Source: Fibrobacterota bacterium (GTDB lineage: Bacteria > Fibrobacterota > Chitinivibrionia > Chitinivibrionales > FEN-1185). Taken from it: a stretch of DNA of 64,000 bases. The stretch lies in the NCBI GenBank assembly GCA_003165595.1, contig PLWQ01000009.1, forward strand, positions 203,516 through 267,515. Direction: 5' to 3'. The position numbers and the translations under genes are program-made. Below, piece by piece: positions 1-64,000 of this stretch (position 1 is its first letter; every line of letters starts with the position of its first letter). Below the pieces are notes generated by a model. It searched no databases, was not told the origin of the DNA, and worked only from the letters and a program-made list of their open reading frames with translations.

Positions 1-547
1 ATACCCGCCGTATATCCTTCCAGAGGCTGATTCCCATAAGGTAGAACAGAAAAAGTGCAATGCGAATGGCGCCCGCGCAGCCGTTGAACGCGAAAACGGA
101 ATTCTTGAAGAGAATCTGGGAAACAAGCATAGGGAGATACATGAACAAGCCCAGACAAACAATGAGGGCAACCGCAAAACTCATAGCATAAGCGATGTTA
201 TCCGACGATTGAGAGGTTCTGGAGGGTTCGCGTTGTTCGCCGGCCGCGATTTGCGCCGACCGTGTGAGCGCCTTGTAGCCGATTTTAAGCGACTCGTACA
301 AACTAATTGCACCCCTCACGATCGGCGCCCCGAACGCCCTGTGCTGCTTGACAAGTGAAACGAATGGGAATCTTTCTATAACGGTCTCGCCGGAAGGTCT
401 GCGCACGGCCCAGGATATTTTCTGCTTACTTCGCATCATGACACCCTCAATTACGGCCTGGCCGCCAACCTTGGTCTTCTTCATTGCCATCTTGGCGAGG
501 AACAGGGGAAATAGAGCCATGGAAGTGAGGTATGGGTGCTTTTTCAT
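1..547 (-). CDS. DUF1385 (YqhQ-like) membrane protein, N-terminal part
   Basis: The reverse strand reads open from an ATG at 547 off the left edge (about 182 codons). Near the N-terminus it encodes KVGGQAVIEGVMMRSK, the hallmark of the DUF1385 family. This is followed by RPSGETVIERFPF and hydrophobic segments near the cut end, such as YAMSFAVALIVCLGLF. An AAGGGG sequence lies about nine bases before the chosen ATG; in-frame ATGs at 520 and 490 are alternatives. The family is an uncharacterised integral membrane protein that often follows rpmE and precedes prfA. The rpmE neighbour here fits that order, so prfA may lie beyond the edge (inference). Function unknown. Confidence 0.88.
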   Translation of the reverse strand, partial: MKKHPYLTSMALFPLFLAKMAMKKTKVGGQAVIEGVMMRSKQKISWAVRRPSGETVIERFPFVSLVKQHRAFGAPIVRGAISLYESLKIGYKALTRSAQIAAGEQREPSRTSQSSDNIAYAMSFAVALIVCLGLFMYLPMLVSQILFKNSVFAFNGCAGAIRIALFLFYLMGISLWKDIRRV

Positions 548-626
548 GCGAAGAGCCCCTTGCAGAAAAAAGGAACGGGCACGAGAGGACTTATCCTCTC
601 TGCCCGCTCACAGAACCCAGCAAACA

Positions 627-839
627 CTACGATTCTTTTTTTGTTCCGGCATACCGCTTGTTGAACCGTTCGACTCTTCCGGCGCTGTCAATGAGCTTTT
701 GCTTGCCGGTGTAAAACGGATGGCATTTGTTGCAAATGTCGATGTGCGTGCTCTTGATAGTAGACTTTGTTTCGATCACGTTGCCGCAAGAACAGGTAAA
801 GGTTGCGGCTTCGTATTTGGGATGAATCTTTTCCTTCAC
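627..839 (-). CDS. rpmE: 50S ribosomal protein L31
   Basis: A 70-aa bL31 protein of normal length that binds the large ribosomal subunit. Four cysteines are visible: C16 and C18 (TCSCGN), and C36 and C39 (CNKC). This makes it the zinc-binding form rather than the zinc-independent paralogue. The typical C-terminal [10 protein letters not shown] stretch is present. The start is a GTG at 839, preceded by GGAGG five bases upstream. It lies 79 bp upstream of the DUF1385 gene on the same strand. Confidence 0.97.
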
Positions 840-879
840 GAAAACCTCCAGAGCGGGTATTGTAAAAGTAATTGGGTAA

Positions 880-909
880 AAAATAGTTCAATGCACGAAT
901 GTATGTCAA
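880..909 (-). promoter_or_regulatory. sigma-70-type promoter for rpmE
   Basis: On the minus strand a perfect TTGACA (909-904) is followed after 18 bases by TATTTT (885-880). This places the transcript start about 35 bases before the rpmE GTG. Sequence match only. Confidence 0.55.
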
Positions 910-1653
910 GAAATGAAGGCCCGGAGGAGGTGGGGACGGGATTCGGTCAGCAAGCCGGATGCTTTCCAAAGGACCGGTTGGGATGTTTAGTATTGTTTAC
1001 ATAATATATATTATGCGACATCTTTGGCCAACTTCCATAGTGAGACAGGCCTTCTATCGCGCCGCCTTTTCGAATCGATTTCAATTCAATTTCATGCGCT
1101 CTCCCGCGCCTTTTTGATCCCACAAATCCTGCCTTTGCGTAAATTCCTACACTTCTTGATGTTCTCATTCCATTGCAAAGAATTTTCTTGAAAATTCATT
1201 TGGATTCTCTTCCCAGCACCATCATGAATTGCGGACTCACGCTGTTTAATCCTGTGCGTTTTTCAGACACAGCCCGGGCAACCCGACTTTGACCGGAATC
1301 AGCCCAGAACCTGATGTTAGATTCCGGCCTGCTCAGTTGGCTTAAGGAGCTTAGGTTCAGTAACTTGTAACGGAACTGCTGGCGGACCTTTATTCAGAAC
1401 TCGGCCGAATTGGCCATCCCTTTGGAAATAATTACAGTCGTAATACATTCAAAATAAGCATGATAAGTAACTTGTTCATGGGAACCTGGAATCTCGGCTC
1501 AGACCGGCTTCGTCCTAATCATCTCAGCAATATAGTTTAAACCTATAATATTTAGCCAAATAGCACAGTTAATCTCATCTAGAATACCATGTCGTACCGG
1601 CAATTGCTCAAGGCTATCCCTTTTGGAACATCAACAAACCAAATACTTATCGC
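910..1653. other. long spacer without recognised gene
   Basis: About 740 bp between the rpmE promoter and the sigma-28 promoter. No reading frame here has a convincing start, ribosome site or family resemblance. A 73-codon minus-strand frame at 947-1168 looks random. The only structure I can point to is an 8-bp inverted repeat, CCGGAATC (1293-1300) with GATTCCGG (1320-1327), without a U tract. It could hold a small RNA, but nothing shows one. Confidence 0.5.
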
Positions 1654-1680
1654 TAAAGTTTTCGGCAATACGGCCGATAT
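1654..1680 (+). promoter_or_regulatory. sigma-28 (FliA) promoter
   Basis: TAAAGTTT at 1654-1661, then exactly 11 bases, then GCCGATAT at 1673-1680. This matches the enterobacterial FliA consensus (TAAAGTTT-N11-GCCGATAA) in 15 of 16 positions. It lies about 65 bases upstream of the ATG of the 58-aa gene at 1748. A fliA gene is encoded at 25379-26143, so the cognate sigma factor is present. Confidence 0.85.
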
Positions 1681-1747
1681 AGCATATAGGGGATTACATA
1701 TACGGTGTTATGATTGATTAAAGACCCACACATTGGGAGGTGCTCTT

Positions 1748-1924
1748 ATGAAAGTTGACCACGTACATGCCGCTGCAAACGCGGCTGTACAACAGCCCAA
1801 ACCTGCTGCGCAACAGCCGACAAATGTTGCCGAGAATAACAAGCGTGCGCAACAGGCTCAGCCTCAACCGGTGCCCAAGAACAATCAACCCAATGCTGCC
1901 GGCGAGCTGAATATCACGGCATAG
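1748..1924 (+). CDS. 58-aa FliA-controlled small protein, unknown function
   Basis: A short hydrophilic protein starting MKVDHVHAAANAAVQQPKP, rich in Q, A, N and P, with no signal peptide or membrane segment, ending GELNITA. The ATG at 1748 has GGGAGG seven bases upstream, so it looks like a real gene despite its size. It is preceded by a near-perfect sigma-28 promoter and followed by a strong terminator, giving a one-gene unit. That places it in the late flagellar class with flagellin, motor and chemotaxis genes (inference). The tail vaguely recalls small putative motility proteins of the YjfB type, but I would not assign it to that family. Confidence 0.75.
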   Translation: MKVDHVHAAANAAVQQPKPAAQQPTNVAENNKRAQQAQPQPVPKNNQPNAAGELNITA

Positions 1925-1944
1925 TGGTTGATTTTGAGGGACAG

Positions 1945-1978
1945 GAAGAAGCCCCGGCAATCGGGGCTTCTTCTATTT
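1945..1978. terminator. bidirectional Rho-independent terminator
   Basis: An 11-bp perfect stem (GAAGAAGCCCC at 1945-1955 with its complement at 1963-1973), a 7-base loop, then TATTTG on the plus side. It ends the 58-aa gene transcript. Its right arm overlaps the stop codon of the converging cysteine desulfurase gene. Confidence 0.8.
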
Positions 1979-3109
1979 GTTGGCCAGTCGGATTCTCTTC
2001 ACTACTTTTTCAAGGACATCAACGGCAGTCCTGATTTCGGAAAGTGTGTTTTCCCTGCCCAGGGAAAACCTTATAGCGCAAACGGCGTCGACTCTTCTTC
2101 TTCCAATGGCTAAGAGCGTTCGCGATGCACTTATAGACCCGGACGAGCATGCAGATCCGCCCGAAGCGCAGATTCCCTCCTGGTCAAGCGATGCCAGCAG
2201 CGACTCGGTCTCGGCTCCAGGGATGCAAAGGTTGAGTGTCCCGGGAATTCTCTTGTCGCAGTGGCCGTTTCGCAGGACATGGTCGATTCTCCCGGCGATG
2301 TCCCGGTACATCTGCTCCGTAAGGTCAAACAAAGTCTTGGCGTCCGCCTCCAGAGTGCTCCGAGCAATCTCGGCGGCCCGGACAAATCCCAGGATCGCCG
2401 GCAGATTCTCTGTCCCCGTCCTTATGCCGCGCTCCTGGTTGCCACCAAAGGTTCGTGGGTTTATTTTTACCCCGTTCCGGACAAACAAGGCGCCACAGCC
2501 TTTTGGCCCGTAGATCTTATGAGAAGAAATTGAAAGGAGCGATACGGGGTCCTTCGAGACGTCTATCGGAATCTTGCCGAACGCCTGCACCGCGTCGCTG
2601 TGAAAAGGAATGCCGCGTGCTGCTAACTTCCGCCCGATCTCCCCAACCGGTTGGACCGTGCCGATCTCGTTGTTCGAATACATAACCGACACAAGACGCG
2701 TTGCGGCGCTCAACGTTTTTTCAAGCTGCTCCATATCGATTATTCCATCGTTTCCAACGGGAATCTGCCGTATGCCATATCCTTTTGACGCAAGCGAATG
2801 CGCCGCATCATGGACCGCCGGGTGCTCAATTGACGAAATGACCACTTCCCCGTCTTTGTAGCGGTCCAGCGTGCCCATGATGGCGAGGTTGTCCGCTTCG
2901 GTCCCTCCCGAGGTGAAGAATATCTCCTTTGCAGACGCGCCGATAATCGCGGCCAGGCGTTCGCGCGCGGTTTCGATCTGGGCGAATGCCGCCCTGCCCA
3001 TGGCATGCGTGGAGGACGGGTTGCCCCAATGCTGCTCCATGGCCGAGCGGACAACGTCCCGCACTTCGGGAAGGATCGGAGTCGTGGCATTGTGGTCGAG
3101 GTAAATCAT
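1973..3109 (-). CDS. cysteine desulfurase (NifS/IscS family)
   Basis: A 378-aa class V aminotransferase-fold, PLP-dependent enzyme. It takes sulfur from L-cysteine as an enzyme persulfide for Fe-S cluster or thio-tRNA assembly. It begins MIYLDHNATTPILPEV, has the SGGTEADN motif near residue 68, the PLP lysine in SISSHKIYG (K198), and the persulfide cysteine in ASGGSACSSGS (C321). The short loop around that cysteine is typical of the NifS/IscS group I type. No scaffold gene (iscU/nifU) is nearby, so its client pathway is open. Its ATG overlaps the stop of a possible 47-aa upstream frame. Confidence 0.95.
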   Translation of the reverse strand: MIYLDHNATTPILPEVRDVVRSAMEQHWGNPSSTHAMGRAAFAQIETARERLAAIIGASAKEIFFTSGGTEADNLAIMGTLDRYKDGEVVISSIEHPAVHDAAHSLASKGYGIRQIPVGNDGIIDMEQLEKTLSAATRLVSVMYSNNEIGTVQPVGEIGRKLAARGIPFHSDAVQAFGKIPIDVSKDPVSLLSISSHKIYGPKGCGALFVRNGVKINPRTFGGNQERGIRTGTENLPAILGFVRAAEIARSTLEADAKTLFDLTEQMYRDIAGRIDHVLRNGHCDKRIPGTLNLCIPGAETESLLASLDQEGICASGGSACSSGSISASRTLLAIGRRRVDAVCAIRFSLGRENTLSEIRTAVDVLEKVVKRIRLANK

Positions 3110-3249
3110 CGAGCAGATCCTCTGTTTCTATCTCGAAAAACGGCGCCGACATCCTTGAGGCGTCCCGTCACAAAATAGATGGTACGACCCGATTCAATGT
3201 CAAAAAGTATCACTGCCTGCAAGAAACGACGCAGGTCCAAGAACCGCAT
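3106..3249 (-). CDS. possible 47-aa protein coupled to the cysteine desulfurase gene
   Basis: A small frame starting MRFLDLRRFLQAVILFDIES and ending RNRGSAR, with its TGA overlapping the ATG of the next gene (ATGA). A GCAGG element lies seven bases before its ATG, and an in-frame TGA lies about 24 bases upstream. It fills most of the gap between the YraN-type gene and the desulfurase gene. I recognise no family. The overlap suggests translational coupling, but at this length it may be chance. Confidence 0.35.
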   Translation of the reverse strand: MRFLDLRRFLQAVILFDIESGRTIYFVTGRLKDVGAVFRDRNRGSAR

Positions 3250-3316
3250 GAGCAGCCTGCAATCCGCAAACCTTGGGATTCACGGCAAGAAGAATCAAAC
3301 GAAGAAGGGCTGGAGT

Positions 3317-3691
3317 CTATGCCAGAAATGCATTCTTAATGTGGTCGAGCTTGCCTTTGTAAATCGTGATCACGTCAAACCTGCATTTTCTGGAGGTGTA
3401 GCCGTGCTCGGCAAGATACTGCCTGGCGAGCCGCGCGATCTTAAGCTGCTTGTCCCGGGTAACCCAGAACGCGGGATTGCCGTACGAGCCGGAACGAGAG
3501 CACTTTACTTCTACGAATACGAGAGTACCTGAGGGATCTTCGGCAATGCAGTCTATTTCACCCCTTTTTGTCTGGTAGTTGCGCGACACTATGGAATAGC
3601 CGCTCTCGACCAGGTAATCGGCTGCTTCGTCTTCGCCGTCCCTCCCCTTGCTTCGCGTGCTTTCCAGGGGGCCATCGGCGGCGTGGTTCAT
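3317..3691 (-). CDS. YraN/UPF0102 family nuclease-fold protein
   Basis: A 124-aa protein of the UPF0102 family, which has a restriction-endonuclease-like fold. The core is present: GRDGEDEAADYLVESGY, then RNYQTKRGEIDCIAED and LVFVEVKCSRSG, carrying the E-ID-ExK catalytic pattern of this fold. The ATG at 3691 overlaps the TGA of the upstream kinase gene (ATGA), which decides the start over a longer in-frame option at 3757. The family is thought to act in DNA processing, but its role is not settled. Confidence 0.9.
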   Translation of the reverse strand: MNHAADGPLESTRSKGRDGEDEAADYLVESGYSIVSRNYQTKRGEIDCIAEDPSGTLVFVEVKCSRSGSYGNPAFWVTRDKQLKIARLARQYLAEHGYTSRKCRFDVITIYKGKLDHIKNAFLA

Positions 3692-4797
3692 TTGTGGCCG
3701 ATAAGGTGGTTGAGAAGTATGGCGGCCAGAATGGCGATGAGGCTGAGCGTAAGCCACTGATCTTCGACAAGGTCCAGCCAGTAGCCTTTGTCAAAAAGGA
3801 AAAAGCTGTTCTGTTTCCGGCGCGAGTGACGGCGGTCCCCGAAGCGCCGGTCCGTGATTCGTTTGTCGAGGACCTTGTCACCGTTGTCCGGGGATTCATC
3901 CTGGAGGTCCTTTTGCGCCGCGAACGATAGCGTAGTGCGGTCCACTACCTCGTCGACATCCACCGAGTCCAGATGTTCGAGCATGGCGTCGACGGATTCG
4001 TATCGTTCTTTCTTGTCCTTCTTGAGCGCTTTGAGAACAATAAGCTCTAACCGCTTGGGTGTGTCCCGGCGCTTGACGGACGGTGGAATCGGGATTTCGT
4101 GAACGTGCTTGTATGCAGTCGCCACGGGGTTGTTCGCGAGAAACGGCGGCTTCTTGGTGAGCATCTCGTAGATGACTACGCCGAGGGAATAGATGTCGGT
4201 CTTGGCGTCAACGTCTTCGCCTTCCGCCTGCTCGGGCGACATGTACTCAGGCGTTCCCACGGTAACACCGGTGAGGGTAATGCCGCTCGACGCGAAGATT
4301 TTTGCGATGCCGAAATCCGACAGCCGGGCAATATGCTCTTTGTCGATAAGAATGTTTTGCGGCTTGATGTCCCGATGAATGACGTTCTGGGAGTGCGCAT
4401 AGCGCAGCCCCCTGCAGATCTGCTTTGCAATGTCGATGATTTCGGACGACGGCATAGATTTTTTGGCTTGAATCCTCGCCGACAGGTTCTCTCCGTCAAC
4501 GAATTGCATTGCGAAGTACCTATACCCTTTGTCTTCTCCCGCTTCATAGAGGCTCACGATATTCTGGTGTTGCAGGCGGGAAATTGCCTTAGCCTCGATG
4601 TCGAAGCGTTTGGCAAGCTCGTCGTTGAGCGAGAGTTGCGGCGGAAGAACCTTGAGGGCCACAATGCGATTGAGAGGATCCTGCGTGGCCTTGTAGACCA
4701 CACCCATCCCACCCATTCCAACGATCTGGAGAATCTTGAAATGGCCGATGTAGTCCGGAAAATACGACGGATCTCTGCCACTGGCGGCTGTGGACAT
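3688..4797 (-). CDS. membrane-anchored Ser/Thr protein kinase (PknB-like)
   Basis: A 369-aa Hanks-type kinase. Visible parts: glycine loop GMGGMGVVYKA, ATP lysine in VALKVL, catalytic loop HRDIKPQN, DFG (LSDFGIAK), and the activation-segment end GTPEYMSPEQ, so it should be active. A basic linker (TDRRFGDRRHSRRK) leads to a C-terminal hydrophobic segment, WLTLSLIAILAAILLNHLIG. That would leave the kinase in the cytoplasm tethered by its C-terminus, with almost no outside sensor domain. The ATG at 4797 is chosen for the AGAGGT ten bases upstream; 4833 is possible. It lies directly behind an FHA-FHA-ABC transporter gene, its likely substrate. Confidence 0.92.
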   Translation of the reverse strand: MSTAASGRDPSYFPDYIGHFKILQIVGMGGMGVVYKATQDPLNRIVALKVLPPQLSLNDELAKRFDIEAKAISRLQHQNIVSLYEAGEDKGYRYFAMQFVDGENLSARIQAKKSMPSSEIIDIAKQICRGLRYAHSQNVIHRDIKPQNILIDKEHIARLSDFGIAKIFASSGITLTGVTVGTPEYMSPEQAEGEDVDAKTDIYSLGVVIYEMLTKKPPFLANNPVATAYKHVHEIPIPPSVKRRDTPKRLELIVLKALKKDKKERYESVDAMLEHLDSVDVDEVVDRTTLSFAAQKDLQDESPDNGDKVLDKRITDRRFGDRRHSRRKQNSFFLFDKGYWLDLVEDQWLTLSLIAILAAILLNHLIGHK

Positions 4798-4847
4798 GTG
4801 TTGCGTACCTCTATGGTTGGACGACATCGGCATACTTGGGCGAAAGC

Positions 4848-7028
4848 CTAGGTGAGCCGGCTTCCCTGAACAAGTCTGCGAAAGCGAATTCCTGCAAAGA
4901 GTAAAATAATTAATCCGGCGCACAGAAGAAACAGGGCCAGCCAATCGTCTTGAGCCCATAACGATTGATCGAAAAAGCTCATCTTCTTGAACATCGAAAA
5001 TACGGGACGTGCCACGGTCAGGTGAGACAGGAGGTTTCCGGCCACCGCCATTTCGTCAAAGGGCATGAGTATGCCGGAAAGGAATATCTGCGGAATGAAT
5101 ACGATCGGCAAAAAACTGATGGCCATATTAACGTTGCGCGACAATGCGCTCACGCAGAGTCCCAGCAGAGAACCAGCGGCACAGGCAGTGCACAGCAGCA
5201 CGCCATTGCTCACGTCAAGATGAAATGCGGCAAAAAGTCCGCGCAAACACACCCCGAAAAAACCGGCCTGAATTACGCCGAGCACGCAAAACACCAGTAT
5301 CTTCGACAGACCGTAAGCGGTCTTGGAGAGGCCGACTCTGAACTCGCGTTCGACAAGGTCCCATTCGCGCGCGATTTCACGCACAGAGTTCATACCGCCC
5401 ATCCAGATTACCGAAATGGAAATGCAGAAGTAAAACGACAGAGGAAGAAAATTGCTTTCCGGTTTGAAAACCAGCGCCAGCAGGACCGCGATAAGAGGAG
5501 CCTGCAACAGCATAATACCAAGGGTTCGGACGTCCCGAAGCAGGACGGTCACATAGCGGCCGACAAGAAGCTTTATTTGGCGGAGAAACGAAACGCTTTT
5601 CGGTTTGTAGAGACGCACCGCCTCGGCATATCCTGCGCCGTTTTTCTTTTCGCCATGGTTCGATCCGTTGCGGCTGCTCGGAGGCGGTGGCACAGCTTGG
5701 GCCGAGCGCGCTTTTTCGTACACGTCGGCCAATACAACGGAGCCGAAGTTCCTCCGCATTTCGTCAGGGGTACCTGAAAAAACCAACCTGCCGTGCGATA
5801 CAAAGAGCACCTTGTTGCACAATTCAATTTGTTCCAGCGTGTGTGTGGTAAGCAGGATTGTATGGCCCCTGTTGCAAATGGCCCGGAACAACTCCATGAA
5901 TTTGTGAGTGAGGCCCGGGTCAAGCCCGGCAAGCGGCTCATCGAGAAAAATGACCGTTGGCGATGAGAGCAATTCGATGCCGAAGTGAACGCGCTTCGCT
6001 TCTCCTCCGGACAAGCCGCCAATTCTTCTATTCCCGAGCGCCGAAAGGTCAAGAAGGTCCATAACGTCACGTATACGTTCCCGGTGTTCAGCGGGCAAGC
6101 TGTCTCTGGGTAGTCTCAGAATACTCTGTTCGGTGAAGGTCTCGACCACCGTGAGCTCTTGCCGCAAGAGATTCTGTTGGGAGACAAAGCCGATAGTGGA
6201 ATTGAACGCCGAGCAGAACTTTCGCATAGGCAAACCATTGTAGAAAACATCGCCACCCGAAAGCGGTATCTGACCGGTGAGCGCGTGAGCGAGGGTCGAT
6301 TTGCCGGCCCCCGACGGTCCCAGGATGGCAACGAATTCGCCGGGCTCTATCGACAATGACACCTCGGAAATGAGTGAGGTTTTCCCCCGCTTGACACCTA
6401 TGGTGAACGCTTCGATACGGATCCTGTTGAAATCCTGCGTTTGTTTAAGAGAACCATCATCAAGGAAAAACCGATATGGCCCGATCTGCACCACGTCGCC
6501 GTCGTCAAGCAGCCTGCTGCGAACCGCGGCACCATTGACAAACGTACCATTGGTGCTTCCGTGGTCCTCAATGGAATGCCGGGGCGCGCCGGTTGCCCTG
6601 AACGTGGCGTGAAACCGTGAAACCAGCGGATGAGGCAGGCAAATTGCATTCGATGGGTCCCTGCCGATGGTTACCGTGGCGGACGTATGGTTGTGAGGCG
6701 TGCGATCCGCAGACGGTTCTTCTTCCCGGAATTGGGTGAGCGTGAGATCCTTCTTGTCAATTTGAACCTTGAACTTTGCCACGCCGGCGGTGATGACGGA
6801 GCCGTCTTCGAGATCGGCGCTTTCGACAGGCTTTCCGTTGACGCGGGTGCCGAACGTGCTGCGGCAGTCCTCGATCGAAACCGAATTCTCTTCGACGCGT
6901 ATGATAGCGTGCCTGCGGGACGCTCCAATGCCCTTGAGCGGCACGTCGCAGTCCGGATCCCGACCAATGGTAAGAACTCGCCGGGTTCTTGGAAAAACGT
7001 ACTGCGAAGGTGGCGTGGGTTGGGGCAT
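4848..7028 (-). CDS. FHA-FHA-ABC transporter (ATPase and permease fused)
   Basis: A 726-aa half-transporter of ABCG/ABC-2 type. Two N-terminal FHA domains are seen, around residues 18-95 (TIGRDPDCDVPL, SRRHAII) and 120-190 (TIGRDPSNAICL, SRFHATF, STNGTFVNG). Next comes an ABC ATPase with Walker A GPSGAGKST, signature LSGGEAKR, Walker B VIFLDEPLAGLD and H-loop LTTHT. From about residue 480 there is a multi-span ABC-2 permease. FHA domains bind phosphothreonine, so control by the neighbouring kinase is expected. Substrate unknown. The order of domains equals Mycobacterium Rv1747, whose partner kinase PknF is also encoded next door. Confidence 0.93.
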   Translation of the reverse strand: MPQPTPPSQYVFPRTRRVLTIGRDPDCDVPLKGIGASRRHAIIRVEENSVSIEDCRSTFGTRVNGKPVESADLEDGSVITAGVAKFKVQIDKKDLTLTQFREEEPSADRTPHNHTSATVTIGRDPSNAICLPHPLVSRFHATFRATGAPRHSIEDHGSTNGTFVNGAAVRSRLLDDGDVVQIGPYRFFLDDGSLKQTQDFNRIRIEAFTIGVKRGKTSLISEVSLSIEPGEFVAILGPSGAGKSTLAHALTGQIPLSGGDVFYNGLPMRKFCSAFNSTIGFVSQQNLLRQELTVVETFTEQSILRLPRDSLPAEHRERIRDVMDLLDLSALGNRRIGGLSGGEAKRVHFGIELLSSPTVIFLDEPLAGLDPGLTHKFMELFRAICNRGHTILLTTHTLEQIELCNKVLFVSHGRLVFSGTPDEMRRNFGSVVLADVYEKARSAQAVPPPPSSRNGSNHGEKKNGAGYAEAVRLYKPKSVSFLRQIKLLVGRYVTVLLRDVRTLGIMLLQAPLIAVLLALVFKPESNFLPLSFYFCISISVIWMGGMNSVREIAREWDLVEREFRVGLSKTAYGLSKILVFCVLGVIQAGFFGVCLRGLFAAFHLDVSNGVLLCTACAAGSLLGLCVSALSRNVNMAISFLPIVFIPQIFLSGILMPFDEMAVAGNLLSHLTVARPVFSMFKKMSFFDQSLWAQDDWLALFLLCAGLIILLFAGIRFRRLVQGSRLT

Positions 7029-7032
7029 GGCG

Positions 7033-7638
7033 CTACCGTGCGGCGATCACGTTGCGGACAATACCAACAACCTCGAACTTTGCCCTCTCCAGGTCGTCAT
7101 TGACAACCGTGTATTCGTATTTGCCTTCCTTCTTCGCAAATTCCATTTCCTTCACCGCATTTGCGATTCGCAGGTCGATCACTGACAGCGAATCGGTGTT
7201 ACGGCGTAGAAGGCGCTGACGCAGCACATCGATGGACGGCGGCAGCAGCAGGATTCCCACCGACTGAGGATACACGATGTCGAACTTCTTCTTGCCGAAG
7301 ACGTCTATGTCCATAATGATGTGCTGTCCCGACACGGTGACCTCGTCCACGAAGCGACGGGGAGTTCCATAGTAATGGCCGTGGACCACGGCCCATTCGG
7401 CGAATTCAGACGAGGCTATTCTGCGCTTGAACTCGCTTTCGCTAAGAAAGAAGTAGTGGACGCCGTCCTTCTCACTCATCCGCGGTGAACGGGTGGTTGC
7501 GGAAATCGAATACACCAGATTCGGCACCGAGCGTTTCAGGTAGTCCAGAAGCGTGGTTTTGCCCGCGCCCGAAGCGGCTGAGAAAACAAAGATCTTGCCG
7601 GGGCTATGCGGTGGTAGGGGCTGTTGAAGATCGGTCAT
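7033..7638 (-). CDS. gmk: guanylate kinase
   Basis: A 201-aa enzyme converting GMP and ATP to GDP and ADP. It shows the P-loop FSAASGAGKTTLL, the GMP-binding region SISATTRSPRMSEKDGVHYFFLS, EWAVVHGHYYGTP, and the lid region LRQRLLRRNTDS. Length is normal. The ATG at 7638 is preferred to an upstream TTG at 7653; neither has a clear ribosome site. Four bases separate its stop from the FHA-ABC gene, so they are probably co-transcribed. Confidence 0.96.
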   Translation of the reverse strand: MTDLQQPLPPHSPGKIFVFSAASGAGKTTLLDYLKRSVPNLVYSISATTRSPRMSEKDGVHYFFLSESEFKRRIASSEFAEWAVVHGHYYGTPRRFVDEVTVSGQHIIMDIDVFGKKKFDIVYPQSVGILLLPPSIDVLRQRLLRRNTDSLSVIDLRIANAVKEMEFAKKEGKYEYTVVNDDLERAKFEVVGIVRNVIAAR

Positions 7639-7714
7639 TGTTATGAAATGCAATCACGCGTTGTGGTGTGCCGATCCGGCATGCGGCGACCGTGCCGGAA
7701 GACGCAAGCGGTCT

Positions 7715-7936
7715 TCAGGCTTTGGGAGATTCCTTGGGGACCTCCGACTCGGCATTGTCGTCTTCAATGAGACGATTGATTGCAAGTTGCTCCTTCTTGA
7801 GGTCCAATTCCTTTTGAAAGAGATACTGCAATTTGACAAGATTGTTCAGAATATTGTTGAGCGTCTTGCTAACAACCAGAAAAAGCACGAACATGGCAAA
7901 GAAGACCGCGCCGGAGAAAATGCAGTACAACACCAT
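7715..7936 (-). CDS. small membrane protein with cytoplasmic coiled coil
   Basis: About 73 aa. A single N-terminal hydrophobic segment (YCIFSGAVFFAMFVLFLVV) is followed by a charged, probably helical tail (KLQYLFQKELDLKKEQLAINRL). The ATG at 7936 has GGGGAG upstream; a TTG at 7957 would add seven residues. It sits between a secreted protein gene and gmk on the same strand. No family recognised. Confidence 0.7.
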   Translation of the reverse strand: MVLYCIFSGAVFFAMFVLFLVVSKTLNNILNNLVKLQYLFQKELDLKKEQLAINRLIEDDNAESEVPKESPKA

Positions 7937-7996
7937 GAAAGTTTCATCTCCCCGCAAAAACCTTTGCAGCGCCGTTGGTTCGGCGCCGAAGCTTGT

Positions 7997-8524
7997 TTAC
8001 AAAGGATCCTTAACAAAAGCTACTTGCGGCAGCTGCAACGCAGACGCTATCTGGGCGATATCCGAGGGCAGATACTTAACAAAATCACCCAGAGGAATCT
8101 CCCAGGCACCACTATCGTCGATGTTGAGGCGTATGCCCGCGCGATCGATGCCGCAATCGACGGAATCAAGCATGTTCGTGGTGAGATTGATTTGCCTGCA
8201 CGAGACGCGGTCCATCCATACCGAGTCTCGTTTTGATGCGGAATCCGAGGCAACAGACCACGCGCCCATTTCTTTTTCCATAGTGTCGGTGCCGTTGATA
8301 TTAACGCCTATCCGATAGCCACGGGTGCTGTCGTATGACATAACGATGTTGAACGTTGTGTCCTTGTTCCAGGGCAGTGCATACCGCCAAGTTCCTATTA
8401 CTTCCCTATCCAGTTGCGAAGGTTGTGAGGTGCTGGCTGGGTTCGAAGACTTGCCGTTGCAGCAGAGCAATAACGATGCAAGGGCAAGGTAGTAAACGAA
8501 AGCAGTGGGAATGCTACGAGTCAT
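7997..8524 (-). CDS. secreted or lipid-anchored protein, unknown function
   Basis: About 175 aa. The N-terminus MTRSIPTAFVYYLALASLLLCC looks like a signal peptide ending at cysteines, but the lipobox is poor, so lipidation is uncertain. The rest is polar, with a WRYALPW segment and several pairs of cysteines and tryptophans, probably a small beta domain. The ATG at 8524 (GCGGGG upstream) is preferred to a longer frame that would bury the signal peptide. It is divergent from the radical SAM gene at 8702. Confidence 0.7.
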   Translation of the reverse strand: MTRSIPTAFVYYLALASLLLCCNGKSSNPASTSQPSQLDREVIGTWRYALPWNKDTTFNIVMSYDSTRGYRIGVNINGTDTMEKEMGAWSVASDSASKRDSVWMDRVSCRQINLTTNMLDSVDCGIDRAGIRLNIDDSGAWEIPLGDFVKYLPSDIAQIASALQLPQVAFVKDPL

Positions 8525-8701
8525 TTTGCCCCGCGAGGAAAATAGGTTCTTTCGGACAGTTCCCCATTGAACATAATATAAATCAGGAGTATCCGCCCCA
8601 CCATTTTTTCCCCGGAGAATGTATTTTGCCGTTGTGGCATGGATCGAGCCATTTCGGTGCGTCACATCGGCAGCATCGCGATTCTACCGAGGAGAAGCCC
8701 T

Positions 8702-10276
8702 GTGTCCGTCCCATTAGCGCCTTGCACGCCCCTTAAGGCGGTCGTAGTTGTTCCGCCGGTGCGTGATTTCTACTTCACCCGACATCGGTTTTCCTCGCTG
8801 GGCGCGAGAATTGTTCTTGGAATTCTGAAGCAATACGGCCTGGAAGCAACACTCCTGGATTTCCCATCAATGAGCAGGAACGGCAAACAGATTGATATTC
8901 CAAGTGATATCGCGTACTTGGGCAAATACATGGTTCCGGGCGAAACGGGAAAGCTTTCGTATTTCACAAAATATCAAATATTTGGCCCACCTCCAGAGCA
9001 ATGCGCTCAAAAGATTCATTCATTATCGCCCACTTTGTGTTTCATCAGTTGTTTCGCATTTTCTTATGGAAGTGAACTCATTGATATTTCGAGAAATGTC
9101 AAAAAATTCAATCCCGCCGTCACGGTTGTTGCAGGAGGCGCTGGTGTTAGTGCCTATCCCCTTTATTTCCTTAGAGATACAAGCGTTGACTTTGTTCTTT
9201 CCGGAGAAGCGGAAAAAGGCCTGAGAGAATTTCTCAAGGCTTTTGTAAACAAAGAGTTGCCATATGACAGAGTATCCAATCTCCAGTGGAAGTATGAGGG
9301 CAATTTCCGCGCATCGCCGGTGACTGGATTCGCGGATGCAAGCGCGATTGAGCCGGTCGCATCAAAGGTTTATGAAACCAAGAACTCCGTGTTCATTTCA
9401 ACCTGTTTGAGCCGCGGCTGCCCAAGCGGATGCAAATTCTGTTCGAACAAGATTACCCATGGAACAACCTTTCGGCTAACTACAAGTGAAAAGGTTCTCA
9501 GCAAGCTTGAGGGCTTTCTAATCGATGAAAAAGGTCAAAATCGGTCGATTTTGATCAATTTTGAGGATGACAACATGCTTCTGGCACCTGAATACCTAAT
9601 CGACATCATGAGGGAAGCTCAGGACCGTTTTGGCGCCCTTTCTTTTCTGGCAGAAAATGGAATCGATTATCGGTTGCTGTCGCCGGGTTTCGCCGATCAT
9701 CTCATTTCACTTGGTATGACTCGTTTCAATTTCACCTTGGGGTCTGCCGACGAGAGCATCCTGGAAAATCTGAAGCGCAAATCGTCGCTGGCGCACTTTG
9801 AAACAATAGTAAGGCACATTGCTTCCAGAGGCATACCTGTACTCTCCTACTTCATCGCAGGCCTTGAAGGCGATTCAAAGGACAGTACTGTCGATACGCT
9901 GTCCTTGCTAAGCACTCTGCCGACATCGGTTGGCCTCTCGATGTTCTACGCAGTACCAAACCTGGCCGGTTTTGAAAACATGTCTCGGTTCGATGCGATT
10001 GCTCCGAGCGTTTGCAACGGCTCGTCTGCGTATCCATGGAACGGAACAATGTCAACAGATGAGCTTGTAACAACTTTCAGGATCAGCAGATACGTTAATC
10101 TTCTCAAGTCTAGAGAGAAGTCTGAAATGGAAATGGAGTTGCTGAGGAAAATCCGTAGTGACAATCGACTTTACACTTTTGTCAAGAACAAGAAGGGGAC
10201 CTCGATCATTGAGGTTCCATGCTACGACCGTGAGATGGTCAGAATGTTCCTTGAGAAGGTCAATACTTCGTCGTAA
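8702..10276 (+). CDS. B12-binding-type radical SAM protein
   Basis: 524 aa. The N-terminal half resembles a cobalamin-binding Rossmann domain (VVVVPPVRDFYFTRHRF, TVVAGGAGVSAYP, VDFVLSGEAEKGL). The second half is a radical SAM barrel with the cluster motif CPSGCKFC (Cx3Cx2C) near residue 240 and Elp3-like motifs (LINFEDDNML, YFIAGLEGDS). Such enzymes cleave SAM reductively and often methylate or rearrange unreactive carbons. The start is a GTG at 8702 with AGGAG seven bases upstream; the longer ATG frame at 8639 has no ribosome site. It stands alone on the plus strand among minus-strand genes, so its substrate cannot be guessed. Confidence 0.85.
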   Translation: MSVPLAPCTPLKAVVVVPPVRDFYFTRHRFSSLGARIVLGILKQYGLEATLLDFPSMSRNGKQIDIPSDIAYLGKYMVPGETGKLSYFTKYQIFGPPPEQCAQKIHSLSPTLCFISCFAFSYGSELIDISRNVKKFNPAVTVVAGGAGVSAYPLYFLRDTSVDFVLSGEAEKGLREFLKAFVNKELPYDRVSNLQWKYEGNFRASPVTGFADASAIEPVASKVYETKNSVFISTCLSRGCPSGCKFCSNKITHGTTFRLTTSEKVLSKLEGFLIDEKGQNRSILINFEDDNMLLAPEYLIDIMREAQDRFGALSFLAENGIDYRLLSPGFADHLISLGMTRFNFTLGSADESILENLKRKSSLAHFETIVRHIASRGIPVLSYFIAGLEGDSKDSTVDTLSLLSTLPTSVGLSMFYAVPNLAGFENMSRFDAIAPSVCNGSSAYPWNGTMSTDELVTTFRISRYVNLLKSREKSEMEMELLRKIRSDNRLYTFVKNKKGTSIIEVPCYDREMVRMFLEKVNTSS

Positions 10277-10400
10277 CACTGCCGGACTTCATCCATTTCT
10301 CCTATCCCGGCTTGGAGAAGATCCACCTTGAAGCCCCTGTTGATGAAATGGCGAGTTCTCTACTTTCGTAGAGGAATCGAAGGTCACCAACTCGATGATG

Positions 10401-10742
10401 CTATGTCCTAAACATAAAATAGACCGCCCCTACCAGACAGAATCCCGCCCACAGGAAATTGAGCTTGAGCGGTTGCCGCATATAGAAAATGGCAAACGGA
10501 ACGAATACCGATAGCGTTATTACCTCTTGAAGAATCTTGAGCTGCCCCAGACTCAGCGCCGTGTACCCGATCCTGTTCGCCGGCACCTGGATCATGTACT
10601 CAAAGAAGGCTATGGACCAGCTTATAATTGCGGCAATGTACCACTTCCTGTCGAGCAGATTTCTTAGGTGAGCGTACCAGGCAAAGGTCATGAATACATT
10701 TGAAAGAATCAAAAGACCCGTTGTTTTGAGCAGCACTGGCAT
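10401..10742 (-). CDS. DUF486 family membrane protein
   Basis: 113 aa, four hydrophobic segments, with the family's start (LLILSNVFMTFAWYAHL) and internal FFEYMIQVPANRIGY. DUF486 proteins are small relatives of the drug/metabolite transporter superfamily with no agreed substrate. It lies between the convergent radical SAM gene and the end of the giant kinase gene. Confidence 0.88.
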   Translation of the reverse strand: MPVLLKTTGLLILSNVFMTFAWYAHLRNLLDRKWYIAAIISWSIAFFEYMIQVPANRIGYTALSLGQLKILQEVITLSVFVPFAIFYMRQPLKLNFLWAGFCLVGAVYFMFRT

Positions 10743-10840
10743 ACGCTTTTAACCTCCCGGCGAATGAAGCGGAAAAGCAAAACAAACTCCGTGAGACAAA
10801 AATAATAGACAGTGGGACAAATGTGAGAAACGAACGGAAA

Positions 10841-13800
10841 TCACGCGGCCGGAGAAATCATGGACTGGACGTGCTTTTTTTTAAAGGCAAGTTTGAAAAA
10901 ATTACCCGTTGAGTCGCTATCAAGCCAGATTCGGCCGTTGTGGGCATTCATCACCATCTTGCAGAAGAAGAGCCCAAGGCCTTTGGAATATTGAGAGCCT
11001 TTGCTCTCGACCCGGGCATATTTGTCGAACAATAAGGATTTATCTTCGTCTGGAATTGGACTGCCGGAATTAAAGAAACACAGAATATTTTCTTCGCCTT
11101 CGGCTTCCAGGCTTATCACTACCCCACCGCCCCTTCCAACATATTTTGCCGCATTGCTGAACAGGTTCTGCATCACACGTTCCATGAGGTAAAAATCCGC
11201 ATCAATCGCGAACATGTCCTTTGTGTTGTCCAAAAAGCGTACAGAAATGTTCTTTTCCTCGAACATGACGTTGCGGCTCAATTGCTCTGCCATTTCGAAA
11301 AGGACATTTTTTGTGAGCATCTCTTTCTTCAGGACCAGCTTTCCTTCTTCCATCTTTTCTATATCGAGCATGTTCGATGCAAGGCTCACAATCCCGGAAC
11401 AGCAGTCCGTGACAATCCTGGTTGTCTTGAGAACTTTCTCTTCCCCTGGAAACTGTCTGGCAAGCAGTGTGGTATTGCCCTCAATGCCGGCGGCATAATT
11501 CTTGATGTCGTGCACGATAGTCCCGCTTAAGAGGGTTTTCATGCGCTCAGAATCAACGATCCTCAGGTTGTAATCTGCAAGCTGTTTGTTCTTCTCGCGG
11601 ATGTCCGCCGTCTGTTCCCGCACCTTTTTCTGCAGGTCGCGGTTAAGCCGCTTATAGGAGTCCATGAGGTAGGCGTTTTCCAGAAGGATGCTCGCCTCAG
11701 CCGCAATGATGAGCGCTGTCTTCTTCGAGTCATCGGAAAAAAGACCGGTAACCATATTGTTTCCCAGGTAAACGCACCCATGGAACAATTTTCCGCGGGA
11801 TAGCGGAACACACAGCGCAGAACGGATATCTTTGTCCAAATCACCGGCAACATCCCTGTTCCTGACTCCATCTCTAACAAGTATTACTTCCCGGGTTTCT
11901 CTCACCTTTTCAACGATAGTCTTCGAATAGCTTACACTATTTTCAGAAACGGTTTTACCCTCAAAGTCCATGAAAAGCGACTGATTCTGGTGGTTCTCAT
12001 CCCCGCCCACAAACAGACCGCCGAACTGCGCACCCGTAGCCGTGATCATAGAACGCAAGATCCTGTGCAGAAGTTCACTGATGTCATCTATATTCTGAAT
12101 TGAATTGCTGAGATCGTACAGGGTATTCACCCTCAACTGGTTCACTCCTGCAGCAGTGGTGAATGACGTAACCGGATTCGTCGTTGTTTCTTCGCCTTGT
12201 ATGACAATGTGCTCGGTTTGTTGCAGGCAGGACGAATCCACCTTGTCCTTGATGCGGTCTGTTTCCAGTTTGGCCCCGCACCAATCGAACAGCTTGTATG
12301 CCTCGTTGTATTTGTCGCGCGCCTCTCCCGGAAGGTTGCAAAAGTCCTCAAGGAAATTTGCGTAATCACGGATGGAACGGGCTTCCTCGTAGCGCATATC
12401 AAGTGAATGGTGGGCTTTTATGGCTTTCTGGAAATTCCGGTGGGCTTTTTTCTTATGGTTTTTGAGTGCATGCCACCAGGCTTTGGAACGGTAGTAGGAA
12501 CCCATATGTGCAGGATAATTCATTGCAGAAATTAAATGAATAAGAGAATATATGTGAAAATACAAAATCAACTTTGCAGCTGAAACATCAATACGGGTTA
12601 TCCCCTTTTTTCTTCCAAGTAATTCCTTAACAACCAAATCACAATACATTGAAAATGCAGGCACATGATGTTCTGAGTTAATATTTTTCCGCATTATAAT
12701 AGGAATCAATTCAGTAAGTCTTTTATATTCACATTCTCGTTTGTCCTCTTGAGCTTCAATCTCGGCAAAGAACAACCCTACCTCTGTTTGGGACAGAAAA
12801 GAGGTAACATTGCTCAAGAGATGGCCGATTTCTTGCATTTCCTGAGGATTGACTCCGCGACCCCTGATACAAGAAATAAGATTTGAGGCAGCCAGAGCAG
12901 TAATCAGGAAATGTTTTTCATTGACCTTGTGGCAAAGATTTAGCGTTCTATTTATTCCATTAATAGAATCGTCGAGGCGTCCTCGCAAATAGGAGGTTTT
13001 CCACAACTGTTCTGTACAGATTATTTGATCGCCAACATCACCAATCGAACTATAATTCTTTATACTATCGGTTAGCAGCCTGCCGCTTTCTCTCCAATTT
13101 GCAAAATAGTATTGTACCAATCCTCCAAAGGATTGCCCAAACGCAGAGATATCTTTACGTTTAATAATTTGAGCAATTCTTAGTGATTTCCCCAAGTACA
13201 CCATGGATCGTTTCTTGAGAAACATCTGACAAGCGGGAACGATATGACAGGCATAGGTTTCAACTTTTTCATAACTATTTATGACCCTGTCAGCAAGATT
13301 AAGGGCTTTGAAATGAACAAAGAAGGCCTCTAACATGTCTTCAAAGTATAATGAATAAGAAAGCTTATTGAGAATTCTTAGCTTAAGGAGACTGTCCGAG
13401 TCCCTTTTTCTACCAACAAGGTATCGACCACCAATGGACAGCACAAACTGAACGAAGACTTCCCAACATATTAACAGAACCACATATATGCGTTTATACC
13501 TTAAATGGATTCCCAATTCTTCCAAAGCATTTTTAAAAATCGGAATTGATTTGTCGTATTTGCCAAGATTGTGATGGATTGTGCCTATTTTGTAATTCAG
13601 TTCAAAACGACGAGCCCTGTCTAGTGTCCTTGTGTTTTCCTGTATATTATAAAATATTTTCAGCGCTTGCTCGTTTTTTCCCGTAAGCATCAAAATATCA
13701 CCAAAAAATACTTCAACCTTAAGAGGATCAATTGGCGGTGCAACATTTATTTTAGGGCATTGCTTCAAAAGAAATTGGGTGTTCTTGAAATACCGGACAG

Positions 13801-16003
13801 CAACATCAAAGGCAACCTGTTCCACTGCGAATGTGGCGGCATTAAATGATACTTCTATCGCTTTTGTCAGGTTTTTCGTTTTCAGGTAACATTCGGCGGC
13901 ATTGTAAACATATCCCCTGTTTTCAAGAATCATTGCCTCGTAAATGCCAGCCAACCGTTCATAGAGCCTTCCCTTTTCATCGAGCTGAATGCCTTCCGCA
14001 ATGGATTCCTGGATACGGTCGTGCGAAAATGAAAATCCGCCCTTAAAATGAGCGATTATGAAGCCAAGATTTTCGAACCTATGCAGACATATTTTTGCCT
14101 GGGTTTCATTTACATTGCCAAACTTTTCAAGAAGTGTATTATCAAATTTTCCCTGGATGAGAGACAACAGCGTCAGACAATGGCGTTCGTCTTTGCTGAG
14201 CTGTTCCTCTTTACCAAGAATAAGAGAGACAGAATCGAACTTTGTCGGCAAAAGTTCTGTCTGGGCAAGTTTAAATGTCCATCCGCGCTCTTCTCGCACT
14301 AAAAATCCCATATTGACCAGATACCGTATGGCTTCAGCTAAAACAAACGGGTTTCCGTCTGTTTTGGTGAAAAGCATTTCAACAAGTTCTTCGCTGTTCT
14401 TAACCTCATTGAACCTCGAAGAAATAAGCTCTTTTGTTTCATCACGAGTAAAAGGCTGAATATGGATAAGGCGCTCAATGCCGATATTATGCAAATCATT
14501 ACCGAAAACGTAGAGATCTGTTTCGCTTGTATCGGTACGGTAATTATACACGAGCATACATGGCGGTTTTTCCTGCATCACTCGTTTGCATATTCCAAAA
14601 GTGACAAAATCTATCCACTGCAAATCGTCTATGAAGATGATGAGAGGTTTGATATCGCACAAGGTGAGAAGCAGCGTGGTGAGGACATGGGCTACACGGT
14701 CAGCTTCCTTTTCCGGTTCGACTTTGTCCACCATCCGCACTTCAAGGAAGAATTCCTTCATTTCAGGAATTGTCTGACAAATGACTCCAGAATATTCGGC
14801 AAGTTGATTGTTGATTGCTTTTTTAACCTCTTCCCTGCTTTTTTCCGATTCCCGGTTGATTCTTGCGATGAACTCACATACAATATGCCGGAAAATCGAG
14901 TACGGCTGGTGAGGAGTAAACAGGTTGCACTTTGAAGGCAAGAAGAAGCAGTTGCTTTCCGTAATCCTGGCGCTGAATTGTCTTACAATTTCGGTTTTGC
15001 CTGTTCCGGAGCGGGCGTAAATCAGAAAAGAGGAAAATTCCCTGTCCAGAAGCTTATTGAAACCTTTTTCTAGGTAGTTGATCTCGTTTTCGCGAGCAAT
15101 GAAAAGCTTGCTCCTGTTGACCGAGGCTATTGCGTCCTGTTCACCAAGGATGAACAAACCATCCGTATGACCTTCCAGCTCACGAAATGCATGTCGCAGG
15201 TCTGCCTTGAACCCCTCTGCTGTCTGGTACCGGTCGTCCGGAGAAGGCTTGAGCGCCTTGAGCAGAACCGCGTTGAGTGTCGCGTTCATCTTTTTTATCG
15301 GCGGCACTTCTCTCTTTAATGTCGCATCAAGGAGGTCAGAAATCGAATTACTACTGGTATGATTTCCCAAAGGCAGACTGTCGGCAAGAAGCCTGTACAG
15401 GATAAGCGCGGCGCAATAAAGATCTGTTCGCGTGTCTATTTTGAAATCCGTAAAGCCCATCTGCTCAGGGGCCAAATATGGCAGTGTACCAACGATCCTG
15501 CCTTCAGGTAGCTTCTGCGCCTCTTCCTCGGTCATGGAAATGCCGAAATCCAGGAGCTCAGCGCCTTTTTCGTCGTCAAGGAAAATGTTGCAGGGATTGA
15601 TATCCGCATGGATGATTCCCCTGGCATGGATGTATCCAAGTGCATCAAGAATCTGGAGAATGATGTTGACTGCATCATGCTCTGTAAAATGAACCCCATC
15701 TTCAAGCGTCTTTGCAAGGGTCTGGCCTTTTCTAAAGGGATAAATGATCGAATATGATTTGTCGTCGACGAACGTCTCTATTGGCCGGGCGATACTTGGA
15801 TGGTCGAGCGCGGAAACGATATCCATTTCCCGTCTGAATCTGATCTTGCGGTTGATTGTGTCTTTTCCCGCCCCGGTATTTTCCTTAAGGGATTTTAGCA
15901 GAAAATGCTCGCCTGAATCCTTCTTCTTGATAAGATACACGTCACTGTCTCGACTAATGGAGATGGGATTTAGAAGATCGAATTTTGAGGAGAGGGATTC
16001 CAT
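10841..16003 (-). CDS. giant hybrid sensor: Ser/Thr kinase - AAA ATPase - helical repeats - GAF - histidine kinase
   Basis: 1,720 aa. Residues 1-270 are a Hanks kinase domain with lysine near 35, HADINPCN near 133, DFG near 155 and LAPEQ. From about 310 comes an AAA/NACHT-like ATPase with P-loop ARSGTGKTE (near 333) and Walker B IIFIDDLQWID (near 456). About 640-1230 is a helical, TPR-like stretch. About 1270-1430 is a GAF domain, then a coiled coil. HisKA has its histidine in GTIVHDIKN (near 1497), and HATPase_c has NLFSNAAKYV and KGLGLFFCK. This is the architecture of the cyanobacterial hstK-type proteins. The catalytic-loop lysine of the kinase (DIKP) is asparagine here and the glycine loop is missing, so the N-terminal kinase may be weak or a pseudokinase. 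No dedicated response regulator is adjacent. Confidence 0.9.
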   Translation of the reverse strand: MESLSSKFDLLNPISISRDSDVYLIKKKDSGEHFLLKSLKENTGAGKDTINRKIRFRREMDIVSALDHPSIARPIETFVDDKSYSIIYPFRKGQTLAKTLEDGVHFTEHDAVNIILQILDALGYIHARGIIHADINPCNIFLDDEKGAELLDFGISMTEEEAQKLPEGRIVGTLPYLAPEQMGFTDFKIDTRTDLYCAALILYRLLADSLPLGNHTSSNSISDLLDATLKREVPPIKKMNATLNAVLLKALKPSPDDRYQTAEGFKADLRHAFRELEGHTDGLFILGEQDAIASVNRSKLFIARENEINYLEKGFNKLLDREFSSFLIYARSGTGKTEIVRQFSARITESNCFFLPSKCNLFTPHQPYSIFRHIVCEFIARINRESEKSREEVKKAINNQLAEYSGVICQTIPEMKEFFLEVRMVDKVEPEKEADRVAHVLTTLLLTLCDIKPLIIFIDDLQWIDFVTFGICKRVMQEKPPCMLVYNYRTDTSETDLYVFGNDLHNIGIERLIHIQPFTRDETKELISSRFNEVKNSEELVEMLFTKTDGNPFVLAEAIRYLVNMGFLVREERGWTFKLAQTELLPTKFDSVSLILGKEEQLSKDERHCLTLLSLIQGKFDNTLLEKFGNVNETQAKICLHRFENLGFIIAHFKGGFSFSHDRIQESIAEGIQLDEKGRLYERLAGIYEAMILENRGYVYNAAECYLKTKNLTKAIEVSFNAATFAVEQVAFDVAVRYFKNTQFLLKQCPKINVAPPIDPLKVEVFFGDILMLTGKNEQALKIFYNIQENTRTLDRARRFELNYKIGTIHHNLGKYDKSIPIFKNALEELGIHLRYKRIYVVLLICWEVFVQFVLSIGGRYLVGRKRDSDSLLKLRILNKLSYSLYFEDMLEAFFVHFKALNLADRVINSYEKVETYACHIVPACQMFLKKRSMVYLGKSLRIAQIIKRKDISAFGQSFGGLVQYYFANWRESGRLLTDSIKNYSSIGDVGDQIICTEQLWKTSYLRGRLDDSINGINRTLNLCHKVNEKHFLITALAASNLISCIRGRGVNPQEMQEIGHLLSNVTSFLSQTEVGLFFAEIEAQEDKRECEYKRLTELIPIIMRKNINSEHHVPAFSMYCDLVVKELLGRKKGITRIDVSAAKLILYFHIYSLIHLISAMNYPAHMGSYYRSKAWWHALKNHKKKAHRNFQKAIKAHHSLDMRYEEARSIRDYANFLEDFCNLPGEARDKYNEAYKLFDWCGAKLETDRIKDKVDSSCLQQTEHIVIQGEETTTNPVTSFTTAAGVNQLRVNTLYDLSNSIQNIDDISELLHRILRSMITATGAQFGGLFVGGDENHQNQSLFMDFEGKTVSENSVSYSKTIVEKVRETREVILVRDGVRNRDVAGDLDKDIRSALCVPLSRGKLFHGCVYLGNNMVTGLFSDDSKKTALIIAAEASILLENAYLMDSYKRLNRDLQKKVREQTADIREKNKQLADYNLRIVDSERMKTLLSGTIVHDIKNYAAGIEGNTTLLARQFPGEEKVLKTTRIVTDCCSGIVSLASNMLDIEKMEEGKLVLKKEMLTKNVLFEMAEQLSRNVMFEEKNISVRFLDNTKDMFAIDADFYLMERVMQNLFSNAAKYVGRGGGVVISLEAEGEENILCFFNSGSPIPDEDKSLLFDKYARVESKGSQYSKGLGLFFCKMVMNAHNGRIWLDSDSTGNFFKLAFKKKHVQSMISPAA

Positions 16004-16093
16004 ACACTGACCTCAATAAGCGCAGACATACTCTTGCAAGAAGGTGACGGCACTTAACCCGATGCCAAAGACCAGATTAAATGATTGTTAAAT

Positions 16094-16121
16094 TGTATAA
16101 TCAGGAATGGTGGACTGTCAA
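16094..16121 (-). promoter_or_regulatory. sigma-70-type promoter of the giant sensor gene
   Basis: Minus-strand TTGACA (16121-16116), 16-base spacer, TATACA (16099-16094). The predicted transcript starts about 85 bases before the ATG at 16003. Confidence 0.6.
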
Positions 16122-16129
16122 GAACATTT

Positions 16130-16171
16130 TGTAAAGATGTTTGACAAAATTGCACCAGAACATCTTGTACA
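16130..16171. promoter_or_regulatory. inverted repeat next to the -35 box, possible operator
   Basis: TGTAAAGATGT (16130-16140) and ACATCTTGTACA (16160-16171) are inverted copies with one extra base, 19 bases apart. They lie immediately upstream of the -35 box of the giant sensor promoter. The rest of the 300-bp spacer 16004-16303 shows no gene. Confidence 0.35.
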
Positions 16172-16303
16172 ATAGGTAGTGTGACACGCGGTGTTAGGAC
16201 ACAATATTCGGGTGGCAAGAAGAAATATCGAGGCAAGGGGCATGATTTCTAAACGCAGATGTTTGCTATTTCATTGCGAATAGTTACCCTTTGCAAATTT
16301 TTG

Positions 16304-17647
16304 CTATCTCAAATTCCATCTTGCGGGTAACTTCTTCAACACTTTCTTCAAATGATTCGCTCGATCGGAAAATGCTTTTTCGTCATAGATTTCATTGTAC
16401 AACCAAATAAGGCCATCTTCAGTCGCTTTCTTGCCTATGTTATCTGAATACAACATGATGTCGTCAAAACTAAATTTGCCCCAGTCAATTGCGGAGGATA
16501 TTCTTCCATCTTCAAGAGCCCATTGAAAAAGCTTTGTTCCCGGAAATGGGGTTAAAAAAGAAAATTGGGCATTGCAATGATTTTTGATTAAAAAATTGCG
16601 TAATATTGGAAATGTATCCTTCGTATCATGCTCAAATCCAATAATAAATGTCCCATAAACAATAATACCATGATCCTGAATTGTATTTACAGCACCTTCA
16701 TAGTATTTCATATGATTGTATTTCCAATTTACAGGATCGAGTTTGAATAGACTTTCTTTTTCAAGACTTTCAAATCCAATGAGCACTACTTGGAGACCTG
16801 CCCTATAAGCCAATTGCAGCAATTCTTCATCTTCAGCAATACCGATGTCTGATTGAGCACAAAACCTTATTTTAAGCGGAATCAATTCTACTAGAAGGCT
16901 TTTTGCAAACTGCTTATCGATAAAAAGGTTATCGTCAACAAATACGATTAACCTGTTGCCGAACAATCTCTGAATGGTCCTGATTTCTTTTAAAATTTGG
17001 GAAACCTCTTTTTTTCTTATCCTTTTTCCGTGCATTTTAGATACGATACAAAAGGAGCAGTCATGAGGGCATCCCCTCGTTGCCTGCACGGGTATCATAT
17101 TGAAATAATCTTGTCCTTTATTAATTTGATCGTTTTTTAACAAATCATAGCGTGGGATCAAAGCATTTCTCAAATCGAAATGTTCGTCTTGCGGCATTTG
17201 GTAGAGACTTTTCGGAGATCCCGCTTTAAATTCATCCAAAAACTTAGGCAATGTTTTTTCGGCCTCACCTAAAAATACGTAATCAGCGTATCTCGATGCC
17301 TCTTCGGGTACTACTGTAGGATGAATTCCTCCAATCGCAATCGGGATCTTTCGATGCCTAAATGTTCTAGCAATCTCGTAGGCCCTTGGAGCTTGCAATG
17401 TCATTGAGGTTAACGCAACAAAATCATATTCTTTCGAAAGATCAATTGTAGACAGGTCCTCATTTTTAAAATCAATTTCCGTATCTGGTGGAAAATAACT
17501 GGCTATTGTCAATAAATTTAACGGAGGGATAAACCATGGCCGAATAAATTTTTTGCACTTTTCAAACATGGCGTTTATTGCCGCACTCGAAGAACGCCGC
17601 GGTTTTGCTGGATTAATAAGTGCAACTTTTTTAATTGATCGCTTCAC
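16304..17647 (-). CDS. B12-binding-type radical SAM protein of the acyl locus
   Basis: 447 aa. N-terminal cobalamin-type domain (KVALINPAKPRR, YDFVALTSMTLQAPRAYEI, IAIGGIHPTVVPEEA, YVFLGEAEKTLP), then a radical SAM domain with the cluster motif RGCPHDCSFC near residue 200. Later come FVDDNLFIDK, VVLIGFESLEKESL and GTFIIGFEHDTKDTF, all typical of the class. No clear DxHxxG B12 ligand motif is visible, so cobalamin may or may not be bound. Starts at a GTG with GGGAAA upstream. It is the last gene of a five-gene same-strand run with ACP, acyl ligase, SRPBCC-PilZ and AAR-like reductase. A role in modifying an acyl chain is inferred from context. Confidence 0.88.
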   Translation of the reverse strand: MKRSIKKVALINPAKPRRSSSAAINAMFEKCKKFIRPWFIPPLNLLTIASYFPPDTEIDFKNEDLSTIDLSKEYDFVALTSMTLQAPRAYEIARTFRHRKIPIAIGGIHPTVVPEEASRYADYVFLGEAEKTLPKFLDEFKAGSPKSLYQMPQDEHFDLRNALIPRYDLLKNDQINKGQDYFNMIPVQATRGCPHDCSFCIVSKMHGKRIRKKEVSQILKEIRTIQRLFGNRLIVFVDDNLFIDKQFAKSLLVELIPLKIRFCAQSDIGIAEDEELLQLAYRAGLQVVLIGFESLEKESLFKLDPVNWKYNHMKYYEGAVNTIQDHGIIVYGTFIIGFEHDTKDTFPILRNFLIKNHCNAQFSFLTPFPGTKLFQWALEDGRISSAIDWGKFSFDDIMLYSDNIGKKATEDGLIWLYNEIYDEKAFSDRANHLKKVLKKLPARWNLR

Positions 17648-17708
17648 AAGACGTTTCCCGATGTTATTTCGCTGATACGATGTTTGAATATTATTACATC
17701 AACAGATA

Positions 17709-18830
17709 CTAAAAAGCCTTCTTCTCCCACTTCTTGACATATGTGTCAATTTCACTTTCGTGATAAGTATGATGTGCAATCGTGAAAGCGGTGCGCATTC
17801 CTTCAACGGAATCCAAAATCGACAAATATTGATGAAGTTTTTCGCGATTTATATTTCCCCTACCCCAGGAACATGGCAATTGAGGATACAAAGCCATTAG
17901 TATTCCCTCTACCTGGCACCCATAAAATGTATATGTAGACGGCAAACCCAGGTCTTGTCCAGTGTCTATCTCAAAAGGCAATGCCAAGACCCCTCCATGA
18001 AAGATGAAAACATCTGGGCGCAATGGAGAATTAATTCTTACGTTGAGAGGAGATGACGCATCGCAAACAATGGTATATGGTTCAAATTCCCTCAGGGTAA
18101 TAATTCCCTTGTATGCGCTTGTCACAAAAATAACAATATCCGCCCTGGAAATCGCTTGTTTGTTTTCTTCGCTGCTGAACAGCTCTAATTCGCATGTGGC
18201 TTGTGCCCTGTACTTTTCCGCCACTTCTTCCAATTTGCCCCTGCCTCGGGCCGTCAGTAGCAGTCTTTGCACCTTGTCGCAGAAATACCCTGTGCAGCCG
18301 CTGCCGATGTCTCCGGATGCGCCTACAATGGCCATGGTTGACTTTGCGAGGTCAATTCCAAACCGTGTTGTGATCCGCTCTATTGAGCGCACAATAACGG
18401 CTGCTGTAAGTGTATTTCCTGATGTCAGCTTTATTCCGTGTTTTTTCGAAAGATCCTCTTCGCGGCCCTGGAGAATTATGGACGTGAAGCCACCCAGCGC
18501 AGCAACTGTACACCCCTCTTGCGCAGCAATGACAATTGCATCTTCGATCTTATCCCCTATTTCCTTGAGCTTGATGTCCCTCATTTCCGGAAGAAAAGGC
18601 GCGATAACGACAATTCCCTCCACTGATCCAGAGCCGCTGAAACCGACCGGGTTTATGTCCTTTATCTTGAAAGCCGGCGTCCATTCAAACAACTTTATTA
18701 GGAGGCGCTTATCAAACGACTTGTCAGCTAGGTTTCTTTCAGTCCTGAGAGTATTGACGATACCTCTAAACTGTTCCACGTCCGCGGGATGTCCAATGCA
18801 GGCAAATTTGTTTGGAGATGCAGTCGACAC
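17709..18830 (-). CDS. long-chain acyl-ACP reductase-like protein (AAR family)
   Basis: 373 aa. It resembles the cyanobacterial fatty acyl-ACP reductase that makes fatty aldehydes for alkane synthesis. Shared features in order: start F-A-C-I-G-H-P (F-G-L-I-G-H in AAR), APFLPEM, ALGGFTSIIL, TSGNTLTAA, the NADP-binding loop IVGASGDIGSG (residues 168-178), LLLTARGRGKLEEV, DIVIFVTSAYKGI, and SWGRGNI near the C-terminus. The acyl-thioester cysteine of AAR appears conserved in YGCQVEGIL (C305). No aldehyde deformylating oxygenase gene is in the window. GTG start, GGAT about ten bases upstream. Expected reaction: acyl-ACP plus NADPH to fatty aldehyde; substrate chain unknown. Confidence 0.82.
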   Translation of the reverse strand: MSTASPNKFACIGHPADVEQFRGIVNTLRTERNLADKSFDKRLLIKLFEWTPAFKIKDINPVGFSGSGSVEGIVVIAPFLPEMRDIKLKEIGDKIEDAIVIAAQEGCTVAALGGFTSIILQGREEDLSKKHGIKLTSGNTLTAAVIVRSIERITTRFGIDLAKSTMAIVGASGDIGSGCTGYFCDKVQRLLLTARGRGKLEEVAEKYRAQATCELELFSSEENKQAISRADIVIFVTSAYKGIITLREFEPYTIVCDASSPLNVRINSPLRPDVFIFHGGVLALPFEIDTGQDLGLPSTYTFYGCQVEGILMALYPQLPCSWGRGNINREKLHQYLSILDSVEGMRTAFTIAHHTYHESEIDTYVKKWEKKAF

Positions 18831-18927
18831 TGGCGAATATCCGATGCGCTCGATGCTGATGTGGATAATGCCTTTACGTCAGGCGGATTTAACAGCCGTC
18901 GGAGAGCTAAACCGATAGCCTACATAG

Positions 18928-19728
18928 TCAGGAATAAATTGCTGTTCTCGGCTCCATGGCAAGGAACTTGCCTAGCGTCATGACATGCCTGCTTTGAAGC
19001 ATTTTCACGATTGCGAGAAGGCGGTCTTCCTCGATAGGCTCTTTGAAAATAATACGGTATTTTTTATCGAAAGACTCCTGATGCAGGGATTCCGGCCTCA
19101 GATCGAGCCCGCAGGCCTGCATGGAAACCGGTCTTTCAAGGTCTTCCTCGCTGCTGAACATCATTCCCTTGCGGGAGATGTCGTCGATTTTGGTCTCTAT
19201 TGTTTTCCCGTCGAATATCATTGCTTCAAATACTCCCACTTTATAGCGCCGCTCCGTCCTTTCTTCCTGCGCAATTTTATGCCGGCTGATTTCCCCGGCA
19301 ATTCCGTTTAGAAAAGCCTTGAAATTCACCTGCATCTTTTCCTTAAAGACAGGTCCAAAAAGGTCCTCTATGATGGGAATTCCCACGTTGTAGCTGGCTG
19401 AATAAACAATGGCTATGCCGCCGTCAGGAGAGTCTTCCACATGAAAAGATCCTGTATACTGCTCAAAATCGCCGGAAAGGGCCTTGAAATTGACTGTGTA
19501 ATTGTCTTTGTCGAGAATATCTTTCTCAATCCAGTTGACAGGTGCTCCGTCGAAGGTGACGTCCCATTCGGAAACCTGTTCAATCCCGGTCTTTCCGGTC
19601 AAAATTATCTGGTCAATGTTTTTGCTAAGAGAAGGGAACTTAGAAAAATCGGAAATGACGTTCCACGCGCTGCCTTTACGAATGCGATCGCCGACTATTG
19701 TTTCCGAAGAGATATGCTGTAAATTCAT
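18928..19728 (-). CDS. SRPBCC domain fused to a PilZ (c-di-GMP) domain
   Basis: 266 aa. Residues 1-155 look like an SRPBCC/polyketide-cyclase-type ligand-binding fold (SAWNVISDFSKFPSLSKNID, VSEWDVTFDGAPVNWIEKD, YTGSFHVED), similar to coenzyme Q-binding or START-like proteins. The C-terminal 100 residues carry the PilZ signature: RTERRYKV (RxxxR), then DDISRKG (DxSxxG), the residues that bind cyclic di-GMP. The ATG at 19728 has AAGGT four bases upstream; a longer frame from 19788 has none. It could hold a hydrophobic acyl intermediate under c-di-GMP control (inference). It lies 97 bp before the AAR-like gene and 222 bp after the ligase gene. Confidence 0.8.
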   Translation of the reverse strand: MNLQHISSETIVGDRIRKGSAWNVISDFSKFPSLSKNIDQIILTGKTGIEQVSEWDVTFDGAPVNWIEKDILDKDNYTVNFKALSGDFEQYTGSFHVEDSPDGGIAIVYSASYNVGIPIIEDLFGPVFKEKMQVNFKAFLNGIAGEISRHKIAQEERTERRYKVGVFEAMIFDGKTIETKIDDISRKGMMFSSEEDLERPVSMQACGLDLRPESLHQESFDKKYRIIFKEPIEEDRLLAIVKMLQSRHVMTLGKFLAMEPRTAIYS

Positions 19729-19950
19729 AGGTACCTTCTCGTGATGAAAATGAATATGAATCTTCTCGTAGCCTACTGTCGAGCACAAAACATCAAATCA
19801 AAATCGAAATTAATTGATTTTCAATGCGATTATGGCAAGACAATACAAATTGCATGCTTGTCATGAAATGAATATAGTATCACAGATTATTAGGCGCAAT
19901 ATTTTTTTACAGTTCTTGTGGGGAGATCTTATCTGGGCGGGAAACCCTTT

Positions 19951-21315
19951 TCAGGACAGAAATTCAAAACTCTTTGGGACTTTGTATTTGGTAATATTTT
20001 CCAGACACCATTCTCTGTATATCTTCTGGAATTCGGGGCTATTGTTCCGCAGTTGCACTTTGGCTTTCACTTTGTCACCCATCAACTCATCAGGTTCCCC
20101 AAAAACCTCCACATTCATGACATTGTTGTGTCTTTTCATGAAACGTTCAAGCTCTGCAGGATAAATTTTGTTACCGCCAGCATTAAGCATTCTTTTCTTG
20201 AGTCCGGAAAGATGGATATACCCGTTTGTGTCGATTTTCCCCAAATCGCCGGTATGAAACCACCCATCGACTATGACTTTTTGAGTTGCGACATCGTTGC
20301 AGAAGTATCCTTTCATGACTGTTTTCCCACGGACACAGATTTCTCCCATTTGCCCCGGTGGAATATCAGATTTGTCTTCCGAGGATATTCTTATTTGACA
20401 GCCCGCGAGTGGAAGGCCTACTGAATCTCTGTAAACAACGGCGGCTGGAGGATGCCAGGTTATTGCGAGCGAAGTCTCCGTGAGACCATATCCTTCCCAA
20501 ATATCGATGCCCGTGTTCTTCTTAAAATTGTTGGCCACTCGTGCAGATAATTTGTTGCCACCGCAAATCATTAACTTGACACTACTAAATCTGGGTGCCG
20601 TTTCTTGTTCCTTGCCCAGCAAATAGTACACGAACGGTACCGCATGAAAATGCGTAATGGACCTTGTCTCAAAAAGCCGTGCAATATTTCTTGTCTTTTC
20701 CAGCGACGATGTCTCAGTTATAATAAAATCTCCCTCAACGAAACACGGAGCAATTACCCCGCTTTGTAATGCGAATAAATGATGATATGATATTGGTGCG
20801 CAAGAAACTGTTCCGTGCGTCAAAGAAATACTCTCAATTATCGCTTCGGCGCTCACCGAAAGATTCTCATGCGTCAGCATCGCGCCTTTGGCAAATCCGT
20901 CATCCGCTGCGGTATACAGCATGATCGCCACGTCGTCCAGCCCCTTGATCCTCGTCGGGCTCAATTGGTAGTGTTTTACCTCTATCTCCTTGTAAAAATC
21001 GAAAACGTCGGTTTGCCTGTCGGGCCTGATGAGTGCGCCAGGCGGCGAGTCCTTCATCATTTCTTCGAGTTCGAAATGTTTGAGCGCAGGGTCCACTAAA
21101 ACGCAGATGCGACCCGCCTTTATGATGCCGAACAGCGCATACACTGTCTTAATGTGATTGGGGGCAAAAAGATAAACGAACGGAGAATTGGAAATGAACC
21201 TTTTGGTGAGGTTCTCCGCCACAGCGTCGATGGAAGCGCGAATGGTCTCAGGCGAATAGGTCTTGTCGTTAAAAAAGATGTTTCCGAAATGCAGGAAATC
21301 GGTCAATGGCTGCAT
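19951..21315 (-). CDS. ANL-superfamily acyl ligase with atypical P-loop and missing A10 lysine
   Basis: About 454 aa. Recognisable AMP-binding features: ALFGIIKAGRICVLVDPALK, CAPISYHHLFALQSG, EGYGLTETSL, GEICVRGKTVMKGYF, GWFHTGDLGKID and LKKRMLNAGGNKIYPAELE. Two active-site parts are unusual. The A3 phosphate loop reads LYTAADDGFAKGAM instead of the Ser/Thr/Gly-rich form, and the protein ends ...YKVPKSFEFLS before the A10 lysine used in adenylation. The start at 21315 is chosen because the longer frame overlaps the ACP gene; the ribosome site is weak. It lies 31 bp behind the ACP gene. Likely role: loading or handling an acyl group for that ACP, possibly without normal ATP chemistry. Confidence 0.85.
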   Translation of the reverse strand: MQPLTDFLHFGNIFFNDKTYSPETIRASIDAVAENLTKRFISNSPFVYLFAPNHIKTVYALFGIIKAGRICVLVDPALKHFELEEMMKDSPPGALIRPDRQTDVFDFYKEIEVKHYQLSPTRIKGLDDVAIMLYTAADDGFAKGAMLTHENLSVSAEAIIESISLTHGTVSCAPISYHHLFALQSGVIAPCFVEGDFIITETSSLEKTRNIARLFETRSITHFHAVPFVYYLLGKEQETAPRFSSVKLMICGGNKLSARVANNFKKNTGIDIWEGYGLTETSLAITWHPPAAVVYRDSVGLPLAGCQIRISSEDKSDIPPGQMGEICVRGKTVMKGYFCNDVATQKVIVDGWFHTGDLGKIDTNGYIHLSGLKKRMLNAGGNKIYPAELERFMKRHNNVMNVEVFGEPDELMGDKVKAKVQLRNNSPEFQKIYREWCLENITKYKVPKSFEFLS

Positions 21316-21346
21316 AATTTGTAAGGTTTTCCCTCGCGGTGAGAAG

Positions 21347-21595
21347 CTATCCAGCCTTGGGCAACATTTCGTTTCCAACGATGGAAAGAAATTCGTTGAG
21401 CGTTGTGGCTTCCATGGCGGAAATCGGTATTTCTATACCGAACTCCTTTTCCAGTCTCGCCAAGACCGCCACAAACTGCATTGAGTCCATATTCACCTGT
21501 TCACGCAGATCCGCATTCGGGTCGATGGAATTGAAATCCAATGCCACTTCCCTGCTTATCACGCTGAAAATGTTTTGTTTGACCATGTCTTCCAT
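21347..21595 (-). CDS. acyl carrier protein
   Basis: An 82-aa stand-alone ACP. Phosphopantetheine would attach to the serine in NMDSMQFV (S38; DSM in place of the common DSL). The following helix ARLEKEFGIEIP is typical. The ATG at 21595 is preferred because GGGGGTG lies just upstream; an in-frame ATG at 21610 has no ribosome site. First gene of the acyl locus, with a good promoter in front. Its pairing with a ligase and a reductase suggests a dedicated carrier rather than the housekeeping AcpP. Confidence 0.9.
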   Translation of the reverse strand: MEDMVKQNIFSVISREVALDFNSIDPNADLREQVNMDSMQFVAVLARLEKEFGIEIPISAMEATTLNEFLSIVGNEMLPKAG

Positions 21596-21622
21596 TGTGC
21601 GCACCCCCATGCAGGAATTTTA

Positions 21623-21652
21623 ATTATGCATTGCTGTGATACTTCTTTTCAA
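21623..21652 (-). promoter_or_regulatory. sigma-70-type promoter of the acyl locus
   Basis: Minus-strand TTGAAA (21652-21647), 18-base spacer, CATAAT (21628-21623), about 28 bases before the ACP ATG. Confidence 0.55.
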
Positions 21653-21791
21653 CAGATTAGTAGCTCAACGGTTCTTAATGGCGAATATTGTTCTACTACG
21701 TAATCTTTGACACCGTATCAAAGGTTCGTAGAAAACGAAGTATTTTGGCAGAATAACTGGTGGGGGCACAATTAGCTGCACTGGGAAAATA

Positions 21792-22922
21792 CTATAATTG
21801 CAGGCGGTCTGGTTGATCGCTCTCATCGGAATGGTTTTTGATCACAAACACGAATGTGGTAGACGGCGGTGAGCTTTCGCCCTCGACCCATATCTCGCCT
21901 CCCATTGACTCTACCGCCATTTTGCAAAAGGTCAGGCCAAGGCCGAAATTGCTGGTTCCGGAATTGTGCCTCATGAGGTGCATGCTTGCGAACTTGTCGA
22001 AAATCGTCTTTCGGTGATTTTCTTCAATGAAGGAGCCGGGGTTGCGAATAGCGGTCCGGAGATTCCCTTCGTTGTCCTCGTCGATTTCAACGGTAATCTT
22101 GTCGCCGGACGGCGTATATCGAATGGCGTTGGAAAGGATATTGAACAGAACGCGAGAGAACAGCTCTTTGTCGGAAACTATGACGTATTCTCGGTCACGG
22201 CCGTATTTGACCTGGACTGTTCTGGCCGACGAGGCGATTTGCTGTCGAATGGGGCCGACGACCTTTTCGGTCTCTCGATTTGCCACGAATTCTTCTTTGG
22301 TAAGTGGAAACGTACCGGCTTCGAATTTGGCCACGCTTAGCATGTTCTCGATCATGGATTTCATTTGCAAGAGGCCGGCATCTCCCGTGGCTACAATGCG
22401 GCGCTGTGAATCAGTGAGATTCTTTGCAAGAAACGTCTTCGACAGTTCCCAAGCTCCGGCAATGCATTGCAGCGGATTCTTCAAGTCGTGGATGAGTATC
22501 CCGAAGTACAGTTCGCTGAGCTTTGCCATGTTTCTCTTGGCAATGACCCCGGGAATCTTTTTCAAGAAATCCTTTTCGTCGAAAGGCTTGGTAAGGTAGT
22601 CGGCCGCGCCCCTTTTCATGCATTCGAGCCCTATAGAAAGGGAGTCGTGCGAGGTGAACATCATCACTTGTATGTGCTTGAATCGCTCCCGTATTTCGGG
22701 CAGGAGCTCTATGCCGGTCCTGCCGGCTCCCAAATTTATGTCAAGCAGAACCACATCGGTTTCCGGATGTTCGTCGAGAAACTGAATACCCTCGTCGGCA
22801 TCAAGCGCATAGTTAGCCGAGAATCCGATTGTTTCAAGCAGGCCGGATACGCCGATGCAAATCGCCATTTCATCGTCGATAAGAAGAATGTTGGCCCGGG
22901 GCGTACCGTCGGAAGAATTCAT
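21792..22922 (-). CDS. response regulator receiver-histidine kinase hybrid
   Basis: About 376 aa. An N-terminal receiver domain (ILLIDDEMAI, phospho-acceptor in VVLLDINLG, switch MMFTSHDS, KPFDEKDF) is followed by a HisKA domain with LIHDLKNPLQ and an HATPase_c domain (NILSNAIRYTPSGD, GLGLTFCKMAVESMGG). No membrane segment or sensor domain: it takes its input from another kinase through the receiver. The start is set at 22922 because the promoter -10 box ends three bases before the longer frame's ATG at 22970. It is divergent from a STAS gene. Confidence 0.9.
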   Translation of the reverse strand: MNSSDGTPRANILLIDDEMAICIGVSGLLETIGFSANYALDADEGIQFLDEHPETDVVLLDINLGAGRTGIELLPEIRERFKHIQVMMFTSHDSLSIGLECMKRGAADYLTKPFDEKDFLKKIPGVIAKRNMAKLSELYFGILIHDLKNPLQCIAGAWELSKTFLAKNLTDSQRRIVATGDAGLLQMKSMIENMLSVAKFEAGTFPLTKEEFVANRETEKVVGPIRQQIASSARTVQVKYGRDREYVIVSDKELFSRVLFNILSNAIRYTPSGDKITVEIDEDNEGNLRTAIRNPGSFIEENHRKTIFDKFASMHLMRHNSGTSNFGLGLTFCKMAVESMGGEIWVEGESSPPSTTFVFVIKNHSDESDQPDRLQL

Positions 22923-22972
22923 GTGGACATTTCCGTCCGATTGCGAAAGGAAAAGCCGGTGTGTGACCATTA

Positions 22973-23001
22973 AGTATATCGCCGCGCGCGTTTCTTTTCA
23001 A
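22973..23001 (-). promoter_or_regulatory. sigma-70-type promoter of the REC-histidine kinase gene
   Basis: TTGAAA (23001-22996), 17-base spacer, TATACT (22978-22973) on the minus strand. The predicted start point near 22966 is incompatible with translation from 22970 unless leaderless, and favours the ATG at 22922. Confidence 0.65.
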
Positions 23002-23034
23002 GGGCGGGGCAAAAAACCAGCTAAAAGAACCAAT

Positions 23035-23063
23035 TTGTCCCGGCGTTCAACATAATCTATATT
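23035..23063 (+). promoter_or_regulatory. sigma-70-type promoter of the STAS gene
   Basis: TTGTCC (23035-23040), 17-base spacer, TATATT (23058-23063), about 50 bases before the STAS start. It is back to back with the kinase promoter. Confidence 0.45.
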
Positions 23064-23116
23064 GCTAAAGACAGGCGCAATCGGACCGCCTCAGCCGGAA
23101 TGGGAGAGCCGAATTT

Positions 23117-23461
23117 ATGAACATAGACGTCTATAAAAAGGGTGCCTATCTGGTTTTCCGGATTCAGGAGGATGTAGGCCTCAGCACCGAACTCTCGGAC
23201 CTGCGCAAGCGAATCGAGCAGGAATTGTCCGCCGGCGCACGGGACGTGGCGATAGCATTTACCCAGTCTTCGTACCTCTACACAAAATCAATAGCCGTAC
23301 TTATCGCCTGTTCGGAGATGATTAAGGACGCGGGCGGTCACCTTGCCATTGTTGAGGCCAATAAGGACATTCTCGACATTCTTTCGGTTATCGACTTCGA
23401 CAAAATGATTCGGATCTACAGCGCGGAAGAAGAACTCGTTTCCTCGCCCGCCACCACCTAG
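23117..23461 (+). CDS. STAS domain protein (anti-sigma factor antagonist-like)
   Basis: 114 aa with the STAS layout: VYKKGAYLVFRI, ELSDLRKRIEQELSAGARDVAIAF, SSYLYTKSIAVLIACSEMIKDAGGHLAIVEAN, ILSVIDFDKMIRIY. The usual phospho-serine loop is replaced by YLYTKSIAV, with a serine still in place. ATG with GGGAG nine bases upstream. Likely a switch in a partner-swapping pathway, but no anti-sigma kinase is adjacent. After its stop a small hairpin (23464-23484) lacks a U tract. Confidence 0.82.
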   Translation: MNIDVYKKGAYLVFRIQEDVGLSTELSDLRKRIEQELSAGARDVAIAFTQSSYLYTKSIAVLIACSEMIKDAGGHLAIVEANKDILDILSVIDFDKMIRIYSAEEELVSSPATT

Positions 23462-23520
23462 TTCGGGGTTCGCAACAGACCCCGACGCAGCCGATGCAGC
23501 CCTCGAAATAGCCACCGATT

Positions 23521-24120
23521 CTATTTGTCTTGTTCCACCGACCATCCGACAACGCGGCCGCCTTGCAGCGATACGAGAAGCGTGGCCCGCGATGTTCCGT
23601 TGTAAATAAGACAGCTATAGTCGCCAATGCCGAGCATGTACATCTTGCGTTTTTCAACCGGCTCGCCCCACGACGCCACAAGCTGGTCGGCGGTCATGTC
23701 GATGCATACCTGGCCTGCATGGACCGCCTTCCGTATCCTCAGTGGCCATTCCGGATGGTTTTTGACGATGTCGGCGCGGCGTTTCTTGTCTTCGTCTCCC
23801 CTGGTTTCCTTTGAGAAAAAGTCCGCCGGGACGTCGGACACATAGCGCAGACCACCTGCAACTGCCCATCCTTCGCTTTTTGCGGCACGAATGTGAAACC
23901 ATGCCGTGCCGGCGGAATCGGCAATGACGCTGTCGACGGTGCACGAGTCACGCCTGTCAATGTATCCGCGCGGCAGCAGGCCCGGCTCTGGGCGTTCGAA
24001 AAAAGCCGTTGATGCGACCGCTACGGCCGTTTTGGAGGCCGCCGGCGTTCCCGCCGAAGACAACAGAATGAGAGAAATTGCGCGGATCAAAAACCGGATG
24101 GTTCTCACGCGGTGCGTCAC
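23521..24120 (-). CDS. secreted protein with SH3-like and SmpA/OmlA-like parts
   Basis: 199 aa. Starts with a basic, hydrophobic signal peptide (RTIRFLIRAISLILLSSAGTPAAS). Residues 30-90 resemble a bacterial SH3 domain (DSCTVDSVIADSAGTAWFHIRAA, SEGWAVAGGLRYV). The end (GQVCIDMTADQLVASWGEP, YSCLIYNGTSRATLLVSLQGGRVVGWSV) follows the SmpA/OmlA pattern, in which a helix-turn senses a partner in the envelope. The GTG start overlaps the TGA of the HDOD gene (GTGA), so the two are translationally coupled. It closes the flagellar cluster, but a motility role is only implied by position. Confidence 0.72.
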   Translation of the reverse strand: MTHRVRTIRFLIRAISLILLSSAGTPAASKTAVAVASTAFFERPEPGLLPRGYIDRRDSCTVDSVIADSAGTAWFHIRAAKSEGWAVAGGLRYVSDVPADFFSKETRGDEDKKRRADIVKNHPEWPLRIRKAVHAGQVCIDMTADQLVASWGEPVEKRKMYMLGIGDYSCLIYNGTSRATLLVSLQGGRVVGWSVEQDK

Positions 24121-25010
24121 TCTTCGTGGATAAACGACATGATTGTTTCTGTTCTATCAAACTCAATGAGAAATTCCGTGGCCAGATTTTCCAGGTCCGC
24201 TTCGTCGAGCGGGACCATCGCCTTTTGAAAGATCTCCCAGGTGCGCCGGGCCGGCTTCACGGGGTTGGCCCGCCCGGAATTTCCTATGCTGCAGAGGTGG
24301 CACAGATAATTCGCAACACTCACGATTGCCACGAGCAATGGTTCATTTTTGGCCTCCCACGGATCGTGATGAAACGCGATGCTCTCCACAATGATCTTGG
24401 GGAGGTTCCATTTTTCGGCCAGCCAACTCCCGACCTGGGGATGACCGGTGCCGATTATTTTTTCTTCCGCCTCCTCAAGAGTCAGACCGCCCGACGCCTC
24501 AAGGGCGATGATCTCGACGAATTCCTTGTGCACGTACTGGTTCAAGATCACTTTTCCGATATCGTGGAGCAGGCCGGCGACAAATGCTTCACCCACGAAC
24601 CGGTACTTGACCCGCCGCGCCATCATGCGGGATGCGGCGCCGCAGCCGATTGAATGCTCCCAAAATTTCGACACGTCGAATGCCTTGCCGCCTTCGGCGT
24701 CCTTGAACACCTCGAACACCGACAGCGACAGTCCCATATCTTTTACGGTATTGAACCCGAGCACCACGATGGCCATGTTGACAGTTGATATTTCTCGCGG
24801 AAAGCCGTAATACGCCGAGTTGGCGAGCTTGAGGATCTTGGCCGTAAGCGCCTGGTCGGTGGAGATAAGACGCGCGAGTGATGCGGCCGAAGTCTTGGGG
24901 TTGTCGACCAGCTCAATCATCTTTGACACAACGGTTGGAAGCGTGGGAAGGCTTATGATGCTCTCCGTCACCTTCTTGATTCGTTGCGCAGTTGGATTGG
25001 TTGCCATCAC
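24117..25010 (-). CDS. HDOD domain signalling protein
   Basis: 297 aa. The HDOD core is clear: LPTLPTVVSKMIELVDNP, LARLISTDQALTAKILKLANSAYYGF, INMAI-type VLGFNTVKDMGL, GLLHDIGKVILNQY, GHPQVGSWLAEKWNLP and SIAFHHDPW. HDOD proteins are usually scaffold or regulatory proteins linked to motility and c-di-GMP. This one keeps HDIGK and an HH pair, so a metal site is possible. Same-strand neighbour of fliA and the small gene at 25029. Confidence 0.92.
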   Translation of the reverse strand: MMATNPTAQRIKKVTESIISLPTLPTVVSKMIELVDNPKTSAASLARLISTDQALTAKILKLANSAYYGFPREISTVNMAIVVLGFNTVKDMGLSLSVFEVFKDAEGGKAFDVSKFWEHSIGCGAASRMMARRVKYRFVGEAFVAGLLHDIGKVILNQYVHKEFVEIIALEASGGLTLEEAEEKIIGTGHPQVGSWLAEKWNLPKIIVESIAFHHDPWEAKNEPLLVAIVSVANYLCHLCSIGNSGRANPVKPARRTWEIFQKAMVPLDEADLENLATEFLIEFDRTETIMSFIHEE

Positions 25011-25028
25011 CGCTCGCTTTCGCTTGTC

Positions 25029-25334
25029 CTATGCCTGGAGATCAACAAAGAAGCCGCCTGTTGTGGTTCTTCCCCGCCTGCCGGACGAATCTCCGCCGTT
25101 TTTCTTCTGACGCTTTTTCTTCGCATGCGCGTCGGTCTTTCGTTCCCGAGGATCCACCTTTTTTCCCTCAACCTGGTCCGGCTGCACGGGCATCTGTATC
25201 CGCTTCTCAGCCTCTTCCTGCTCGATTACTGCGTTCTGCGACTGATTCACTACCGGCGTGCGGGCCGTATCCTGCTGGTGACGGTCCATCTGGACGGTGT
25301 TATTGACCGACGCCTGGAAGTTAACCTCGTTCAT
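25029..25334 (-). CDS. small hydrophilic protein of the flagellar operon
   Basis: 101 aa, very polar, no membrane segment. Many Q, N and E in the first half, a basic patch (AHAKKKRQKKNGG) in the second, ending TTTGGFFVDLQA. Located 44 bp behind fliA and 18 bp before the HDOD gene. No family recognised; probably disordered. Confidence 0.7.
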   Translation of the reverse strand: MNEVNFQASVNNTVQMDRHQQDTARTPVVNQSQNAVIEQEEAEKRIQMPVQPDQVEGKKVDPRERKTDAHAKKKRQKKNGGDSSGRRGRTTTGGFFVDLQA

Positions 25335-25378
25335 AAGGCACTACTCCCCGCGCAGACAAACGCGCAGTATGCCGTTTG

Positions 25379-26143
25379 TCAGGCATTAATCCTTTGCATC
25401 AGCTTGGACCGGAGCTTCAGGATCACCTTTGAATGAATCTGGCTCACGCGCGATTCCGATATGTCTAGCACAACCCCGATTTCCTTGAGTGTAAGCTCTT
25501 CGTAATGGTACAAAGCAATAACGAGCTTTTCCTTTTCCGGAAGCCCGGCAATCGCTTCTTTTAAAATATCCTTTACCTCATTGAAGCCAAGTTCCTTGAG
25601 CGGATTCTCCGATCCCGGATCCTCGATAGTGTCTATTATCCTGAGTTCCTTGGAGTCGGTTTCCCGATCGGGCATCGCCTCTTCGAGCGATACGATTGTG
25701 GCGGGGGTCACTTCGGAGAGAATCTCCTCGAACTCCTTCATGGAGATATTGAGTTCCTTGCACACCTCGTCGTCGTACGGCATCCGTCCAAGTTCGTTTT
25801 CAAGTTTCGCGTACACTCGCTGAAGATCACGTGCTTTCTGACGAACCGAACGCGGCACCCAATCCATGGCGCGCAGGTCGTCGAGGATCGCGCCGCGTAT
25901 CTTGTGGCCCGCGTACGTCTCGAACTTGAAGCCGCGCTCGGGCTCGAATGTCTCCACGGCCTTCACAAGCCCCAATATACCCGAACTCACAAGGTCGTCG
26001 CGGTCCACCGAGGCCGGAAGATTGATTGCGATCCGTTGGGCGATATACTTTACCAGCGGAGCATATTCCAGCAGCAGTTTATCTTTTGCGACTTTGGAGC
26101 CGGTCTCCTTGAAATCCTTCCAAAGGTTGTCCAGGCTTGCCAT
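25379..26143 (-). CDS. fliA: flagellar sigma factor sigma-28
   Basis: 254 aa with the FliA/WhiG layout. Region 2: LLLEYAPLVKYIAQRIAINL, DDLVSSGILGLVKAVETF, FKFETYAGHKIRGAILDDLR. Region 3: RMPYDDEVCKELNIS. Region 4: LPEKEKLVIALYHYEELTLKEIG and ISESRVSQIHS. It directs RNA polymerase to late flagellar genes. Its likely targets in this window are the promoters at 1654-1680 and 58803-58830. No flgM anti-sigma gene is seen nearby. Confidence 0.97.
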   Translation of the reverse strand: MASLDNLWKDFKETGSKVAKDKLLLEYAPLVKYIAQRIAINLPASVDRDDLVSSGILGLVKAVETFEPERGFKFETYAGHKIRGAILDDLRAMDWVPRSVRQKARDLQRVYAKLENELGRMPYDDEVCKELNISMKEFEEILSEVTPATIVSLEEAMPDRETDSKELRIIDTIEDPGSENPLKELGFNEVKDILKEAIAGLPEKEKLVIALYHYEELTLKEIGVVLDISESRVSQIHSKVILKLRSKLMQRINA

Positions 26144-26173
26144 GCGTTATTCCTTTACAAGAAAATCATCTCT

Positions 26174-26527
26174 CTATGTACCCTTTTTCTTCGACGCGCT
26201 TTTGGGTGTCCCGCCGTGCGGAGCAGGAGTGCCGGCGGCCGTATCCGGATGCGTTTTCTTCTTTTCGTCGTGGATGCGCTGAAGCAATCCTCCTTCGATT
26301 TCGTCGGTCTGGGTTGTTTCCACACCCGTTACGATACTCTTGAAAACTATATCACCCAGAATGAAACCCGCAAACCAGAACAGGACCGCTCCGCAGAAAC
26401 CTTTGAAGAGGGCCACCGCGGCAATCTGGGGATCGAACGGGTGCGCAGGGTCGAGACCTATAAAAAACACCACAAAGAACGTGATGATGCTCAGGATTCT
26501 TGCCGACTTCCTTATCCAATACACCAT
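26174..26527 (-). CDS. small membrane protein of the flagellar operon
   Basis: 117 aa. Two hydrophobic segments (ILSIITFFVVFFIGLD and AVALFKGFCGAVLFWFAGFILGDIVF), then a polar tail rich in K, T and P. Lies between flhG and fliA, a position often taken by small uncharacterised genes. No family recognised. Confidence 0.75.
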   Translation of the reverse strand: MVYWIRKSARILSIITFFVVFFIGLDPAHPFDPQIAAVALFKGFCGAVLFWFAGFILGDIVFKSIVTGVETTQTDEIEGGLLQRIHDEKKKTHPDTAAGTPAPHGGTPKSASKKKGT

Positions 26528-26536
26528 ACGTTCCGC

Positions 26537-27448
26537 CTATTGTGCGCCCTTCAAACGCGTCGCCGAGAGAAAACGGGAAAAGAAATTCTCGCGAGCTGCA
26601 ACCGGGCTTCCAACAAGCGCTCGTGCGCACAGGGCGGTTTGGCATCCGAATGCCGACCGCCGGGTCTCGGGGGAAGACGATGATTGCCGGCGCACGAAAC
26701 GGCCCACCTCCTTGTCAAACGGAATAATTCCGAGCAGGCGGAGCCGCTTACTAAGAAATTTTACTACGAGCGCATCAAGCCTGTCAAATGTTTCCTTGCC
26801 TTCCTTATCGGACGTCGCCATGTTCACGAGAACGCTGATCGGCAGGTTTCTCTTCGCGTAAAGAACTTTCACCATGGCGTAGGCGTCGGCGAGCGACGTG
26901 GGTTCCGGCGTCACTACTAGTAATGCCAGGTCGGCCGCGCCAGCAAATTCCGTTACCACTCTGCCGATGCCAGCCCCGGTGTCGATAAGCAATATGTCGT
27001 AGTGCCGTTCGAGGGCGGCCAGCTCACGCACCAGCAATCCCAATTGCATGGGTTCGAGGTTGGCCATGGCCTCCAGGCCGCTGGACGCAGGCACGATGCT
27101 CAGGCCGGACGGCCCTTGGGACACCACATCCGCCAGGCTGCACTCCTTGTTGACATAGTGGTAAAGCGTGCGCGCAGGGGATACTCCCAGCAGAATGTGA
27201 ATGTTTGCCAGGCCCAGGTCGGCGTCGAGAATGAGAACTTTCTTTCCCATGCGCGACAGGGCGATACCCAGCGAAAGGCAGATATTCGATTTTCCAACGC
27301 CGCCCTTGCCGCTGGTTACGGCTATGCTCCTGCACGTGCCCGAGCCGCCGATTGGCGCGGCGGGATCGCTTGGGCCTTCCTGCGCCAAAGGAGCGCCGGA
27401 CAGCGGCTGCCGGAAGGATTCTCGGAGTTTCTGCGCCTGATCGATCAC
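26537..27448 (-). CDS. flhG: flagellar number regulator, MinD/ParA-type ATPase
   Basis: 303 aa. Deviant Walker A SGKGGVGKSN near residue 47, LILDADLGLANIHILLG, Walker B-like DILLIDTGAGIG and VTPEPTSLADAYAMVK. FlhG (also YlxH/FleN) limits flagellar number by acting on FlhF. The ATG overlaps the TGA of flhF (ATGA), which supports the pairing. The C-terminal 60 residues are basic and variable. Confidence 0.94.
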   Translation of the reverse strand: MIDQAQKLRESFRQPLSGAPLAQEGPSDPAAPIGGSGTCRSIAVTSGKGGVGKSNICLSLGIALSRMGKKVLILDADLGLANIHILLGVSPARTLYHYVNKECSLADVVSQGPSGLSIVPASSGLEAMANLEPMQLGLLVRELAALERHYDILLIDTGAGIGRVVTEFAGAADLALLVVTPEPTSLADAYAMVKVLYAKRNLPISVLVNMATSDKEGKETFDRLDALVVKFLSKRLRLLGIIPFDKEVGRFVRRQSSSSPETRRSAFGCQTALCARALVGSPVAARENFFSRFLSATRLKGAQ

Positions 27449-28731
27449 ATCGTGCTCCCCTCAAAGAGACGCTGGGCAAGCCCCTGTGGTTGCGCCAGTT
27501 CGATGTCGTCGGGCACGCGCTGGCCGAAAGTAAAATACGAAAACGGAATCTTTGATTCCACGGCAACGGTTAGAACATTGCCGAGCTTCATGGTCTCGTC
27601 CAGTTTGGTGAAAAGCAGCTTGTTGACGCCCAGAGGCCGGTACCGTTCGATGGCGCTGTTGAGGTCCGAAACCTTTGTGCCTGCGCTGAGCACGAGATGA
27701 ATATCGTCTGGGTGCATTGCCTCGATGAGAGCCGATAGATCCTGCATATGCTCTGCGCTTTTCTGGCTCCGGCCTGCGGTATCGACAAGCACCAGATCGC
27801 TGGCGGCGCAGGCGGCGAGCGCCTCACAAGACTCTTCGGGCGAAAACACGATATGGAGCGGCAGTCCCATAATGTCGGTGAAGGTCCTGATCTGTTCTAT
27901 GGCGGCAATACGGTACGTATCCGCCGTAATAACCGATACGGATTTTCTTTTGTTAAGGACATGGTATGCCGCGAGCTTGGCAAGCGTCGTTGTCTTTCCC
28001 ATGCCCGTAGGCCCGACGAACATGATGATGACGGGTTTGCCGGTTTTCATCCTGGCCGCCGCCGGGCACTGGAAGCATGCGGTAAGTTCCGTAACAAAGC
28101 CCTTGACCACGTCCGCGCCCTGCAGAGGTGATTGTCCCTGCATGCGCGCGACTAATGCACGTGCATCGTCGGCAGGGACCTCCGCATCGACCAGCTTGTT
28201 GAAGAGAACTGCCCATTCTCCGGAAAAACCGCCGCCTGTCGCCCCGCCGCCGGCTCTGGCCATCGACGAAAAAAGTGACTTGAGCTCGCGTATCCCCGCC
28301 TTGATTTCTTCGTATCCCTTGCCCATGTCCCCGCCGGGGGCGACTTCCCGTCTTGCCATTTGACCAGCGCCGTTTTTCCTTCGGTCCTCTGCCGATTCCT
28401 TGGCAAGGGCGGCCAGAGCCTCCAGGGCCGAGGCAGCCTTGGCCGAGTCCCGGGCACCGAGCCCGGCAGCGGAAGACGGCACAGTCGCTCCCGCCTGGGC
28501 GGTCTTTGGCCTTTTGTAAACGCCGGTATCGGACATATGAAGGGGCGCAAACGCCTGGTGCGCCCCTTTCGCGTCTTCGTCAATTGCCGCGGTCACCTCT
28601 ATTTCGGACTGTGAAAACAGCTTGCCAGGAACTCGCGCGGTCTTGAGAATCACCGCATCCTCTCCCAGGTCCTGACGTATCTGCAGCAGCGCTTCTTTCA
28701 TGCTCTTGGTGGTGTATTTCTTTATTCGCAT
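27445..28731 (-). CDS. flhF: flagellar placement SRP-type GTPase
   Basis: 428 aa. N-terminal domain MRIKKYTTKSMKEALLQIRQDLGEDAVIL, a variable linker, then the NG domain: G1 VGPTGMGKTTTLAKLA, VITADTYRIAAIEQIRTF, G3 LVLVDTAGRS and G4-like LLFTKLDET. FlhF sets the site of flagellar assembly, usually at a pole. It lies 30 bp after flhA. Confidence 0.95.
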   Translation of the reverse strand: MRIKKYTTKSMKEALLQIRQDLGEDAVILKTARVPGKLFSQSEIEVTAAIDEDAKGAHQAFAPLHMSDTGVYKRPKTAQAGATVPSSAAGLGARDSAKAASALEALAALAKESAEDRRKNGAGQMARREVAPGGDMGKGYEEIKAGIRELKSLFSSMARAGGGATGGGFSGEWAVLFNKLVDAEVPADDARALVARMQGQSPLQGADVVKGFVTELTACFQCPAAARMKTGKPVIIMFVGPTGMGKTTTLAKLAAYHVLNKRKSVSVITADTYRIAAIEQIRTFTDIMGLPLHIVFSPEESCEALAACAASDLVLVDTAGRSQKSAEHMQDLSALIEAMHPDDIHLVLSAGTKVSDLNSAIERYRPLGVNKLLFTKLDETMKLGNVLTVAVESKIPFSYFTFGQRVPDDIELAQPQGLAQRLFEGSTM

Positions 28732-28761
28732 GTCAACACGAATCCTTTGGTTGAGTGCTAC

Positions 28762-30849
28762 TTACTCGAGCGAAATCATGCCCGACGACCGGATATCCGT
28801 CCCGGGGACGATTTCGTTGTACGACAGTACGACCAGGTCGCGATACGTGCTTTCGGTAATGCGCCTGAGCTGGCTGCGGATGGTGGGCGAGCAGATTATG
28901 ATGGGCGTTTCGTTCTTCGTCCGCGCCTTTTCGAGCTGCTCCCCTATTTTCTCCATGAGTTTTGCCGCTTCCTGGGGTGACACAACCAGCCTGAAGCCCG
29001 TTTCGGTTTCCCTGAGACTGCCTTCGAGTTTCTGTTCGAGCGTCGGGTCGAGCGTGATCACCGGAATGACGCCGGATTCGTCTCTGTAAAGAGCGCAGAT
29101 CTGTGGCGCCAGGGCGTTGCGCACGTACTCGGTGAGGATCTCCGGGTTCTTGTTCTTGGGTGCGACATCGGCGAGCGTTTCCAGCACCAACGACAGGTCG
29201 CGTATGGAAATCCGTTCCCTGAGCAGGTTCTGCAGCACCTTGTGTACCTCGCCCATCGTGAGATGCCCCGGAATAAGCTCTTCCACAACCGCTGCGTTAT
29301 GCTCTTTGATATTGTCGACGAGGTTCTTGACGTCCTGGCGTGTGAGCAGGTCGTGCGCGTGACGTTTGATGATTTCCGTGATGTGGGTCGCCAGGACCGC
29401 CGGCAGTTCCACAACGGTATACCCGGCAAGTTCCGCACTTTCTTTCTGGCTCTCGGTAATCCACAGCGCGGGCAGGCCGAACGCAGGCTCCACGGTTTCG
29501 ATGCCGCGTATTTTTTTTGCCACCGTACCCGGATCCATAGCCAGGTACGCCCCGCTCATAAGTTCGCCTTTGCCAACGACCGTGGTGCGTATCTTGATCC
29601 GGTACTCGTTGGGCTTGAGCTGGATATTGTCACGAATGCGGATGGGCGGGATAATGATTCCCAACTCGGTAGCAAGCTGGCGGCGAATCATGGTGATTCG
29701 GTCGAGCAAGTCACCGCCCTGGCTCACGTCCACAAGCGGGATCAGGCCGTAACCTATTTCGAGCTCCATGGCGTCGACATGCAGGTAATCTTCCACCTTT
29801 TCTTCACCCTTGGTGACCGGCTTTGCCTCGACAGCCTTGCGTTTTTCTCTTTTGTTGCGCGTGAACAGGTTGTATGCGATGGCTGCGGCGCCCAGAGACA
29901 GCATGATGAATGGAAGCTTCCTGAATCCGGGGATAAAGGCAAAGAACAGCATGACGCCTGCGGCAACGCTCATGATGCGCGGGTTGGAAAAAAGCTGCGA
30001 CGTTATTTCGGAACCCAGGTTGTCCTTTGACGCCGCCCGGCTCACAAGGATGCCCGAGCCGGTGGAAATCATAAGCGCGGGGATCTGAGTGACAAGGCCG
30101 TCGCCGATGGTGAGCCGAGTAAAGGTGATCAGGCTGTCCTGAAACGTAAGCCCCTGCTGCGCCACGCCGATAACGAATCCGCCGATGATGTTGATAAGTA
30201 CGATGATGATACCTGCCACCGCGTCGCCGCGCACGAACTTGGAGGCTCCGTCCATCGCCCCGTAGAAATCGGCCTCCTGCGCTATTTTCGCCCGGCGCGC
30301 TCTTGCCTGATCTTCATTGATAAGGCCCGAATTCAGGTCCGCGTCGATTGCCATTTGTTTGCCGGGCATGGCATCCAAGGTGAAACGCGCCGCAACTTCG
30401 GCGATTCGACCTGATCCCTTGGTGATAACGATAAATTGGATGAGCACGATGATGAGAAAAATGATAAAGCCGACAATGGGGTTGCCGCCCGTCACAAAAG
30501 TCCCGAAAACTTCAACTACTTTCCCTGCGTATCCCTGTCCCAATATGAGCCGCGTGGTTGCGACGTTGAGAGCTAGCCTGAAAAGAGTTACCGTGAGCAG
30601 AAGCGATGGAAACACAGAAAACTCGAGGGCTTCCCTGTTGTACATGGTAACGAGCAGTACGACAAGGCCTATGCAAAGTGACAGGGACAACAGCATGTCG
30701 AGCAGGAAAACCGGCAACGGAATGATGAGAACGAAAATTATGCTCACAACCCCGAGTGCCACCACCAGGTCGCGCTGCTTGGCCAGATTCCTCAGGAACG
30801 GGGCCTTGAGGGTGGCGGCAAAAGGATTTGCTGCGTTGGCAACGTTCAT
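28762..30849 (-). CDS. flhA: flagellar export gate protein FlhA
   Basis: 695 aa, the usual length. N-terminal half with about eight membrane spans (VLIIPLPVFLLDMLLSLSLCI) and the FHIPEP-type loop (GSGRIAEVAARFTLDAMPGKQMAIDADLNSGL). C-terminal cytoplasmic domain from about residue 350 binds chaperone-substrate pairs. It powers and gates flagellar type III export. Its ATG is four bases behind the stop of the unusual repeat-protein gene. Confidence 0.98.
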   Translation of the reverse strand: MNVANAANPFAATLKAPFLRNLAKQRDLVVALGVVSIIFVLIIPLPVFLLDMLLSLSLCIGLVVLLVTMYNREALEFSVFPSLLLTVTLFRLALNVATTRLILGQGYAGKVVEVFGTFVTGGNPIVGFIIFLIIVLIQFIVITKGSGRIAEVAARFTLDAMPGKQMAIDADLNSGLINEDQARARRAKIAQEADFYGAMDGASKFVRGDAVAGIIIVLINIIGGFVIGVAQQGLTFQDSLITFTRLTIGDGLVTQIPALMISTGSGILVSRAASKDNLGSEITSQLFSNPRIMSVAAGVMLFFAFIPGFRKLPFIMLSLGAAAIAYNLFTRNKREKRKAVEAKPVTKGEEKVEDYLHVDAMELEIGYGLIPLVDVSQGGDLLDRITMIRRQLATELGIIIPPIRIRDNIQLKPNEYRIKIRTTVVGKGELMSGAYLAMDPGTVAKKIRGIETVEPAFGLPALWITESQKESAELAGYTVVELPAVLATHITEIIKRHAHDLLTRQDVKNLVDNIKEHNAAVVEELIPGHLTMGEVHKVLQNLLRERISIRDLSLVLETLADVAPKNKNPEILTEYVRNALAPQICALYRDESGVIPVITLDPTLEQKLEGSLRETETGFRLVVSPQEAAKLMEKIGEQLEKARTKNETPIIICSPTIRSQLRRITESTYRDLVVLSYNEIVPGTDIRSSGMISLE

Positions 30850-30853
30850 CGCA

Positions 30854-33800
30854 CTATTTCCTCACGTTCAAAACGATCTTCTGGACCAGGGTCTTTTGTT
30901 TCAGGTCTGCCACCCGAACGATAATGGTCTCGGTGTAAGCCTCATCCAGACACACATAGTTGACTCTGTTTCCTTTTGTATCAATCGGGACGGGCGCGTT
31001 GGCGACCGTTGCCAACCACGAAATTGACGCAACCGAGTCTCCGGCCGTCTTGTCGGGATCATGTGCAAATACGGTAATTTTTACCGTGTCGTTTGCATTC
31101 ACCGAATCATTGACAATGCAGACCGAATCCGGACCCTTTGCCATGGTATCAAGGAGGCGAAGGGTATCCTTGATCAGGATGCTGTCGACGACCGGATACC
31201 GGTTCGTTACCTTAACCGCAATGGTCCTTTTAGCGCTGTCGAGCAACATATCCTTTGCAACGAACACCAGGCTGTCGGTATACAGCGAGTCTTTGCAGAT
31301 ATACTGGAACAGGGTATCGGCCAGTTTGGTGAGCTGGGCTCCGAATTTCGCCGAGGACTGCACCTTAATGGTGTCGCTTTTGTTAACGTCTGACGTGAAG
31401 ATGCGAAACAGCAGCGTGTCGCGTACCGATATCGCGCTGTCGGTATATGCCAGGGTTCCCTTGACCGACACCTTTGCCGCGTCGGTTATCCATGCGCTGT
31501 CGAATGACGGCGGCGTATGGATGATCCGTTTCACGTTTTTGACGTGCAGCACGATTCCGCGCTGGACCGTCTTTTGTTTCTTGTCGAAAACTTTCACTCT
31601 TAGCGTGTCGTTGTATGCGAGCGAATCGGCGCACGCGTAGGACACCACGAGGCCCTTGGCGTCTTTATTGACAACAGGCAACTTTGCGTAGGACCACGCG
31701 ATTGCAATGGTGTCCCCGACATCGGGGTCATGCGCGTAAACGCGAATAACGACGGTATCTTTTGACAAGGCCGTATCGGCGACGTCATAGAGCGTATCGA
31801 CCGTCTTGAACACCGCCCCGGTGCCCCCGGAGGTGTCCCTCACCGTAATGCTGTCGATAACGGGATACCTGTTCACCACGCTTACGACAATCATTTTCCT
31901 GGCGCTGTCTCCCCCCAGATCCCTTGCAGTGAGTACGATTGTATCCTTGTAGAGCGAATCTTTGCACACATATCGAACGGTGTCTGCCGAAACCGACAGT
32001 TGTGTTTGCCGGGAGGCGCGCGCGGACCATTTTACCGTGTCGCCTGAATCAGGATCGGATGCGAAAACACGAAGCATGAGGGTGTCACGACCGGAGACAC
32101 TGTCGGTGTAGGCCGACGAGCCGCTTTTGAGAACGGTCATCGCGTCGATCCGCACGCTATCTATGACCGGCGGATGGCTTCGTTTCTGCATCTTGACGTG
32201 AAGGACCACCGCCTTTGTAGCTGCCTTCTGTTTCTTGTCGCGCACGGTGACTCTCACGGTATCGTCGCGCGGCACGCTGTCGGCGCATGGGAATGCGGCA
32301 AGAAAGCCTTTAACGTCCCTGATCAGCATTTTCTTGCCTCCCGAAACCGTCCACTGCACGCTGAGCGTGTCGCCGAGGTCGGGATCGTGCGCATAGAGCT
32401 GGAGCGGGACCGTATCGTTGACAAACAATGTATCTTTTCGCACGAAGAGCGTGTCGGCCGCCCTCACAACCGACTTACCCAGCAAGCCGGTATCGCCCAC
32501 TGCGACGCTGTCGATAATCGGGTACCGGTTTGTTGCGACAAGAACCAGGGTCTTTTTCGCGCTGTCTCCGACCTCATCCTTTGCGGTAAAAACGATTGTG
32601 TCCGACAAGAGGGAATCCTTGGCGTAATATTCGATTGACGAATCGGGCAGGCTCTTAAACTGAGGGGACCGTGAAACCTTATACGACCACGTGATCGCAT
32701 CCGTATCGGGATCGGAAAAGTAGGGCTTGATTCTCACTGAATCACGAACGCTTATGGAGTCCACAAACAGCGCCGCTGATCCCTTGAGCAGCATTGCAGT
32801 GTCGACGCGAACGCTGTCGATGCGGGGCGGGTGGTCCACGCGGCCCTGGATTATCTGAATGACATGCCGCGCACTGTCGCCGCGCGTGTCCCTGGCCACA
32901 ACGACAACCGTATCCACGATGCGGATGCTGTCGCGAGGCAGCACGGTCTTTACGGAAAGGTCACCGCTCCAGAGCATTACGGTGCCGGTTCCAACGGGAT
33001 GGATGATGTCCCGCTTCGCGTTGGTATGCGCCCAGGAAATACTCACGGTATCACCCATATCCAGGTCCGATGCATATACCCGGAACGTGACCGTGTCGAG
33101 AATCGGCGCAAAGTACTTGTAGATGGACGTGTCGGTTCCAGAGTACATAACGGCGTTGATCATCAGACTGTCAATAGAAGGCGGCCGGTTTTGAACAATC
33201 TTGGATAGGAGCACAACCTTTTCGGCGCTTCCCCCTTTTCCATCGTATACCGTGGCGGTGATCGTGTCGAAGAACTGGAATCGCGGCAAATCGTAAAGGA
33301 TCTGGGGCAGGGGCGCCAGCGATGCGTTGAGACGCGTTGAATACCAATCGTACAGGAGTGTGTCCCTGTTGATGTCGTGCGCGCCAATGCGCAGGCTCAG
33401 GTGCGTGGTAGTGTCGGCCGCGGAAATCGGAAATCGGATTGTGTCGTCTATTCTGTCTACCATGGCGCCCACCTTGACGCTGTCGACGACGGGCGGAACG
33501 TTGGTAACATATACCGTAACCCGGTTGCTTCGCTTTGTCTCCCCGCCAAGGCTCACGTACACCGAATCGTAGAAGAGTTTCCTAACCGTATCTTTGCACG
33601 AGGGAATCGAAGTCCAGAACAATTCCACTTGCACTTTCTTGATCTTCATGGACGGAGAAATGTCGGGGTGCCGGTAATGCCCGGCTCCCAGGTGCCATCC
33701 GATGGAGTCGAATGCCGTGGAATCGGGCAGTGTTATGTACGCAATGATGGGTTCTCCGGAAAACGTGGCTTGCGTCTTGGTGCCGTCTTCCAGCGTCAAT

Positions 33801-33931
33801 TGGATGGGATAGTTTCCCGCCCCGACCTGAGTCGGCTGCGGGGCGCACATGCAAAAAAGCAACGCTGCGCACCAGGATATCACAAGCGCGCAACGGTGAA
33901 CCCGTGCCGACCGACCGAATCGGTTTCTCAT
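30854..33931 (-). CDS. 1,025-aa envelope repeat protein inside the flagellar export operon
   Basis: N-terminal hydrophobic stretch (CALVISWCAALLFCMCAP) suits export, possibly lipid-anchored, though the lipobox is not standard. Then eight beta-rich, Ig/cadherin-like units start at about residues 146, 249, 367, 469, 586, 688, 806 and 910, each with (H/R)(P/Y)P-x-(I/V)DS. Units carry DPD-x-GDT motifs suited to calcium binding. The last six form three copies of a two-unit module of 219-220 residues (367-585, 586-805, 806-1025). Its ATG overlaps the flhB TGA and its stop is four bases from flhA, so it is fully inside the operon. No known flagellar export operon protein has this form, to my knowledge. 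Function unknown; a surface or periplasmic stalk or adhesin is possible. Confidence 0.85.
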   Translation of the reverse strand: MRNRFGRSARVHRCALVISWCAALLFCMCAPQPTQVGAGNYPIQLTLEDGTKTQATFSGEPIIAYITLPDSTAFDSIGWHLGAGHYRHPDISPSMKIKKVQVELFWTSIPSCKDTVRKLFYDSVYVSLGGETKRSNRVTVYVTNVPPVVDSVKVGAMVDRIDDTIRFPISAADTTTHLSLRIGAHDINRDTLLYDWYSTRLNASLAPLPQILYDLPRFQFFDTITATVYDGKGGSAEKVVLLSKIVQNRPPSIDSLMINAVMYSGTDTSIYKYFAPILDTVTFRVYASDLDMGDTVSISWAHTNAKRDIIHPVGTGTVMLWSGDLSVKTVLPRDSIRIVDTVVVVARDTRGDSARHVIQIIQGRVDHPPRIDSVRVDTAMLLKGSAALFVDSISVRDSVRIKPYFSDPDTDAITWSYKVSRSPQFKSLPDSSIEYYAKDSLLSDTIVFTAKDEVGDSAKKTLVLVATNRYPIIDSVAVGDTGLLGKSVVRAADTLFVRKDTLFVNDTVPLQLYAHDPDLGDTLSVQWTVSGGKKMLIRDVKGFLAAFPCADSVPRDDTVRVTVRDKKQKAATKAVVLHVKMQKRSHPPVIDSVRIDAMTVLKSGSSAYTDSVSGRDTLMLRVFASDPDSGDTVKWSARASRQTQLSVSADTVRYVCKDSLYKDTIVLTARDLGGDSARKMIVVSVVNRYPVIDSITVRDTSGGTGAVFKTVDTLYDVADTALSKDTVVIRVYAHDPDVGDTIAIAWSYAKLPVVNKDAKGLVVSYACADSLAYNDTLRVKVFDKKQKTVQRGIVLHVKNVKRIIHTPPSFDSAWITDAAKVSVKGTLAYTDSAISVRDTLLFRIFTSDVNKSDTIKVQSSAKFGAQLTKLADTLFQYICKDSLYTDSLVFVAKDMLLDSAKRTIAVKVTNRYPVVDSILIKDTLRLLDTMAKGPDSVCIVNDSVNANDTVKITVFAHDPDKTAGDSVASISWLATVANAPVPIDTKGNRVNYVCLDEAYTETIIVRVADLKQKTLVQKIVLNVRK
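30857..32833 (-). repeat. three tandem 657-660-bp coding repeats
   Basis: DNA encoding residues 367-585 (32833-32177), 586-805 (32176-31517) and 806-1025 (31516-30857) of the repeat protein. The copies have diverged at the residue level but keep length almost exactly, which points to duplication of a two-domain unit. Confidence 0.75.
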
Positions 33932-34998
33932 GCTGCAACCCTCTTTCTGAGCCGGTACACGTATGCGAGAATCTCCGCGACCGCGCTAAAGAACTGAAGC
34001 GGAATGTCGTCCCCTACGTTTACCTTGTCGAACATTGCGCGCGCCAGAGGCTTGTCTTCCACGATCGGAATTCCCGCCTCCAGTGCTTTCTTCTTGATTT
34101 GTTCGGCAACAAGTCTCTTTCCTTTCGCGACTACTCTCGGTGTGTCCATTACCGTAGGCTCGTAACGGATGGCGATGGCCAGGTGCGTGGGGTTGGTGAC
34201 CACGACGGTTGCCTTCGGCACCTCCTGCATCATCCGGCGACGTGCCATTTCTCTTTGCAGCGACCGCACCCTTGCCTTGATTTGCGGGTCTCCTTCCGAC
34301 TGTCTGTGCTCCTCCTTGATTTCCTGTTTTGTCATCTTGAGACCTCGCTCGGTTTCGTACCGCTGGTAGAAGAAGTCGAATAACGCCATGGCGAGGAGAA
34401 TGAGCGCGATGCGAAGGATAATCGTAAACGACAGCGACAGCATGAAAACGAGAATAGCTCCCACGGACGTATCGCCGAGCCCCACGAACTTGTCAAATGC
34501 ACCTTGCACGGTCACGAAGGCAACGAAACCAATAATGGTGAGCTTGAAAATATTCTTAAGCAGTTCCACAAATGATCGAAGGGAAAAGAGGCGTTTTGCA
34601 CCGGACAGTGGATTGATCTTTTCGAGCTTCGGAGCCAGCGGCTGGAGCGTAAACAGTATGCCGACCTGGATAATGTTCGAGAATACGCCAACGACGAGAA
34701 TGCCCAGGCAGACGGGCCAGCAGATGATGCACAATGTCAAAATTGCTTTCACGATGAGCCCGGCGGCAAACGAATAGTCGGACTGGGGATGCGAAATTAG
34801 AGCAAACATCTCCTGAAAATGCGCTACCATGCGGTGAAACATCCAGGGGCCAAAAAACTTGAGCAGCAGAAGGCTTCCAATGAGCACAAGCGCAGACGTC
34901 AAATCCGTGCTCTTGGGCACATTGCCTTTGTCGCGCGCCTCCTGCCGCCGTTTCTCGGTTGGGGCCTCGGTTTTATCTTCGTAAGACTGGTCCGGCAC
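33928..34998 (-). CDS. flhB: flagellar export switch protein FlhB
   Basis: 356 aa. Starts YEDKTEAPTEKRRQEARDKGNVPKS-like as in the family, has four membrane spans, and the self-cleaving NPTH motif in VVVTNPTHLAIAIRY near residue 270. It switches export specificity from hook to filament proteins. Its stop overlaps the start of the repeat-protein gene. Confidence 0.97.
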   Translation of the reverse strand: MPDQSYEDKTEAPTEKRRQEARDKGNVPKSTDLTSALVLIGSLLLLKFFGPWMFHRMVAHFQEMFALISHPQSDYSFAAGLIVKAILTLCIICWPVCLGILVVGVFSNIIQVGILFTLQPLAPKLEKINPLSGAKRLFSLRSFVELLKNIFKLTIIGFVAFVTVQGAFDKFVGLGDTSVGAILVFMLSLSFTIILRIALILLAMALFDFFYQRYETERGLKMTKQEIKEEHRQSEGDPQIKARVRSLQREMARRRMMQEVPKATVVVTNPTHLAIAIRYEPTVMDTPRVVAKGKRLVAEQIKKKALEAGIPIVEDKPLARAMFDKVNVGDDIPLQFFSAVAEILAYVYRLRKRVAA

Positions 34999-35023
34999 TG
35001 CTTGGCTTCTCCTTTACACAGCG

Positions 35024-35809
35024 TTAGGCCATCAGGTATAACAGGCGCCAGATGTCCTGCATCAAATTATCGACGACACCTTTGAACAGGGTCACCAAAT
35101 TCGGCAGCACAAGCATTGCCGTGCCGAATGCGACGGCTATGTTGAGCGGTATGCCGACAAAGAATACGTTAATTTGCGGAACAGTACGGGCTACCACGGA
35201 AAGTGCCACTTGCGTAATCATGAGGGTAACGAAAATGGGCGCGCTCAGCTTGAATGCCACGGTAAACAGCGCCCCGGTTTGCGCGGTAAGAAACGCTGCA
35301 AGCTTGCCTCCCGGAATCGCCACGCCATACAGCGGAATGATCTCGAACGACTTTTCGATGGCCAGGAGAAAGAAGTAGTGCCCGTTGAGCATGAGAAACA
35401 CAATCGTGAAGATGAGAACATTAAGCTGACCGAAAATCGTGACTGATGCTTCGGTAAAAGGGTCCACGAGTTCGACGAATGAAAAGCCGGTGATCGCGTC
35501 AATAAGGTATCCGGCGAACTGAACGCCGGTAAAAAGCAGCGTGGCGGTAAACCCGATAATGAGACCGACGAAGATTTCGGTGAGAACCCGGAACACAAAC
35601 ATTCCGGTTGTCGCCGGCGGCACAATGGTGGCGTGCTGCTGAACAAGAGGGAACAGAATGAAGCACACCGCCAGTGATAATCCCACTCTTAACTGTATGG
35701 GAATGCTCGTTGAGCCGAATATGGGAAGAAGCGCCATTATCGAGGCAATCCGCACAAACGCGAGCAGGAACATCTGCACCTGGTTAGTTGTGTACGCCAA
35801 TGGGTCCAT
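35024..35809 (-). CDS. fliR: flagellar export gate protein FliR
   Basis: 261 aa, strongly hydrophobic, six or so spans. Family features: LAFVRIASIMALLPIFG near the start, LRVGLSLAVCFILFPL, EIFVGLIIGFTATLLFTGVQFAGYLID, and the C-terminal VARTVPQINVFFVGIPLNI. Lies between fliQ and flhB in the standard order. Confidence 0.97.
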   Translation of the reverse strand: MDPLAYTTNQVQMFLLAFVRIASIMALLPIFGSTSIPIQLRVGLSLAVCFILFPLVQQHATIVPPATTGMFVFRVLTEIFVGLIIGFTATLLFTGVQFAGYLIDAITGFSFVELVDPFTEASVTIFGQLNVLIFTIVFLMLNGHYFFLLAIEKSFEIIPLYGVAIPGGKLAAFLTAQTGALFTVAFKLSAPIFVTLMITQVALSVVARTVPQINVFFVGIPLNIAVAFGTAMLVLPNLVTLFKGVVDNLMQDIWRLLYLMA

Positions 35810-35814
35810 GTGCT

Positions 35815-36084
35815 CTACCGGAACAGCGTTGGAATCTGGTTAAAAAGGGAAATCGTGTAGTCAACCATGGTGATTGTCATCCACGGCAGCAGAAACACGA
35901 ACGTCGCGAATACCGCCAGGATCTTCGGAATAAACGTGAGCGTCATTTCGTGGATCTGCGTTACGGCCTGAAGTACGCCGATGAGCAGCCCAACCACAAG
36001 CCCCACCAGGAGCAATGGGCCCGAAATCAGAAGCGTCACCCAGAGTGCCTGCCTGCCGATGTCAACCGCCATCGAAGTTTCCAT
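35815..36084 (-). CDS. fliQ: flagellar export gate protein FliQ
   Basis: 89 aa with two hydrophobic hairpin helices. METSMAVDIGRQALWVTLLI, then VGLLIGVLQAVTQIHEMTLTFIPKI, the family core. The ATG at 36084 gives the normal length; the 108-aa version would run into fliP. Five bases from fliR. Confidence 0.96.
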   Translation of the reverse strand: METSMAVDIGRQALWVTLLISGPLLLVGLVVGLLIGVLQAVTQIHEMTLTFIPKILAVFATFVFLLPWMTITMVDYTISLFNQIPTLFR

Positions 36085-36098
36085 AGACCCGCCTTTCC

Positions 36099-36941
36099 CT
36101 ATTGAAACGAAACCACCAACTGCCGTACAAGAATATGCCATCCGTCAATAAGGACGAACAGAATGATCTTGAACGGCGTGGAAATCATCACCGGGGGCAG
36201 CATCATCATGCCCATGGACATGAGAACGCTCGCCACAATCATGTCGATAACAAGGAATGGAATATACAGGACAAAGCCGATGATAAACGCCGTTTTGAGC
36301 TCGCTGGTCATAAAAGCGGGAATAATCACATGGAGCGGCAAATCGTCCACATTGTGGGGTGCCGGCATTTTTGAAAGGCGAACAAAAAGAGCAACATCTT
36401 TTTCGTTGACCTGGCGAAGCATGAAATTGCGAATGGGCTTTTCCGCGGTATGAAGCGCCACTTTCCAGTCCATCTGCTGGGCAAGATACGGTTGCAGCGC
36501 TTTGTCGTTGATTTCGGTGAACACCGGCATCATGATGAAGAGCGTCAGGAACAGAGACAAACCTACAAGCACCTGATCGGGGGGCATTGTTTGCGTCCCA
36601 ATTGCCCTCCTGAGGAACGACATGACGATTATGATACGCACAAACGATGTCATCATTACCAGAATTGACGGGGCAAGCGTGAGAATGGTAATGAGAAAGA
36701 TTATCTGCAGCGCAACCGCAACGTCGGCCGGCTTTTTGGTACTGTCGAGGGAAAGGGTGAGCTTGGGAAGCACCTGTGCGAACAGAGTGTTGGCAGACAG
36801 GAGAAACACGGCGAACATCACGGGAAACCGTCTGGATAGCATTGCCCCCAGACGGACAGCCGGTATGTGCAAACGCCCGTTTCTATCTCTCAAGTTGCGG
36901 AACCATCCTGCCGATAACGATAGTAGCCTGCCGTATGCCAT
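36099..36941 (-). CDS. fliP: flagellar export gate protein FliP
   Basis: About 280 aa from the ATG at 36941 (GGAG ten bases upstream). A second ATG at 36842 starts right at the signal peptide MLSRRFPVMFAVFLLSANTLFAQ and gives the classical length; which is used is unclear. Core: ILTLAPSILVMMTSFVRIIIVMSFLRRAIG, MPPDQVLVGLSLFLTLFIMMPV, TAFIIGFVLYIPFLVIDMIV. Confidence 0.95.
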   Translation of the reverse strand: MAYGRLLSLSAGWFRNLRDRNGRLHIPAVRLGAMLSRRFPVMFAVFLLSANTLFAQVLPKLTLSLDSTKKPADVAVALQIIFLITILTLAPSILVMMTSFVRIIIVMSFLRRAIGTQTMPPDQVLVGLSLFLTLFIMMPVFTEINDKALQPYLAQQMDWKVALHTAEKPIRNFMLRQVNEKDVALFVRLSKMPAPHNVDDLPLHVIIPAFMTSELKTAFIIGFVLYIPFLVIDMIVASVLMSMGMMMLPPVMISTPFKIILFVLIDGWHILVRQLVVSFQ

Positions 36942-36963
36942 GGATGAATATCTCCAAAAAAAA

Positions 36964-37515
36964 TTACTTGGCCTTGAACCTTTCCATAAACGAAGCGAAA
37001 ACGTCCTTGAACCGTGCCATGGAAACAACCCCTCTCGACGAAGAGATCACCTCGATGGCCTTCTGTCCCTCCACCGTGTCAAGCACAGTAATCTGATTCT
37101 GCGTTTGACCTATCAGGTATACTTTGTCGAGAACACGAATAAGCGCAATGGTCCTGTTGGAGCCCAGAGGCAATGCTTCGAGCACGTCCATTGATCCCCC
37201 GCCCATTTTTGATCGACCGGCGAGGCCTACCCGTTTGATTACCCAGACAAGCAGGAAAATCGCCGCTATCGTGATCGCCAGATAGAGGGTAATTCGCAGA
37301 AGAACGAGAGTCCAGTTTTCGGGTACTTTTGCCGAGACGGGTTTCGTACTTGTCCGGGGAGAATCCGCGGAAATCCCCGAGCTGTCGCCACCCACGTCCT
37401 TTCGCACTTTCTCGATATCGAACGTGCCGATGTCCGGTCTTGATTGCGCAAGCGAAATGGTCGCGGGAAACATAAGCATGCAGGACGCGATTATACACAG
37501 TGCGGGTTTGGTCAT
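36964..37515 (-). CDS. fliO: flagellar export accessory protein FliO/FliZ
   Basis: 183 aa. Signal peptide (PALCIIASCMLMFPATISLAQ), a polar spacer, one membrane span (TLYLAITIAAIFLLVWVIKR), then the FliO cytoplasmic part (SMDVLEALPLGSNRTIALIRVLDKVYLIGQTQNQITVLDTV shortened here in description). Helps FliP fold in the membrane. The ATG at 37515 is preferred over a long frame that overlaps fliY. Confidence 0.9.
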   Translation of the reverse strand: MTKPALCIIASCMLMFPATISLAQSRPDIGTFDIEKVRKDVGGDSSGISADSPRTSTKPVSAKVPENWTLVLLRITLYLAITIAAIFLLVWVIKRVGLAGRSKMGGGSMDVLEALPLGSNRTIALIRVLDKVYLIGQTQNQITVLDTVEGQKAIEVISSSRGVVSMARFKDVFASFMERFKAK

Positions 37516-37600
37516 TGTTCGCACACACTCTCCTGTTTGATGAAAGGCTCGTTGAGTGCCAGCCGGCCGTTGCAACGTGCCGGCCAACGTTTTCCACGGA

Positions 37601-38662
37601 TTACCGCAGGCTGCGTATTCGTTCCTCAGGCGAAACAAGCGACACGATCCGGATGCCGAAATTCTCGTCAACCACCACCACCTCACCCTTCGCGACAACC
37701 TTACTGTTGACAAGGAGGTCGACCGGTTCGCCCGCCATCCGGTCGAGTTCAACAATCGAACCGGGGCCCATTTCCAGAATGCGCTTGATTGATAGATTGG
37801 TTCGCCCCAGTTCGATGCTGACATCGAGTTCGACGTCCAAAAGCATGTCGACGTTTTCCCGCGGTGCGGAGGTTCGCATGGTCTCGCCCGAAATCGGCGT
37901 TTCGGTAAACGAGCTGTCGCCGGATGGCGACGTGACCTGCGAAAGGTCCTCAAGCTCGGAGCTGTTGAGGCCAACGGACTTTTCTCCGTCGAGAGAACCG
38001 GTCTGAACCTGCGCCATCTTTTGGGCAAGCTGTTCGGAAAGACTAACGGGCATCACGAACACGATGTCGGCGCTGCCCGCCCCACCCACCGAGAGCGTCA
38101 GCACGGCCATGTCCGACTCTTCAATTGAGAACGGCAGACTGGCCCAATCGCATCCTGCGGCGGAAACGGCTCCCTGGCTCACAGACTCGCCGATTTTCTC
38201 GCCGAGCGCCGCCGTGTAGGAGCCCATCACCTGCGAGAATAATTCGGCAATTGCGTCTTTGTGGTCTTCGGAAAATTCGGCCGATCCGTCTCCCATCATC
38301 ATGAGGTCCGAAAGCATCGCCACGCTGTGTTTTTCCATCAAGCAATAGAGGGTTCCGGCGATGCCCGTTTTGAACGGAGCGCTGATAATAACCATGTTGG
38401 ATGCCGGGTTCTTCTGGATCACCGCCTTGTCCGCTTTCTCGCACTGTGCAATGACAAACGAAATGTCCTTGTTGAGCACGGTGGAAATAACCGTTGAGGC
38501 CTGTTCGTCAAACAGATCAAAGGCTCGTGCCAGTACGGTGTAGTCGCGCGGAGCCGACCTTCCCGGCGCCGCTGCGGCATCGTCCCCGGGCAGTACCGTT
38601 TCACCCGACGCGGTTTTGCCGAGAAGACTGTCTATCTGGTCTTGAGAAAGTATTTCACTCAT
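37601..38662 (-). CDS. fliY: flagellar switch protein FliY/FliN with CheC-like domain
   Basis: 353 aa, much longer than a plain FliN (about 100-150 aa). N-terminal CheY-binding-type peptide MSEILSQDQIDSLLG, then a CheC/FliM-like middle (AEFSEDHKDAIAELFSQVMG), a linker, and the C-terminal SpoA domain (DVELDVSIELGRTNLSIKRI, EPVDLLVNSKVVAKGEVVVV). Forms part of the C-ring. In the CheC phosphatase pattern (D-x3-E-x2-N) the asparagine is serine here, so phosphatase activity may be absent. Overlaps the end of fliM by eight bases. Confidence 0.93.
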   Translation of the reverse strand: MSEILSQDQIDSLLGKTASGETVLPGDDAAAAPGRSAPRDYTVLARAFDLFDEQASTVISTVLNKDISFVIAQCEKADKAVIQKNPASNMVIISAPFKTGIAGTLYCLMEKHSVAMLSDLMMMGDGSAEFSEDHKDAIAELFSQVMGSYTAALGEKIGESVSQGAVSAAGCDWASLPFSIEESDMAVLTLSVGGAGSADIVFVMPVSLSEQLAQKMAQVQTGSLDGEKSVGLNSSELEDLSQVTSPSGDSSFTETPISGETMRTSAPRENVDMLLDVELDVSIELGRTNLSIKRILEMGPGSIVELDRMAGEPVDLLVNSKVVAKGEVVVVDENFGIRIVSLVSPEERIRSLR

Positions 38663-39671
38663 GGCAACCAGGAACCTCCTTCTCGATAATTCTTGTGATT
38701 CTCGCCGCCTTCTTGCGGCCAACCAGTCCCGACTTTCCCGCCATTTTTGTCTTACCGCCAACCTGGATAATCAGATCGGACTCATGCGGTTTATCCAGGG
38801 CAACAACGTCGCCCCGTTGCAGTTGGAGCAAATCGCGAATAGAAAGCTTGGTTTGTCCGATCACCACCGATACCGGGAGATCTACCGACACAATCTCGTG
38901 TTCGAGCAGGGTACGGGTCTCGGCCGTGGCAGTGCTCTGCGACGACATCCACGACGCGCCCGACAGGTTGTTGATCACGCTTTCCAGCAGCATAAAGGGA
39001 AAACAAAGACTCATGAGACCGGAAGCGTTCTGCATGCGCACTTCGAGCGAAATAAGAATGACGGTCTCTCCCGGCGGCGCTATCTGAACAAACTGTGGGT
39101 TGGTTTCGTAGGTTTCTATCTTGGGCGAAAAAATTCCCACATGTTCCCAGACCTCCTTGAGATCGGCAAGCCCTCGTTCGACGATCCTGTGGATGACATT
39201 CTGTTCGATCAGCGTGAGTTCACGGTTCTGTTCAGAAGGTTTTCCTTGTCCGCCGAAAAGTCTGTCGATAATGAAAAAAACCAGTGAAGGGTTGATTTCG
39301 AGGATGGCGCTTCCTTCGAGCGGCTCCATCTTGAATACATAAATGCAGCTCGGATTCGAAATCGACATGACGAATTCCGAGTAGGTAAGCTGGTCGACGC
39401 TCACCAGTTCTATTTCGACGAATGTGCGCAGGAAGTTTGTAAGCGTGGTGGAAAACTGGCGAGCATACCCCTCGTGCAGGTTCTGCAACGTGCGCATCTG
39501 GTCTTTGGAAACGCGGTCGGGCCTGCGAAAATCGTACAGCGAGAGCGCCTTTTCACTTTGCCCTTCCGCAGCGCCCGCAGCAGGCGCCGGGGCCCCGGCA
39601 TCGGATTCGCCCCCGGCGGAAACCGCCGACAGCAGTGCATCCACTTCTTCCTGGGAAAGTATGTCGCTCAC
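38655..39671 (-). CDS. fliM: flagellar motor switch protein FliM
   Basis: 338 aa. GTG start with N-terminal CheY-P-binding peptide SDILSQEEVDALLSAV, middle domain (DRVSKDQMRTLQNLHEGYARQ, FVMSISNPSCIYVFKMEPL) and C-terminal SpoA domain (LPVSVVIGQTKLSIRDLLQLQRGDVVALD-type). The start at 39671 is decided by this peptide and a GAAAGG nine bases upstream; longer frames add unrelated sequence. Confidence 0.97.
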   Translation of the reverse strand: MSDILSQEEVDALLSAVSAGGESDAGAPAPAAGAAEGQSEKALSLYDFRRPDRVSKDQMRTLQNLHEGYARQFSTTLTNFLRTFVEIELVSVDQLTYSEFVMSISNPSCIYVFKMEPLEGSAILEINPSLVFFIIDRLFGGQGKPSEQNRELTLIEQNVIHRIVERGLADLKEVWEHVGIFSPKIETYETNPQFVQIAPPGETVILISLEVRMQNASGLMSLCFPFMLLESVINNLSGASWMSSQSTATAETRTLLEHEIVSVDLPVSVVIGQTKLSIRDLLQLQRGDVVALDKPHESDLIIQVGGKTKMAGKSGLVGRKKAARITRIIEKEVPGCHE

Positions 39672-39694
39672 GGCACGTTGCCTTTCGCTTTCGT

Positions 39695-40246
39695 CTATTG
39701 AATGATGAATTGGTCGATGAATACATCGCGCATCTGGCATGACTCGGCGGGCAGCGCGCTATTCGCCGCCCGCAGCATGTCTTGCCGAAGCTTGACACGA
39801 GTCTCAGGCTCATTGAGTTCGGCGAGCGTGAGGGGCGAGATGAGCTCGATGAGCGCGTCCTTGAGTTTCGGCTCAAACCGTTTCATTTCTTCGGCCAATT
39901 TCGGGTACTTTTTCTCGTCGAACTCGAACTTGATGACTACCTTCAAGAACCGATCTCCATTGGTCCCGGCAATGTTGACAACAGCCTCAATAGGACCGCT
40001 TACCCCGCCGATTTCCGCGGAACGTCCCTGGTTGTTTTTGAGGGAATCGACCTTGGCCTCCGCTTCCTTTTCTGCGGTATCCTTGGGACGAGTCGCCTGA
40101 ATGAGGACAAACGCGACAACGGCGTTCAAAACGATGGCCCCGGCGACGAGCGCGTACAAAAGGATCTTGCCCGTGTTCATTTTCTTTACGGGCTTCGGCT
40201 GTTCGGCAGACGCTTCTGCCGCAGGCTTCTTCTCCTTTGCGTCCAT
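39695..40246 (-). CDS. fliL: flagellar basal body protein FliL
   Basis: 183 aa. Cytoplasmic Lys/Ala-rich head, one membrane span (GKILLYALVAGAIVLNAVVAFVLI), and the periplasmic FliL domain ending RDMLRAANSALP-like and RDVFIDQFIIQ. Supports stator function. motA and motB, often found just upstream of fliL, are not here. Confidence 0.94.
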   Translation of the reverse strand: MDAKEKKPAAEASAEQPKPVKKMNTGKILLYALVAGAIVLNAVVAFVLIQATRPKDTAEKEAEAKVDSLKNNQGRSAEIGGVSGPIEAVVNIAGTNGDRFLKVVIKFEFDEKKYPKLAEEMKRFEPKLKDALIELISPLTLAELNEPETRVKLRQDMLRAANSALPAESCQMRDVFIDQFIIQ

Positions 40247-40310
40247 TATGCTGTCCTTTCTTGCTTCCCCGGCCCCTGCCCGGCGGCATCGCAAATCGGC
40301 TTACCGCCGT

Positions 40311-40526
40311 TTAGACTTCTTTCTCTTTGCGAACCACCTGAATTGTCTGGTTGCACAGGCGTTTGTACTCTATTACCCGTTTTAGAACGTCGTCGAGCCG
40401 GTCCTTGACCATGAGTTTCTTGCCGTTTGTGAGCGTCACCACAGTATCGGGCGTCTCCTCCACCATTTCGATAAAGTCGGCATTGAGCACAAACTTTTCG
40501 CCATTTAACCGCGACAGTGCCACCAT
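40311..40526 (-). CDS. flbD: FlbD family flagellar protein
   Basis: 71 aa: VALSRLNGEKFVLNADFIEMVEETPDTVVTLTNG, the whole of the small FlbD domain. AAGGGG precedes the ATG by eight bases. This small protein lies between flgE and the motor genes in many phyla; its role is not known. Confidence 0.93.
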   Translation of the reverse strand: MVALSRLNGEKFVLNADFIEMVEETPDTVVTLTNGKKLMVKDRLDDVLKRVIEYKRLCNQTIQVVRKEKEV

Positions 40527-40660
40527 GTTCTTAACCCCTTGCGAATCACCATATTAGAAAATGTCCAGTTCTATTTAACTGTACCATTCGTGTTCGACAA
40601 GGTCAACACCTTTTTCCTAATATCTATTGGTCCCGACTGTCGGGAACCGGCTCTAATTTT

Positions 40661-40692
40661 TCAAAGGGGCGTTTTGTGAAACGCCCCTTTGA
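40661..40692. terminator. strong hairpin between flgE and flbD
   Basis: 14-bp perfect stem (TCAAAGGGGCGTTT with its complement) and a 4-base loop, 13 bases after the flgE stop. Neither side has a proper U tract, so it may terminate weakly or protect the flgE mRNA 3' end. Confidence 0.5.
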
Positions 40693-40704
40693 ACCGTTAA
40701 GCAA

Positions 40705-42846
40705 CTACCGTATCAACTGCACCAATTCCTGCAGCATCGTGTCGCTCACCGTGATTATCCTCGCGCTTGCCTGATAGGCTCGCTCGGAAGTAATCATATT
40801 TGTAAATTCGGTGGACAGGTCCACGTTCGACATTTCCAGCGCACCCGGTTTGATTGTTGTCGGTGTTCCCACGCCCGGCTGCTGCATCACGGCCTGGCCC
40901 GAATTGTTCGAAACCGCCAGCATGCCGTCATTTGCTTTGAGCAAGCCCGCGGGGTTGTTGAAATCGGCCACGTAGATCCTTGCAAGCGACCGGGAAACTC
41001 CGTTTGTAAATAGTCCCTTTATCTCTCCGTATTCGTCAATGGATACCTGCTGGAGTTTTCCCATAGGGTAACCGTCCTGGCTCCTTGCCGCCGTTGTGGA
41101 CGGGGACGCAAACTGCGTGACGCCCGCAAACGAACCGGGGTGGCCGACATTTAAGTTGACGGAAACGACATTCGAACCGTTCTCGGGATCAAAACTGAAC
41201 TGCGTCGCATTATCGTCAAATGTAAACGACGAGGGCGAACCGTCCTGGCCGAATGTGATTTTGCCGGTATTACCGCCCTGGATCGCCTCCCCGCCCGCCA
41301 TGGTGATCTGCCACAGCCACTCGCCCGGCGTTCCGGACTGCGTGAACGTGGTGGTCATTGTATGAGCATCGCCGGACTCGTCGTACACAACGATCGACGT
41401 CGATTGCTGCCCGGTGTTGCGCGCGGCCTGAATTTCGGTGGTACTCAGGTTCGAGTTGAACCTCGCCGGCGTGACATTGTCGTTATTCGAATTGCTTGCG
41501 CTTATCGAAAGGTTCTGCAGCGCGAAAGCCTGTTCCTTTTGCCCGCGAATGATGATTGAGCCGGGCGAGAACCGTGTATCGGTGCCGTTCGCCGGATCGA
41601 CACTCACCGAAAGATTGTTCTGCGGTGTGCCATCGAATTGCGGAAGCGTAAACGTGTTTTGGATGGTGTTGAGCAGGTCCTGCAACGTCGTCGTTGCCGC
41701 TGCATACGTCAACGTTCCCGTGGTGGCGGTTTTGCCTCCAACGGCGCCATTCACGCTTATGACATCACCATTTTCGAGTCCCACCGGATTGCCGCCTGCG
41801 TCGGTACCGCCGATTTGGTTTCCCGCCGCGTCGTAGAGCGTGGAAAGAAGATCCGTTGCAACCCCAGGCCTGCGAATCTTGTCTGAGCTGATGCCGGCCG
41901 CGTTGGCCGTGTCAACGGTTGATCCCCAGTTAAACGCATTTGCAACATAGGAATTTGACCCGGGCCTGCTGCTGGAAACGCTCAGGTTGTCAACGGTCCC
42001 GTCGCCGAATGAGTTAACATTGATGCTGCCGTCCGCCCCCACCGTAACTGCGATTGCCGGGTTAACCTGGTTGGTTACCTGCTGAACAGCGGTGACAAGA
42101 TCGCCTATTGTTGACGTGTCGGTCACTTTAAGGGTCGCTGGAGCAAGAGCATTTCCGTTCTGGTCGTTGGCACGGATCGTAAGTACGTCGCCGGCGGTGA
42201 TCCCCAGAGAATTTCCGCTGCTGTCGTACAGCGACGTGAGCGTATCGGCAGCGCCTGCCGCGGCGATGAACCGGTTTGTCGTTTCGATGCTGCCAAGCCC
42301 GACGGAATCGGAATTGAGGTTGCACCCGTACGTTACTTCAGTCGTCGCATTAGCAGGAGCTTTTTCGCCAAGCGGAATCGTTATGTCTCCCAGCTTGGTT
42401 CCCGCAGGATACGTCCCATCGGAGGCAGCCATCATGCCCTGGAGAGTGTATCCGTTGGTGGGACACACAAGCCTGCCCGTGGAGTCGTACTGAAGTGCGC
42501 CGTTTCTGCTGTAAAACGTGCCCGACCCGTTCGAATAGGCGAAATATGACTGACCTTCGAGCGCGAGGTCGGTAATTTGTCCCGTGGATTCCATATTGCC
42601 CTGCGTCAATATGGTGTCGATCGATCCCACGGACGTTCCAAGTCCAACTTGCATGGGGTTGGTGCCGCCCGCCGCGCCTGGAGGACGCGAAGGCCCCTGA
42701 AGCAGTTGCGCCATGGCCTCTTTGAAAGTGACACGTCCGGCCTTGAAGCCGGTGGTGTTGACGTTTGCAATGTTGTCGCCGGTGACGTCCAAGGCGGTCT
42801 GTTCGGCGCGAAGTCCGCTGATGCCATCATAGAGGGACCGTATCAT
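40705..42846 (-). CDS. flgE: flagellar hook protein FlgE
   Basis: 713 aa. N-terminal hook/rod motif MIRSLYDGISGLRAEQTALDVTGDNIANVNTTGFK and C-terminal SNVDLSTEFTNMITSERAYQASARIITVSD. The perfect GAGGAGG before the ATG at 42846 settles the start. It is longer than usual (about 400-450 aa). The extra mass lies in the surface-exposed middle (about residues 150-470), with two FlgE-like beta segments (TSLYDSSGNSLGITAGD, STLYDAAGNQIGG). Confidence 0.95.
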   Translation of the reverse strand: MIRSLYDGISGLRAEQTALDVTGDNIANVNTTGFKAGRVTFKEAMAQLLQGPSRPPGAAGGTNPMQVGLGTSVGSIDTILTQGNMESTGQITDLALEGQSYFAYSNGSGTFYSRNGALQYDSTGRLVCPTNGYTLQGMMAASDGTYPAGTKLGDITIPLGEKAPANATTEVTYGCNLNSDSVGLGSIETTNRFIAAAGAADTLTSLYDSSGNSLGITAGDVLTIRANDQNGNALAPATLKVTDTSTIGDLVTAVQQVTNQVNPAIAVTVGADGSINVNSFGDGTVDNLSVSSSRPGSNSYVANAFNWGSTVDTANAAGISSDKIRRPGVATDLLSTLYDAAGNQIGGTDAGGNPVGLENGDVISVNGAVGGKTATTGTLTYAAATTTLQDLLNTIQNTFTLPQFDGTPQNNLSVSVDPANGTDTRFSPGSIIIRGQKEQAFALQNLSISASNSNNDNVTPARFNSNLSTTEIQAARNTGQQSTSIVVYDESGDAHTMTTTFTQSGTPGEWLWQITMAGGEAIQGGNTGKITFGQDGSPSSFTFDDNATQFSFDPENGSNVVSVNLNVGHPGSFAGVTQFASPSTTAARSQDGYPMGKLQQVSIDEYGEIKGLFTNGVSRSLARIYVADFNNPAGLLKANDGMLAVSNNSGQAVMQQPGVGTPTTIKPGALEMSNVDLSTEFTNMITSERAYQASARIITVSDTMLQELVQLIR

Positions 42847-42956
42847 AAATCCTCCTCGCAAACCCTTCCGGTTTCTGCGGAGCGCAGGCCGCGTCTTTCA
42901 TTCGGCGGCCGTAAGCATCCGGCCCGAATCCGTTCGGGTCGGTCCTGCCCGTTTCT

Positions 42957-43328
42957 TTAGCCCGCAATCACCGTACTATCGATGTTGGTAAAGATATTCT
43001 CCCTACTGTTGACCCCGTCCATAGCGGTTACCACCGTCCTGTTTGGTATGTTAACGATAAAGGCGGCGTTCGGAAAAAGAACCAGCGAATTGTTCGATCC
43101 TTTTGCCTGGGCCGTGTTCACTGCATTCTGCAATTTGTCCATCATCTGAGGGGTTACCGGGATGTTGCGGCTTATCACCCGCGACTGGGCGTGCGCAGAG
43201 AATTTTACCTCCCCTGTTTTTTCCCTGAGAACGTCTGCAAAGCTCGGCCCCGCGCTGTTCTGGGCCGCCTGCGGCACAGAGCCGCTCGTCCCCGTCCCCT
43301 GCAATCCAATACCGCGAATTGAATTCAT
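42957..43328 (-). CDS. flagellar operon protein (TIGR02530-like)
   Basis: 123 aa, with the typical FADVLREKTGEVKFSAHAQSRVISRNI-type core, then NAVNTAQAKGSNNSLVLFPNAAFIVNIPN and a TVVTAMDG element. Such proteins are encoded between flgD and flgE in many firmicutes and spirochaetes. Role unknown. Eleven bases behind flgD. Confidence 0.88.
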   Translation of the reverse strand: MNSIRGIGLQGTGTSGSVPQAAQNSAGPSFADVLREKTGEVKFSAHAQSRVISRNIPVTPQMMDKLQNAVNTAQAKGSNNSLVLFPNAAFIVNIPNRTVVTAMDGVNSRENIFTNIDSTVIAG

Positions 43329-43339
43329 AGGATACCTGC

Positions 43340-44605
43340 CTACGTGCTCGAAGCGGAAGCGACGTCCACGACATCCGACAACTTGTAACTCTCTCCGTCG
43401 ATTCGAATGAGTGACGTACCGTTTACATTGCTCACGCCGTTTACCGTACCATCTGTAAATGGATACAGCGACGGATCATTCTCTTCTCCGTCAACCAGCA
43501 CCTGGTATTGGCCTGCGCTTGCGTAGGTGCCGTCCATTTGTTCGCCGTTCCATGTGAACGTCGCAACGCCCGTGGCATCGGCCTGGGCCTGGTACGATTC
43601 AACCATGTCGCCGTTGCTGTCGGCAATTGCGATGCTCACCTGCGAATTCGGCGTTGCATTCACCTTTATCTGGTGCTGCTCATTGTCTTGGCCCCCGTAG
43701 GTGATGCTCGGTTCGAGTACGCGCACCTGCTTGCCGATGAGCGAAACCGCGGATGAAGGCGTCATGCTGCTGAATCCGGACTGAGCCTGGTCGGGCGCCA
43801 CGTCCATGATATCGGACGCGCTCAATTCCTGACCCCCCACGTCCAGTTGGGCGCCGGTGGAAGTAAAGTGCACTCCGGTTACCACGTTCTGGACATACGC
43901 GTACAGGCTGCTGTCGGCATCCTGGCCCACTATATTGACGGTGTAACTGCCTGCCGGTGCATACTGGCCGTTGTCGTTTTTCCCGTCCCAGTCCACCGTC
44001 GTAGAGCCCGTCGAATTCGAGTTCTGGGCCTCAAGCGTCGTTACGACGTTTCCACTGCTGTCAAGGATTTGCACCTGGGCCTGGGAGTTGTTTCCCAGGT
44101 GAATATTGATTGGCACCGTTGCGCCGGCCTGCATATCCCATTCCACGTTCGACTCCTTGACGGCAACTTGCTTCCCGATAAGAGATACCGAGGTGGCATT
44201 GGCCATCGACTGCGAGGCCGCGGTCTGCGCACTTATTGAACTCTGGAAAGACGTGTTGAGAGCTTCAATCGCCTTTTCCGTGTTCGTGCTCGACTCCAGG
44301 GATTGAAACTGCGCCATCTCCGAGATGAACTGCGTATCGTCCATGGGAGACGACGGATCCTGATTCTCCAACTGCGTCATCAAAAGCTTCAGGAAATCGT
44401 CCTCACCCAGTCCGTTGGCAGTTGTCGACGAGGAGCTGGTCGACGACGTCGAACCTGTCGAGCTTTGCCCGCTCGTTGAGGACGTCGAGGCATCGATGGA
44501 TGTTCCATCGGCGGTGAGCGACGCGGTCACCGTGAGCGGCGACGTGGACGCAGACTGCGGAATGAGACTGCTTACGTTGGCGGAAAGACTTGAAACATCA
44601 GACAT
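43340..44605 (-). CDS. flgD: flagellar hook-capping protein FlgD with duplicated C-terminal domains
   Basis: 421 aa. Ser/Thr-rich N-terminal stretch (about 30-65), then the FlgD core GLGEDDFLKLLMTQLENQDP and SEMAQFQSLESSTN. Two copies of the FlgD Tudor/Ig module follow, at about residues 141-270 and 288-415. Each starts SLIGKQV and contains a turn of the type WDGKNDNGQYAPAGSYTV or WNGEQMDGTYASAGQYQV. Ordinary FlgD has one. It caps the growing hook and helps FlgE polymerise. Confidence 0.94.
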   Translation of the reverse strand: MSDVSSLSANVSSLIPQSASTSPLTVTASLTADGTSIDASTSSTSGQSSTGSTSSTSSSSTTANGLGEDDFLKLLMTQLENQDPSSPMDDTQFISEMAQFQSLESSTNTEKAIEALNTSFQSSISAQTAASQSMANATSVSLIGKQVAVKESNVEWDMQAGATVPINIHLGNNSQAQVQILDSSGNVVTTLEAQNSNSTGSTTVDWDGKNDNGQYAPAGSYTVNIVGQDADSSLYAYVQNVVTGVHFTSTGAQLDVGGQELSASDIMDVAPDQAQSGFSSMTPSSAVSLIGKQVRVLEPSITYGGQDNEQHQIKVNATPNSQVSIAIADSNGDMVESYQAQADATGVATFTWNGEQMDGTYASAGQYQVLVDGEENDPSLYPFTDGTVNGVSNVNGTSLIRIDGESYKLSDVVDVASASST

Positions 44606-44626
44606 AATACTTCCCTCTTTTCCTGG

Positions 44627-46369
44627 TTACGCAAAAAGCTCTATGGTATTGTTCCCAAATCGCCTTTTGGTGTCCATACCGTTTGTCATCACCGATTCGC
44701 CGGCGCCGTTCTTTGCGGCCGACGCCTCGGAGCCGTCTTCGGATTGCCCTGTGGTCTTCGCCTTGAGTGCGGCCAGCTCCGCCATCATCTGCATCTGATC
44801 GCGCGCATCATTACCGTGATTGACGTCCACGTCAAATGATCCGACCTGCAGATTATGCTGGGCAAGCGCGTCTTTGAGCATGGTGAGGTTCGCCTCGACA
44901 ATGTGCTTCACCTGCTGGTTCTCCACGTAGATCTTGCCCATCACCACGTCGCCCTCCATGCGAATCCGGAGCTGCACGTCACCCAGCGATTCCGGGCGAA
45001 GCATTATTCGCATCTCGGTTATTCCACTCTTCACCGCAACGTTCAGTTTGTCGACAACCTGGTTCATCACCGATTCGTCGAGCTGCTTGGACAATTGCGT
45101 GTCGGGAAGGCGCGTACTGCCTTGCGTCGCCACAGGATCCGCGGACTTGATGTCGGCTGCGGCCATCTGGGCCGTGTCCTTGTCGGCCTTGACTTTTGAA
45201 AGAACGGTCTCCAGAGTCGTGCCGTACACCACCCCCTGCGATTTTGGCAGATCCATGGTGACGTTCTGCTTCGCCGCGGCCGCGTTCTCCTTTGCAGACT
45301 CCTGCACCGAACTGTCGCCATCAACTTTGAGCAGTTTCCGGAGGACCTGAGCGTCCATGGTTCCCGCATCGGGCACATTAGAAGAAGATGAGCCCGTACC
45401 AACCGCGATCGAGGCGATTTTCTGAAGCATCGCCGCCGAATCGGGTGTTCCCTTTTCCTGAAGCGCCGACACGAGCGACGTAAACAACCCCTGGACCTTC
45501 TGTTCCTTTGTGACAAGCTGCTGCCCCAGCACCTGCTGGACATGAATCGAAGGCATCGACAGTGTCGAAGGATCGGCCGCCTGTGTGATGCCGCTGGGGG
45601 AGGCAGGCGTATTGTCGATCTGCGCAACGCTGTTTGCCACATCGCCCGACACGCCGGCCAGTTTGAGTGCCATTTCAATCTGGAAAACCTGCTCGTGAAT
45701 CGTCTTCTGCACGTCGGCGGCCTGCTGGACGTCGAACGTTGTGGTCCCGTATTCGATCGGCTGACCCGCCTTTACCGCATCGTCAAGAAGCGAGGCGATA
45801 CCTTTGAGTGCGGAAATCATTTCGGCCAGCTCGGCGGTGACGCCCTGAGACGGGTTGTCGAGGGTAATGTTCTCTATACCGTCCTGCACTTTGAGGTTCA
45901 AAGTCTGGGCAATTGTGACGATTGCCTTCTGCAGAAGCTGGTTTGCCTCGTTTCCAACGTCTGCTGCCGACAAGTCTCCGGTTGACTGTCCGGGCCCAGC
46001 GCCCAACGTGCTCTGAATCGACATTTCCTTCATTAATTCCGACGCCAGCAGAGATTGCGAAGTTGCGTCCTGTGAATCGTCCGCACCCTGCGCAGAATCT
46101 TTTCCGACAGCCTTCGTCCCGCTTATAGCTCCGTTCTTGTCCTGGGCAATGATATTGCTCTGGGCAATTTCCTTATAGACTTGTTCAAACGGAGAAACGC
46201 CGTTGGCCGCCGTCATCGCCTGCGCTGCCTCTCCGGTGATGTCCCCCGACAAACCCGGATTGGAGCCCTGAATCGCGCCGCCCCCAAAAGAAGCTTTCGC
46301 TCCTGACGCTGAGGCGACGCTCGCCGCTCGCGCCCTTGCCGATCCGTTCACGCTGATGTTGTTGTACAT
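44627..46369 (-). CDS. fliK: flagellar hook-length control protein FliK
   Basis: 580 aa. Long low-complexity, Gln/Ala/Ser-rich N-terminal ruler, then the conserved C-terminal domain: GITEMRIMLRPESLGDVQLRI, EGDVVMGKIYVENQQVKHIVEAN and LKDALAQHNLQVGSFDVDV. GGAGGTG precedes the ATG. It measures hook length and signals to FlhB. Confidence 0.94.
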   Translation of the reverse strand: MYNNISVNGSARARAASVASASGAKASFGGGAIQGSNPGLSGDITGEAAQAMTAANGVSPFEQVYKEIAQSNIIAQDKNGAISGTKAVGKDSAQGADDSQDATSQSLLASELMKEMSIQSTLGAGPGQSTGDLSAADVGNEANQLLQKAIVTIAQTLNLKVQDGIENITLDNPSQGVTAELAEMISALKGIASLLDDAVKAGQPIEYGTTTFDVQQAADVQKTIHEQVFQIEMALKLAGVSGDVANSVAQIDNTPASPSGITQAADPSTLSMPSIHVQQVLGQQLVTKEQKVQGLFTSLVSALQEKGTPDSAAMLQKIASIAVGTGSSSSNVPDAGTMDAQVLRKLLKVDGDSSVQESAKENAAAAKQNVTMDLPKSQGVVYGTTLETVLSKVKADKDTAQMAAADIKSADPVATQGSTRLPDTQLSKQLDESVMNQVVDKLNVAVKSGITEMRIMLRPESLGDVQLRIRMEGDVVMGKIYVENQQVKHIVEANLTMLKDALAQHNLQVGSFDVDVNHGNDARDQMQMMAELAALKAKTTGQSEDGSEASAAKNGAGESVMTNGMDTKRRFGNNTIELFA

Positions 46370-46407
46370 TGATTCACCTCCTTCCCCTTCACATAAAGGA
46401 TTCCGTG

Positions 46408-46998
46408 CTATTTTGCCTTGAGTGGCATGCTTATCTTCTTGCTCACCCTTCCGGCTTTTTCTCCGGAAAGCGCAGAGAGAATTTTTGCCTTTTGCCTGTC
46501 GTCGCCCATTGACGACAAGATATTAATGCACAAGTCGTCATCCAGAGTTTCGAGTATGCGGGCCGCTTCCTCTGGCCGCATCGCGGCATATACTTTTGCC
46601 AGTTGTTTGATGCGTTTCTTGTCAAGTTCGTCGCTCTGAGAAACAAGCTTTTCCAGCTTCGCGCGCTCCGCAGCCAGCTCGGTCCTGGTTTTCTCAAGCT
46701 CATCCTGCACAATTTTTACGCGGTCCTGTTGTTCCGCAAGGCCTTCCTTTTCGTGCTCCACATCGGCCTTTTCCTGTTCCAGCGCCACAAACGTCTGAGA
46801 TTGAGTTGCCGCAAGCGAATCTCTCTTTGCACTCAGCTTCATGACCTTGATTTCTCTGTCTTTGGTCACGTCTTTTTTGGGTTGGTTCACTTCTATGCGC
46901 GCCGTGCCGGTGGCAAGCATGAGGACAAAGTAAATGACCGGGAACGAGAGTATCGCCGTCACGCAGATGATGATGATATCTCTCATCGTCAATTTCAT
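46408..46998 (-). CDS. MotE-like membrane coiled-coil protein
   Basis: 196 aa. One N-terminal membrane span (MRDIIIICVTAILSFPVIYFVLML), a long coiled coil (about residues 60-130, rich in E, K and Q), and a C-terminal MgtE_N-like domain (LAKVYAAMRPEEAARILETLDDD, ILSALSGEKAGRVSKKI). This is the layout of MotE, a chaperone for the stator protein MotC in alphaproteobacteria, and of similar genes before fliK elsewhere. AAGGGG lies eight bases before the ATG. First gene behind the sigma-54 promoter. Confidence 0.85.
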   Translation of the reverse strand: MKLTMRDIIIICVTAILSFPVIYFVLMLATGTARIEVNQPKKDVTKDREIKVMKLSAKRDSLAATQSQTFVALEQEKADVEHEKEGLAEQQDRVKIVQDELEKTRTELAAERAKLEKLVSQSDELDKKRIKQLAKVYAAMRPEEAARILETLDDDLCINILSSMGDDRQKAKILSALSGEKAGRVSKKISMPLKAK

Positions 46999-47051
46999 AA
47001 GAATTCCCCTTTTCGCTTCATGCGAACAGACTTTGCCCCACCCGAAAATGA

Positions 47052-47066
47052 GCAAGCCCTGTGCCA
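47052..47066 (-). promoter_or_regulatory. sigma-54 (-24/-12) promoter of the flagellar operon
   Basis: On the minus strand TGGCAC (47066-47061), five bases, TTGC (47055-47052): the full -24/-12 pattern with correct spacing. Transcription would start about 12 bases on, giving a leader of some 42 bases to the motE-like ATG. No bacterial enhancer-binding protein gene is seen in the window. Confidence 0.72.
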
Positions 47067-47433
47067 CGGCACGCGGAGAAGTCTGACGCGATTATTCAAC
47101 AGATTGATATTATGATTGTTACGATTTTCGGTTCATGACGGATTCAGGCTTCTCAGCAACTTCTTCAGCACGATGAGAAGGAACCTATTACCTGCGCAAA
47201 CGGCAAAATATTCCTTGCCCGAAGCAACTGATCGAAACGCATCGGGTTGCCGGATTCCCGAAGCGGAATCGCCGGCACCACCAGATGGGAAATCCGTGCC
47301 GCACCGATGCAGCGGTTCCGCAGTTCCGCAGGATATTGACATCATCTGTCCCGAATACTAAAATAGACTTGCGGAAGGCCTGGTCTTTTCACCGCGAGCG
47401 AGCAGAACCATCACCAATGCATTATTTGGCGGT
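47067..47433. other. divergent regulatory spacer between flagellar and CheY/HD-GYP units
   Basis: About 370 bp. It contains the plus-strand promoter at 47336-47364 and an imperfect hairpin (47248-47277, TGCCGGATTCC with a bulged complement). No coding frame looks real. Activator sites for the sigma-54 promoter could lie here. Confidence 0.5.
47336..47364 (+). promoter_or_regulatory. sigma-70-type promoter of the CheY/HD-GYP pair
   Basis: TTGACA (47336-47341), 17-base spacer, TAAAAT (47359-47364). The leader would be about 60 bases. Confidence 0.65.
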
Positions 47434-47826
47434 ATGTCAAATCTCATGAAAAAACTTCTTATTGTCGACGACAGCAAAGACATCAGAGAACTTATCATCG
47501 CTACGCTGGACCCAACCGAATACAAGGTTCTTGAGGCTGCCGATGCGATGCGGGCGATCGCCATAGCAACGGTTGAAAAGCCGGACTTCGTCATTATGGA
47601 TGTGATGCTTCAGGGCAGCATTAACGGGATTGAAGCGACCAAAACCATCAAAAGCAACCCCCTTACCCGGAATTGCAAGGTAATTATCCTTACCGGAACA
47701 AATGAGAAATGGGTTCAAAAAGATGCGCTCCAGGCCGGCGCTGAATGCTATTTTGTCAAGCCATTCAGCCCGCTCGACCTGCTTCAGCGCGTGGAAGACA
47801 TTGCGCTGGGCGGCGCGGTCGCGTAA
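47434..47826 (+). CDS. single-domain response regulator (CheY-like)
   Basis: 130 aa receiver domain: KLLIVDDSKDI (acidic pair), phospho-acceptor in DFVIMDVMLQG, switch threonine in VIILTGTNEKW, lysine in FVKPFSPLDLL. No output domain. Encoded 19 bp before an HD-GYP protein, which it may regulate, forming a split version of the common REC-HD-GYP proteins. Confidence 0.92.
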   Translation: MSNLMKKLLIVDDSKDIRELIIATLDPTEYKVLEAADAMRAIAIATVEKPDFVIMDVMLQGSINGIEATKTIKSNPLTRNCKVIILTGTNEKWVQKDALQAGAECYFVKPFSPLDLLQRVEDIALGGAVA

Positions 47827-47845
47827 AACCGGCAGGGGGAGAAAC

Positions 47846-48661
47846 GTGCTGCTCAAATCCGCAAAAACACAGGCGCTCAAAAAGGAACTGGAGCTGGCGT
47901 CTTCCCAGTCGCTCAGGTATGCCCACGATTTTGCACGGCTGTACAAGGAGACCAAGAAACATAAAGACGAGCTGGCAGCCACCAATCGACAGCTCAAGCG
48001 ATACGCTGAAGACCTGCAAAAGAACAATTCCCTTCTCAAGACCGTCAATAACGAATTGCAGGAAGCGTATTACGACACCGTGCATCGCCTTGTGCTCGCC
48101 GTTGAATATAAAGACCGGTTTACAGGCCAGCATATTGTCCGCATGAGCAAGTACAGCGCCCTCATTGCAGAAAAGATGGGCCTGCCGGAGCGTGACGTCC
48201 TCACCATTTTGTATGCCGCTCCCATGCACGATGTAGGCAAAATAGGAATACCCGATTCAATCATTTCCTCACCGCACAAATTGACAAGCGAAGAATTTAG
48301 CGTCATGAAGCGCCACACCATAATTGGCGCGGAGATCCTGGCAAATTCCAAATCTCATATCCTCACCGTCGCCGGCCAGATAGCGCTCACGCACCACGAA
48401 CGCTGGAACGGCACCGGATATCCGTGCGGGCTTGCCGGCGACGCCATCCCTTTGCCGGGAAGGATCGTGGCCCTTGCCGACACGTTTGACGTTCTCACTT
48501 CGAAACGTTCCTATAAAGACCCATTCCCCATCGACCACGCCACTGAGGTCATCAAGAAGGAAAATGGAAAGCACTTTGACCCTCAGGTTGTGGATGCGTT
48601 TCTCGCCAACCTCGACAAAATAGCAAAGATCACCTGCGAATTGAATCCAAAAGTTTGCTAA
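47846..48661 (+). CDS. HD-GYP domain c-di-GMP phosphodiesterase
   Basis: 271 aa. Starts with a coiled coil (about residues 5-75), then the HD-GYP domain: VHRLVLAVEYKDRFTGQHIVRMS, PMHDVGKIGIPD, HTIIGAEIL, HHERWNGTGYPCGL (the GYP element) and LADTFDVLTSKRSYK. All catalytic residues look present, so it should hydrolyse cyclic di-GMP. GTG start with AGGGGGA six bases upstream. Likely paired with the CheY-like protein; may also affect the PilZ protein at 18928-19728 (inference). Confidence 0.92.
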   Translation: MLLKSAKTQALKKELELASSQSLRYAHDFARLYKETKKHKDELAATNRQLKRYAEDLQKNNSLLKTVNNELQEAYYDTVHRLVLAVEYKDRFTGQHIVRMSKYSALIAEKMGLPERDVLTILYAAPMHDVGKIGIPDSIISSPHKLTSEEFSVMKRHTIIGAEILANSKSHILTVAGQIALTHHERWNGTGYPCGLAGDAIPLPGRIVALADTFDVLTSKRSYKDPFPIDHATEVIKKENGKHFDPQVVDAFLANLDKIAKITCELNPKVC

Positions 48662-48818
48662 CCGCGAAGGTTCGCAAAGCGGCTACTCCCGTAACGCTGC
48701 CTGCAGTCGTAGTCGTGATGCCGCGGGGTTCTTCACTCCTGCCGAGTAATCCCCGGTCCATATACTTCACGCTCGTACCAGCATTCCGACCGCCCCGCGT
48801 TTTATGATCGTGCAGCAT

Positions 48819-48847
48819 TGAAGCAACAATCGCCGTCATGTATTATT
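48819..48847 (+). promoter_or_regulatory. promoter of dinB with possible LexA half-site
   Basis: TTGAAG (48819-48824), 17-base spacer, TATTAT (48842-48847). The -10 overlaps CATGTAT, the same half-site as in the lexA operator. The start point falls at or next to the ATG at 48854, so the mRNA may be leaderless. Confidence 0.5.
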
Positions 48848-48853
48848 GTGTTC

Positions 48854-50053
48854 ATGAAGCATGAAGGCACGGAAGAACGAGTTCGGTCGATCCTGCACAT
48901 AGACATGGACGCATTCTTCACGTCTATTGAGCAGCGCGACGATCCTCGGTACAGAGGCAAACCGGTTGTGGTGGGAGCGCAACCCGGGCATCGCGGAGTC
49001 GTGGCCGCCGCCAGCTACGAGTCCAGGAAATTCGGAATTCATTCCGCCATGCCGATCAATGAGGCATTTCGGCGGTGCCCGCACGCCGTGTTCCTGCCGC
49101 CTCGCATGGATGCTTACGCCGAGGAGTCGCGCCGGGTAATGGCTATTTTGTCCGGTTTTTCGCCGATGCTTGAACAGGTTTCGGTGGACGAGGCGTTTCT
49201 CGATGTAACCGGCACCAGGAAACTTTTCGGCGACACATTGACAACAGCGAACACCATACGCCTCGCCATCAAGGAGCAGATCCATCTCACCGCGTCAATC
49301 GGCATCGCGCCCAACAAATTCCTGGCCAAGCTCGGCTCGGACATGAACAAACCGGACGGCGTGACCGTGGTTCCCATCGACCCGGCGGACAGTATTGCCT
49401 GGCTTGCGCCGCATCCGGTCCGCAAGATCTGGGGCGTCGGCAAGAAAACCGAGGAAACGCTTGGCAGAATGGGAATTGTCACCATCGGCGACCTTCAGAA
49501 GCGGTCTCGCGAGTCTCTTGTCGGCGCGTTCGGTCAATCGGGCCTCGACCTGTACGAACTGTGCCGGGGCATCGACGACAGGCCGGTGGAAAACCGTGAG
49601 GAAGCCCGGTCAATTTCACGCGAACATACCTTTGAGACTGATACGCGTGACCGGTTGCAATGGAAGAAAACCCTGCTCGCCCTTTCTCAGGATGTCGCCC
49701 GATCCGCGAGACAATCGGGAGTTACCGGCAGGACAGTAGTCCTCATTTTCCGCGGCCCGGATTTCACCAAACACACGCGGAGAAGCACGCTGCCCGCAAC
49801 TACCGCTCTTGCCAACGAGATTTATTCCGCAAGCGTCAACCTATGCGATGCGCTGCCGTCCAACGCAAAACTCCGACTGGTCGGCGTCGGCCTCACCGGA
49901 TTTGACCAGGATGTGCAGCTCGATCTTTTCCGCCAGGAGCAACCACAAGTGCCGTGGGAGAAATCCGAACGCGCAATTGACAAACTTGTCGACAGGTTCG
50001 GCGACGGAGTGATTGTTCGCGGGACCGATTTGACGAAATCGGAGGATACGTGA
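48854..50053 (+). CDS. dinB: DNA polymerase IV (Y family)
   Basis: About 399 aa. Catalytic elements: ILHIDMDAFFTSIEQ, YESRKFGIHSAMP, QVSVDEAFLDVTG, ASIGIAPNKFLAKLGSD. Little-finger region follows, and the C-terminus has the sliding-clamp motif QLDLF (VQLDLFRQE). It copies damaged templates. The ATG at 48854 is chosen over 48818, as the promoter -10 lies between them; no ribosome site is visible. Confidence 0.95.
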   Translation: MKHEGTEERVRSILHIDMDAFFTSIEQRDDPRYRGKPVVVGAQPGHRGVVAAASYESRKFGIHSAMPINEAFRRCPHAVFLPPRMDAYAEESRRVMAILSGFSPMLEQVSVDEAFLDVTGTRKLFGDTLTTANTIRLAIKEQIHLTASIGIAPNKFLAKLGSDMNKPDGVTVVPIDPADSIAWLAPHPVRKIWGVGKKTEETLGRMGIVTIGDLQKRSRESLVGAFGQSGLDLYELCRGIDDRPVENREEARSISREHTFETDTRDRLQWKKTLLALSQDVARSARQSGVTGRTVVLIFRGPDFTKHTRRSTLPATTALANEIYSASVNLCDALPSNAKLRLVGVGLTGFDQDVQLDLFRQEQPQVPWEKSERAIDKLVDRFGDGVIVRGTDLTKSEDT

Positions 50054-50110
50054 TGTCTAGAAGTCAAAAAGTCTGAAAGTCAAAAGGTCTTAAGGTCGGA
50101 AGGCGATCAA

Positions 50111-50255
50111 CGGTTGCGTCTTGACTTTAGACCTTTAGACTTTCCAACCTTTGACATCTTTAGCCCGCCTCTGCGTCGTTGTCGTTTGCTGCTGGCGGTT
50201 GCGTCTTGACTTTAGACCTTCAGACATTCCGACCTTCGACGTTTTCAGCGCGCCT
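50111..50255. repeat. two 60-bp direct repeats with an inverted relative
   Basis: Copies at 50111-50170 and 50196-50255, both starting CGGTTGCGTCTTGACTTTAG, about 80 percent identical. An inverted, degenerate version lies at 50061-50103, so the transcript can fold. The second copy covers the last codons of the DUF72 gene. Confidence 0.7.
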
Positions 50256-51234
50256 CGCTTCGCGCCTTTAGTCGCGCATTGAGCGCCTTGATATTGTCTA
50301 TTGCATTCGCTACGGCCTGTGCGTTGTAATGATTGTTGTACGCCGCTGCCACCACATTCGTTTTTTGCCCGAGTTTGAGCTGGTCAAGCGCGTGCTGTTC
50401 GACCTCTTCCTCGCTGTAGCGGTAGTCGTACCTGCCGTTGCGCTGCTGCAGGCGCTGTTTGGCCGTTGCCGCCTTTGCCTGCGGATACCAGTTTGCCGTG
50501 TTTCTTCCCGAATACCGGACATAGCCTTTGGGCGTGGTGGCGTACGCCTTGAGCGGAAACACGTGCTCAAACTGGGGAATATCGGTATTACAGATGCCGA
50601 CGCCGAAGTCTTTAAGCTTCTGCAGCACTGCCTCGCGGTGCCAGGTGATGTGCCTGAATTCGATGTGAACGTCGATTTTCCGACTGACTGCCGGCTCGCA
50701 TACCGCAAGAAGATATTCGAGCTTCTTGAGGCTGTGCGCGTTATGGTCTTCGAGCTGGATGAGAAAACTGTAGAACCTGCCGGATTCGACCAGCGGCGCC
50801 ACAGCGTCTATGTGGCGTTCCATGGCTTCCTTTGATTTTCGCGCGTCCCACTCCTTGGTATGCGACACACTCTGATGCGCCTTGACCGCGTACAGGGAAT
50901 TAACCAGGCTTCGGCGGTCGATATCGAGGTAAGTCTGCCGCACCGGCTCCATATAAAAGCTCGCGTTTATCTCGACAAAACGGAAATACTTCTGATAGAA
51001 CTTGAGACGGTCGTAATCTTCGGCAGAACTGGTGTCGCCGTCATTTTGCGAGCGCTTCCGCTTGGGTGGATTGAAAACGCCGATCCAGTCGTCGAAATAG
51101 TAGCCCGATGTGCCGACGTAAAATCCGCTGGCTGTAATGTCGGGAGGAATTTCAAAGGGTTTCCACGCCGGCGCCGGGGGAATTTTGGCGGCTGGTGGTT
51201 GTTGGCCGGAGAAATCGAGGGGTTGGGTTGGCAT
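50245..51234 (-). CDS. DUF72 family protein
   Basis: About 329 aa. TIM-barrel-type DUF72 features: FYVGTSGYYFDDWIG, FYQKYFRFVEINASFY, YAVKAHQSVSHTK, IDVHIEFRHITWH, VGICNTDIP, YVRYSGRN, and the C-terminal YNNHYNAQAVANA. Function of the family is unknown; nuclease or sugar-related roles have been guessed. The ATG at 51234 gives a protein starting with a Pro-rich stretch; no ribosome site is visible. The stop lies inside a repeat. Confidence 0.85.
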   Translation of the reverse strand: MPTQPLDFSGQQPPAAKIPPAPAWKPFEIPPDITASGFYVGTSGYYFDDWIGVFNPPKRKRSQNDGDTSSAEDYDRLKFYQKYFRFVEINASFYMEPVRQTYLDIDRRSLVNSLYAVKAHQSVSHTKEWDARKSKEAMERHIDAVAPLVESGRFYSFLIQLEDHNAHSLKKLEYLLAVCEPAVSRKIDVHIEFRHITWHREAVLQKLKDFGVGICNTDIPQFEHVFPLKAYATTPKGYVRYSGRNTANWYPQAKAATAKQRLQQRNGRYDYRYSEEEVEQHALDQLKLGQKTNVVAAAYNNHYNAQAVANAIDNIKALNARLKARSEAR

Positions 51235-51708
51235 AGATAGTATATAAATTAGTCTTGGTGGGGACACCGCCATGAATGTCTCTGGTGGGGAGAAGTATGC
51301 GCTTTCTGCCCTTCCTGTTGGGCAGGCGCAATCCTGGGGTGCAGCTTCCGCCGCCCCCCCCCCTGACAAAAGCTAAACGCCTCGTTGAGCGGCGGCGATC
51401 TGCACCCAACGCCTTCCTGTAGGTATGCCGCTTCGCGGCGATAAAAAAGATCAAGCATTTCTGTATGCCATGACATCTTGACAATGGTGATAACTGCCCT
51501 CTGCCACGCGTTAGGCAGGACCGCAGTGCGCGCCAGAGCGCGGGGCAGGCCGACCCGGCGCCGCAGGCGCATAGGGCGGCCGGCACCGAGGCCATCGGCC
51601 GAGCACGAAGGGAGGGCCGACCCGAGACCGCGTTTCAACGCGGGCGAAGGGGAACGCCCAAATCTACTGTCAAGATTTGAGACAGGCTGTACTTCCCCCA
51701 CAAAAACA
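51235..51708. repeat. spacer with hairpin-forming dispersed repeat, copy 1
   Basis: No credible gene. From 51256 to 51410 it carries a repeat seen again at 52903-53020 in the same orientation. Core hairpin 51337-51407: GGGTGCAG...CCGCCGC pairs with GCGGCGG...CTGCACCC. 51285-51335 also occurs inverted at 53239-53285. The rest (51500-51660) is GC-rich with short palindromes. It ends in TTCCCCCACAAAAA next to the imuB stop. Confidence 0.7.
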
Positions 51709-52878
51709 TTATTTACTTATAACAATATTCCCATTCCTCACGACCGCAAATCCCATCCTCATCCGTATCTCCCCTATGCTCCTGCCTATATTCTCCTGTT
51801 TCATCTGCGCCCCAGCGTCGAACAAATCGAGCTGGCATTCGCGTTCGTTAAAAGGCCGCGCAGATGCCGACAGGCGCCGTACCGCTATGCGGCGCGTGTA
51901 CGCCTGGTCAAACAAAACGCAACAACACTTGTACAGCAGCGTAAAGTCGCTCGTGGGAGACAAAAGCTTCATGGAACGCTGCACGGCTTTGTCATCGGAA
52001 TAGCGCACCGTACACGCGACGCTTCCGGCTTGCAGATGGGCCGTTCTCAGTTCAAAAACGAGCCTGTCGACAATGCCGCGGATATGGCTCATGAGGGTAG
52101 CAACGTCGTTTTCGTCCCGCGCGAGTGTTTGTCCCGTTTCGATGTCCGGGAGGATCGCAGCCGGTCGCGTTTCGAGAAACACGCCATGTGCCATGTTGTA
52201 AAGTTGCCGGCCATCGTCGCCGAACCTGGCTTTGAGGAACCCTTCGGACAGCCTCTGGATATCGGCAACGGTACGGATGTTGTAATCGCCAAGACGGCGC
52301 CGCATCGCAACAGAAAGGCCGGGCAGCGCCTCTACGGCAAGCGGGGCGAGCAGCGCAGCTTCTTCTCCCTGCTCGCATACGGTAATTCCGTCCGGCGCTG
52401 CGCTGCGAGCGGCCATGGTTGCGATATACGGCGATACGCCCGCGCCTGCCGCACAGTTGCGAATGGCCAGGGTCGATTTGACGGCAAACCGGATTTCGGC
52501 AGCCAGCGAATGGAACCGCGGCCCAAGGAGCCTCCTCATGCCGGTAGCATTTACAAGTGCGCTTCCGCGGGGATTCACCCGAACGTCGGGCGAAAAGACC
52601 GACAGCACCGTGGCGCAATCGTCGGCAATTGCCGCGCTCAGCGCGGGTTCTTCCGGGATAATCCGGATGTCGCTGAAACGCTCTGCAAGTTTCGCAACCG
52701 GGAAGCCGTGATATATTCCCCGGTCCTGCGCCTCGGGCGACAGCGACGTGACAATACTTTTATGGCTGTTTGCCTGCTGCCGTACAATAACAAACGGAAT
52801 TCCATTCACTGCCGGGTGATAGGCAGAATAGGCCTGGGCCGGGAAGTCGGGAATATAAAGGCTGATGTACCAATTCAT
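51709..52878 (-). CDS. imuB: ImuB-like catalytically dead Y-family polymerase
   Basis: About 389 aa. It has the Y-family outline (GIYHGFPVAKLAERF, NATGMRRLLGP, AGAGVSPYIATMAAR, LPGLSVAMRRRLGDYNIRTVADIQRL). The catalytic acids are lost: DxDAFF is replaced by SLYIPDFPAQ, and the SVDE element by PRGSALVNATG. This is the mark of ImuB, which links the clamp to DnaE2. The clamp motif QLDLF is present near the C-terminus (ECQLDLFDA). ATG at 52878 preferred to a TTG at 52890. No imuA is in the block. Confidence 0.88.
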   Translation of the reverse strand: MNWYISLYIPDFPAQAYSAYHPAVNGIPFVIVRQQANSHKSIVTSLSPEAQDRGIYHGFPVAKLAERFSDIRIIPEEPALSAAIADDCATVLSVFSPDVRVNPRGSALVNATGMRRLLGPRFHSLAAEIRFAVKSTLAIRNCAAGAGVSPYIATMAARSAAPDGITVCEQGEEAALLAPLAVEALPGLSVAMRRRLGDYNIRTVADIQRLSEGFLKARFGDDGRQLYNMAHGVFLETRPAAILPDIETGQTLARDENDVATLMSHIRGIVDRLVFELRTAHLQAGSVACTVRYSDDKAVQRSMKLLSPTSDFTLLYKCCCVLFDQAYTRRIAVRRLSASARPFNERECQLDLFDAGAQMKQENIGRSIGEIRMRMGFAVVRNGNIVISK

Positions 52879-53301
52879 ATTCAAATTCAATTAAGATGTT
52901 TTGATGAGGGCACCGCTATGAATGCCTCTGGTGGGGAGAAGTATCTCCCCTGGGGTGCAGCTTCCGCCGCTCCCCTGACAAAGTCAAAACGCCTTGTGGA
53001 GCGGCGGCGATCTGCACCCACACCCCTCTCAGCGGGAACGTGCGCGATGCGCAACGTTTACGCATTGCGCGCGTCACGTTCATGCTCCGCGTCCCGCTCC
53101 GCACCCTTCGGGCTGCCTTCGGCAGTGGTCTCCGCGCGTCCTGCGTTTCGGCTCCAGACAACCGGCGTTTCATTCAATGTAGGGGCACAAAATTTTGTGC
53201 CCCTACATTGAATGAAACGCCGGTTGGCTGGACCTTAGGGATTGCGCCCGCCCAACAGGAAGGGCGGATAGCGCACTTCCCCCACAAAAAATATTATTAT
53301 T
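52879..53301. repeat. spacer with repeat copy 2 and GC-rich palindromes
   Basis: No credible gene. 52903-53020 is the second copy of the dispersed repeat (hairpin 52953-53019). 53035-53085 holds an imperfect GC-rich palindrome (AACGTGCGCGATGCG with a near-complement). 53153-53232 is a large palindrome listed separately. 53239-53285 is the inverted copy of 51285-51335, so imuB is flanked by inverted repeats. Confidence 0.7.
53153..53232. repeat. 80-bp near-perfect palindrome
   Basis: The two 40-base arms are complementary at 39 positions, centred between 53192 and 53193, with no loop. The inner arms read ATGTAGGGGCACAAAA and its complement. It would form a very strong hairpin in RNA or a cruciform in DNA, like MITE or REP-type elements. 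No transposase is nearby. Confidence 0.9.
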
Positions 53302-56300
53302 TCACGCCGCTTTCACCTCATCCCCGTACACAAATTCTTCATTGTAAGACCTCAATAATCTCTTGCTCGCCAGCTCGAAATCAACAATGGACGGCGACCA
53401 TTCCACACAGCGAATCGACTGCGCGAACACGGCATGCGTGCCGAAGTTTTCCTTGACATAGCCGGAAATAACGTACGGCCCGGGCCGCTGCGTAACCTCG
53501 GCGTAGGCCGCATACACGTCGGGCCACATCACGATGTCGGCGCAGCCGGATTTGTCTTCTATGGTAATGAATTTCATGTCTCCCCTGCCCGCTACCGTGT
53601 GCATGCGCGAGGTGATGGGCCAGCCGAACACCTTGACACCCCTGCCCGCGTACCCGGAGACATCGTTGCACAGCACCGCGTTTCTCGCCTCGGGATGCAG
53701 ATCGAGTATGTCCAGAATATTGCCCGACAGCATGAACCCCAGCTGTTCCAGTTCGTTAAGGCATTTTCTGGTAAGCGAATAATCGGAAAGACCGGGATGC
53801 ACGTCGGCATCGGACACGCGCAGGCCGCCGAACAGATCGCCGTCGGCATCGCGCACGCGGCCGTGCACCGCGTCCAGCTGGGCCAATAGCTCGGGCTGGT
53901 TCAGGTTGAACCCGTCGAAACAACCCGTTTTTATGAGCTTTTCGATCTCACTTTTGCCCGCGTTTGTCCTGCCGATAAAATCGACGAGGTTGCGGAACGG
54001 GCCGTTCTTGTCGCGTTCGTCAACAACGGCCTGCAGGGTACGGGAGCACATGCCCTTGATGTGCATAAGCCCGATGGACATAAACCGCCCCTTGCCGCAG
54101 CATTTGACCCTGCTCGTATTGATATGGAGCGGATTGATTTTGATGCCCAGCCGCCGCGCCTCGTTGATATAGGTGTCGGTGGAGTAAAATCCGTGCAGGT
54201 TGGAGATGACCGACGCCATGAACTGCGCCGGGTAATGCGCCTTGAGAAAGGTGCATTTGAACGACAGTATCGCATAGCTCAGGCTGTGTGATTTACAGAA
54301 TGAAAACCCGATAAACGAGCTTACCCGCGTCCACAGCTCAAGCGCCTGTTCTTGTGTGAGGCCGCTTGTCGCCATGCAGCCGTCCATGAATTCCGCTGCA
54401 ACGGCCTCGTAATCGTCGGGCGCGCCGTCGTGCTGGCTGTTCATCATCTTGCGCACGCGGTCTGCGCGCCGGAAGCTCATGCCAGCGATGTCGCGGCAGA
54501 TCTTTACCACATCTTCCTGGTATACGATGCAATCGTGCGTTTCGGACAGAATCGGCTCAAGCGACGGATGCAGGAATTCCCAGTCCACTATTCCTTGTTT
54601 CATTTTTCGGTGGCGTTCCACAAATACCTTAGTGTATTGCGCGCCGGCAGGGCGCACTGCACTTGACGTTATGCCGATTTCCTCGAAACTGCTCGCCAAC
54701 GCCTGCCTGTTGAGCTTCATCTGCGCAGGCGATTCGATGTAGAAAATGCCGCGCGTGCGGCCTTTCTCTATCATGTCGAGCACCGCAGGGTCGTTCTGCA
54801 CGTGATCGCTGTCCCACACGCGAGGATCGGTATAGCCCTGCTCGTCTATCTGAAACAACGTGTCGCGCAGCACCGACAGACTGCCGTTGCCCAGCACATC
54901 GAACTTGATAAGGCCCAGATCGTCTATGCCCGAGTGCATGTCGATCTGCGTGATGATCCTGTTCTTGACCCCGCCGGAATATTCGCATGCCACGTGCCGC
55001 CACACGGGTAGATTGGTGACGATAATGCCGCCCGGATGCTGGCCCAGAAAGCGCGGTTTCCCCTGGACCAACTTTGCATAGGCGAGTATTCGCTGGATGT
55101 CCGGATCGTCCTGTGGCAGCCGCGTTTCGATGAGGCCGCTTACCTGCTCCTCGCTGTAGCCGAACACCTTGGCAACCTCGCGGAACGCTGCGCGACGATT
55201 CATGTGATTGACCGTTGCCAAAACCGCAACACGGTCGCGCCCCCAGGTGTTTACAAAGTAGTCGAATGCCGCGTCGCGCTCGTCCCAGCCGAAATCGAGG
55301 TCCGCATCGGGCGGACTTGCACGCTCCTCGTTGAGAAATCGCTCGAAGTATAGATTGTAACGCACTGGGTCTAAATCACTTGCGCCGATATTGTAAAACG
55401 TAATGCTGTTTGCCGCAGACCCGCGCATGAGCGTACAATCCGTGGGCTGCCGCAGGCCCGATGCAGAGCGGCTGTTTGCCCAGTCGCGCACCTGCTTTAC
55501 CATAAGGAAGTATGAGGCAAACCCGAGTTTGTTGATAACCGCTAGTTCCTTTTCCTGGATTTCCTTTGCCTTGTGGTACGACGGCGTAGCGCCGTATCTG
55601 CGGTCCAAACCCTCACGCGCGACTTTTCCCAGGTATTGTTCGGGCGTCAACCCGTCCGGCACGGAAATTTTTGGGAATACCCAGTTGCCCAGTTCAAGAT
55701 CGGCCCTGCACTGGCCGGCAATCCGTTCGGCATTCATAATCGCTTCGCCGCAGCCGGCAAAACGGTTCGCCATTTCCTCTGCGTCACAGAAATACGCACT
55801 GTCGGCCGCCATTTCTTCTGGCCTCAGCCGCGACAGCGTTGAGCAATGGCCAATGGCGCTCAGGATGCGGTGCGTTTCCCAATCCGATTTTGTAAGAAAA
55901 TGCACGTTGTTGGTTGCCACGACCGGAACCCCCAGCTGCTGCGCCGTTACCGAAAGTTTTTTTGACGCATCACGAGAGGCGGCATCCAGATGCAATACCT
56001 CGCCGTAGAGATTTCGCACATTGGGCGTGAGCGCAAGCTCGCGCAGAACGCGCGGCGAAGACGTGAGGAGGAAAAGGTCGGGGAATTCCCTGCCGAATAT
56101 CCGTGCAAATGTAAATGCTTCCTGGTGCAATTGGCGCAGCGTGATGATCTCGCATATGTCGGCATAGCCGTTCTTGTTTTTCGCCAGCGCAACGACGTTG
56201 TCGCGAGGATGTTTGGGGTCGGTGAGTTCAACGCCGAGGATAGGCTTAATGCCGTTTTCCATGCACAAAACGTAAAAATCGATGAGCCCGCTCATGCGAT

Positions 56301-56424
56301 TGGTGTCGGTGAGGGCCAGCGCAGCCATGCCCCGGGCCTTTGCCGCTGCGACAAGCTCCTTTACCTTTGGCACGCCTGCGTGGAAGGAATATTCGGAGTG
56401 GGTGTGTAAGTGAGTAAATTGCAT
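53302..56424 (-). CDS. dnaE2: error-prone DNA polymerase III alpha subunit (DnaE2)
   Basis: 1,040 aa. PHP domain at the N-terminus (MQFTHLHTHSEYSFHAG, ALTDTNRMSGLIDFY), C-family polymerase core with MRGSAANS, PPDADLDFGWDERD and GLIKFDVLGNG, then HhH and OB parts (GDMKFITIEDKSGCADIVMWP). The catalytic aspartates (PDxDxDF and KFD) are kept. Its length and its place next to imuB and lexA favour DnaE2 over the replicative DnaE1. It carries out mutagenic bypass in the SOS response. Confidence 0.9.
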   Translation of the reverse strand: MQFTHLHTHSEYSFHAGVPKVKELVAAAKARGMAALALTDTNRMSGLIDFYVLCMENGIKPILGVELTDPKHPRDNVVALAKNKNGYADICEIITLRQLHQEAFTFARIFGREFPDLFLLTSSPRVLRELALTPNVRNLYGEVLHLDAASRDASKKLSVTAQQLGVPVVATNNVHFLTKSDWETHRILSAIGHCSTLSRLRPEEMAADSAYFCDAEEMANRFAGCGEAIMNAERIAGQCRADLELGNWVFPKISVPDGLTPEQYLGKVAREGLDRRYGATPSYHKAKEIQEKELAVINKLGFASYFLMVKQVRDWANSRSASGLRQPTDCTLMRGSAANSITFYNIGASDLDPVRYNLYFERFLNEERASPPDADLDFGWDERDAAFDYFVNTWGRDRVAVLATVNHMNRRAAFREVAKVFGYSEEQVSGLIETRLPQDDPDIQRILAYAKLVQGKPRFLGQHPGGIIVTNLPVWRHVACEYSGGVKNRIITQIDMHSGIDDLGLIKFDVLGNGSLSVLRDTLFQIDEQGYTDPRVWDSDHVQNDPAVLDMIEKGRTRGIFYIESPAQMKLNRQALASSFEEIGITSSAVRPAGAQYTKVFVERHRKMKQGIVDWEFLHPSLEPILSETHDCIVYQEDVVKICRDIAGMSFRRADRVRKMMNSQHDGAPDDYEAVAAEFMDGCMATSGLTQEQALELWTRVSSFIGFSFCKSHSLSYAILSFKCTFLKAHYPAQFMASVISNLHGFYSTDTYINEARRLGIKINPLHINTSRVKCCGKGRFMSIGLMHIKGMCSRTLQAVVDERDKNGPFRNLVDFIGRTNAGKSEIEKLIKTGCFDGFNLNQPELLAQLDAVHGRVRDADGDLFGGLRVSDADVHPGLSDYSLTRKCLNELEQLGFMLSGNILDILDLHPEARNAVLCNDVSGYAGRGVKVFGWPITSRMHTVAGRGDMKFITIEDKSGCADIVMWPDVYAAYAEVTQRPGPYVISGYVKENFGTHAVFAQSIRCVEWSPSIVDFELASKRLLRSYNEEFVYGDEVKAA

Positions 56425-56845
56425 TTGCTAATTCTTATTATTAATAGTCTGAAGGGGGCACCGCTAGGCTGTCACTAGTGCGCCCTTTCTGTTGGGCGCA
56501 CGAATTCCTAGCCCTTGCTTCAAACTGAGTCGGGAGCTTCACTCCCGAACCCAGACCAAGGGGTACTCAGCAGCGAGTACCCCTTGGATCCCCGCGCCGC
56601 GCCTGCAGCGTCGCCTGATCCTGATGCCGTCGGGCCGCTCGTGAACTCACCCGGCAAATACTATCCGTCAAAAACATTGCACCGGCACAACTGTAAAAAT
56701 TTCTTCAAGCCATACACACGCCGGGCTCGGACAGCACGAGCGGCCAAACCTCCGGCCTCAGGGGCGGCGCTGATGGCGGAAAGGCGATAAGAAAATCTTG
56801 CATCCGATAATGCACATGTCAACACCAAAATGCTGTCTTGACTAT
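56425..56845. other. spacer with hairpins between lexA and dnaE2
   Basis: About 420 bp with no credible gene. Hairpin 56566-56597 has a 13-bp perfect stem (CCAAGGGGTACTC) and a 6-base loop. Smaller ones are CGGGAGCTTCACTCCCG (near 56530-56547) and TGCGCCC...GGGCGCA (near 56480-56502). Its left end shares the GGGGGCACCGCTA element of the dispersed repeat. Confidence 0.55.
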
Positions 56846-57511
56846 CTAAATATCTTCCCTGAACAACTTCACCACCCTCCCCATGATCTCAAAATCGCTT
56901 CCCGGCTCCACCGTGATGGGCCCCATGAAATCGTTGTCCGGAATGAGTTTGATGCAATTGGCCTCCTGTTTTACATATTTGAGCGTGACGTCGCTGCCGA
57001 TGCGTACGGCCGCCACGTCACGCCGCGTGACGAACGACTGGCGCTGCACCACCACCACATCGCCGTCGCGGATGCCGCGGTTGACCATGGAATTGCCTTT
57101 CACCCGCAATGCAAATTTGTCTCCCCGCTCGTTGGTGACGCCGAGCGCGTCCCACTCAAACCATGTTTCCACGTTTTCTATGGCTTCTATGGGCACGCCC
57201 GCGGCGATGCTGCCTAACAGCGGAATGCGCGAGCTTGCGCGAACATGGCTGCGCACGATGCGCGTGGGCGTTACATGCCGATTTTTGCCGCTTGTTTCGG
57301 CAATGAAGCCTTTTTTGCGCAGCACCGCAACATGGTTGGTCACCGAATTCGCCGAACTCCATTTGAACTTCCGGGCGATTTCTTCGTAGGTGGGGGAACT
57401 GCCGGTTTGCACATACCGCGACTCGATGAAAGCCAGAACCATTGCCTGCTTTTTTGTAAGCCCGGCTTCACCATGAGCATTGTCGTCCATGCGCGCATCG
57501 GATAAGATCAT
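56846..57511 (-). CDS. lexA: LexA SOS repressor
   Basis: 221 aa. Winged helix N-terminal domain (LTKKQAMVLAFIESRYVQTG, PTYEEIARKFKWSSANSVTNH), self-cleavage Ala-Gly in SIAAGVPIEA, catalytic serine in VKGNSMVNRGI and lysine in VTLKYVK. Active RecA filaments would trigger cleavage. The ATG at 57511 has GAGAGGG six bases upstream. Likely controls dinB, dnaE2 and imuB in this window. Confidence 0.95.
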   Translation of the reverse strand: MILSDARMDDNAHGEAGLTKKQAMVLAFIESRYVQTGSSPTYEEIARKFKWSSANSVTNHVAVLRKKGFIAETSGKNRHVTPTRIVRSHVRASSRIPLLGSIAAGVPIEAIENVETWFEWDALGVTNERGDKFALRVKGNSMVNRGIRDGDVVVVQRQSFVTRRDVAAVRIGSDVTLKYVKQEANCIKLIPDNDFMGPITVEPGSDFEIMGRVVKLFREDI

Positions 57512-57545
57512 CGCAAACCCTCTCTATGTATTAAAGCCACATTAA

Positions 57546-57582
57546 ACATGTATAATATACACGTATTGGAAAAGTAAGTCAA
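57546..57582 (-). promoter_or_regulatory. lexA promoter with overlapping LexA operator
   Basis: Minus-strand TTGACT (57582-57577), 17-base spacer, TATATT (57559-57554). A palindrome TGTAT-AAT-ATACA (57549-57561), extended to an imperfect 19 bp at 57546-57564, covers the -10 box. Its position suggests autoregulation. The rest of the 370-bp spacer 57512-57884 shows no gene. Confidence 0.7.
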
Positions 57583-57884
57583 CAAAATAATGGCATATAC
57601 GGGAGGGAACAAGCACCGTAGATGTTGCGACTCTGCGAAGCCGGACTCTTTTTCCAGGGCAGTATTGTCTTGTGCAAACACTGATTGTAGCGCCGCCCGA
57701 GGTTTCTCTTTCACGGCAGCCCGCACACCATTTCAAAAACAATTTTCTTGCTATTATTTTCTTGGCAGAAATTAATTTAGAATATAAGATTGAAGTCAAT
57801 TCGGCAGTACATTCAACAAAAAATGCCGAAAAAAGTGTACGCGTTTCTTTTCACCATCCATTCAACCTTTTAAAGGAGTGTTTC

Positions 57885-58121
57885 ATGAAAGTCACAATCA
57901 AAATGGTTCTCGCAGCCTTCGTGGCAGCTACGTTCGCGGTCGCAGCAATGGCCGAAGAACCCGCACCGGCAGCAGCTCCTGCAGCGCAGACATCAGTAGC
58001 GCCTGCCAGCACGGAAACCGCTCCGGCAGACACCACGAAGTCAAAGAAGAAAGCCAAGAAGGCCAAGAAAGCCAAGAAGGCCAAGAAAGCCGCTGCAGCA
58101 GACAGCACAATGGCAAAGTAA
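57885..58121 (+). CDS. small secreted Ala/Lys-rich protein
   Basis: 78 aa. Signal peptide (MKVTIKMVLAAFVAATFAVAAMA), an Ala/Pro-rich middle, and a Lys-Ala repeat (KSKKKAKKAKKAKKAKKAAA). AAAGGAG lies seven bases before the ATG, and a strong terminator follows, so it looks like a well-expressed single gene. A TTGGCA (57762) and TATAAG (57783) pair may be its promoter, though spacing is short. The mature protein would be strongly basic in the envelope. Role unknown. Confidence 0.8.
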   Translation: MKVTIKMVLAAFVAATFAVAAMAEEPAPAAAPAAQTSVAPASTETAPADTTKSKKKAKKAKKAKKAKKAAAADSTMAK

Positions 58122-58150
58122 TTATCGCGAACTACGCGAATCGAATAGTA

Positions 58151-58184
58151 AAAAAGGCGGAGGATGCAAGTCCTTCGCCTTTTT
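58151..58184. terminator. bidirectional Rho-independent terminator
   Basis: 14-bp stem (AAAAAGGCGGAGGA with TCCTTCGCCTTTTT, one G-U pair), 6-base loop, T runs on both strands. It serves the Lys-Ala protein gene and the converging gene at 58210. Confidence 0.85.
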
Positions 58185-58209
58185 GATTTGCGGTTGTGTA
58201 TTCCGAAAA

Positions 58210-58764
58210 TCAGTTGGTATTTGCCAAAAATTGGAACACGCTGGAATTTTTCGTCATGAACTGCGAGACTACGTTCTCAAGCCCCGGAATATCTGCATCC
58301 TGGAAGCTGCTTACGTCAATGTTTGACTTCACAAACGCCTGTACCGGGTGATCGGTGATATAGGCATCGGACTGTTTCTGGTCCTTTGCATTGACCAAAG
58401 CCGTCACATCGCCTTTCTTCACGACCTTGAAAACCGGCTGCCCGTTGGCGCCGCTTGGATTTATTGCCACAACGTACTGGCCTTTTGTTTCCGGGTGAAG
58501 CGACTCGTACCTCTTTACTTTCTTTTCAAGGTTCTGCCAAAGGTTGCTCCACACAGCGGTTTTGTTGATCTTGATATTCGAAGAAGCCTGCGAGCTCAGA
58601 AGATCGGAAATCCAGGAATTTTGTTTTTGCGTGGTCGGAAGCAGGCCGGACACACCTTGGCCGAGCAACGTCATCAACGGATTGGAGCCATTGTTGCCGC
58701 TCGCCGAATTGTTGAGCAGGCTCTGGTACTGTTGAATGACGGAGTTGATGGACGATGAAGTCAT
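58210..58764 (-). CDS. 184-aa protein with upstream sigma-28-like promoter, unknown function
   Basis: Starts SINSVIQQYQSLLNNSASG, Gln/Asn/Ser-rich, no signal peptide, followed by a mixed domain (WSNLWQNLEKKVKRYESLHPE, QYVVAINPSGANGQPVFKVV) and ending SVFQFLANTN. GAGGG lies eight bases before the ATG. A sigma-28-type promoter is 40-65 bases upstream, so a flagellar link is likely. The polar start, free of a signal peptide, would suit export by the flagellar system (speculative). No family recognised. Confidence 0.75.
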   Translation of the reverse strand: MTSSSINSVIQQYQSLLNNSASGNNGSNPLMTLLGQGVSGLLPTTQKQNSWISDLLSSQASSNIKINKTAVWSNLWQNLEKKVKRYESLHPETKGQYVVAINPSGANGQPVFKVVKKGDVTALVNAKDQKQSDAYITDHPVQAFVKSNIDVSSFQDADIPGLENVVSQFMTKNSSVFQFLANTN

Positions 58765-58802
58765 CAGTCGAACCCTCGATCAAGGTTTGCCGCCTATTAT
58801 GT

Positions 58803-58830
58803 GTATCGGCTTTGTCTTTGCAATCCTTGA
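58803..58830 (-). promoter_or_regulatory. sigma-28-like promoter
   Basis: Minus-strand TCAAG (58830-58826), 15 bases, GCCGATAC (58810-58803). The -10 is near consensus. The -35 differs at one of five bases and the spacer is one base longer than at 1654. Confidence 0.5.
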
Positions 58831-58859
58831 CCGAAACGTTGCAAGCACGGTAGCGTGAG

Positions 58860-59168
58860 CTAGGGCAAATCGAGAAAGTCTCCAAAGTACTCCTCCCCGG
58901 CCTCGCGCACCGGTCCAGCGCCCTTTGGGGCCTGGCGCTTATACCGGGCATCGATCGGCTTTCCCTCCCGTAATTCATCGATGCTGCGAAACAAAGCCAG
59001 ATCTTTTTTGCAATCCGGACATCGTTTTGTTCCTGCGGGATACGTTGCTCCGCACGAAGGGCAATGCAAGGGCAGGTTGTCGAAAGAAACGAGCGCCACA
59101 CCGCAGTCGGGACACTCGTCCTTGTCTTCGCGGAATTCGGCAAGGCATTGCGGACAAAAAACGGGCAT
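58860..59168 (-). CDS. double zinc-ribbon protein
   Basis: 102 aa with four CxxC knuckles: CPQC, CPDC, CPSC, CPDC, forming two zinc ribbons in the first 55 residues. A tail without a known domain follows, ending FGDFLDLP. The ribbon half is a close paralogue of the start of the gene at 59584. Eighteen bases behind the DUF3795 gene. Confidence 0.82.
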   Translation of the reverse strand: MPVFCPQCLAEFREDKDECPDCGVALVSFDNLPLHCPSCGATYPAGTKRCPDCKKDLALFRSIDELREGKPIDARYKRQAPKGAGPVREAGEEYFGDFLDLP

Positions 59169-59186
59169 TGGGGTGCTCTTTGGGCT

Positions 59187-59534
59187 TCAGCGCTTGATGG
59201 TCTGCGTTCCGGACGCGGCCATTTTTTCCGCATGGCCCTGCCTGCCTATTTCCCTTATCTGACGTATGCAGGCTGCCCGGTCGGACCGGAACAGAACGCC
59301 AAAAACCTTTGACATGAGGTTGTTGAACTTCGCGCATTCCATGGCATCCGTGAACTCCTTGCATTCCGCGCACGACGAGATGTCTTTCTCCTTGCAGCAC
59401 GACCGTATCTTGCACCATGCGGCTTTGTCGTTGCCGGCGCAGCCTCGGCAGCGTTCTTTGAGATAGGAACCGCAGGCACCGCAATAGAGGCCGCAAAAAG
59501 CGACCAGGGACGCGTCAGCAGTGATTTCACGCAT
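59187..59534 (-). CDS. DUF3795 cysteine-rich protein
   Basis: 115 aa. FCGLYCGACGSYL, then CRGC, CKIRSCCKEK and CAECKEF: the cysteine pattern of DUF3795, a small putative metal-binding family of unknown role. It lies between two zinc-ribbon genes on the same strand, forming a small metal-protein operon. Confidence 0.85.
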   Translation of the reverse strand: MREITADASLVAFCGLYCGACGSYLKERCRGCAGNDKAAWCKIRSCCKEKDISSCAECKEFTDAMECAKFNNLMSKVFGVLFRSDRAACIRQIREIGRQGHAEKMAASGTQTIKR

Positions 59535-59583
59535 GTCAACCTCCTTATGTCAATGTGCGACGGAAAAGCGTTTTCCGCGAGCC

Positions 59584-60066
59584 TCATTTTGCCTGCGACT
59601 CACCGTCATTGTTCTTGAACAGATCCTCGATGATCTCCCGGGCTTCCCGCGCACGCCTTTTTTCAACAATGAATTTTACGGTCCCGGTGACGGGGTTGAA
59701 CCCGCCGAGCAGCCCGGCGCCGAACAGGCTTTGTAACTCTTCCCCTTGTGCATTGTAGGGAATGCCGGCCGCCTCCAGGGCGCCTTTAATGAGCATGAGC
59801 TCAGGCATCAACGATGTCTCGTACACTGTGACAAATGCGACGTCCACCGGCCGGGGGTTGCCTTCCAGAAAATCCTCCACGGATTTGTACGACACCAGCT
59901 CCGTCCCGCACATCGGGCACATGAGCGTGCCTTTGGCGTACTTTTTTCCGCACGAAGCGCAATGCGGCGGGAGATCTGCGAAAGTAACGAGCGTGAGCTC
60001 GCATTTGGGGCAGGTTTTGTAGCCTTCAACGTATTCGGACAGGCAGTTGGGACAGAAAAGCGACAT
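59584..60066 (-). CDS. zinc ribbon-DUF2007 protein
   Basis: 160 aa. Two zinc ribbons (CPNC, CPKC, CASC, CPMC) are followed from about residue 75 by a DUF2007-like signal-transduction domain (FVTVYETSLMPELMLIKGALEAAGIP, VKFIVEKRRAREAREIIEDL). Its N-terminal half matches the protein at 58860. Starts 18 bases after the SDH_sah-type gene. Confidence 0.85.
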   Translation of the reverse strand: MSLFCPNCLSEYVEGYKTCPKCELTLVTFADLPPHCASCGKKYAKGTLMCPMCGTELVSYKSVEDFLEGNPRPVDVAFVTVYETSLMPELMLIKGALEAAGIPYNAQGEELQSLFGAGLLGGFNPVTGTVKFIVEKRRAREAREIIEDLFKNNDGESQAK

Positions 60067-60084
60067 TGGATTTCCTCGTCTTCT

Positions 60085-61098
60085 TTAACGCACGTGGAAC
60101 TGCGACCTCTTTTGCCTCCCGTTTATCGTCTCTATGCGGCGCCACGAGCTTTCGTCGTTGAGCGCCTGCCAGCGCCGCTCTTCCTTGATGTAGTTCCAAT
60201 CCTTGTCGTTCTGGTAATAGATCTGGATGTCCTTGCCTTCGAGAATGTTGAGAATCTCGTTGTCGTGATAGTTGAGCGCGTCGAAATCGGTGAGCGCCTT
60301 CTGCGCCATTTCGGAGTAAATCCTGTTGAGGTCAAGCAGCAGGTCGTTCACGTTCTTTTCCAGCTTGCTCACATCGAGCCCGATACGCCGCGCTTCCCTG
60401 ATGGTGATGGGGTAACTGTGGGACGGATAATCGGAGTTGAGGTGCCTGCTGATCCGTTCCGCCTCCGCCTCGTCCTTGATATGATACGACAATATTTCCT
60501 TGCAGATCTTTGTCGACAGGGAACTCGACCGGTCTATTGCTCCTACCACCAGAGGATGGATATACTTGAAGATATCCGAATAAGGATTGCCGTCGGACGG
60601 TTTCCTGTTCTCGTTCCATAACTTTACGATACGTGAAAGTTCGTCCTGGCTCACGCTTACCTTGCGGTTCTCCAGGGGTTCCACGGGCGACATCGCGTGC
60701 GTGAGGGACGAATCGATGGCGGTAAGGTGAGCAAGCGGTCCCATCTTGATTGTATCCGCGCCCACGGCGATCATTGTGGCTGCGGATGCGCATTCCATGG
60801 GAACGAGCGCCACCACTCTCTTGTAGTACTCCCGGATAAGGTTTACCATTCGAAGCGATGGTTCCACTTCCCCACCGCTCGATTTGATAAAGATTGCTAT
60901 TTCCTTTCCAGAGCCCACTTTTTTGAAAAGCTCGTACAGGGCGATAACATCGTTGTCGCACACATTGCCGCGATTCGACGTCCAGTAGATGAGCAGCTTG
61001 GTGCCGATGATGCTTTGAATCCTGGTTATGAGTTCCTGCGATTTCTCGTAGAGCAATGGAGGCTGTTTGACGGGTTTCTTTGACGCGAGTCTGGGCAT
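60085..61098 (-). CDS. SDH_sah-type ClpP-fold serine protease
   Basis: About 337 aa. The crotonase/ClpP fold region includes LLIYWTSNRGNVCDNDVIAL, AIFIKSSGGEVEPSLRMVN, the likely nucleophile serine in MECASAATMIAVGAD, and GPLAHLTAIDSSL. The family is named for a serine dehydrogenase proteinase; its target is not known. The ATG at 61098 (AAAGG seven bases upstream) is preferred over 61191. The C-terminal 120 residues are helical and family specific. Confidence 0.85.
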   Translation of the reverse strand: MPRLASKKPVKQPPLLYEKSQELITRIQSIIGTKLLIYWTSNRGNVCDNDVIALYELFKKVGSGKEIAIFIKSSGGEVEPSLRMVNLIREYYKRVVALVPMECASAATMIAVGADTIKMGPLAHLTAIDSSLTHAMSPVEPLENRKVSVSQDELSRIVKLWNENRKPSDGNPYSDIFKYIHPLVVGAIDRSSSLSTKICKEILSYHIKDEAEAERISRHLNSDYPSHSYPITIREARRIGLDVSKLEKNVNDLLLDLNRIYSEMAQKALTDFDALNYHDNEILNILEGKDIQIYYQNDKDWNYIKEERRWQALNDESSWRRIETINGRQKRSQFHVR

Positions 61099-61198
61099 TC
61101 GAAGGCCTTTCGTTGTTACGCCGACTTTTCCCTGAGAGGACGATATCTGCGCGATTTCTGCAGAGTATCGTTGCAGCGGGATTTCCCGCATGCGGCAA

Positions 61199-61402
61199 TT
61201 ACGGCCGGGCGCCGCCTTTTTCACGAGACTTAGGTTTTTCCTCAAACTCTTCGCAGAATTTGCCGGTCGCTTCATACACGGTTTGCGACGGAGCATACTT
61301 TGACTTGAACTTGAAGACCGTGCACCCCTTGGGGAAATGCGGGTCCCAGGTGACATGGAAATGCTTGCACTTGACGCAGTCGACCTCTGATTTTGTCGGC
61401 AT
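61199..61402 (-). CDS. 67-aa four-cysteine protein
   Basis: MPTKSEVDCVKCKHFHVTWD with C9 and C12, then C27 and C50, a pattern fit for zinc or an Fe-S cluster. A charged tail follows. It starts near the left end of the SDH_sah transcript and ends 100 bases before that gene. It seems conserved in style (CKHF, WDPHFPKGC), but I cannot name the family. Confidence 0.7.
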   Translation of the reverse strand: MPTKSEVDCVKCKHFHVTWDPHFPKGCTVFKFKSKYAPSQTVYEATGKFCEEFEEKPKSREKGGARP

Positions 61403-61595
61403 AGTGATAAAAGATACTTCAGTGCAAGGGGCTCAATTGAAAGACCCCGCAGCACCACGACTGGATTACAGAACGACAATCGCTCTGTAACACCGCACCG
61501 TTTCATCCCGTCAAATGCCAGTGTACGATTAGGTCGGAGGCTCCGGTCATGGGGAGCCTGAATTGAATCTCTTCACCTTTTTCATCGGGGGTTTC

Positions 61596-62015
61596 ATGCG
61601 CAGGGTTATGATTTTCGCATCATGTTTGCTCGCAGGTTATTTCTCGGGTATATCTGCCCAGTCCGGGCAGGGCGCCCAGGGATCACATCATCAGATGATG
61701 TCGGTGCAGGACCGGGTCAACCAGCTCAAGACTCAGCTTGATCTTTCTGCGGACCAAGTCACAAAAATAACCGCGATCATGCAGAGCCAGCGCGACACTA
61801 TGCAGACGTTGCGGCAAAAATTTGGCGACGACCGTCAAGGTATGCGGCAGGCGATGACAGCGCTTCGCGCACGCTTCGACAAGGAGATCTCGGCGGTGCT
61901 CACCGGCGTCCAGCGGGGAAAGTATGAAGCCCTGATCGCGCAGCGGCAAAAGGAAATGGGCGCCCAGGGACAAGGACATGGTAGGCCCGCTTCGCAGGAC
62001 GGCAACGCGCAGTAG
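61596..62015 (+). CDS. periplasmic Spy/CpxP-like protein
   Basis: About 139 aa. Signal peptide (MRRVMIFASCLLAGYFSGISA), then an all-helical domain with LDLSADQVTKITAIMQSQRD, in the style of LTxxQ (Spy/CpxP) proteins, and a Gln/Gly-rich end. Such proteins act as envelope chaperones or stress sensors. ATG at 61596 (GGGGG upstream) preferred to a TTG at 61563. Confidence 0.75.
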   Translation: MRRVMIFASCLLAGYFSGISAQSGQGAQGSHHQMMSVQDRVNQLKTQLDLSADQVTKITAIMQSQRDTMQTLRQKFGDDRQGMRQAMTALRARFDKEISAVLTGVQRGKYEALIAQRQKEMGAQGQGHGRPASQDGNAQ

Positions 62016-62569
62016 GTGTTGACGTTTGCATAGCGAAGGTCTATTTTCGGGCGGGCCCGGCAATCCGGGCACGTTCGGACCGACACCCCGGTGAGCAGCC
62101 TGTAATGCGCTCGCTGTGGGATTGAAATTGAGGCGTCAACACAGGCGCGGTCCACGGATGCGCTGAGAGATTGCTGCGTTTCAAACCGATTTGCAAATAA
62201 GCTCCTCCAAACACACCCGCTTTCATAAATCAAATCTCGATTCAGCCTCACTGAGACAGGCGCGTTATTGCGATTCTGGCAGGCCGCCGGCAGGAAAAGT
62301 TGTGGACGTGCGACTATTCCGAAGCGTATCTTCCCTGTGAACAATCACGGTCAAAGGCCGTGTTCGCCGCTGGAAAGGGCAAAGACGTTACTGTATAATT
62401 GCTGAAAGCACTGCACTACCTTATACTTACCAAGCGGCAGCGACAAAACCCCCAACGGGTATTTCAGCTAATCTCCCTTGAAGTAATGAATGGCATATCC
62501 TTTGCGTATGACAAGCGGGAAACATCCGATTCGCCCGCCAAGTTACATGGAAGATTGGAAAACACCTTG
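62016..62569. other. spacer without recognised gene
   Basis: About 550 bp between the Spy-like gene and the exporter. Minus-strand frames here look random. A short GC hairpin (GGGCCCGGCAATCCGGGC, near 62052) could end the Spy-like transcript. No clear promoter found. Confidence 0.45.
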
Positions 62570-64000
62570 ATGAAAAAACTCACCCTATTCGTTATTCACC
62601 ATAAAACCATCGTCATATTTGCCTGGAGCGCGGCATTTTTGCTGGGCGGCGTCTTTTTCCTGAAGCTTCCGGGAGTATTGCAGGGAAGCAGTGATATCAT
62701 TCCCAACAGTCCTTCGGATTTGGTAACCCAGACTATTCAGGCGAAATTCGGCGCGGGAAAAGCTTATACCTTTCCCGTCGTGATGACCAGCTCCGTGATC
62801 GGAGTCACGGACCCAAGGTTTCCCGCTGCTGCACGCTTGCTTTCCGCCTCCCTCACCAAAGACCCTTGCGTCGTGCGACAGGTTATGCACGCATGGAACA
62901 GCAATGTCCCGGAACTTCTCGGGAAAGACGGGCATTCCGCGCTTCTGCTCGTTACCCCGGATGTGCGCACATATACGCAGGCCGAAATGATTACACCAAA
63001 GGTAAGGGAAGCAATCCGACATGCGGGGCTTGATTCCGCCTTTTCCGTTTATGTCACGGGAACGGCCGCTATGTACCATGACATGAACCGGTTTTCTTCT
63101 GACGATTTGCTCAAGGCGGAGAGCTGGGGTATTCCATTCACACTGGTGGTTCTTATTGTTGTATTTGGTTCGCCCATTGCGGCCGGCGTACCTCTGCTGC
63201 TTGCGTTTATCGCCATGACCATCGCGCTCGCCGGTCTTTACTTTCTGAGCATGGCAATGCCGGTAGGCATTTTCGCCCAAAACGCGGTCTCCATGATAGG
63301 CCTTGGCGTTGGAGTGGATTATGCACTGTTCATCCTGAGCAGGTACCGCACTGCATTGCAACGCGGCTCCTCGGTGACGGAATCGTGCATGGAAGCCATG
63401 AATAGCGCAGGTCATTCCGTTCTTTTTTCCGGAATCACTGTGGCCGTCGGATTCGCGGCGTTGTTCCTCACCCGAGCCCGGTTCCTCCATACCATAGCAT
63501 TCGGCGGTGTTGTGGTCGTTGCGACCGCACTGGGCGTCGCCCTTACTCTCCTGCCCGCACTTCTCGTTCTCATGGGCTCGGCCGTGAACTGGCCCTTTAA
63601 AATCCGGACACAACCTGCCGGGCGTACCGCCGGGACTCTCTGGGAGAAGATTTCGTTTCGCATTATGCAAAGGCCGCTTCTCTTCACGGTATTCGCGCTG
63701 GTTATATTGGGTCTGCTTATGGTCCCGGCACTGCGCATGAAGGCCTGGAACATCGGCTGCAAAGACCTTGATCCTTCCATGGAAACCTGTCGGGGATTCG
63801 AGGTGCTTAAGAAGAACTTTGCGCAAGGCTGGATGGGACCGGTGCTTCTCCTCGCAGAAAGCGGCAGTGACGGCACGCTATGGACCCCGCAGGCGCAGGA
63901 TGCGCTGCTTTCGATCACTGCAAAGCTGACGAAGAAATACGACATTGCCTGCGAAATAGGCTTTCCCCGGCTGCTGACCGAACTCGGAATGTTCCGGTCT
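62570..64000 (+). CDS. MMPL/RND-family exporter, N-terminal part
   Basis: Open from an ATG at 62570 to the right edge (477 codons). N-terminal span (TIVIFAWSAAFLLGGVFFL), a periplasmic porter loop, then SWGIPFTLVVLIVVFGSPIAAGVPLLLAFIAMTIALAGL and the RND signature VSMIGLGVGVDYALFILSRYR. A second loop begins near residue 400. MMPL proteins move lipids or drugs using the proton gradient. It extends beyond the window. Confidence 0.92.
   Translation, partial: MKKLTLFVIHHKTIVIFAWSAAFLLGGVFFLKLPGVLQGSSDIIPNSPSDLVTQTIQAKFGAGKAYTFPVVMTSSVIGVTDPRFPAAARLLSASLTKDPCVVRQVMHAWNSNVPELLGKDGHSALLLVTPDVRTYTQAEMITPKVREAIRHAGLDSAFSVYVTGTAAMYHDMNRFSSDDLLKAESWGIPFTLVVLIVVFGSPIAAGVPLLLAFIAMTIALAGLYFLSMAMPVGIFAQNAVSMIGLGVGVDYALFILSRYRTALQRGSSVTESCMEAMNSAGHSVLFSGITVAVGFAALFLTRARFLHTIAFGGVVVVATALGVALTLLPALLVLMGSAVNWPFKIRTQPAGRTAGTLWEKISFRIMQRPLLFTVFALVILGLLMVPALRMKAWNIGCKDLDPSMETCRGFEVLKKNFAQGWMGPVLLLAESGSDGTLWTPQAQDALLSITAKLTKKYDIACEIGFPRLLTELGMFRS

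Follow-up and report, generated by a model that had tools for sequence, protein, structure and literature searches.

The window analyzed here (64,000 nucleotides, part of contig 14) comes from the genome of an uncultured Fibrobacter relative (phylum Fibrobacterota, Chitinivibrionales-like; 5.39 Mb, 98% complete) and contains a cassette built around a homologue of acyl-ACP reductase (AAR). Our leading but tentative reading, to which we give a little less than an even chance, is that this ADO-less cassette would make an aldehyde-derived specialized lipid within a motility-linked signaling locus, with the product serving as a signal or regulatory lipid.

Gene content and layout of the locus

All five minus-strand genes of the original prediction were recovered in place and belonged to the families proposed for them (ACP, AMP-binding, SRPBCC, AAR, and B12-radical SAM), while the conserved neighborhood was wider, taking in a receiver-histidine kinase and a large kinase as well. 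In the direction of transcription, the order was receiver-kinase, ACP, ANL-like, SRPBCC-PilZ, AAR, radical SAM, and large kinase. The features are as follows:

10841-16003, minus strand: large kinase of 1,720 aa, Ser/Thr kinase, AAA_16, TPR, GAF, and histidine kinase (Pfam, motifs, orthologues)
16092-16121, minus strand: promoter-like site TTGACA-18-TACAAT, 5' of the large kinase gene (consensus scan only)
16304-17647, minus strand: B12-binding radical SAM protein, the putative tailoring enzyme (Pfam, CxxxCxxC, homologues)
17709-18830, minus strand: AAR homologue (TIGR04058, 6jzq, model, tree, Cys column)
18928-19728, minus strand: fusion of SRPBCC (START-like hydrophobic-ligand pocket) and PilZ (Pfam Polyketide_cyc, motif alignment, model and fold search)
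19951-21315, minus strand: ANL-superfamily protein without the P-loop and the A10 lysine segment (alignments)
21347-21610, minus strand: acyl carrier protein (PF00550, alignment)
21623-21652, minus strand: promoter-like site TTGAAA-18-CATAAT, 5' of the ACP gene (consensus scan only)
21792-22970, minus strand: receiver and histidine kinase in one chain, the conserved upstream neighbor (Pfam, orthologues)
23117-23461, plus strand: STAS-domain protein, divergent from the receiver-kinase (Pfam; G001 orthologue)

Comparison with homologues placed the likely starts of the ANL-like and SRPBCC-PilZ genes at 21315 (not 21378) and 19728 (not 19788), respectively. The original prediction had put the five genes behind one promoter; such a single transcript is unproven, since promoter-like sites in the consensus scan only moderately exceeded the shuffled background (19 versus 12.6 ± 3.0) and the top-scoring site lay before the large kinase, and the 222-bp gap 5' of the SRPBCC-PilZ gene leaves space for a second transcription start. 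The STAS protein has a 70% identical orthologue at the same position in G001, and about 2 kb from the end of the locus lies a flagellar operon encoding a sigma factor, a ParA-type protein, an FlhF-type GTPase, FlhA, FlhB, and FliR (flagellar genes at 25379-35809). The setting is an unusual one for an AAR, which stands here among signaling genes, next to an oddly modified ligase-like protein and apart from its usual alkane-making partner.

The reductase is a divergent AAR homologue

Several lines of sequence and structural comparison identify the product of 17709-18830 as a true AAR homologue, as originally predicted. The HMM search gave 119 bits against TIGR04058 and 86 bits against the PigE model; the former score falls below the curated equivalog cutoff of 449.7 bits, and by this measure the protein belongs to the AAR family in the broader sense and is not the cyanobacterial equivalog. 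Its best PDB sequence match was SeAAR (6jzq, E 1e-23, residues 9 to 333), and an AlphaFold2 model built from nine relatives (pLDDT 88.4, pTM 0.90) retrieved SeAAR as all of the top seven PDB matches in Foldseek (6jzy, E 7e-26), followed by the carmabin TAD domain. A tree built from 34 AAR domains, with SeAAR as the single cyanobacterial sequence and several long branches, joined the cassette clade (support 100/99) to SeAAR at 99/95 and did not place it away from AAR. Both catalytic features named in the original prediction were present: the NADPH-binding loop GxxGxIGS was kept as GASGDIGSG at residue 170, and the acyl-accepting cysteine, within YGCQVEG at 303, is Cys305, which aligns with SeAAR Cys294 and occurs in all cassette, SeAAR, PigE-type, and myxobacterial rows.

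The protein is a stand-alone chain of 373 aa; Pfam found no Aminotran_3 in it, and membership of the PigE/TamH type was rejected on the lack of a class III aminotransferase fusion. The predicted absence of ADO held for the whole host genome, where TIGR04059 had zero matches, which rules out the cyanobacterial alkane pathway. The surprise attached earlier to an AAR outside cyanobacteria has faded, as AAR-type reductases beyond that phylum are already known from the published PigE (PMC8341465) and TamH (PMC9594044). Moreover, myxobacteria and other Chitinivibrionales carry more of them, the latter including PigE/TamH-type aminotransferase fusions, and a plasmid search returned solely PigE-type proteins, where annotated.

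Related cassettes and their variable tailoring enzymes

The AAR alignment was searched against 168 genomes of the phylum, and full-length members of the cassette clade occurred in eight of these (G000, G001, G006, G011, G015, G027, G030, and G035). The relatives are Chitinispirillaceae, Chitinivibrionales, and Fibrobacteres assemblies, all of them drafts with contig breaks, and they share a set comprising ACP, AAR, an ANL-like protein, and a tailoring enzyme together with the receiver-histidine kinase, SRPBCC-PilZ, and the Ser/Thr-plus-histidine kinase. The loci, with one from Polyangiaceae, are as follows:

G001: receiver-kinase, SRPBCC-PilZ, AAR, ACP, ANL, radical SAM, thiamine-diphosphate (ThDP) enzyme, large kinase
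G030: as G001, minus radical SAM
G035: the G001/G030-type set, split across two contigs with fitting ends
G027: AAR, ACP, SDR, ANL, another radical SAM, large kinase; a separate contig holds receiver-kinase and SRPBCC-PilZ
G006 and G015: an ACP between two AARs, next to receiver-kinase and SRPBCC-PilZ
G011: AAR, reducing polyketide synthase (PKS), large kinase; a second, interrupted AAR at the receiver-kinase locus
L041 (Polyangiaceae): AAR, ACP, ANL, radical SAM, hybrid histidine kinase, SRPBCC without PilZ, ThDP enzyme

Thus, the five-gene order expected to be conserved was not strictly kept, while gene content largely was. Latescibacterota is doubtful as a further host phylum, since its candidate L035 is a 4.9-kb contig whose radical SAM protein is 84% identical to its counterpart in a Chitinispirillaceae genome of the same sample series.

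The radical SAM protein of the window has the CxxxCxxC motif (CPHDCSFC at residue 193) and scored above the Pfam cutoffs for both B12-binding (45.0 bits; cutoff, 32.1) and Radical_SAM (56 bits), with homologues of 36% identity in G001 and 33% in the Polyangiaceae cassette. It is the variable part of the cassette and not the fixed one that had been assumed, as relatives carry it, a different radical SAM protein, or, in its place, a ThDP carboligase or PKS. An intact ThDP carboligase was found in the cassettes of four genomes; it has 590 aa and keeps the HEGA and GDG...N motifs, and its closest solved relatives are BbmA (8x3x, E 1.5e-63) and CsmA (8x3z, E 6e-49), followed by acetolactate synthases. 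In the genomes bearing this enzyme, we infer that an alpha-hydroxyketone may be formed. This product cannot be claimed for the window genome, since the ThDP enzyme is missing from it (best match, a 26% identical acetolactate-synthase-like protein) and the window holds no ThDP remnant. The literature searched yielded nothing on AAR combined with ThDP enzymes or alpha-hydroxyketone signaling, or on the biology of BbmA and CsmA.

A reducing PKS occurs in two genomes: in G011 it replaces the ANL gene, and in G006 it adjoins the large kinase. The two proteins are 45% identical, and no thioesterase or reductase domain was found in either, which fits AAR as the releasing reductase; especially for this reason, reduction of an ACP-bound acyl chain to an aldehyde by the AAR is strongly implied.

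Signaling genes and their association with the cassette

The SRPBCC-PilZ protein matches the PilZ motifs RxxxR and [DN]x[SA]xxG (RTERR and DISRKG), with R157, R161, S185, and G188 invariant in 12 homologues; Pfam reported no PilZ in the window protein and did call it in the G001 orthologue. Its model (pLDDT 84) retrieved START-like aromatase/cyclases and, lower down, PYL plant hormone receptors in the fold search. The large kinase carries the catalytic motifs HADINPCN, DFG, and HDIKN and has orthologues of 38 to 50% identity over ~1,700 aa; in the window, G001, G027, and G030 it adjoins the AAR cassette, as it does in G011 with a PKS between. In a search run without a positive control, it was not found in Polyangiaceae or Latescibacterota genomes.

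All eight AAR genomes fell within those carrying both receiver-kinase and SRPBCC-PilZ (Fisher p 1e-6 and 2e-7, computed without regard to phylogeny), and within the order the association gave p 4e-5 for the receiver-kinase and 6e-6 for SRPBCC-PilZ, shared ancestry again being ignored. Among 61 relatives, receiver-kinase orthologues occurred in 14, and the two kinases were found together in 13 of the 15 genomes with either. In the window, G001, and G030, they stand on either side of the AAR cassette; in the AAR-less G021, G026, G029, G037, and G039, they lie on separate contigs, and in some AAR-less genomes the kinases have other neighbors, such as FliD and FliS beside the receiver-kinase. Since AAR-less G021, G026, G031, and G039 carry all three signaling genes, these are not dedicated to the cassette product. 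The link of the cassette to c-di-GMP that had been proposed is indirect: a PilZ-type protein does co-occur with the cassette, but SRPBCC-PilZ is also found without AAR, and the Polyangiaceae SRPBCC has no PilZ.

Nearly as likely as the signaling reading is an ordinary regulated metabolite cassette. The cassette would then make a membrane or storage lipid, a wax precursor, or an antibiotic-like compound, with the kinases controlling its timing and the product being no signal. Its tailoring genes swap freely (ThDP enzyme, two radical SAM kinds, PKS, and SDR), as is typical of specialized metabolism, kinases often border biosynthetic clusters, and the signaling genes also exist without AAR. However, in several families the cassette is bordered on one or both sides by the same regulators, and in a second phylum it is accompanied by a hybrid histidine kinase and SRPBCC, both of which fit feedback by the product without requiring it.

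The leading reading, with the product as a signal or regulatory lipid, is favored by the flagellar genes in the window, by FliD and FliS beside the receiver-kinase elsewhere, and by the Polyangiaceae cassette, which joins AAR-ACP-ANL-radical SAM to hybrid histidine kinase-SRPBCC-ThDP. Against it stand the signaling genes of AAR-less genomes, the missing ThDP enzyme of the window, the absence of any visible exporter from the cassette, and the two kinases, in neither of which a recognized ligand-binding sensor for a cassette-type product was found. Its fullest form is unlikely: a new signaling system based on an aldehyde or alpha-hydroxyketone, in which AAR acts with a ThDP carboligase or B12-radical SAM enzyme, SRPBCC-PilZ as receptor and the local kinases set motility, and the ANL-like protein is an AMP-dependent acyl-thioester exchanger.

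The ANL-like protein and the ACP

The ANL-like protein has YTAADDGFAKG where solved ligases have YTSGSTGRPKG. In all seven homologues, which represent two phyla and include a Polyangiaceae member, the A3 P-loop [ST]SG[ST]TGxPKG is absent (T[AN]A..DG.AK instead), as is the A10 lysine (Px4GK), the chains stopping before the A10 segment; the domain is not resumed in the bases 3' of the window stop codon. The A5 GYGxTE and A7/A8 TGD motifs are kept (GYGLTET and GWFHTGDLGKID). The A10 lysine is a key adenylation residue of ANL ligases, and P-loop point mutants of a characterized ligase lost activity 1,000-fold (Gly163) or completely (Pro168) (PMC8388817). The positions matching Gly163 and Pro168 are altered here, and because P-loop and A10 lysine are lost in 7/7 homologues, the protein is probably not an adenylating ligase, contrary to the ordinary acyl activator first proposed. 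In ANL enzymes, mutation of the A10 lysine leaves the thioester half-reaction intact, and the protein may therefore carry out AMP-dependent acyl exchange. The ACP (PF00550, 42.9 bits) has its phosphopantetheine serine in NMDSMQF, kept in the window and six other homologues and replaced by threonine in G006 and G015.

The earlier version, in which the ANL protein loads free fatty acid on the ACP, AAR yields a fatty aldehyde, the chain is modified by the radical SAM enzyme, and c-di-GMP exerts control via PilZ, is improbable. The gene families are as it named them, and a cascade of TamA (ACP-ANL) and TamH (transaminase plus AAR-type reductase) does turn fatty acids into amines (PMC9594044), but the ANL losses include positions at which ligase mutations cut activity 1,000-fold or abolished it (PMC8388817), the radical SAM protein is not conserved, and PilZ is missing from the Polyangiaceae SRPBCC. 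Least probable of all is that AAR is a mere offloading or detoxifying side enzyme, for instance in lipid repair, inserted by chance among signaling genes and inherited within one order, which would suit its patchy distribution and varying gene order but not the linkage to a complete set of partners across several families or the Polyangiaceae assembly with different kinases.

Proposed route and its importance

In the preferred reading of an ADO-less cassette for an aldehyde-derived lipid, the acyl chain would be carried on the small ACP, to which the ANL-like protein probably transfers it from CoA or FAS-ACP via the retained thioester-forming half-reaction, unless that protein serves to hold the acyl-ACP. 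AAR would take the chain onto Cys305 and reduce it with NADPH to an aldehyde, a step with strong homology support. In the window genome, the B12-radical SAM protein may tailor the aldehyde or acyl chain, while in related genomes the ThDP carboligase, judging from family chemistry, would append a pyruvate-derived acetyl unit and so yield the alpha-hydroxyketone. The hydrophobic product could fit the START-like pocket of SRPBCC-PilZ. In the weakest step, it would most likely feed into the neighboring kinases and the flagellar/c-di-GMP machinery, with a putative role as a signal or regulatory lipid.

Such a route to an aldehyde-derived lipid or signal may be new relative to the literature searched. 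If this is right, the fatty-aldehyde chemistry of alkanes and red pigments has been reused, possibly for swimming-linked signaling, in a poorly known phylum. In addition, the ANL subfamily offers a clean natural test of the thioester half-reaction alone, and the cassette is testable in vitro with few soluble proteins.

Comparison with known systems

Compared with ANL ligases such as feruloyl-CoA synthetase (8wev), the cassette protein keeps the overall domain, A5, and A7/A8, whereas the degenerate A3 P-loop and absent A10 segment mark the whole cassette subfamily. The likeness to CqsA/CqsS and LqsA/LqsS is one of concept, in that a single locus with a histidine kinase both makes and reads a hydrophobic ketone signal; each of those synthases is a single PLP enzyme that uses acyl-CoA, their kinases are six-helix membrane receptors (PMC3376566), and neither a PLP-dependent synthase of the CqsA/LqsA kind nor such a receptor kinase was seen at the cassette. 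The carmabin TAD domain (9e4s series) has an AAR-like fold (TM about 0.74) but lies within an adenylation-domain assembly-line protein and is 14 to 17% identical to the window AAR. BbmA and CsmA resemble a ThDP enzyme encoded in the loci of relatives, not in the window.

Closer are the prodigiosin PigD/PigE and tambjamine TamA/TamH systems, which likewise combine an AAR-type thioester reductase with a ThDP carboligase (PigD) or with ACP and ANL (TamA). However, in PigE and TamH the reductase forms a fusion with a class III aminotransferase, whereas the cassette AAR stands alone and the cassette has no aminotransferase; PigD, with about 860 aa in L092, is also longer than the cassette ThDP enzyme. 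The cyanobacterial AAR (SeAAR, 6jzq/6jzy) shares with that of the window the fold (TM 0.74 to 0.80), the cysteine, the NADPH loop, a full-length colinear alignment, and a sister position in the tree. The two differ in sequence (26% identity, with the low TIGR04058 score) and in setting, the window genome being free of ADO and the cassette AARs having as partners an ACP, an ANL-like protein, SRPBCC-PilZ, a radical SAM or ThDP enzyme, and kinases.

Variation in the AAR cassette among related genomes

In two related genomes of the phylum, G006 and G015, the phosphopantetheine serine of the cassette ACP is replaced by threonine (L028:1464-1730 and L029:644-955), and this threonine-bearing ACP is flanked by two copies of the acyl-ACP reductase homologue (AAR); the PKS of G006 has an ACP domain of its own. 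The second AAR copy of another relative, G011, is interrupted by an in-frame TAG (L021/L031:2360-3196) and may be a decaying gene; an intact SRPBCC-PilZ gene adjoins it. A 4.9-kb contig filed as Latescibacterota (L035) also bears an AAR cassette, to which the one in a Chitinispirillaceae genome of the same sample series is a close match; a binning error or recent transfer is the likely explanation.

Other genes in the window

Two further genes and their products:
4848-7028: ABC transporter whose single 726-aa chain combines the permease and ATPase with a fused pair of FHA domains; it has a 74% counterpart near the large kinase in the related genome G001
30854-33931: 1,025-aa protein with a Big_9 (Ig-like) domain, its gene sitting in a flagellar operon with FlhA and FlhB on either side

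AAR-type domains in larger proteins

Six genomes related to the cassette-bearing Polyangiaceae genome encode closely similar ∼740-aa proteins (L096, L097, L098, L100, L101, and L102), in which an AAR-like C-terminal part follows an N-terminal part of ∼300 aa; in L096, the one scanned, the latter matched no Pfam family. Large proteins with AAR-type domains also occur in other Chitinivibrionales (L032:6947-9844, L033:1051-5208, and L034:6536-13327). The domain is terminal in one of these three, a 2,263-aa protein with an adenylation-type domain, and the other two are PigE/TamH-like fusions with class III aminotransferases, one additionally carrying an AMP-binding domain.
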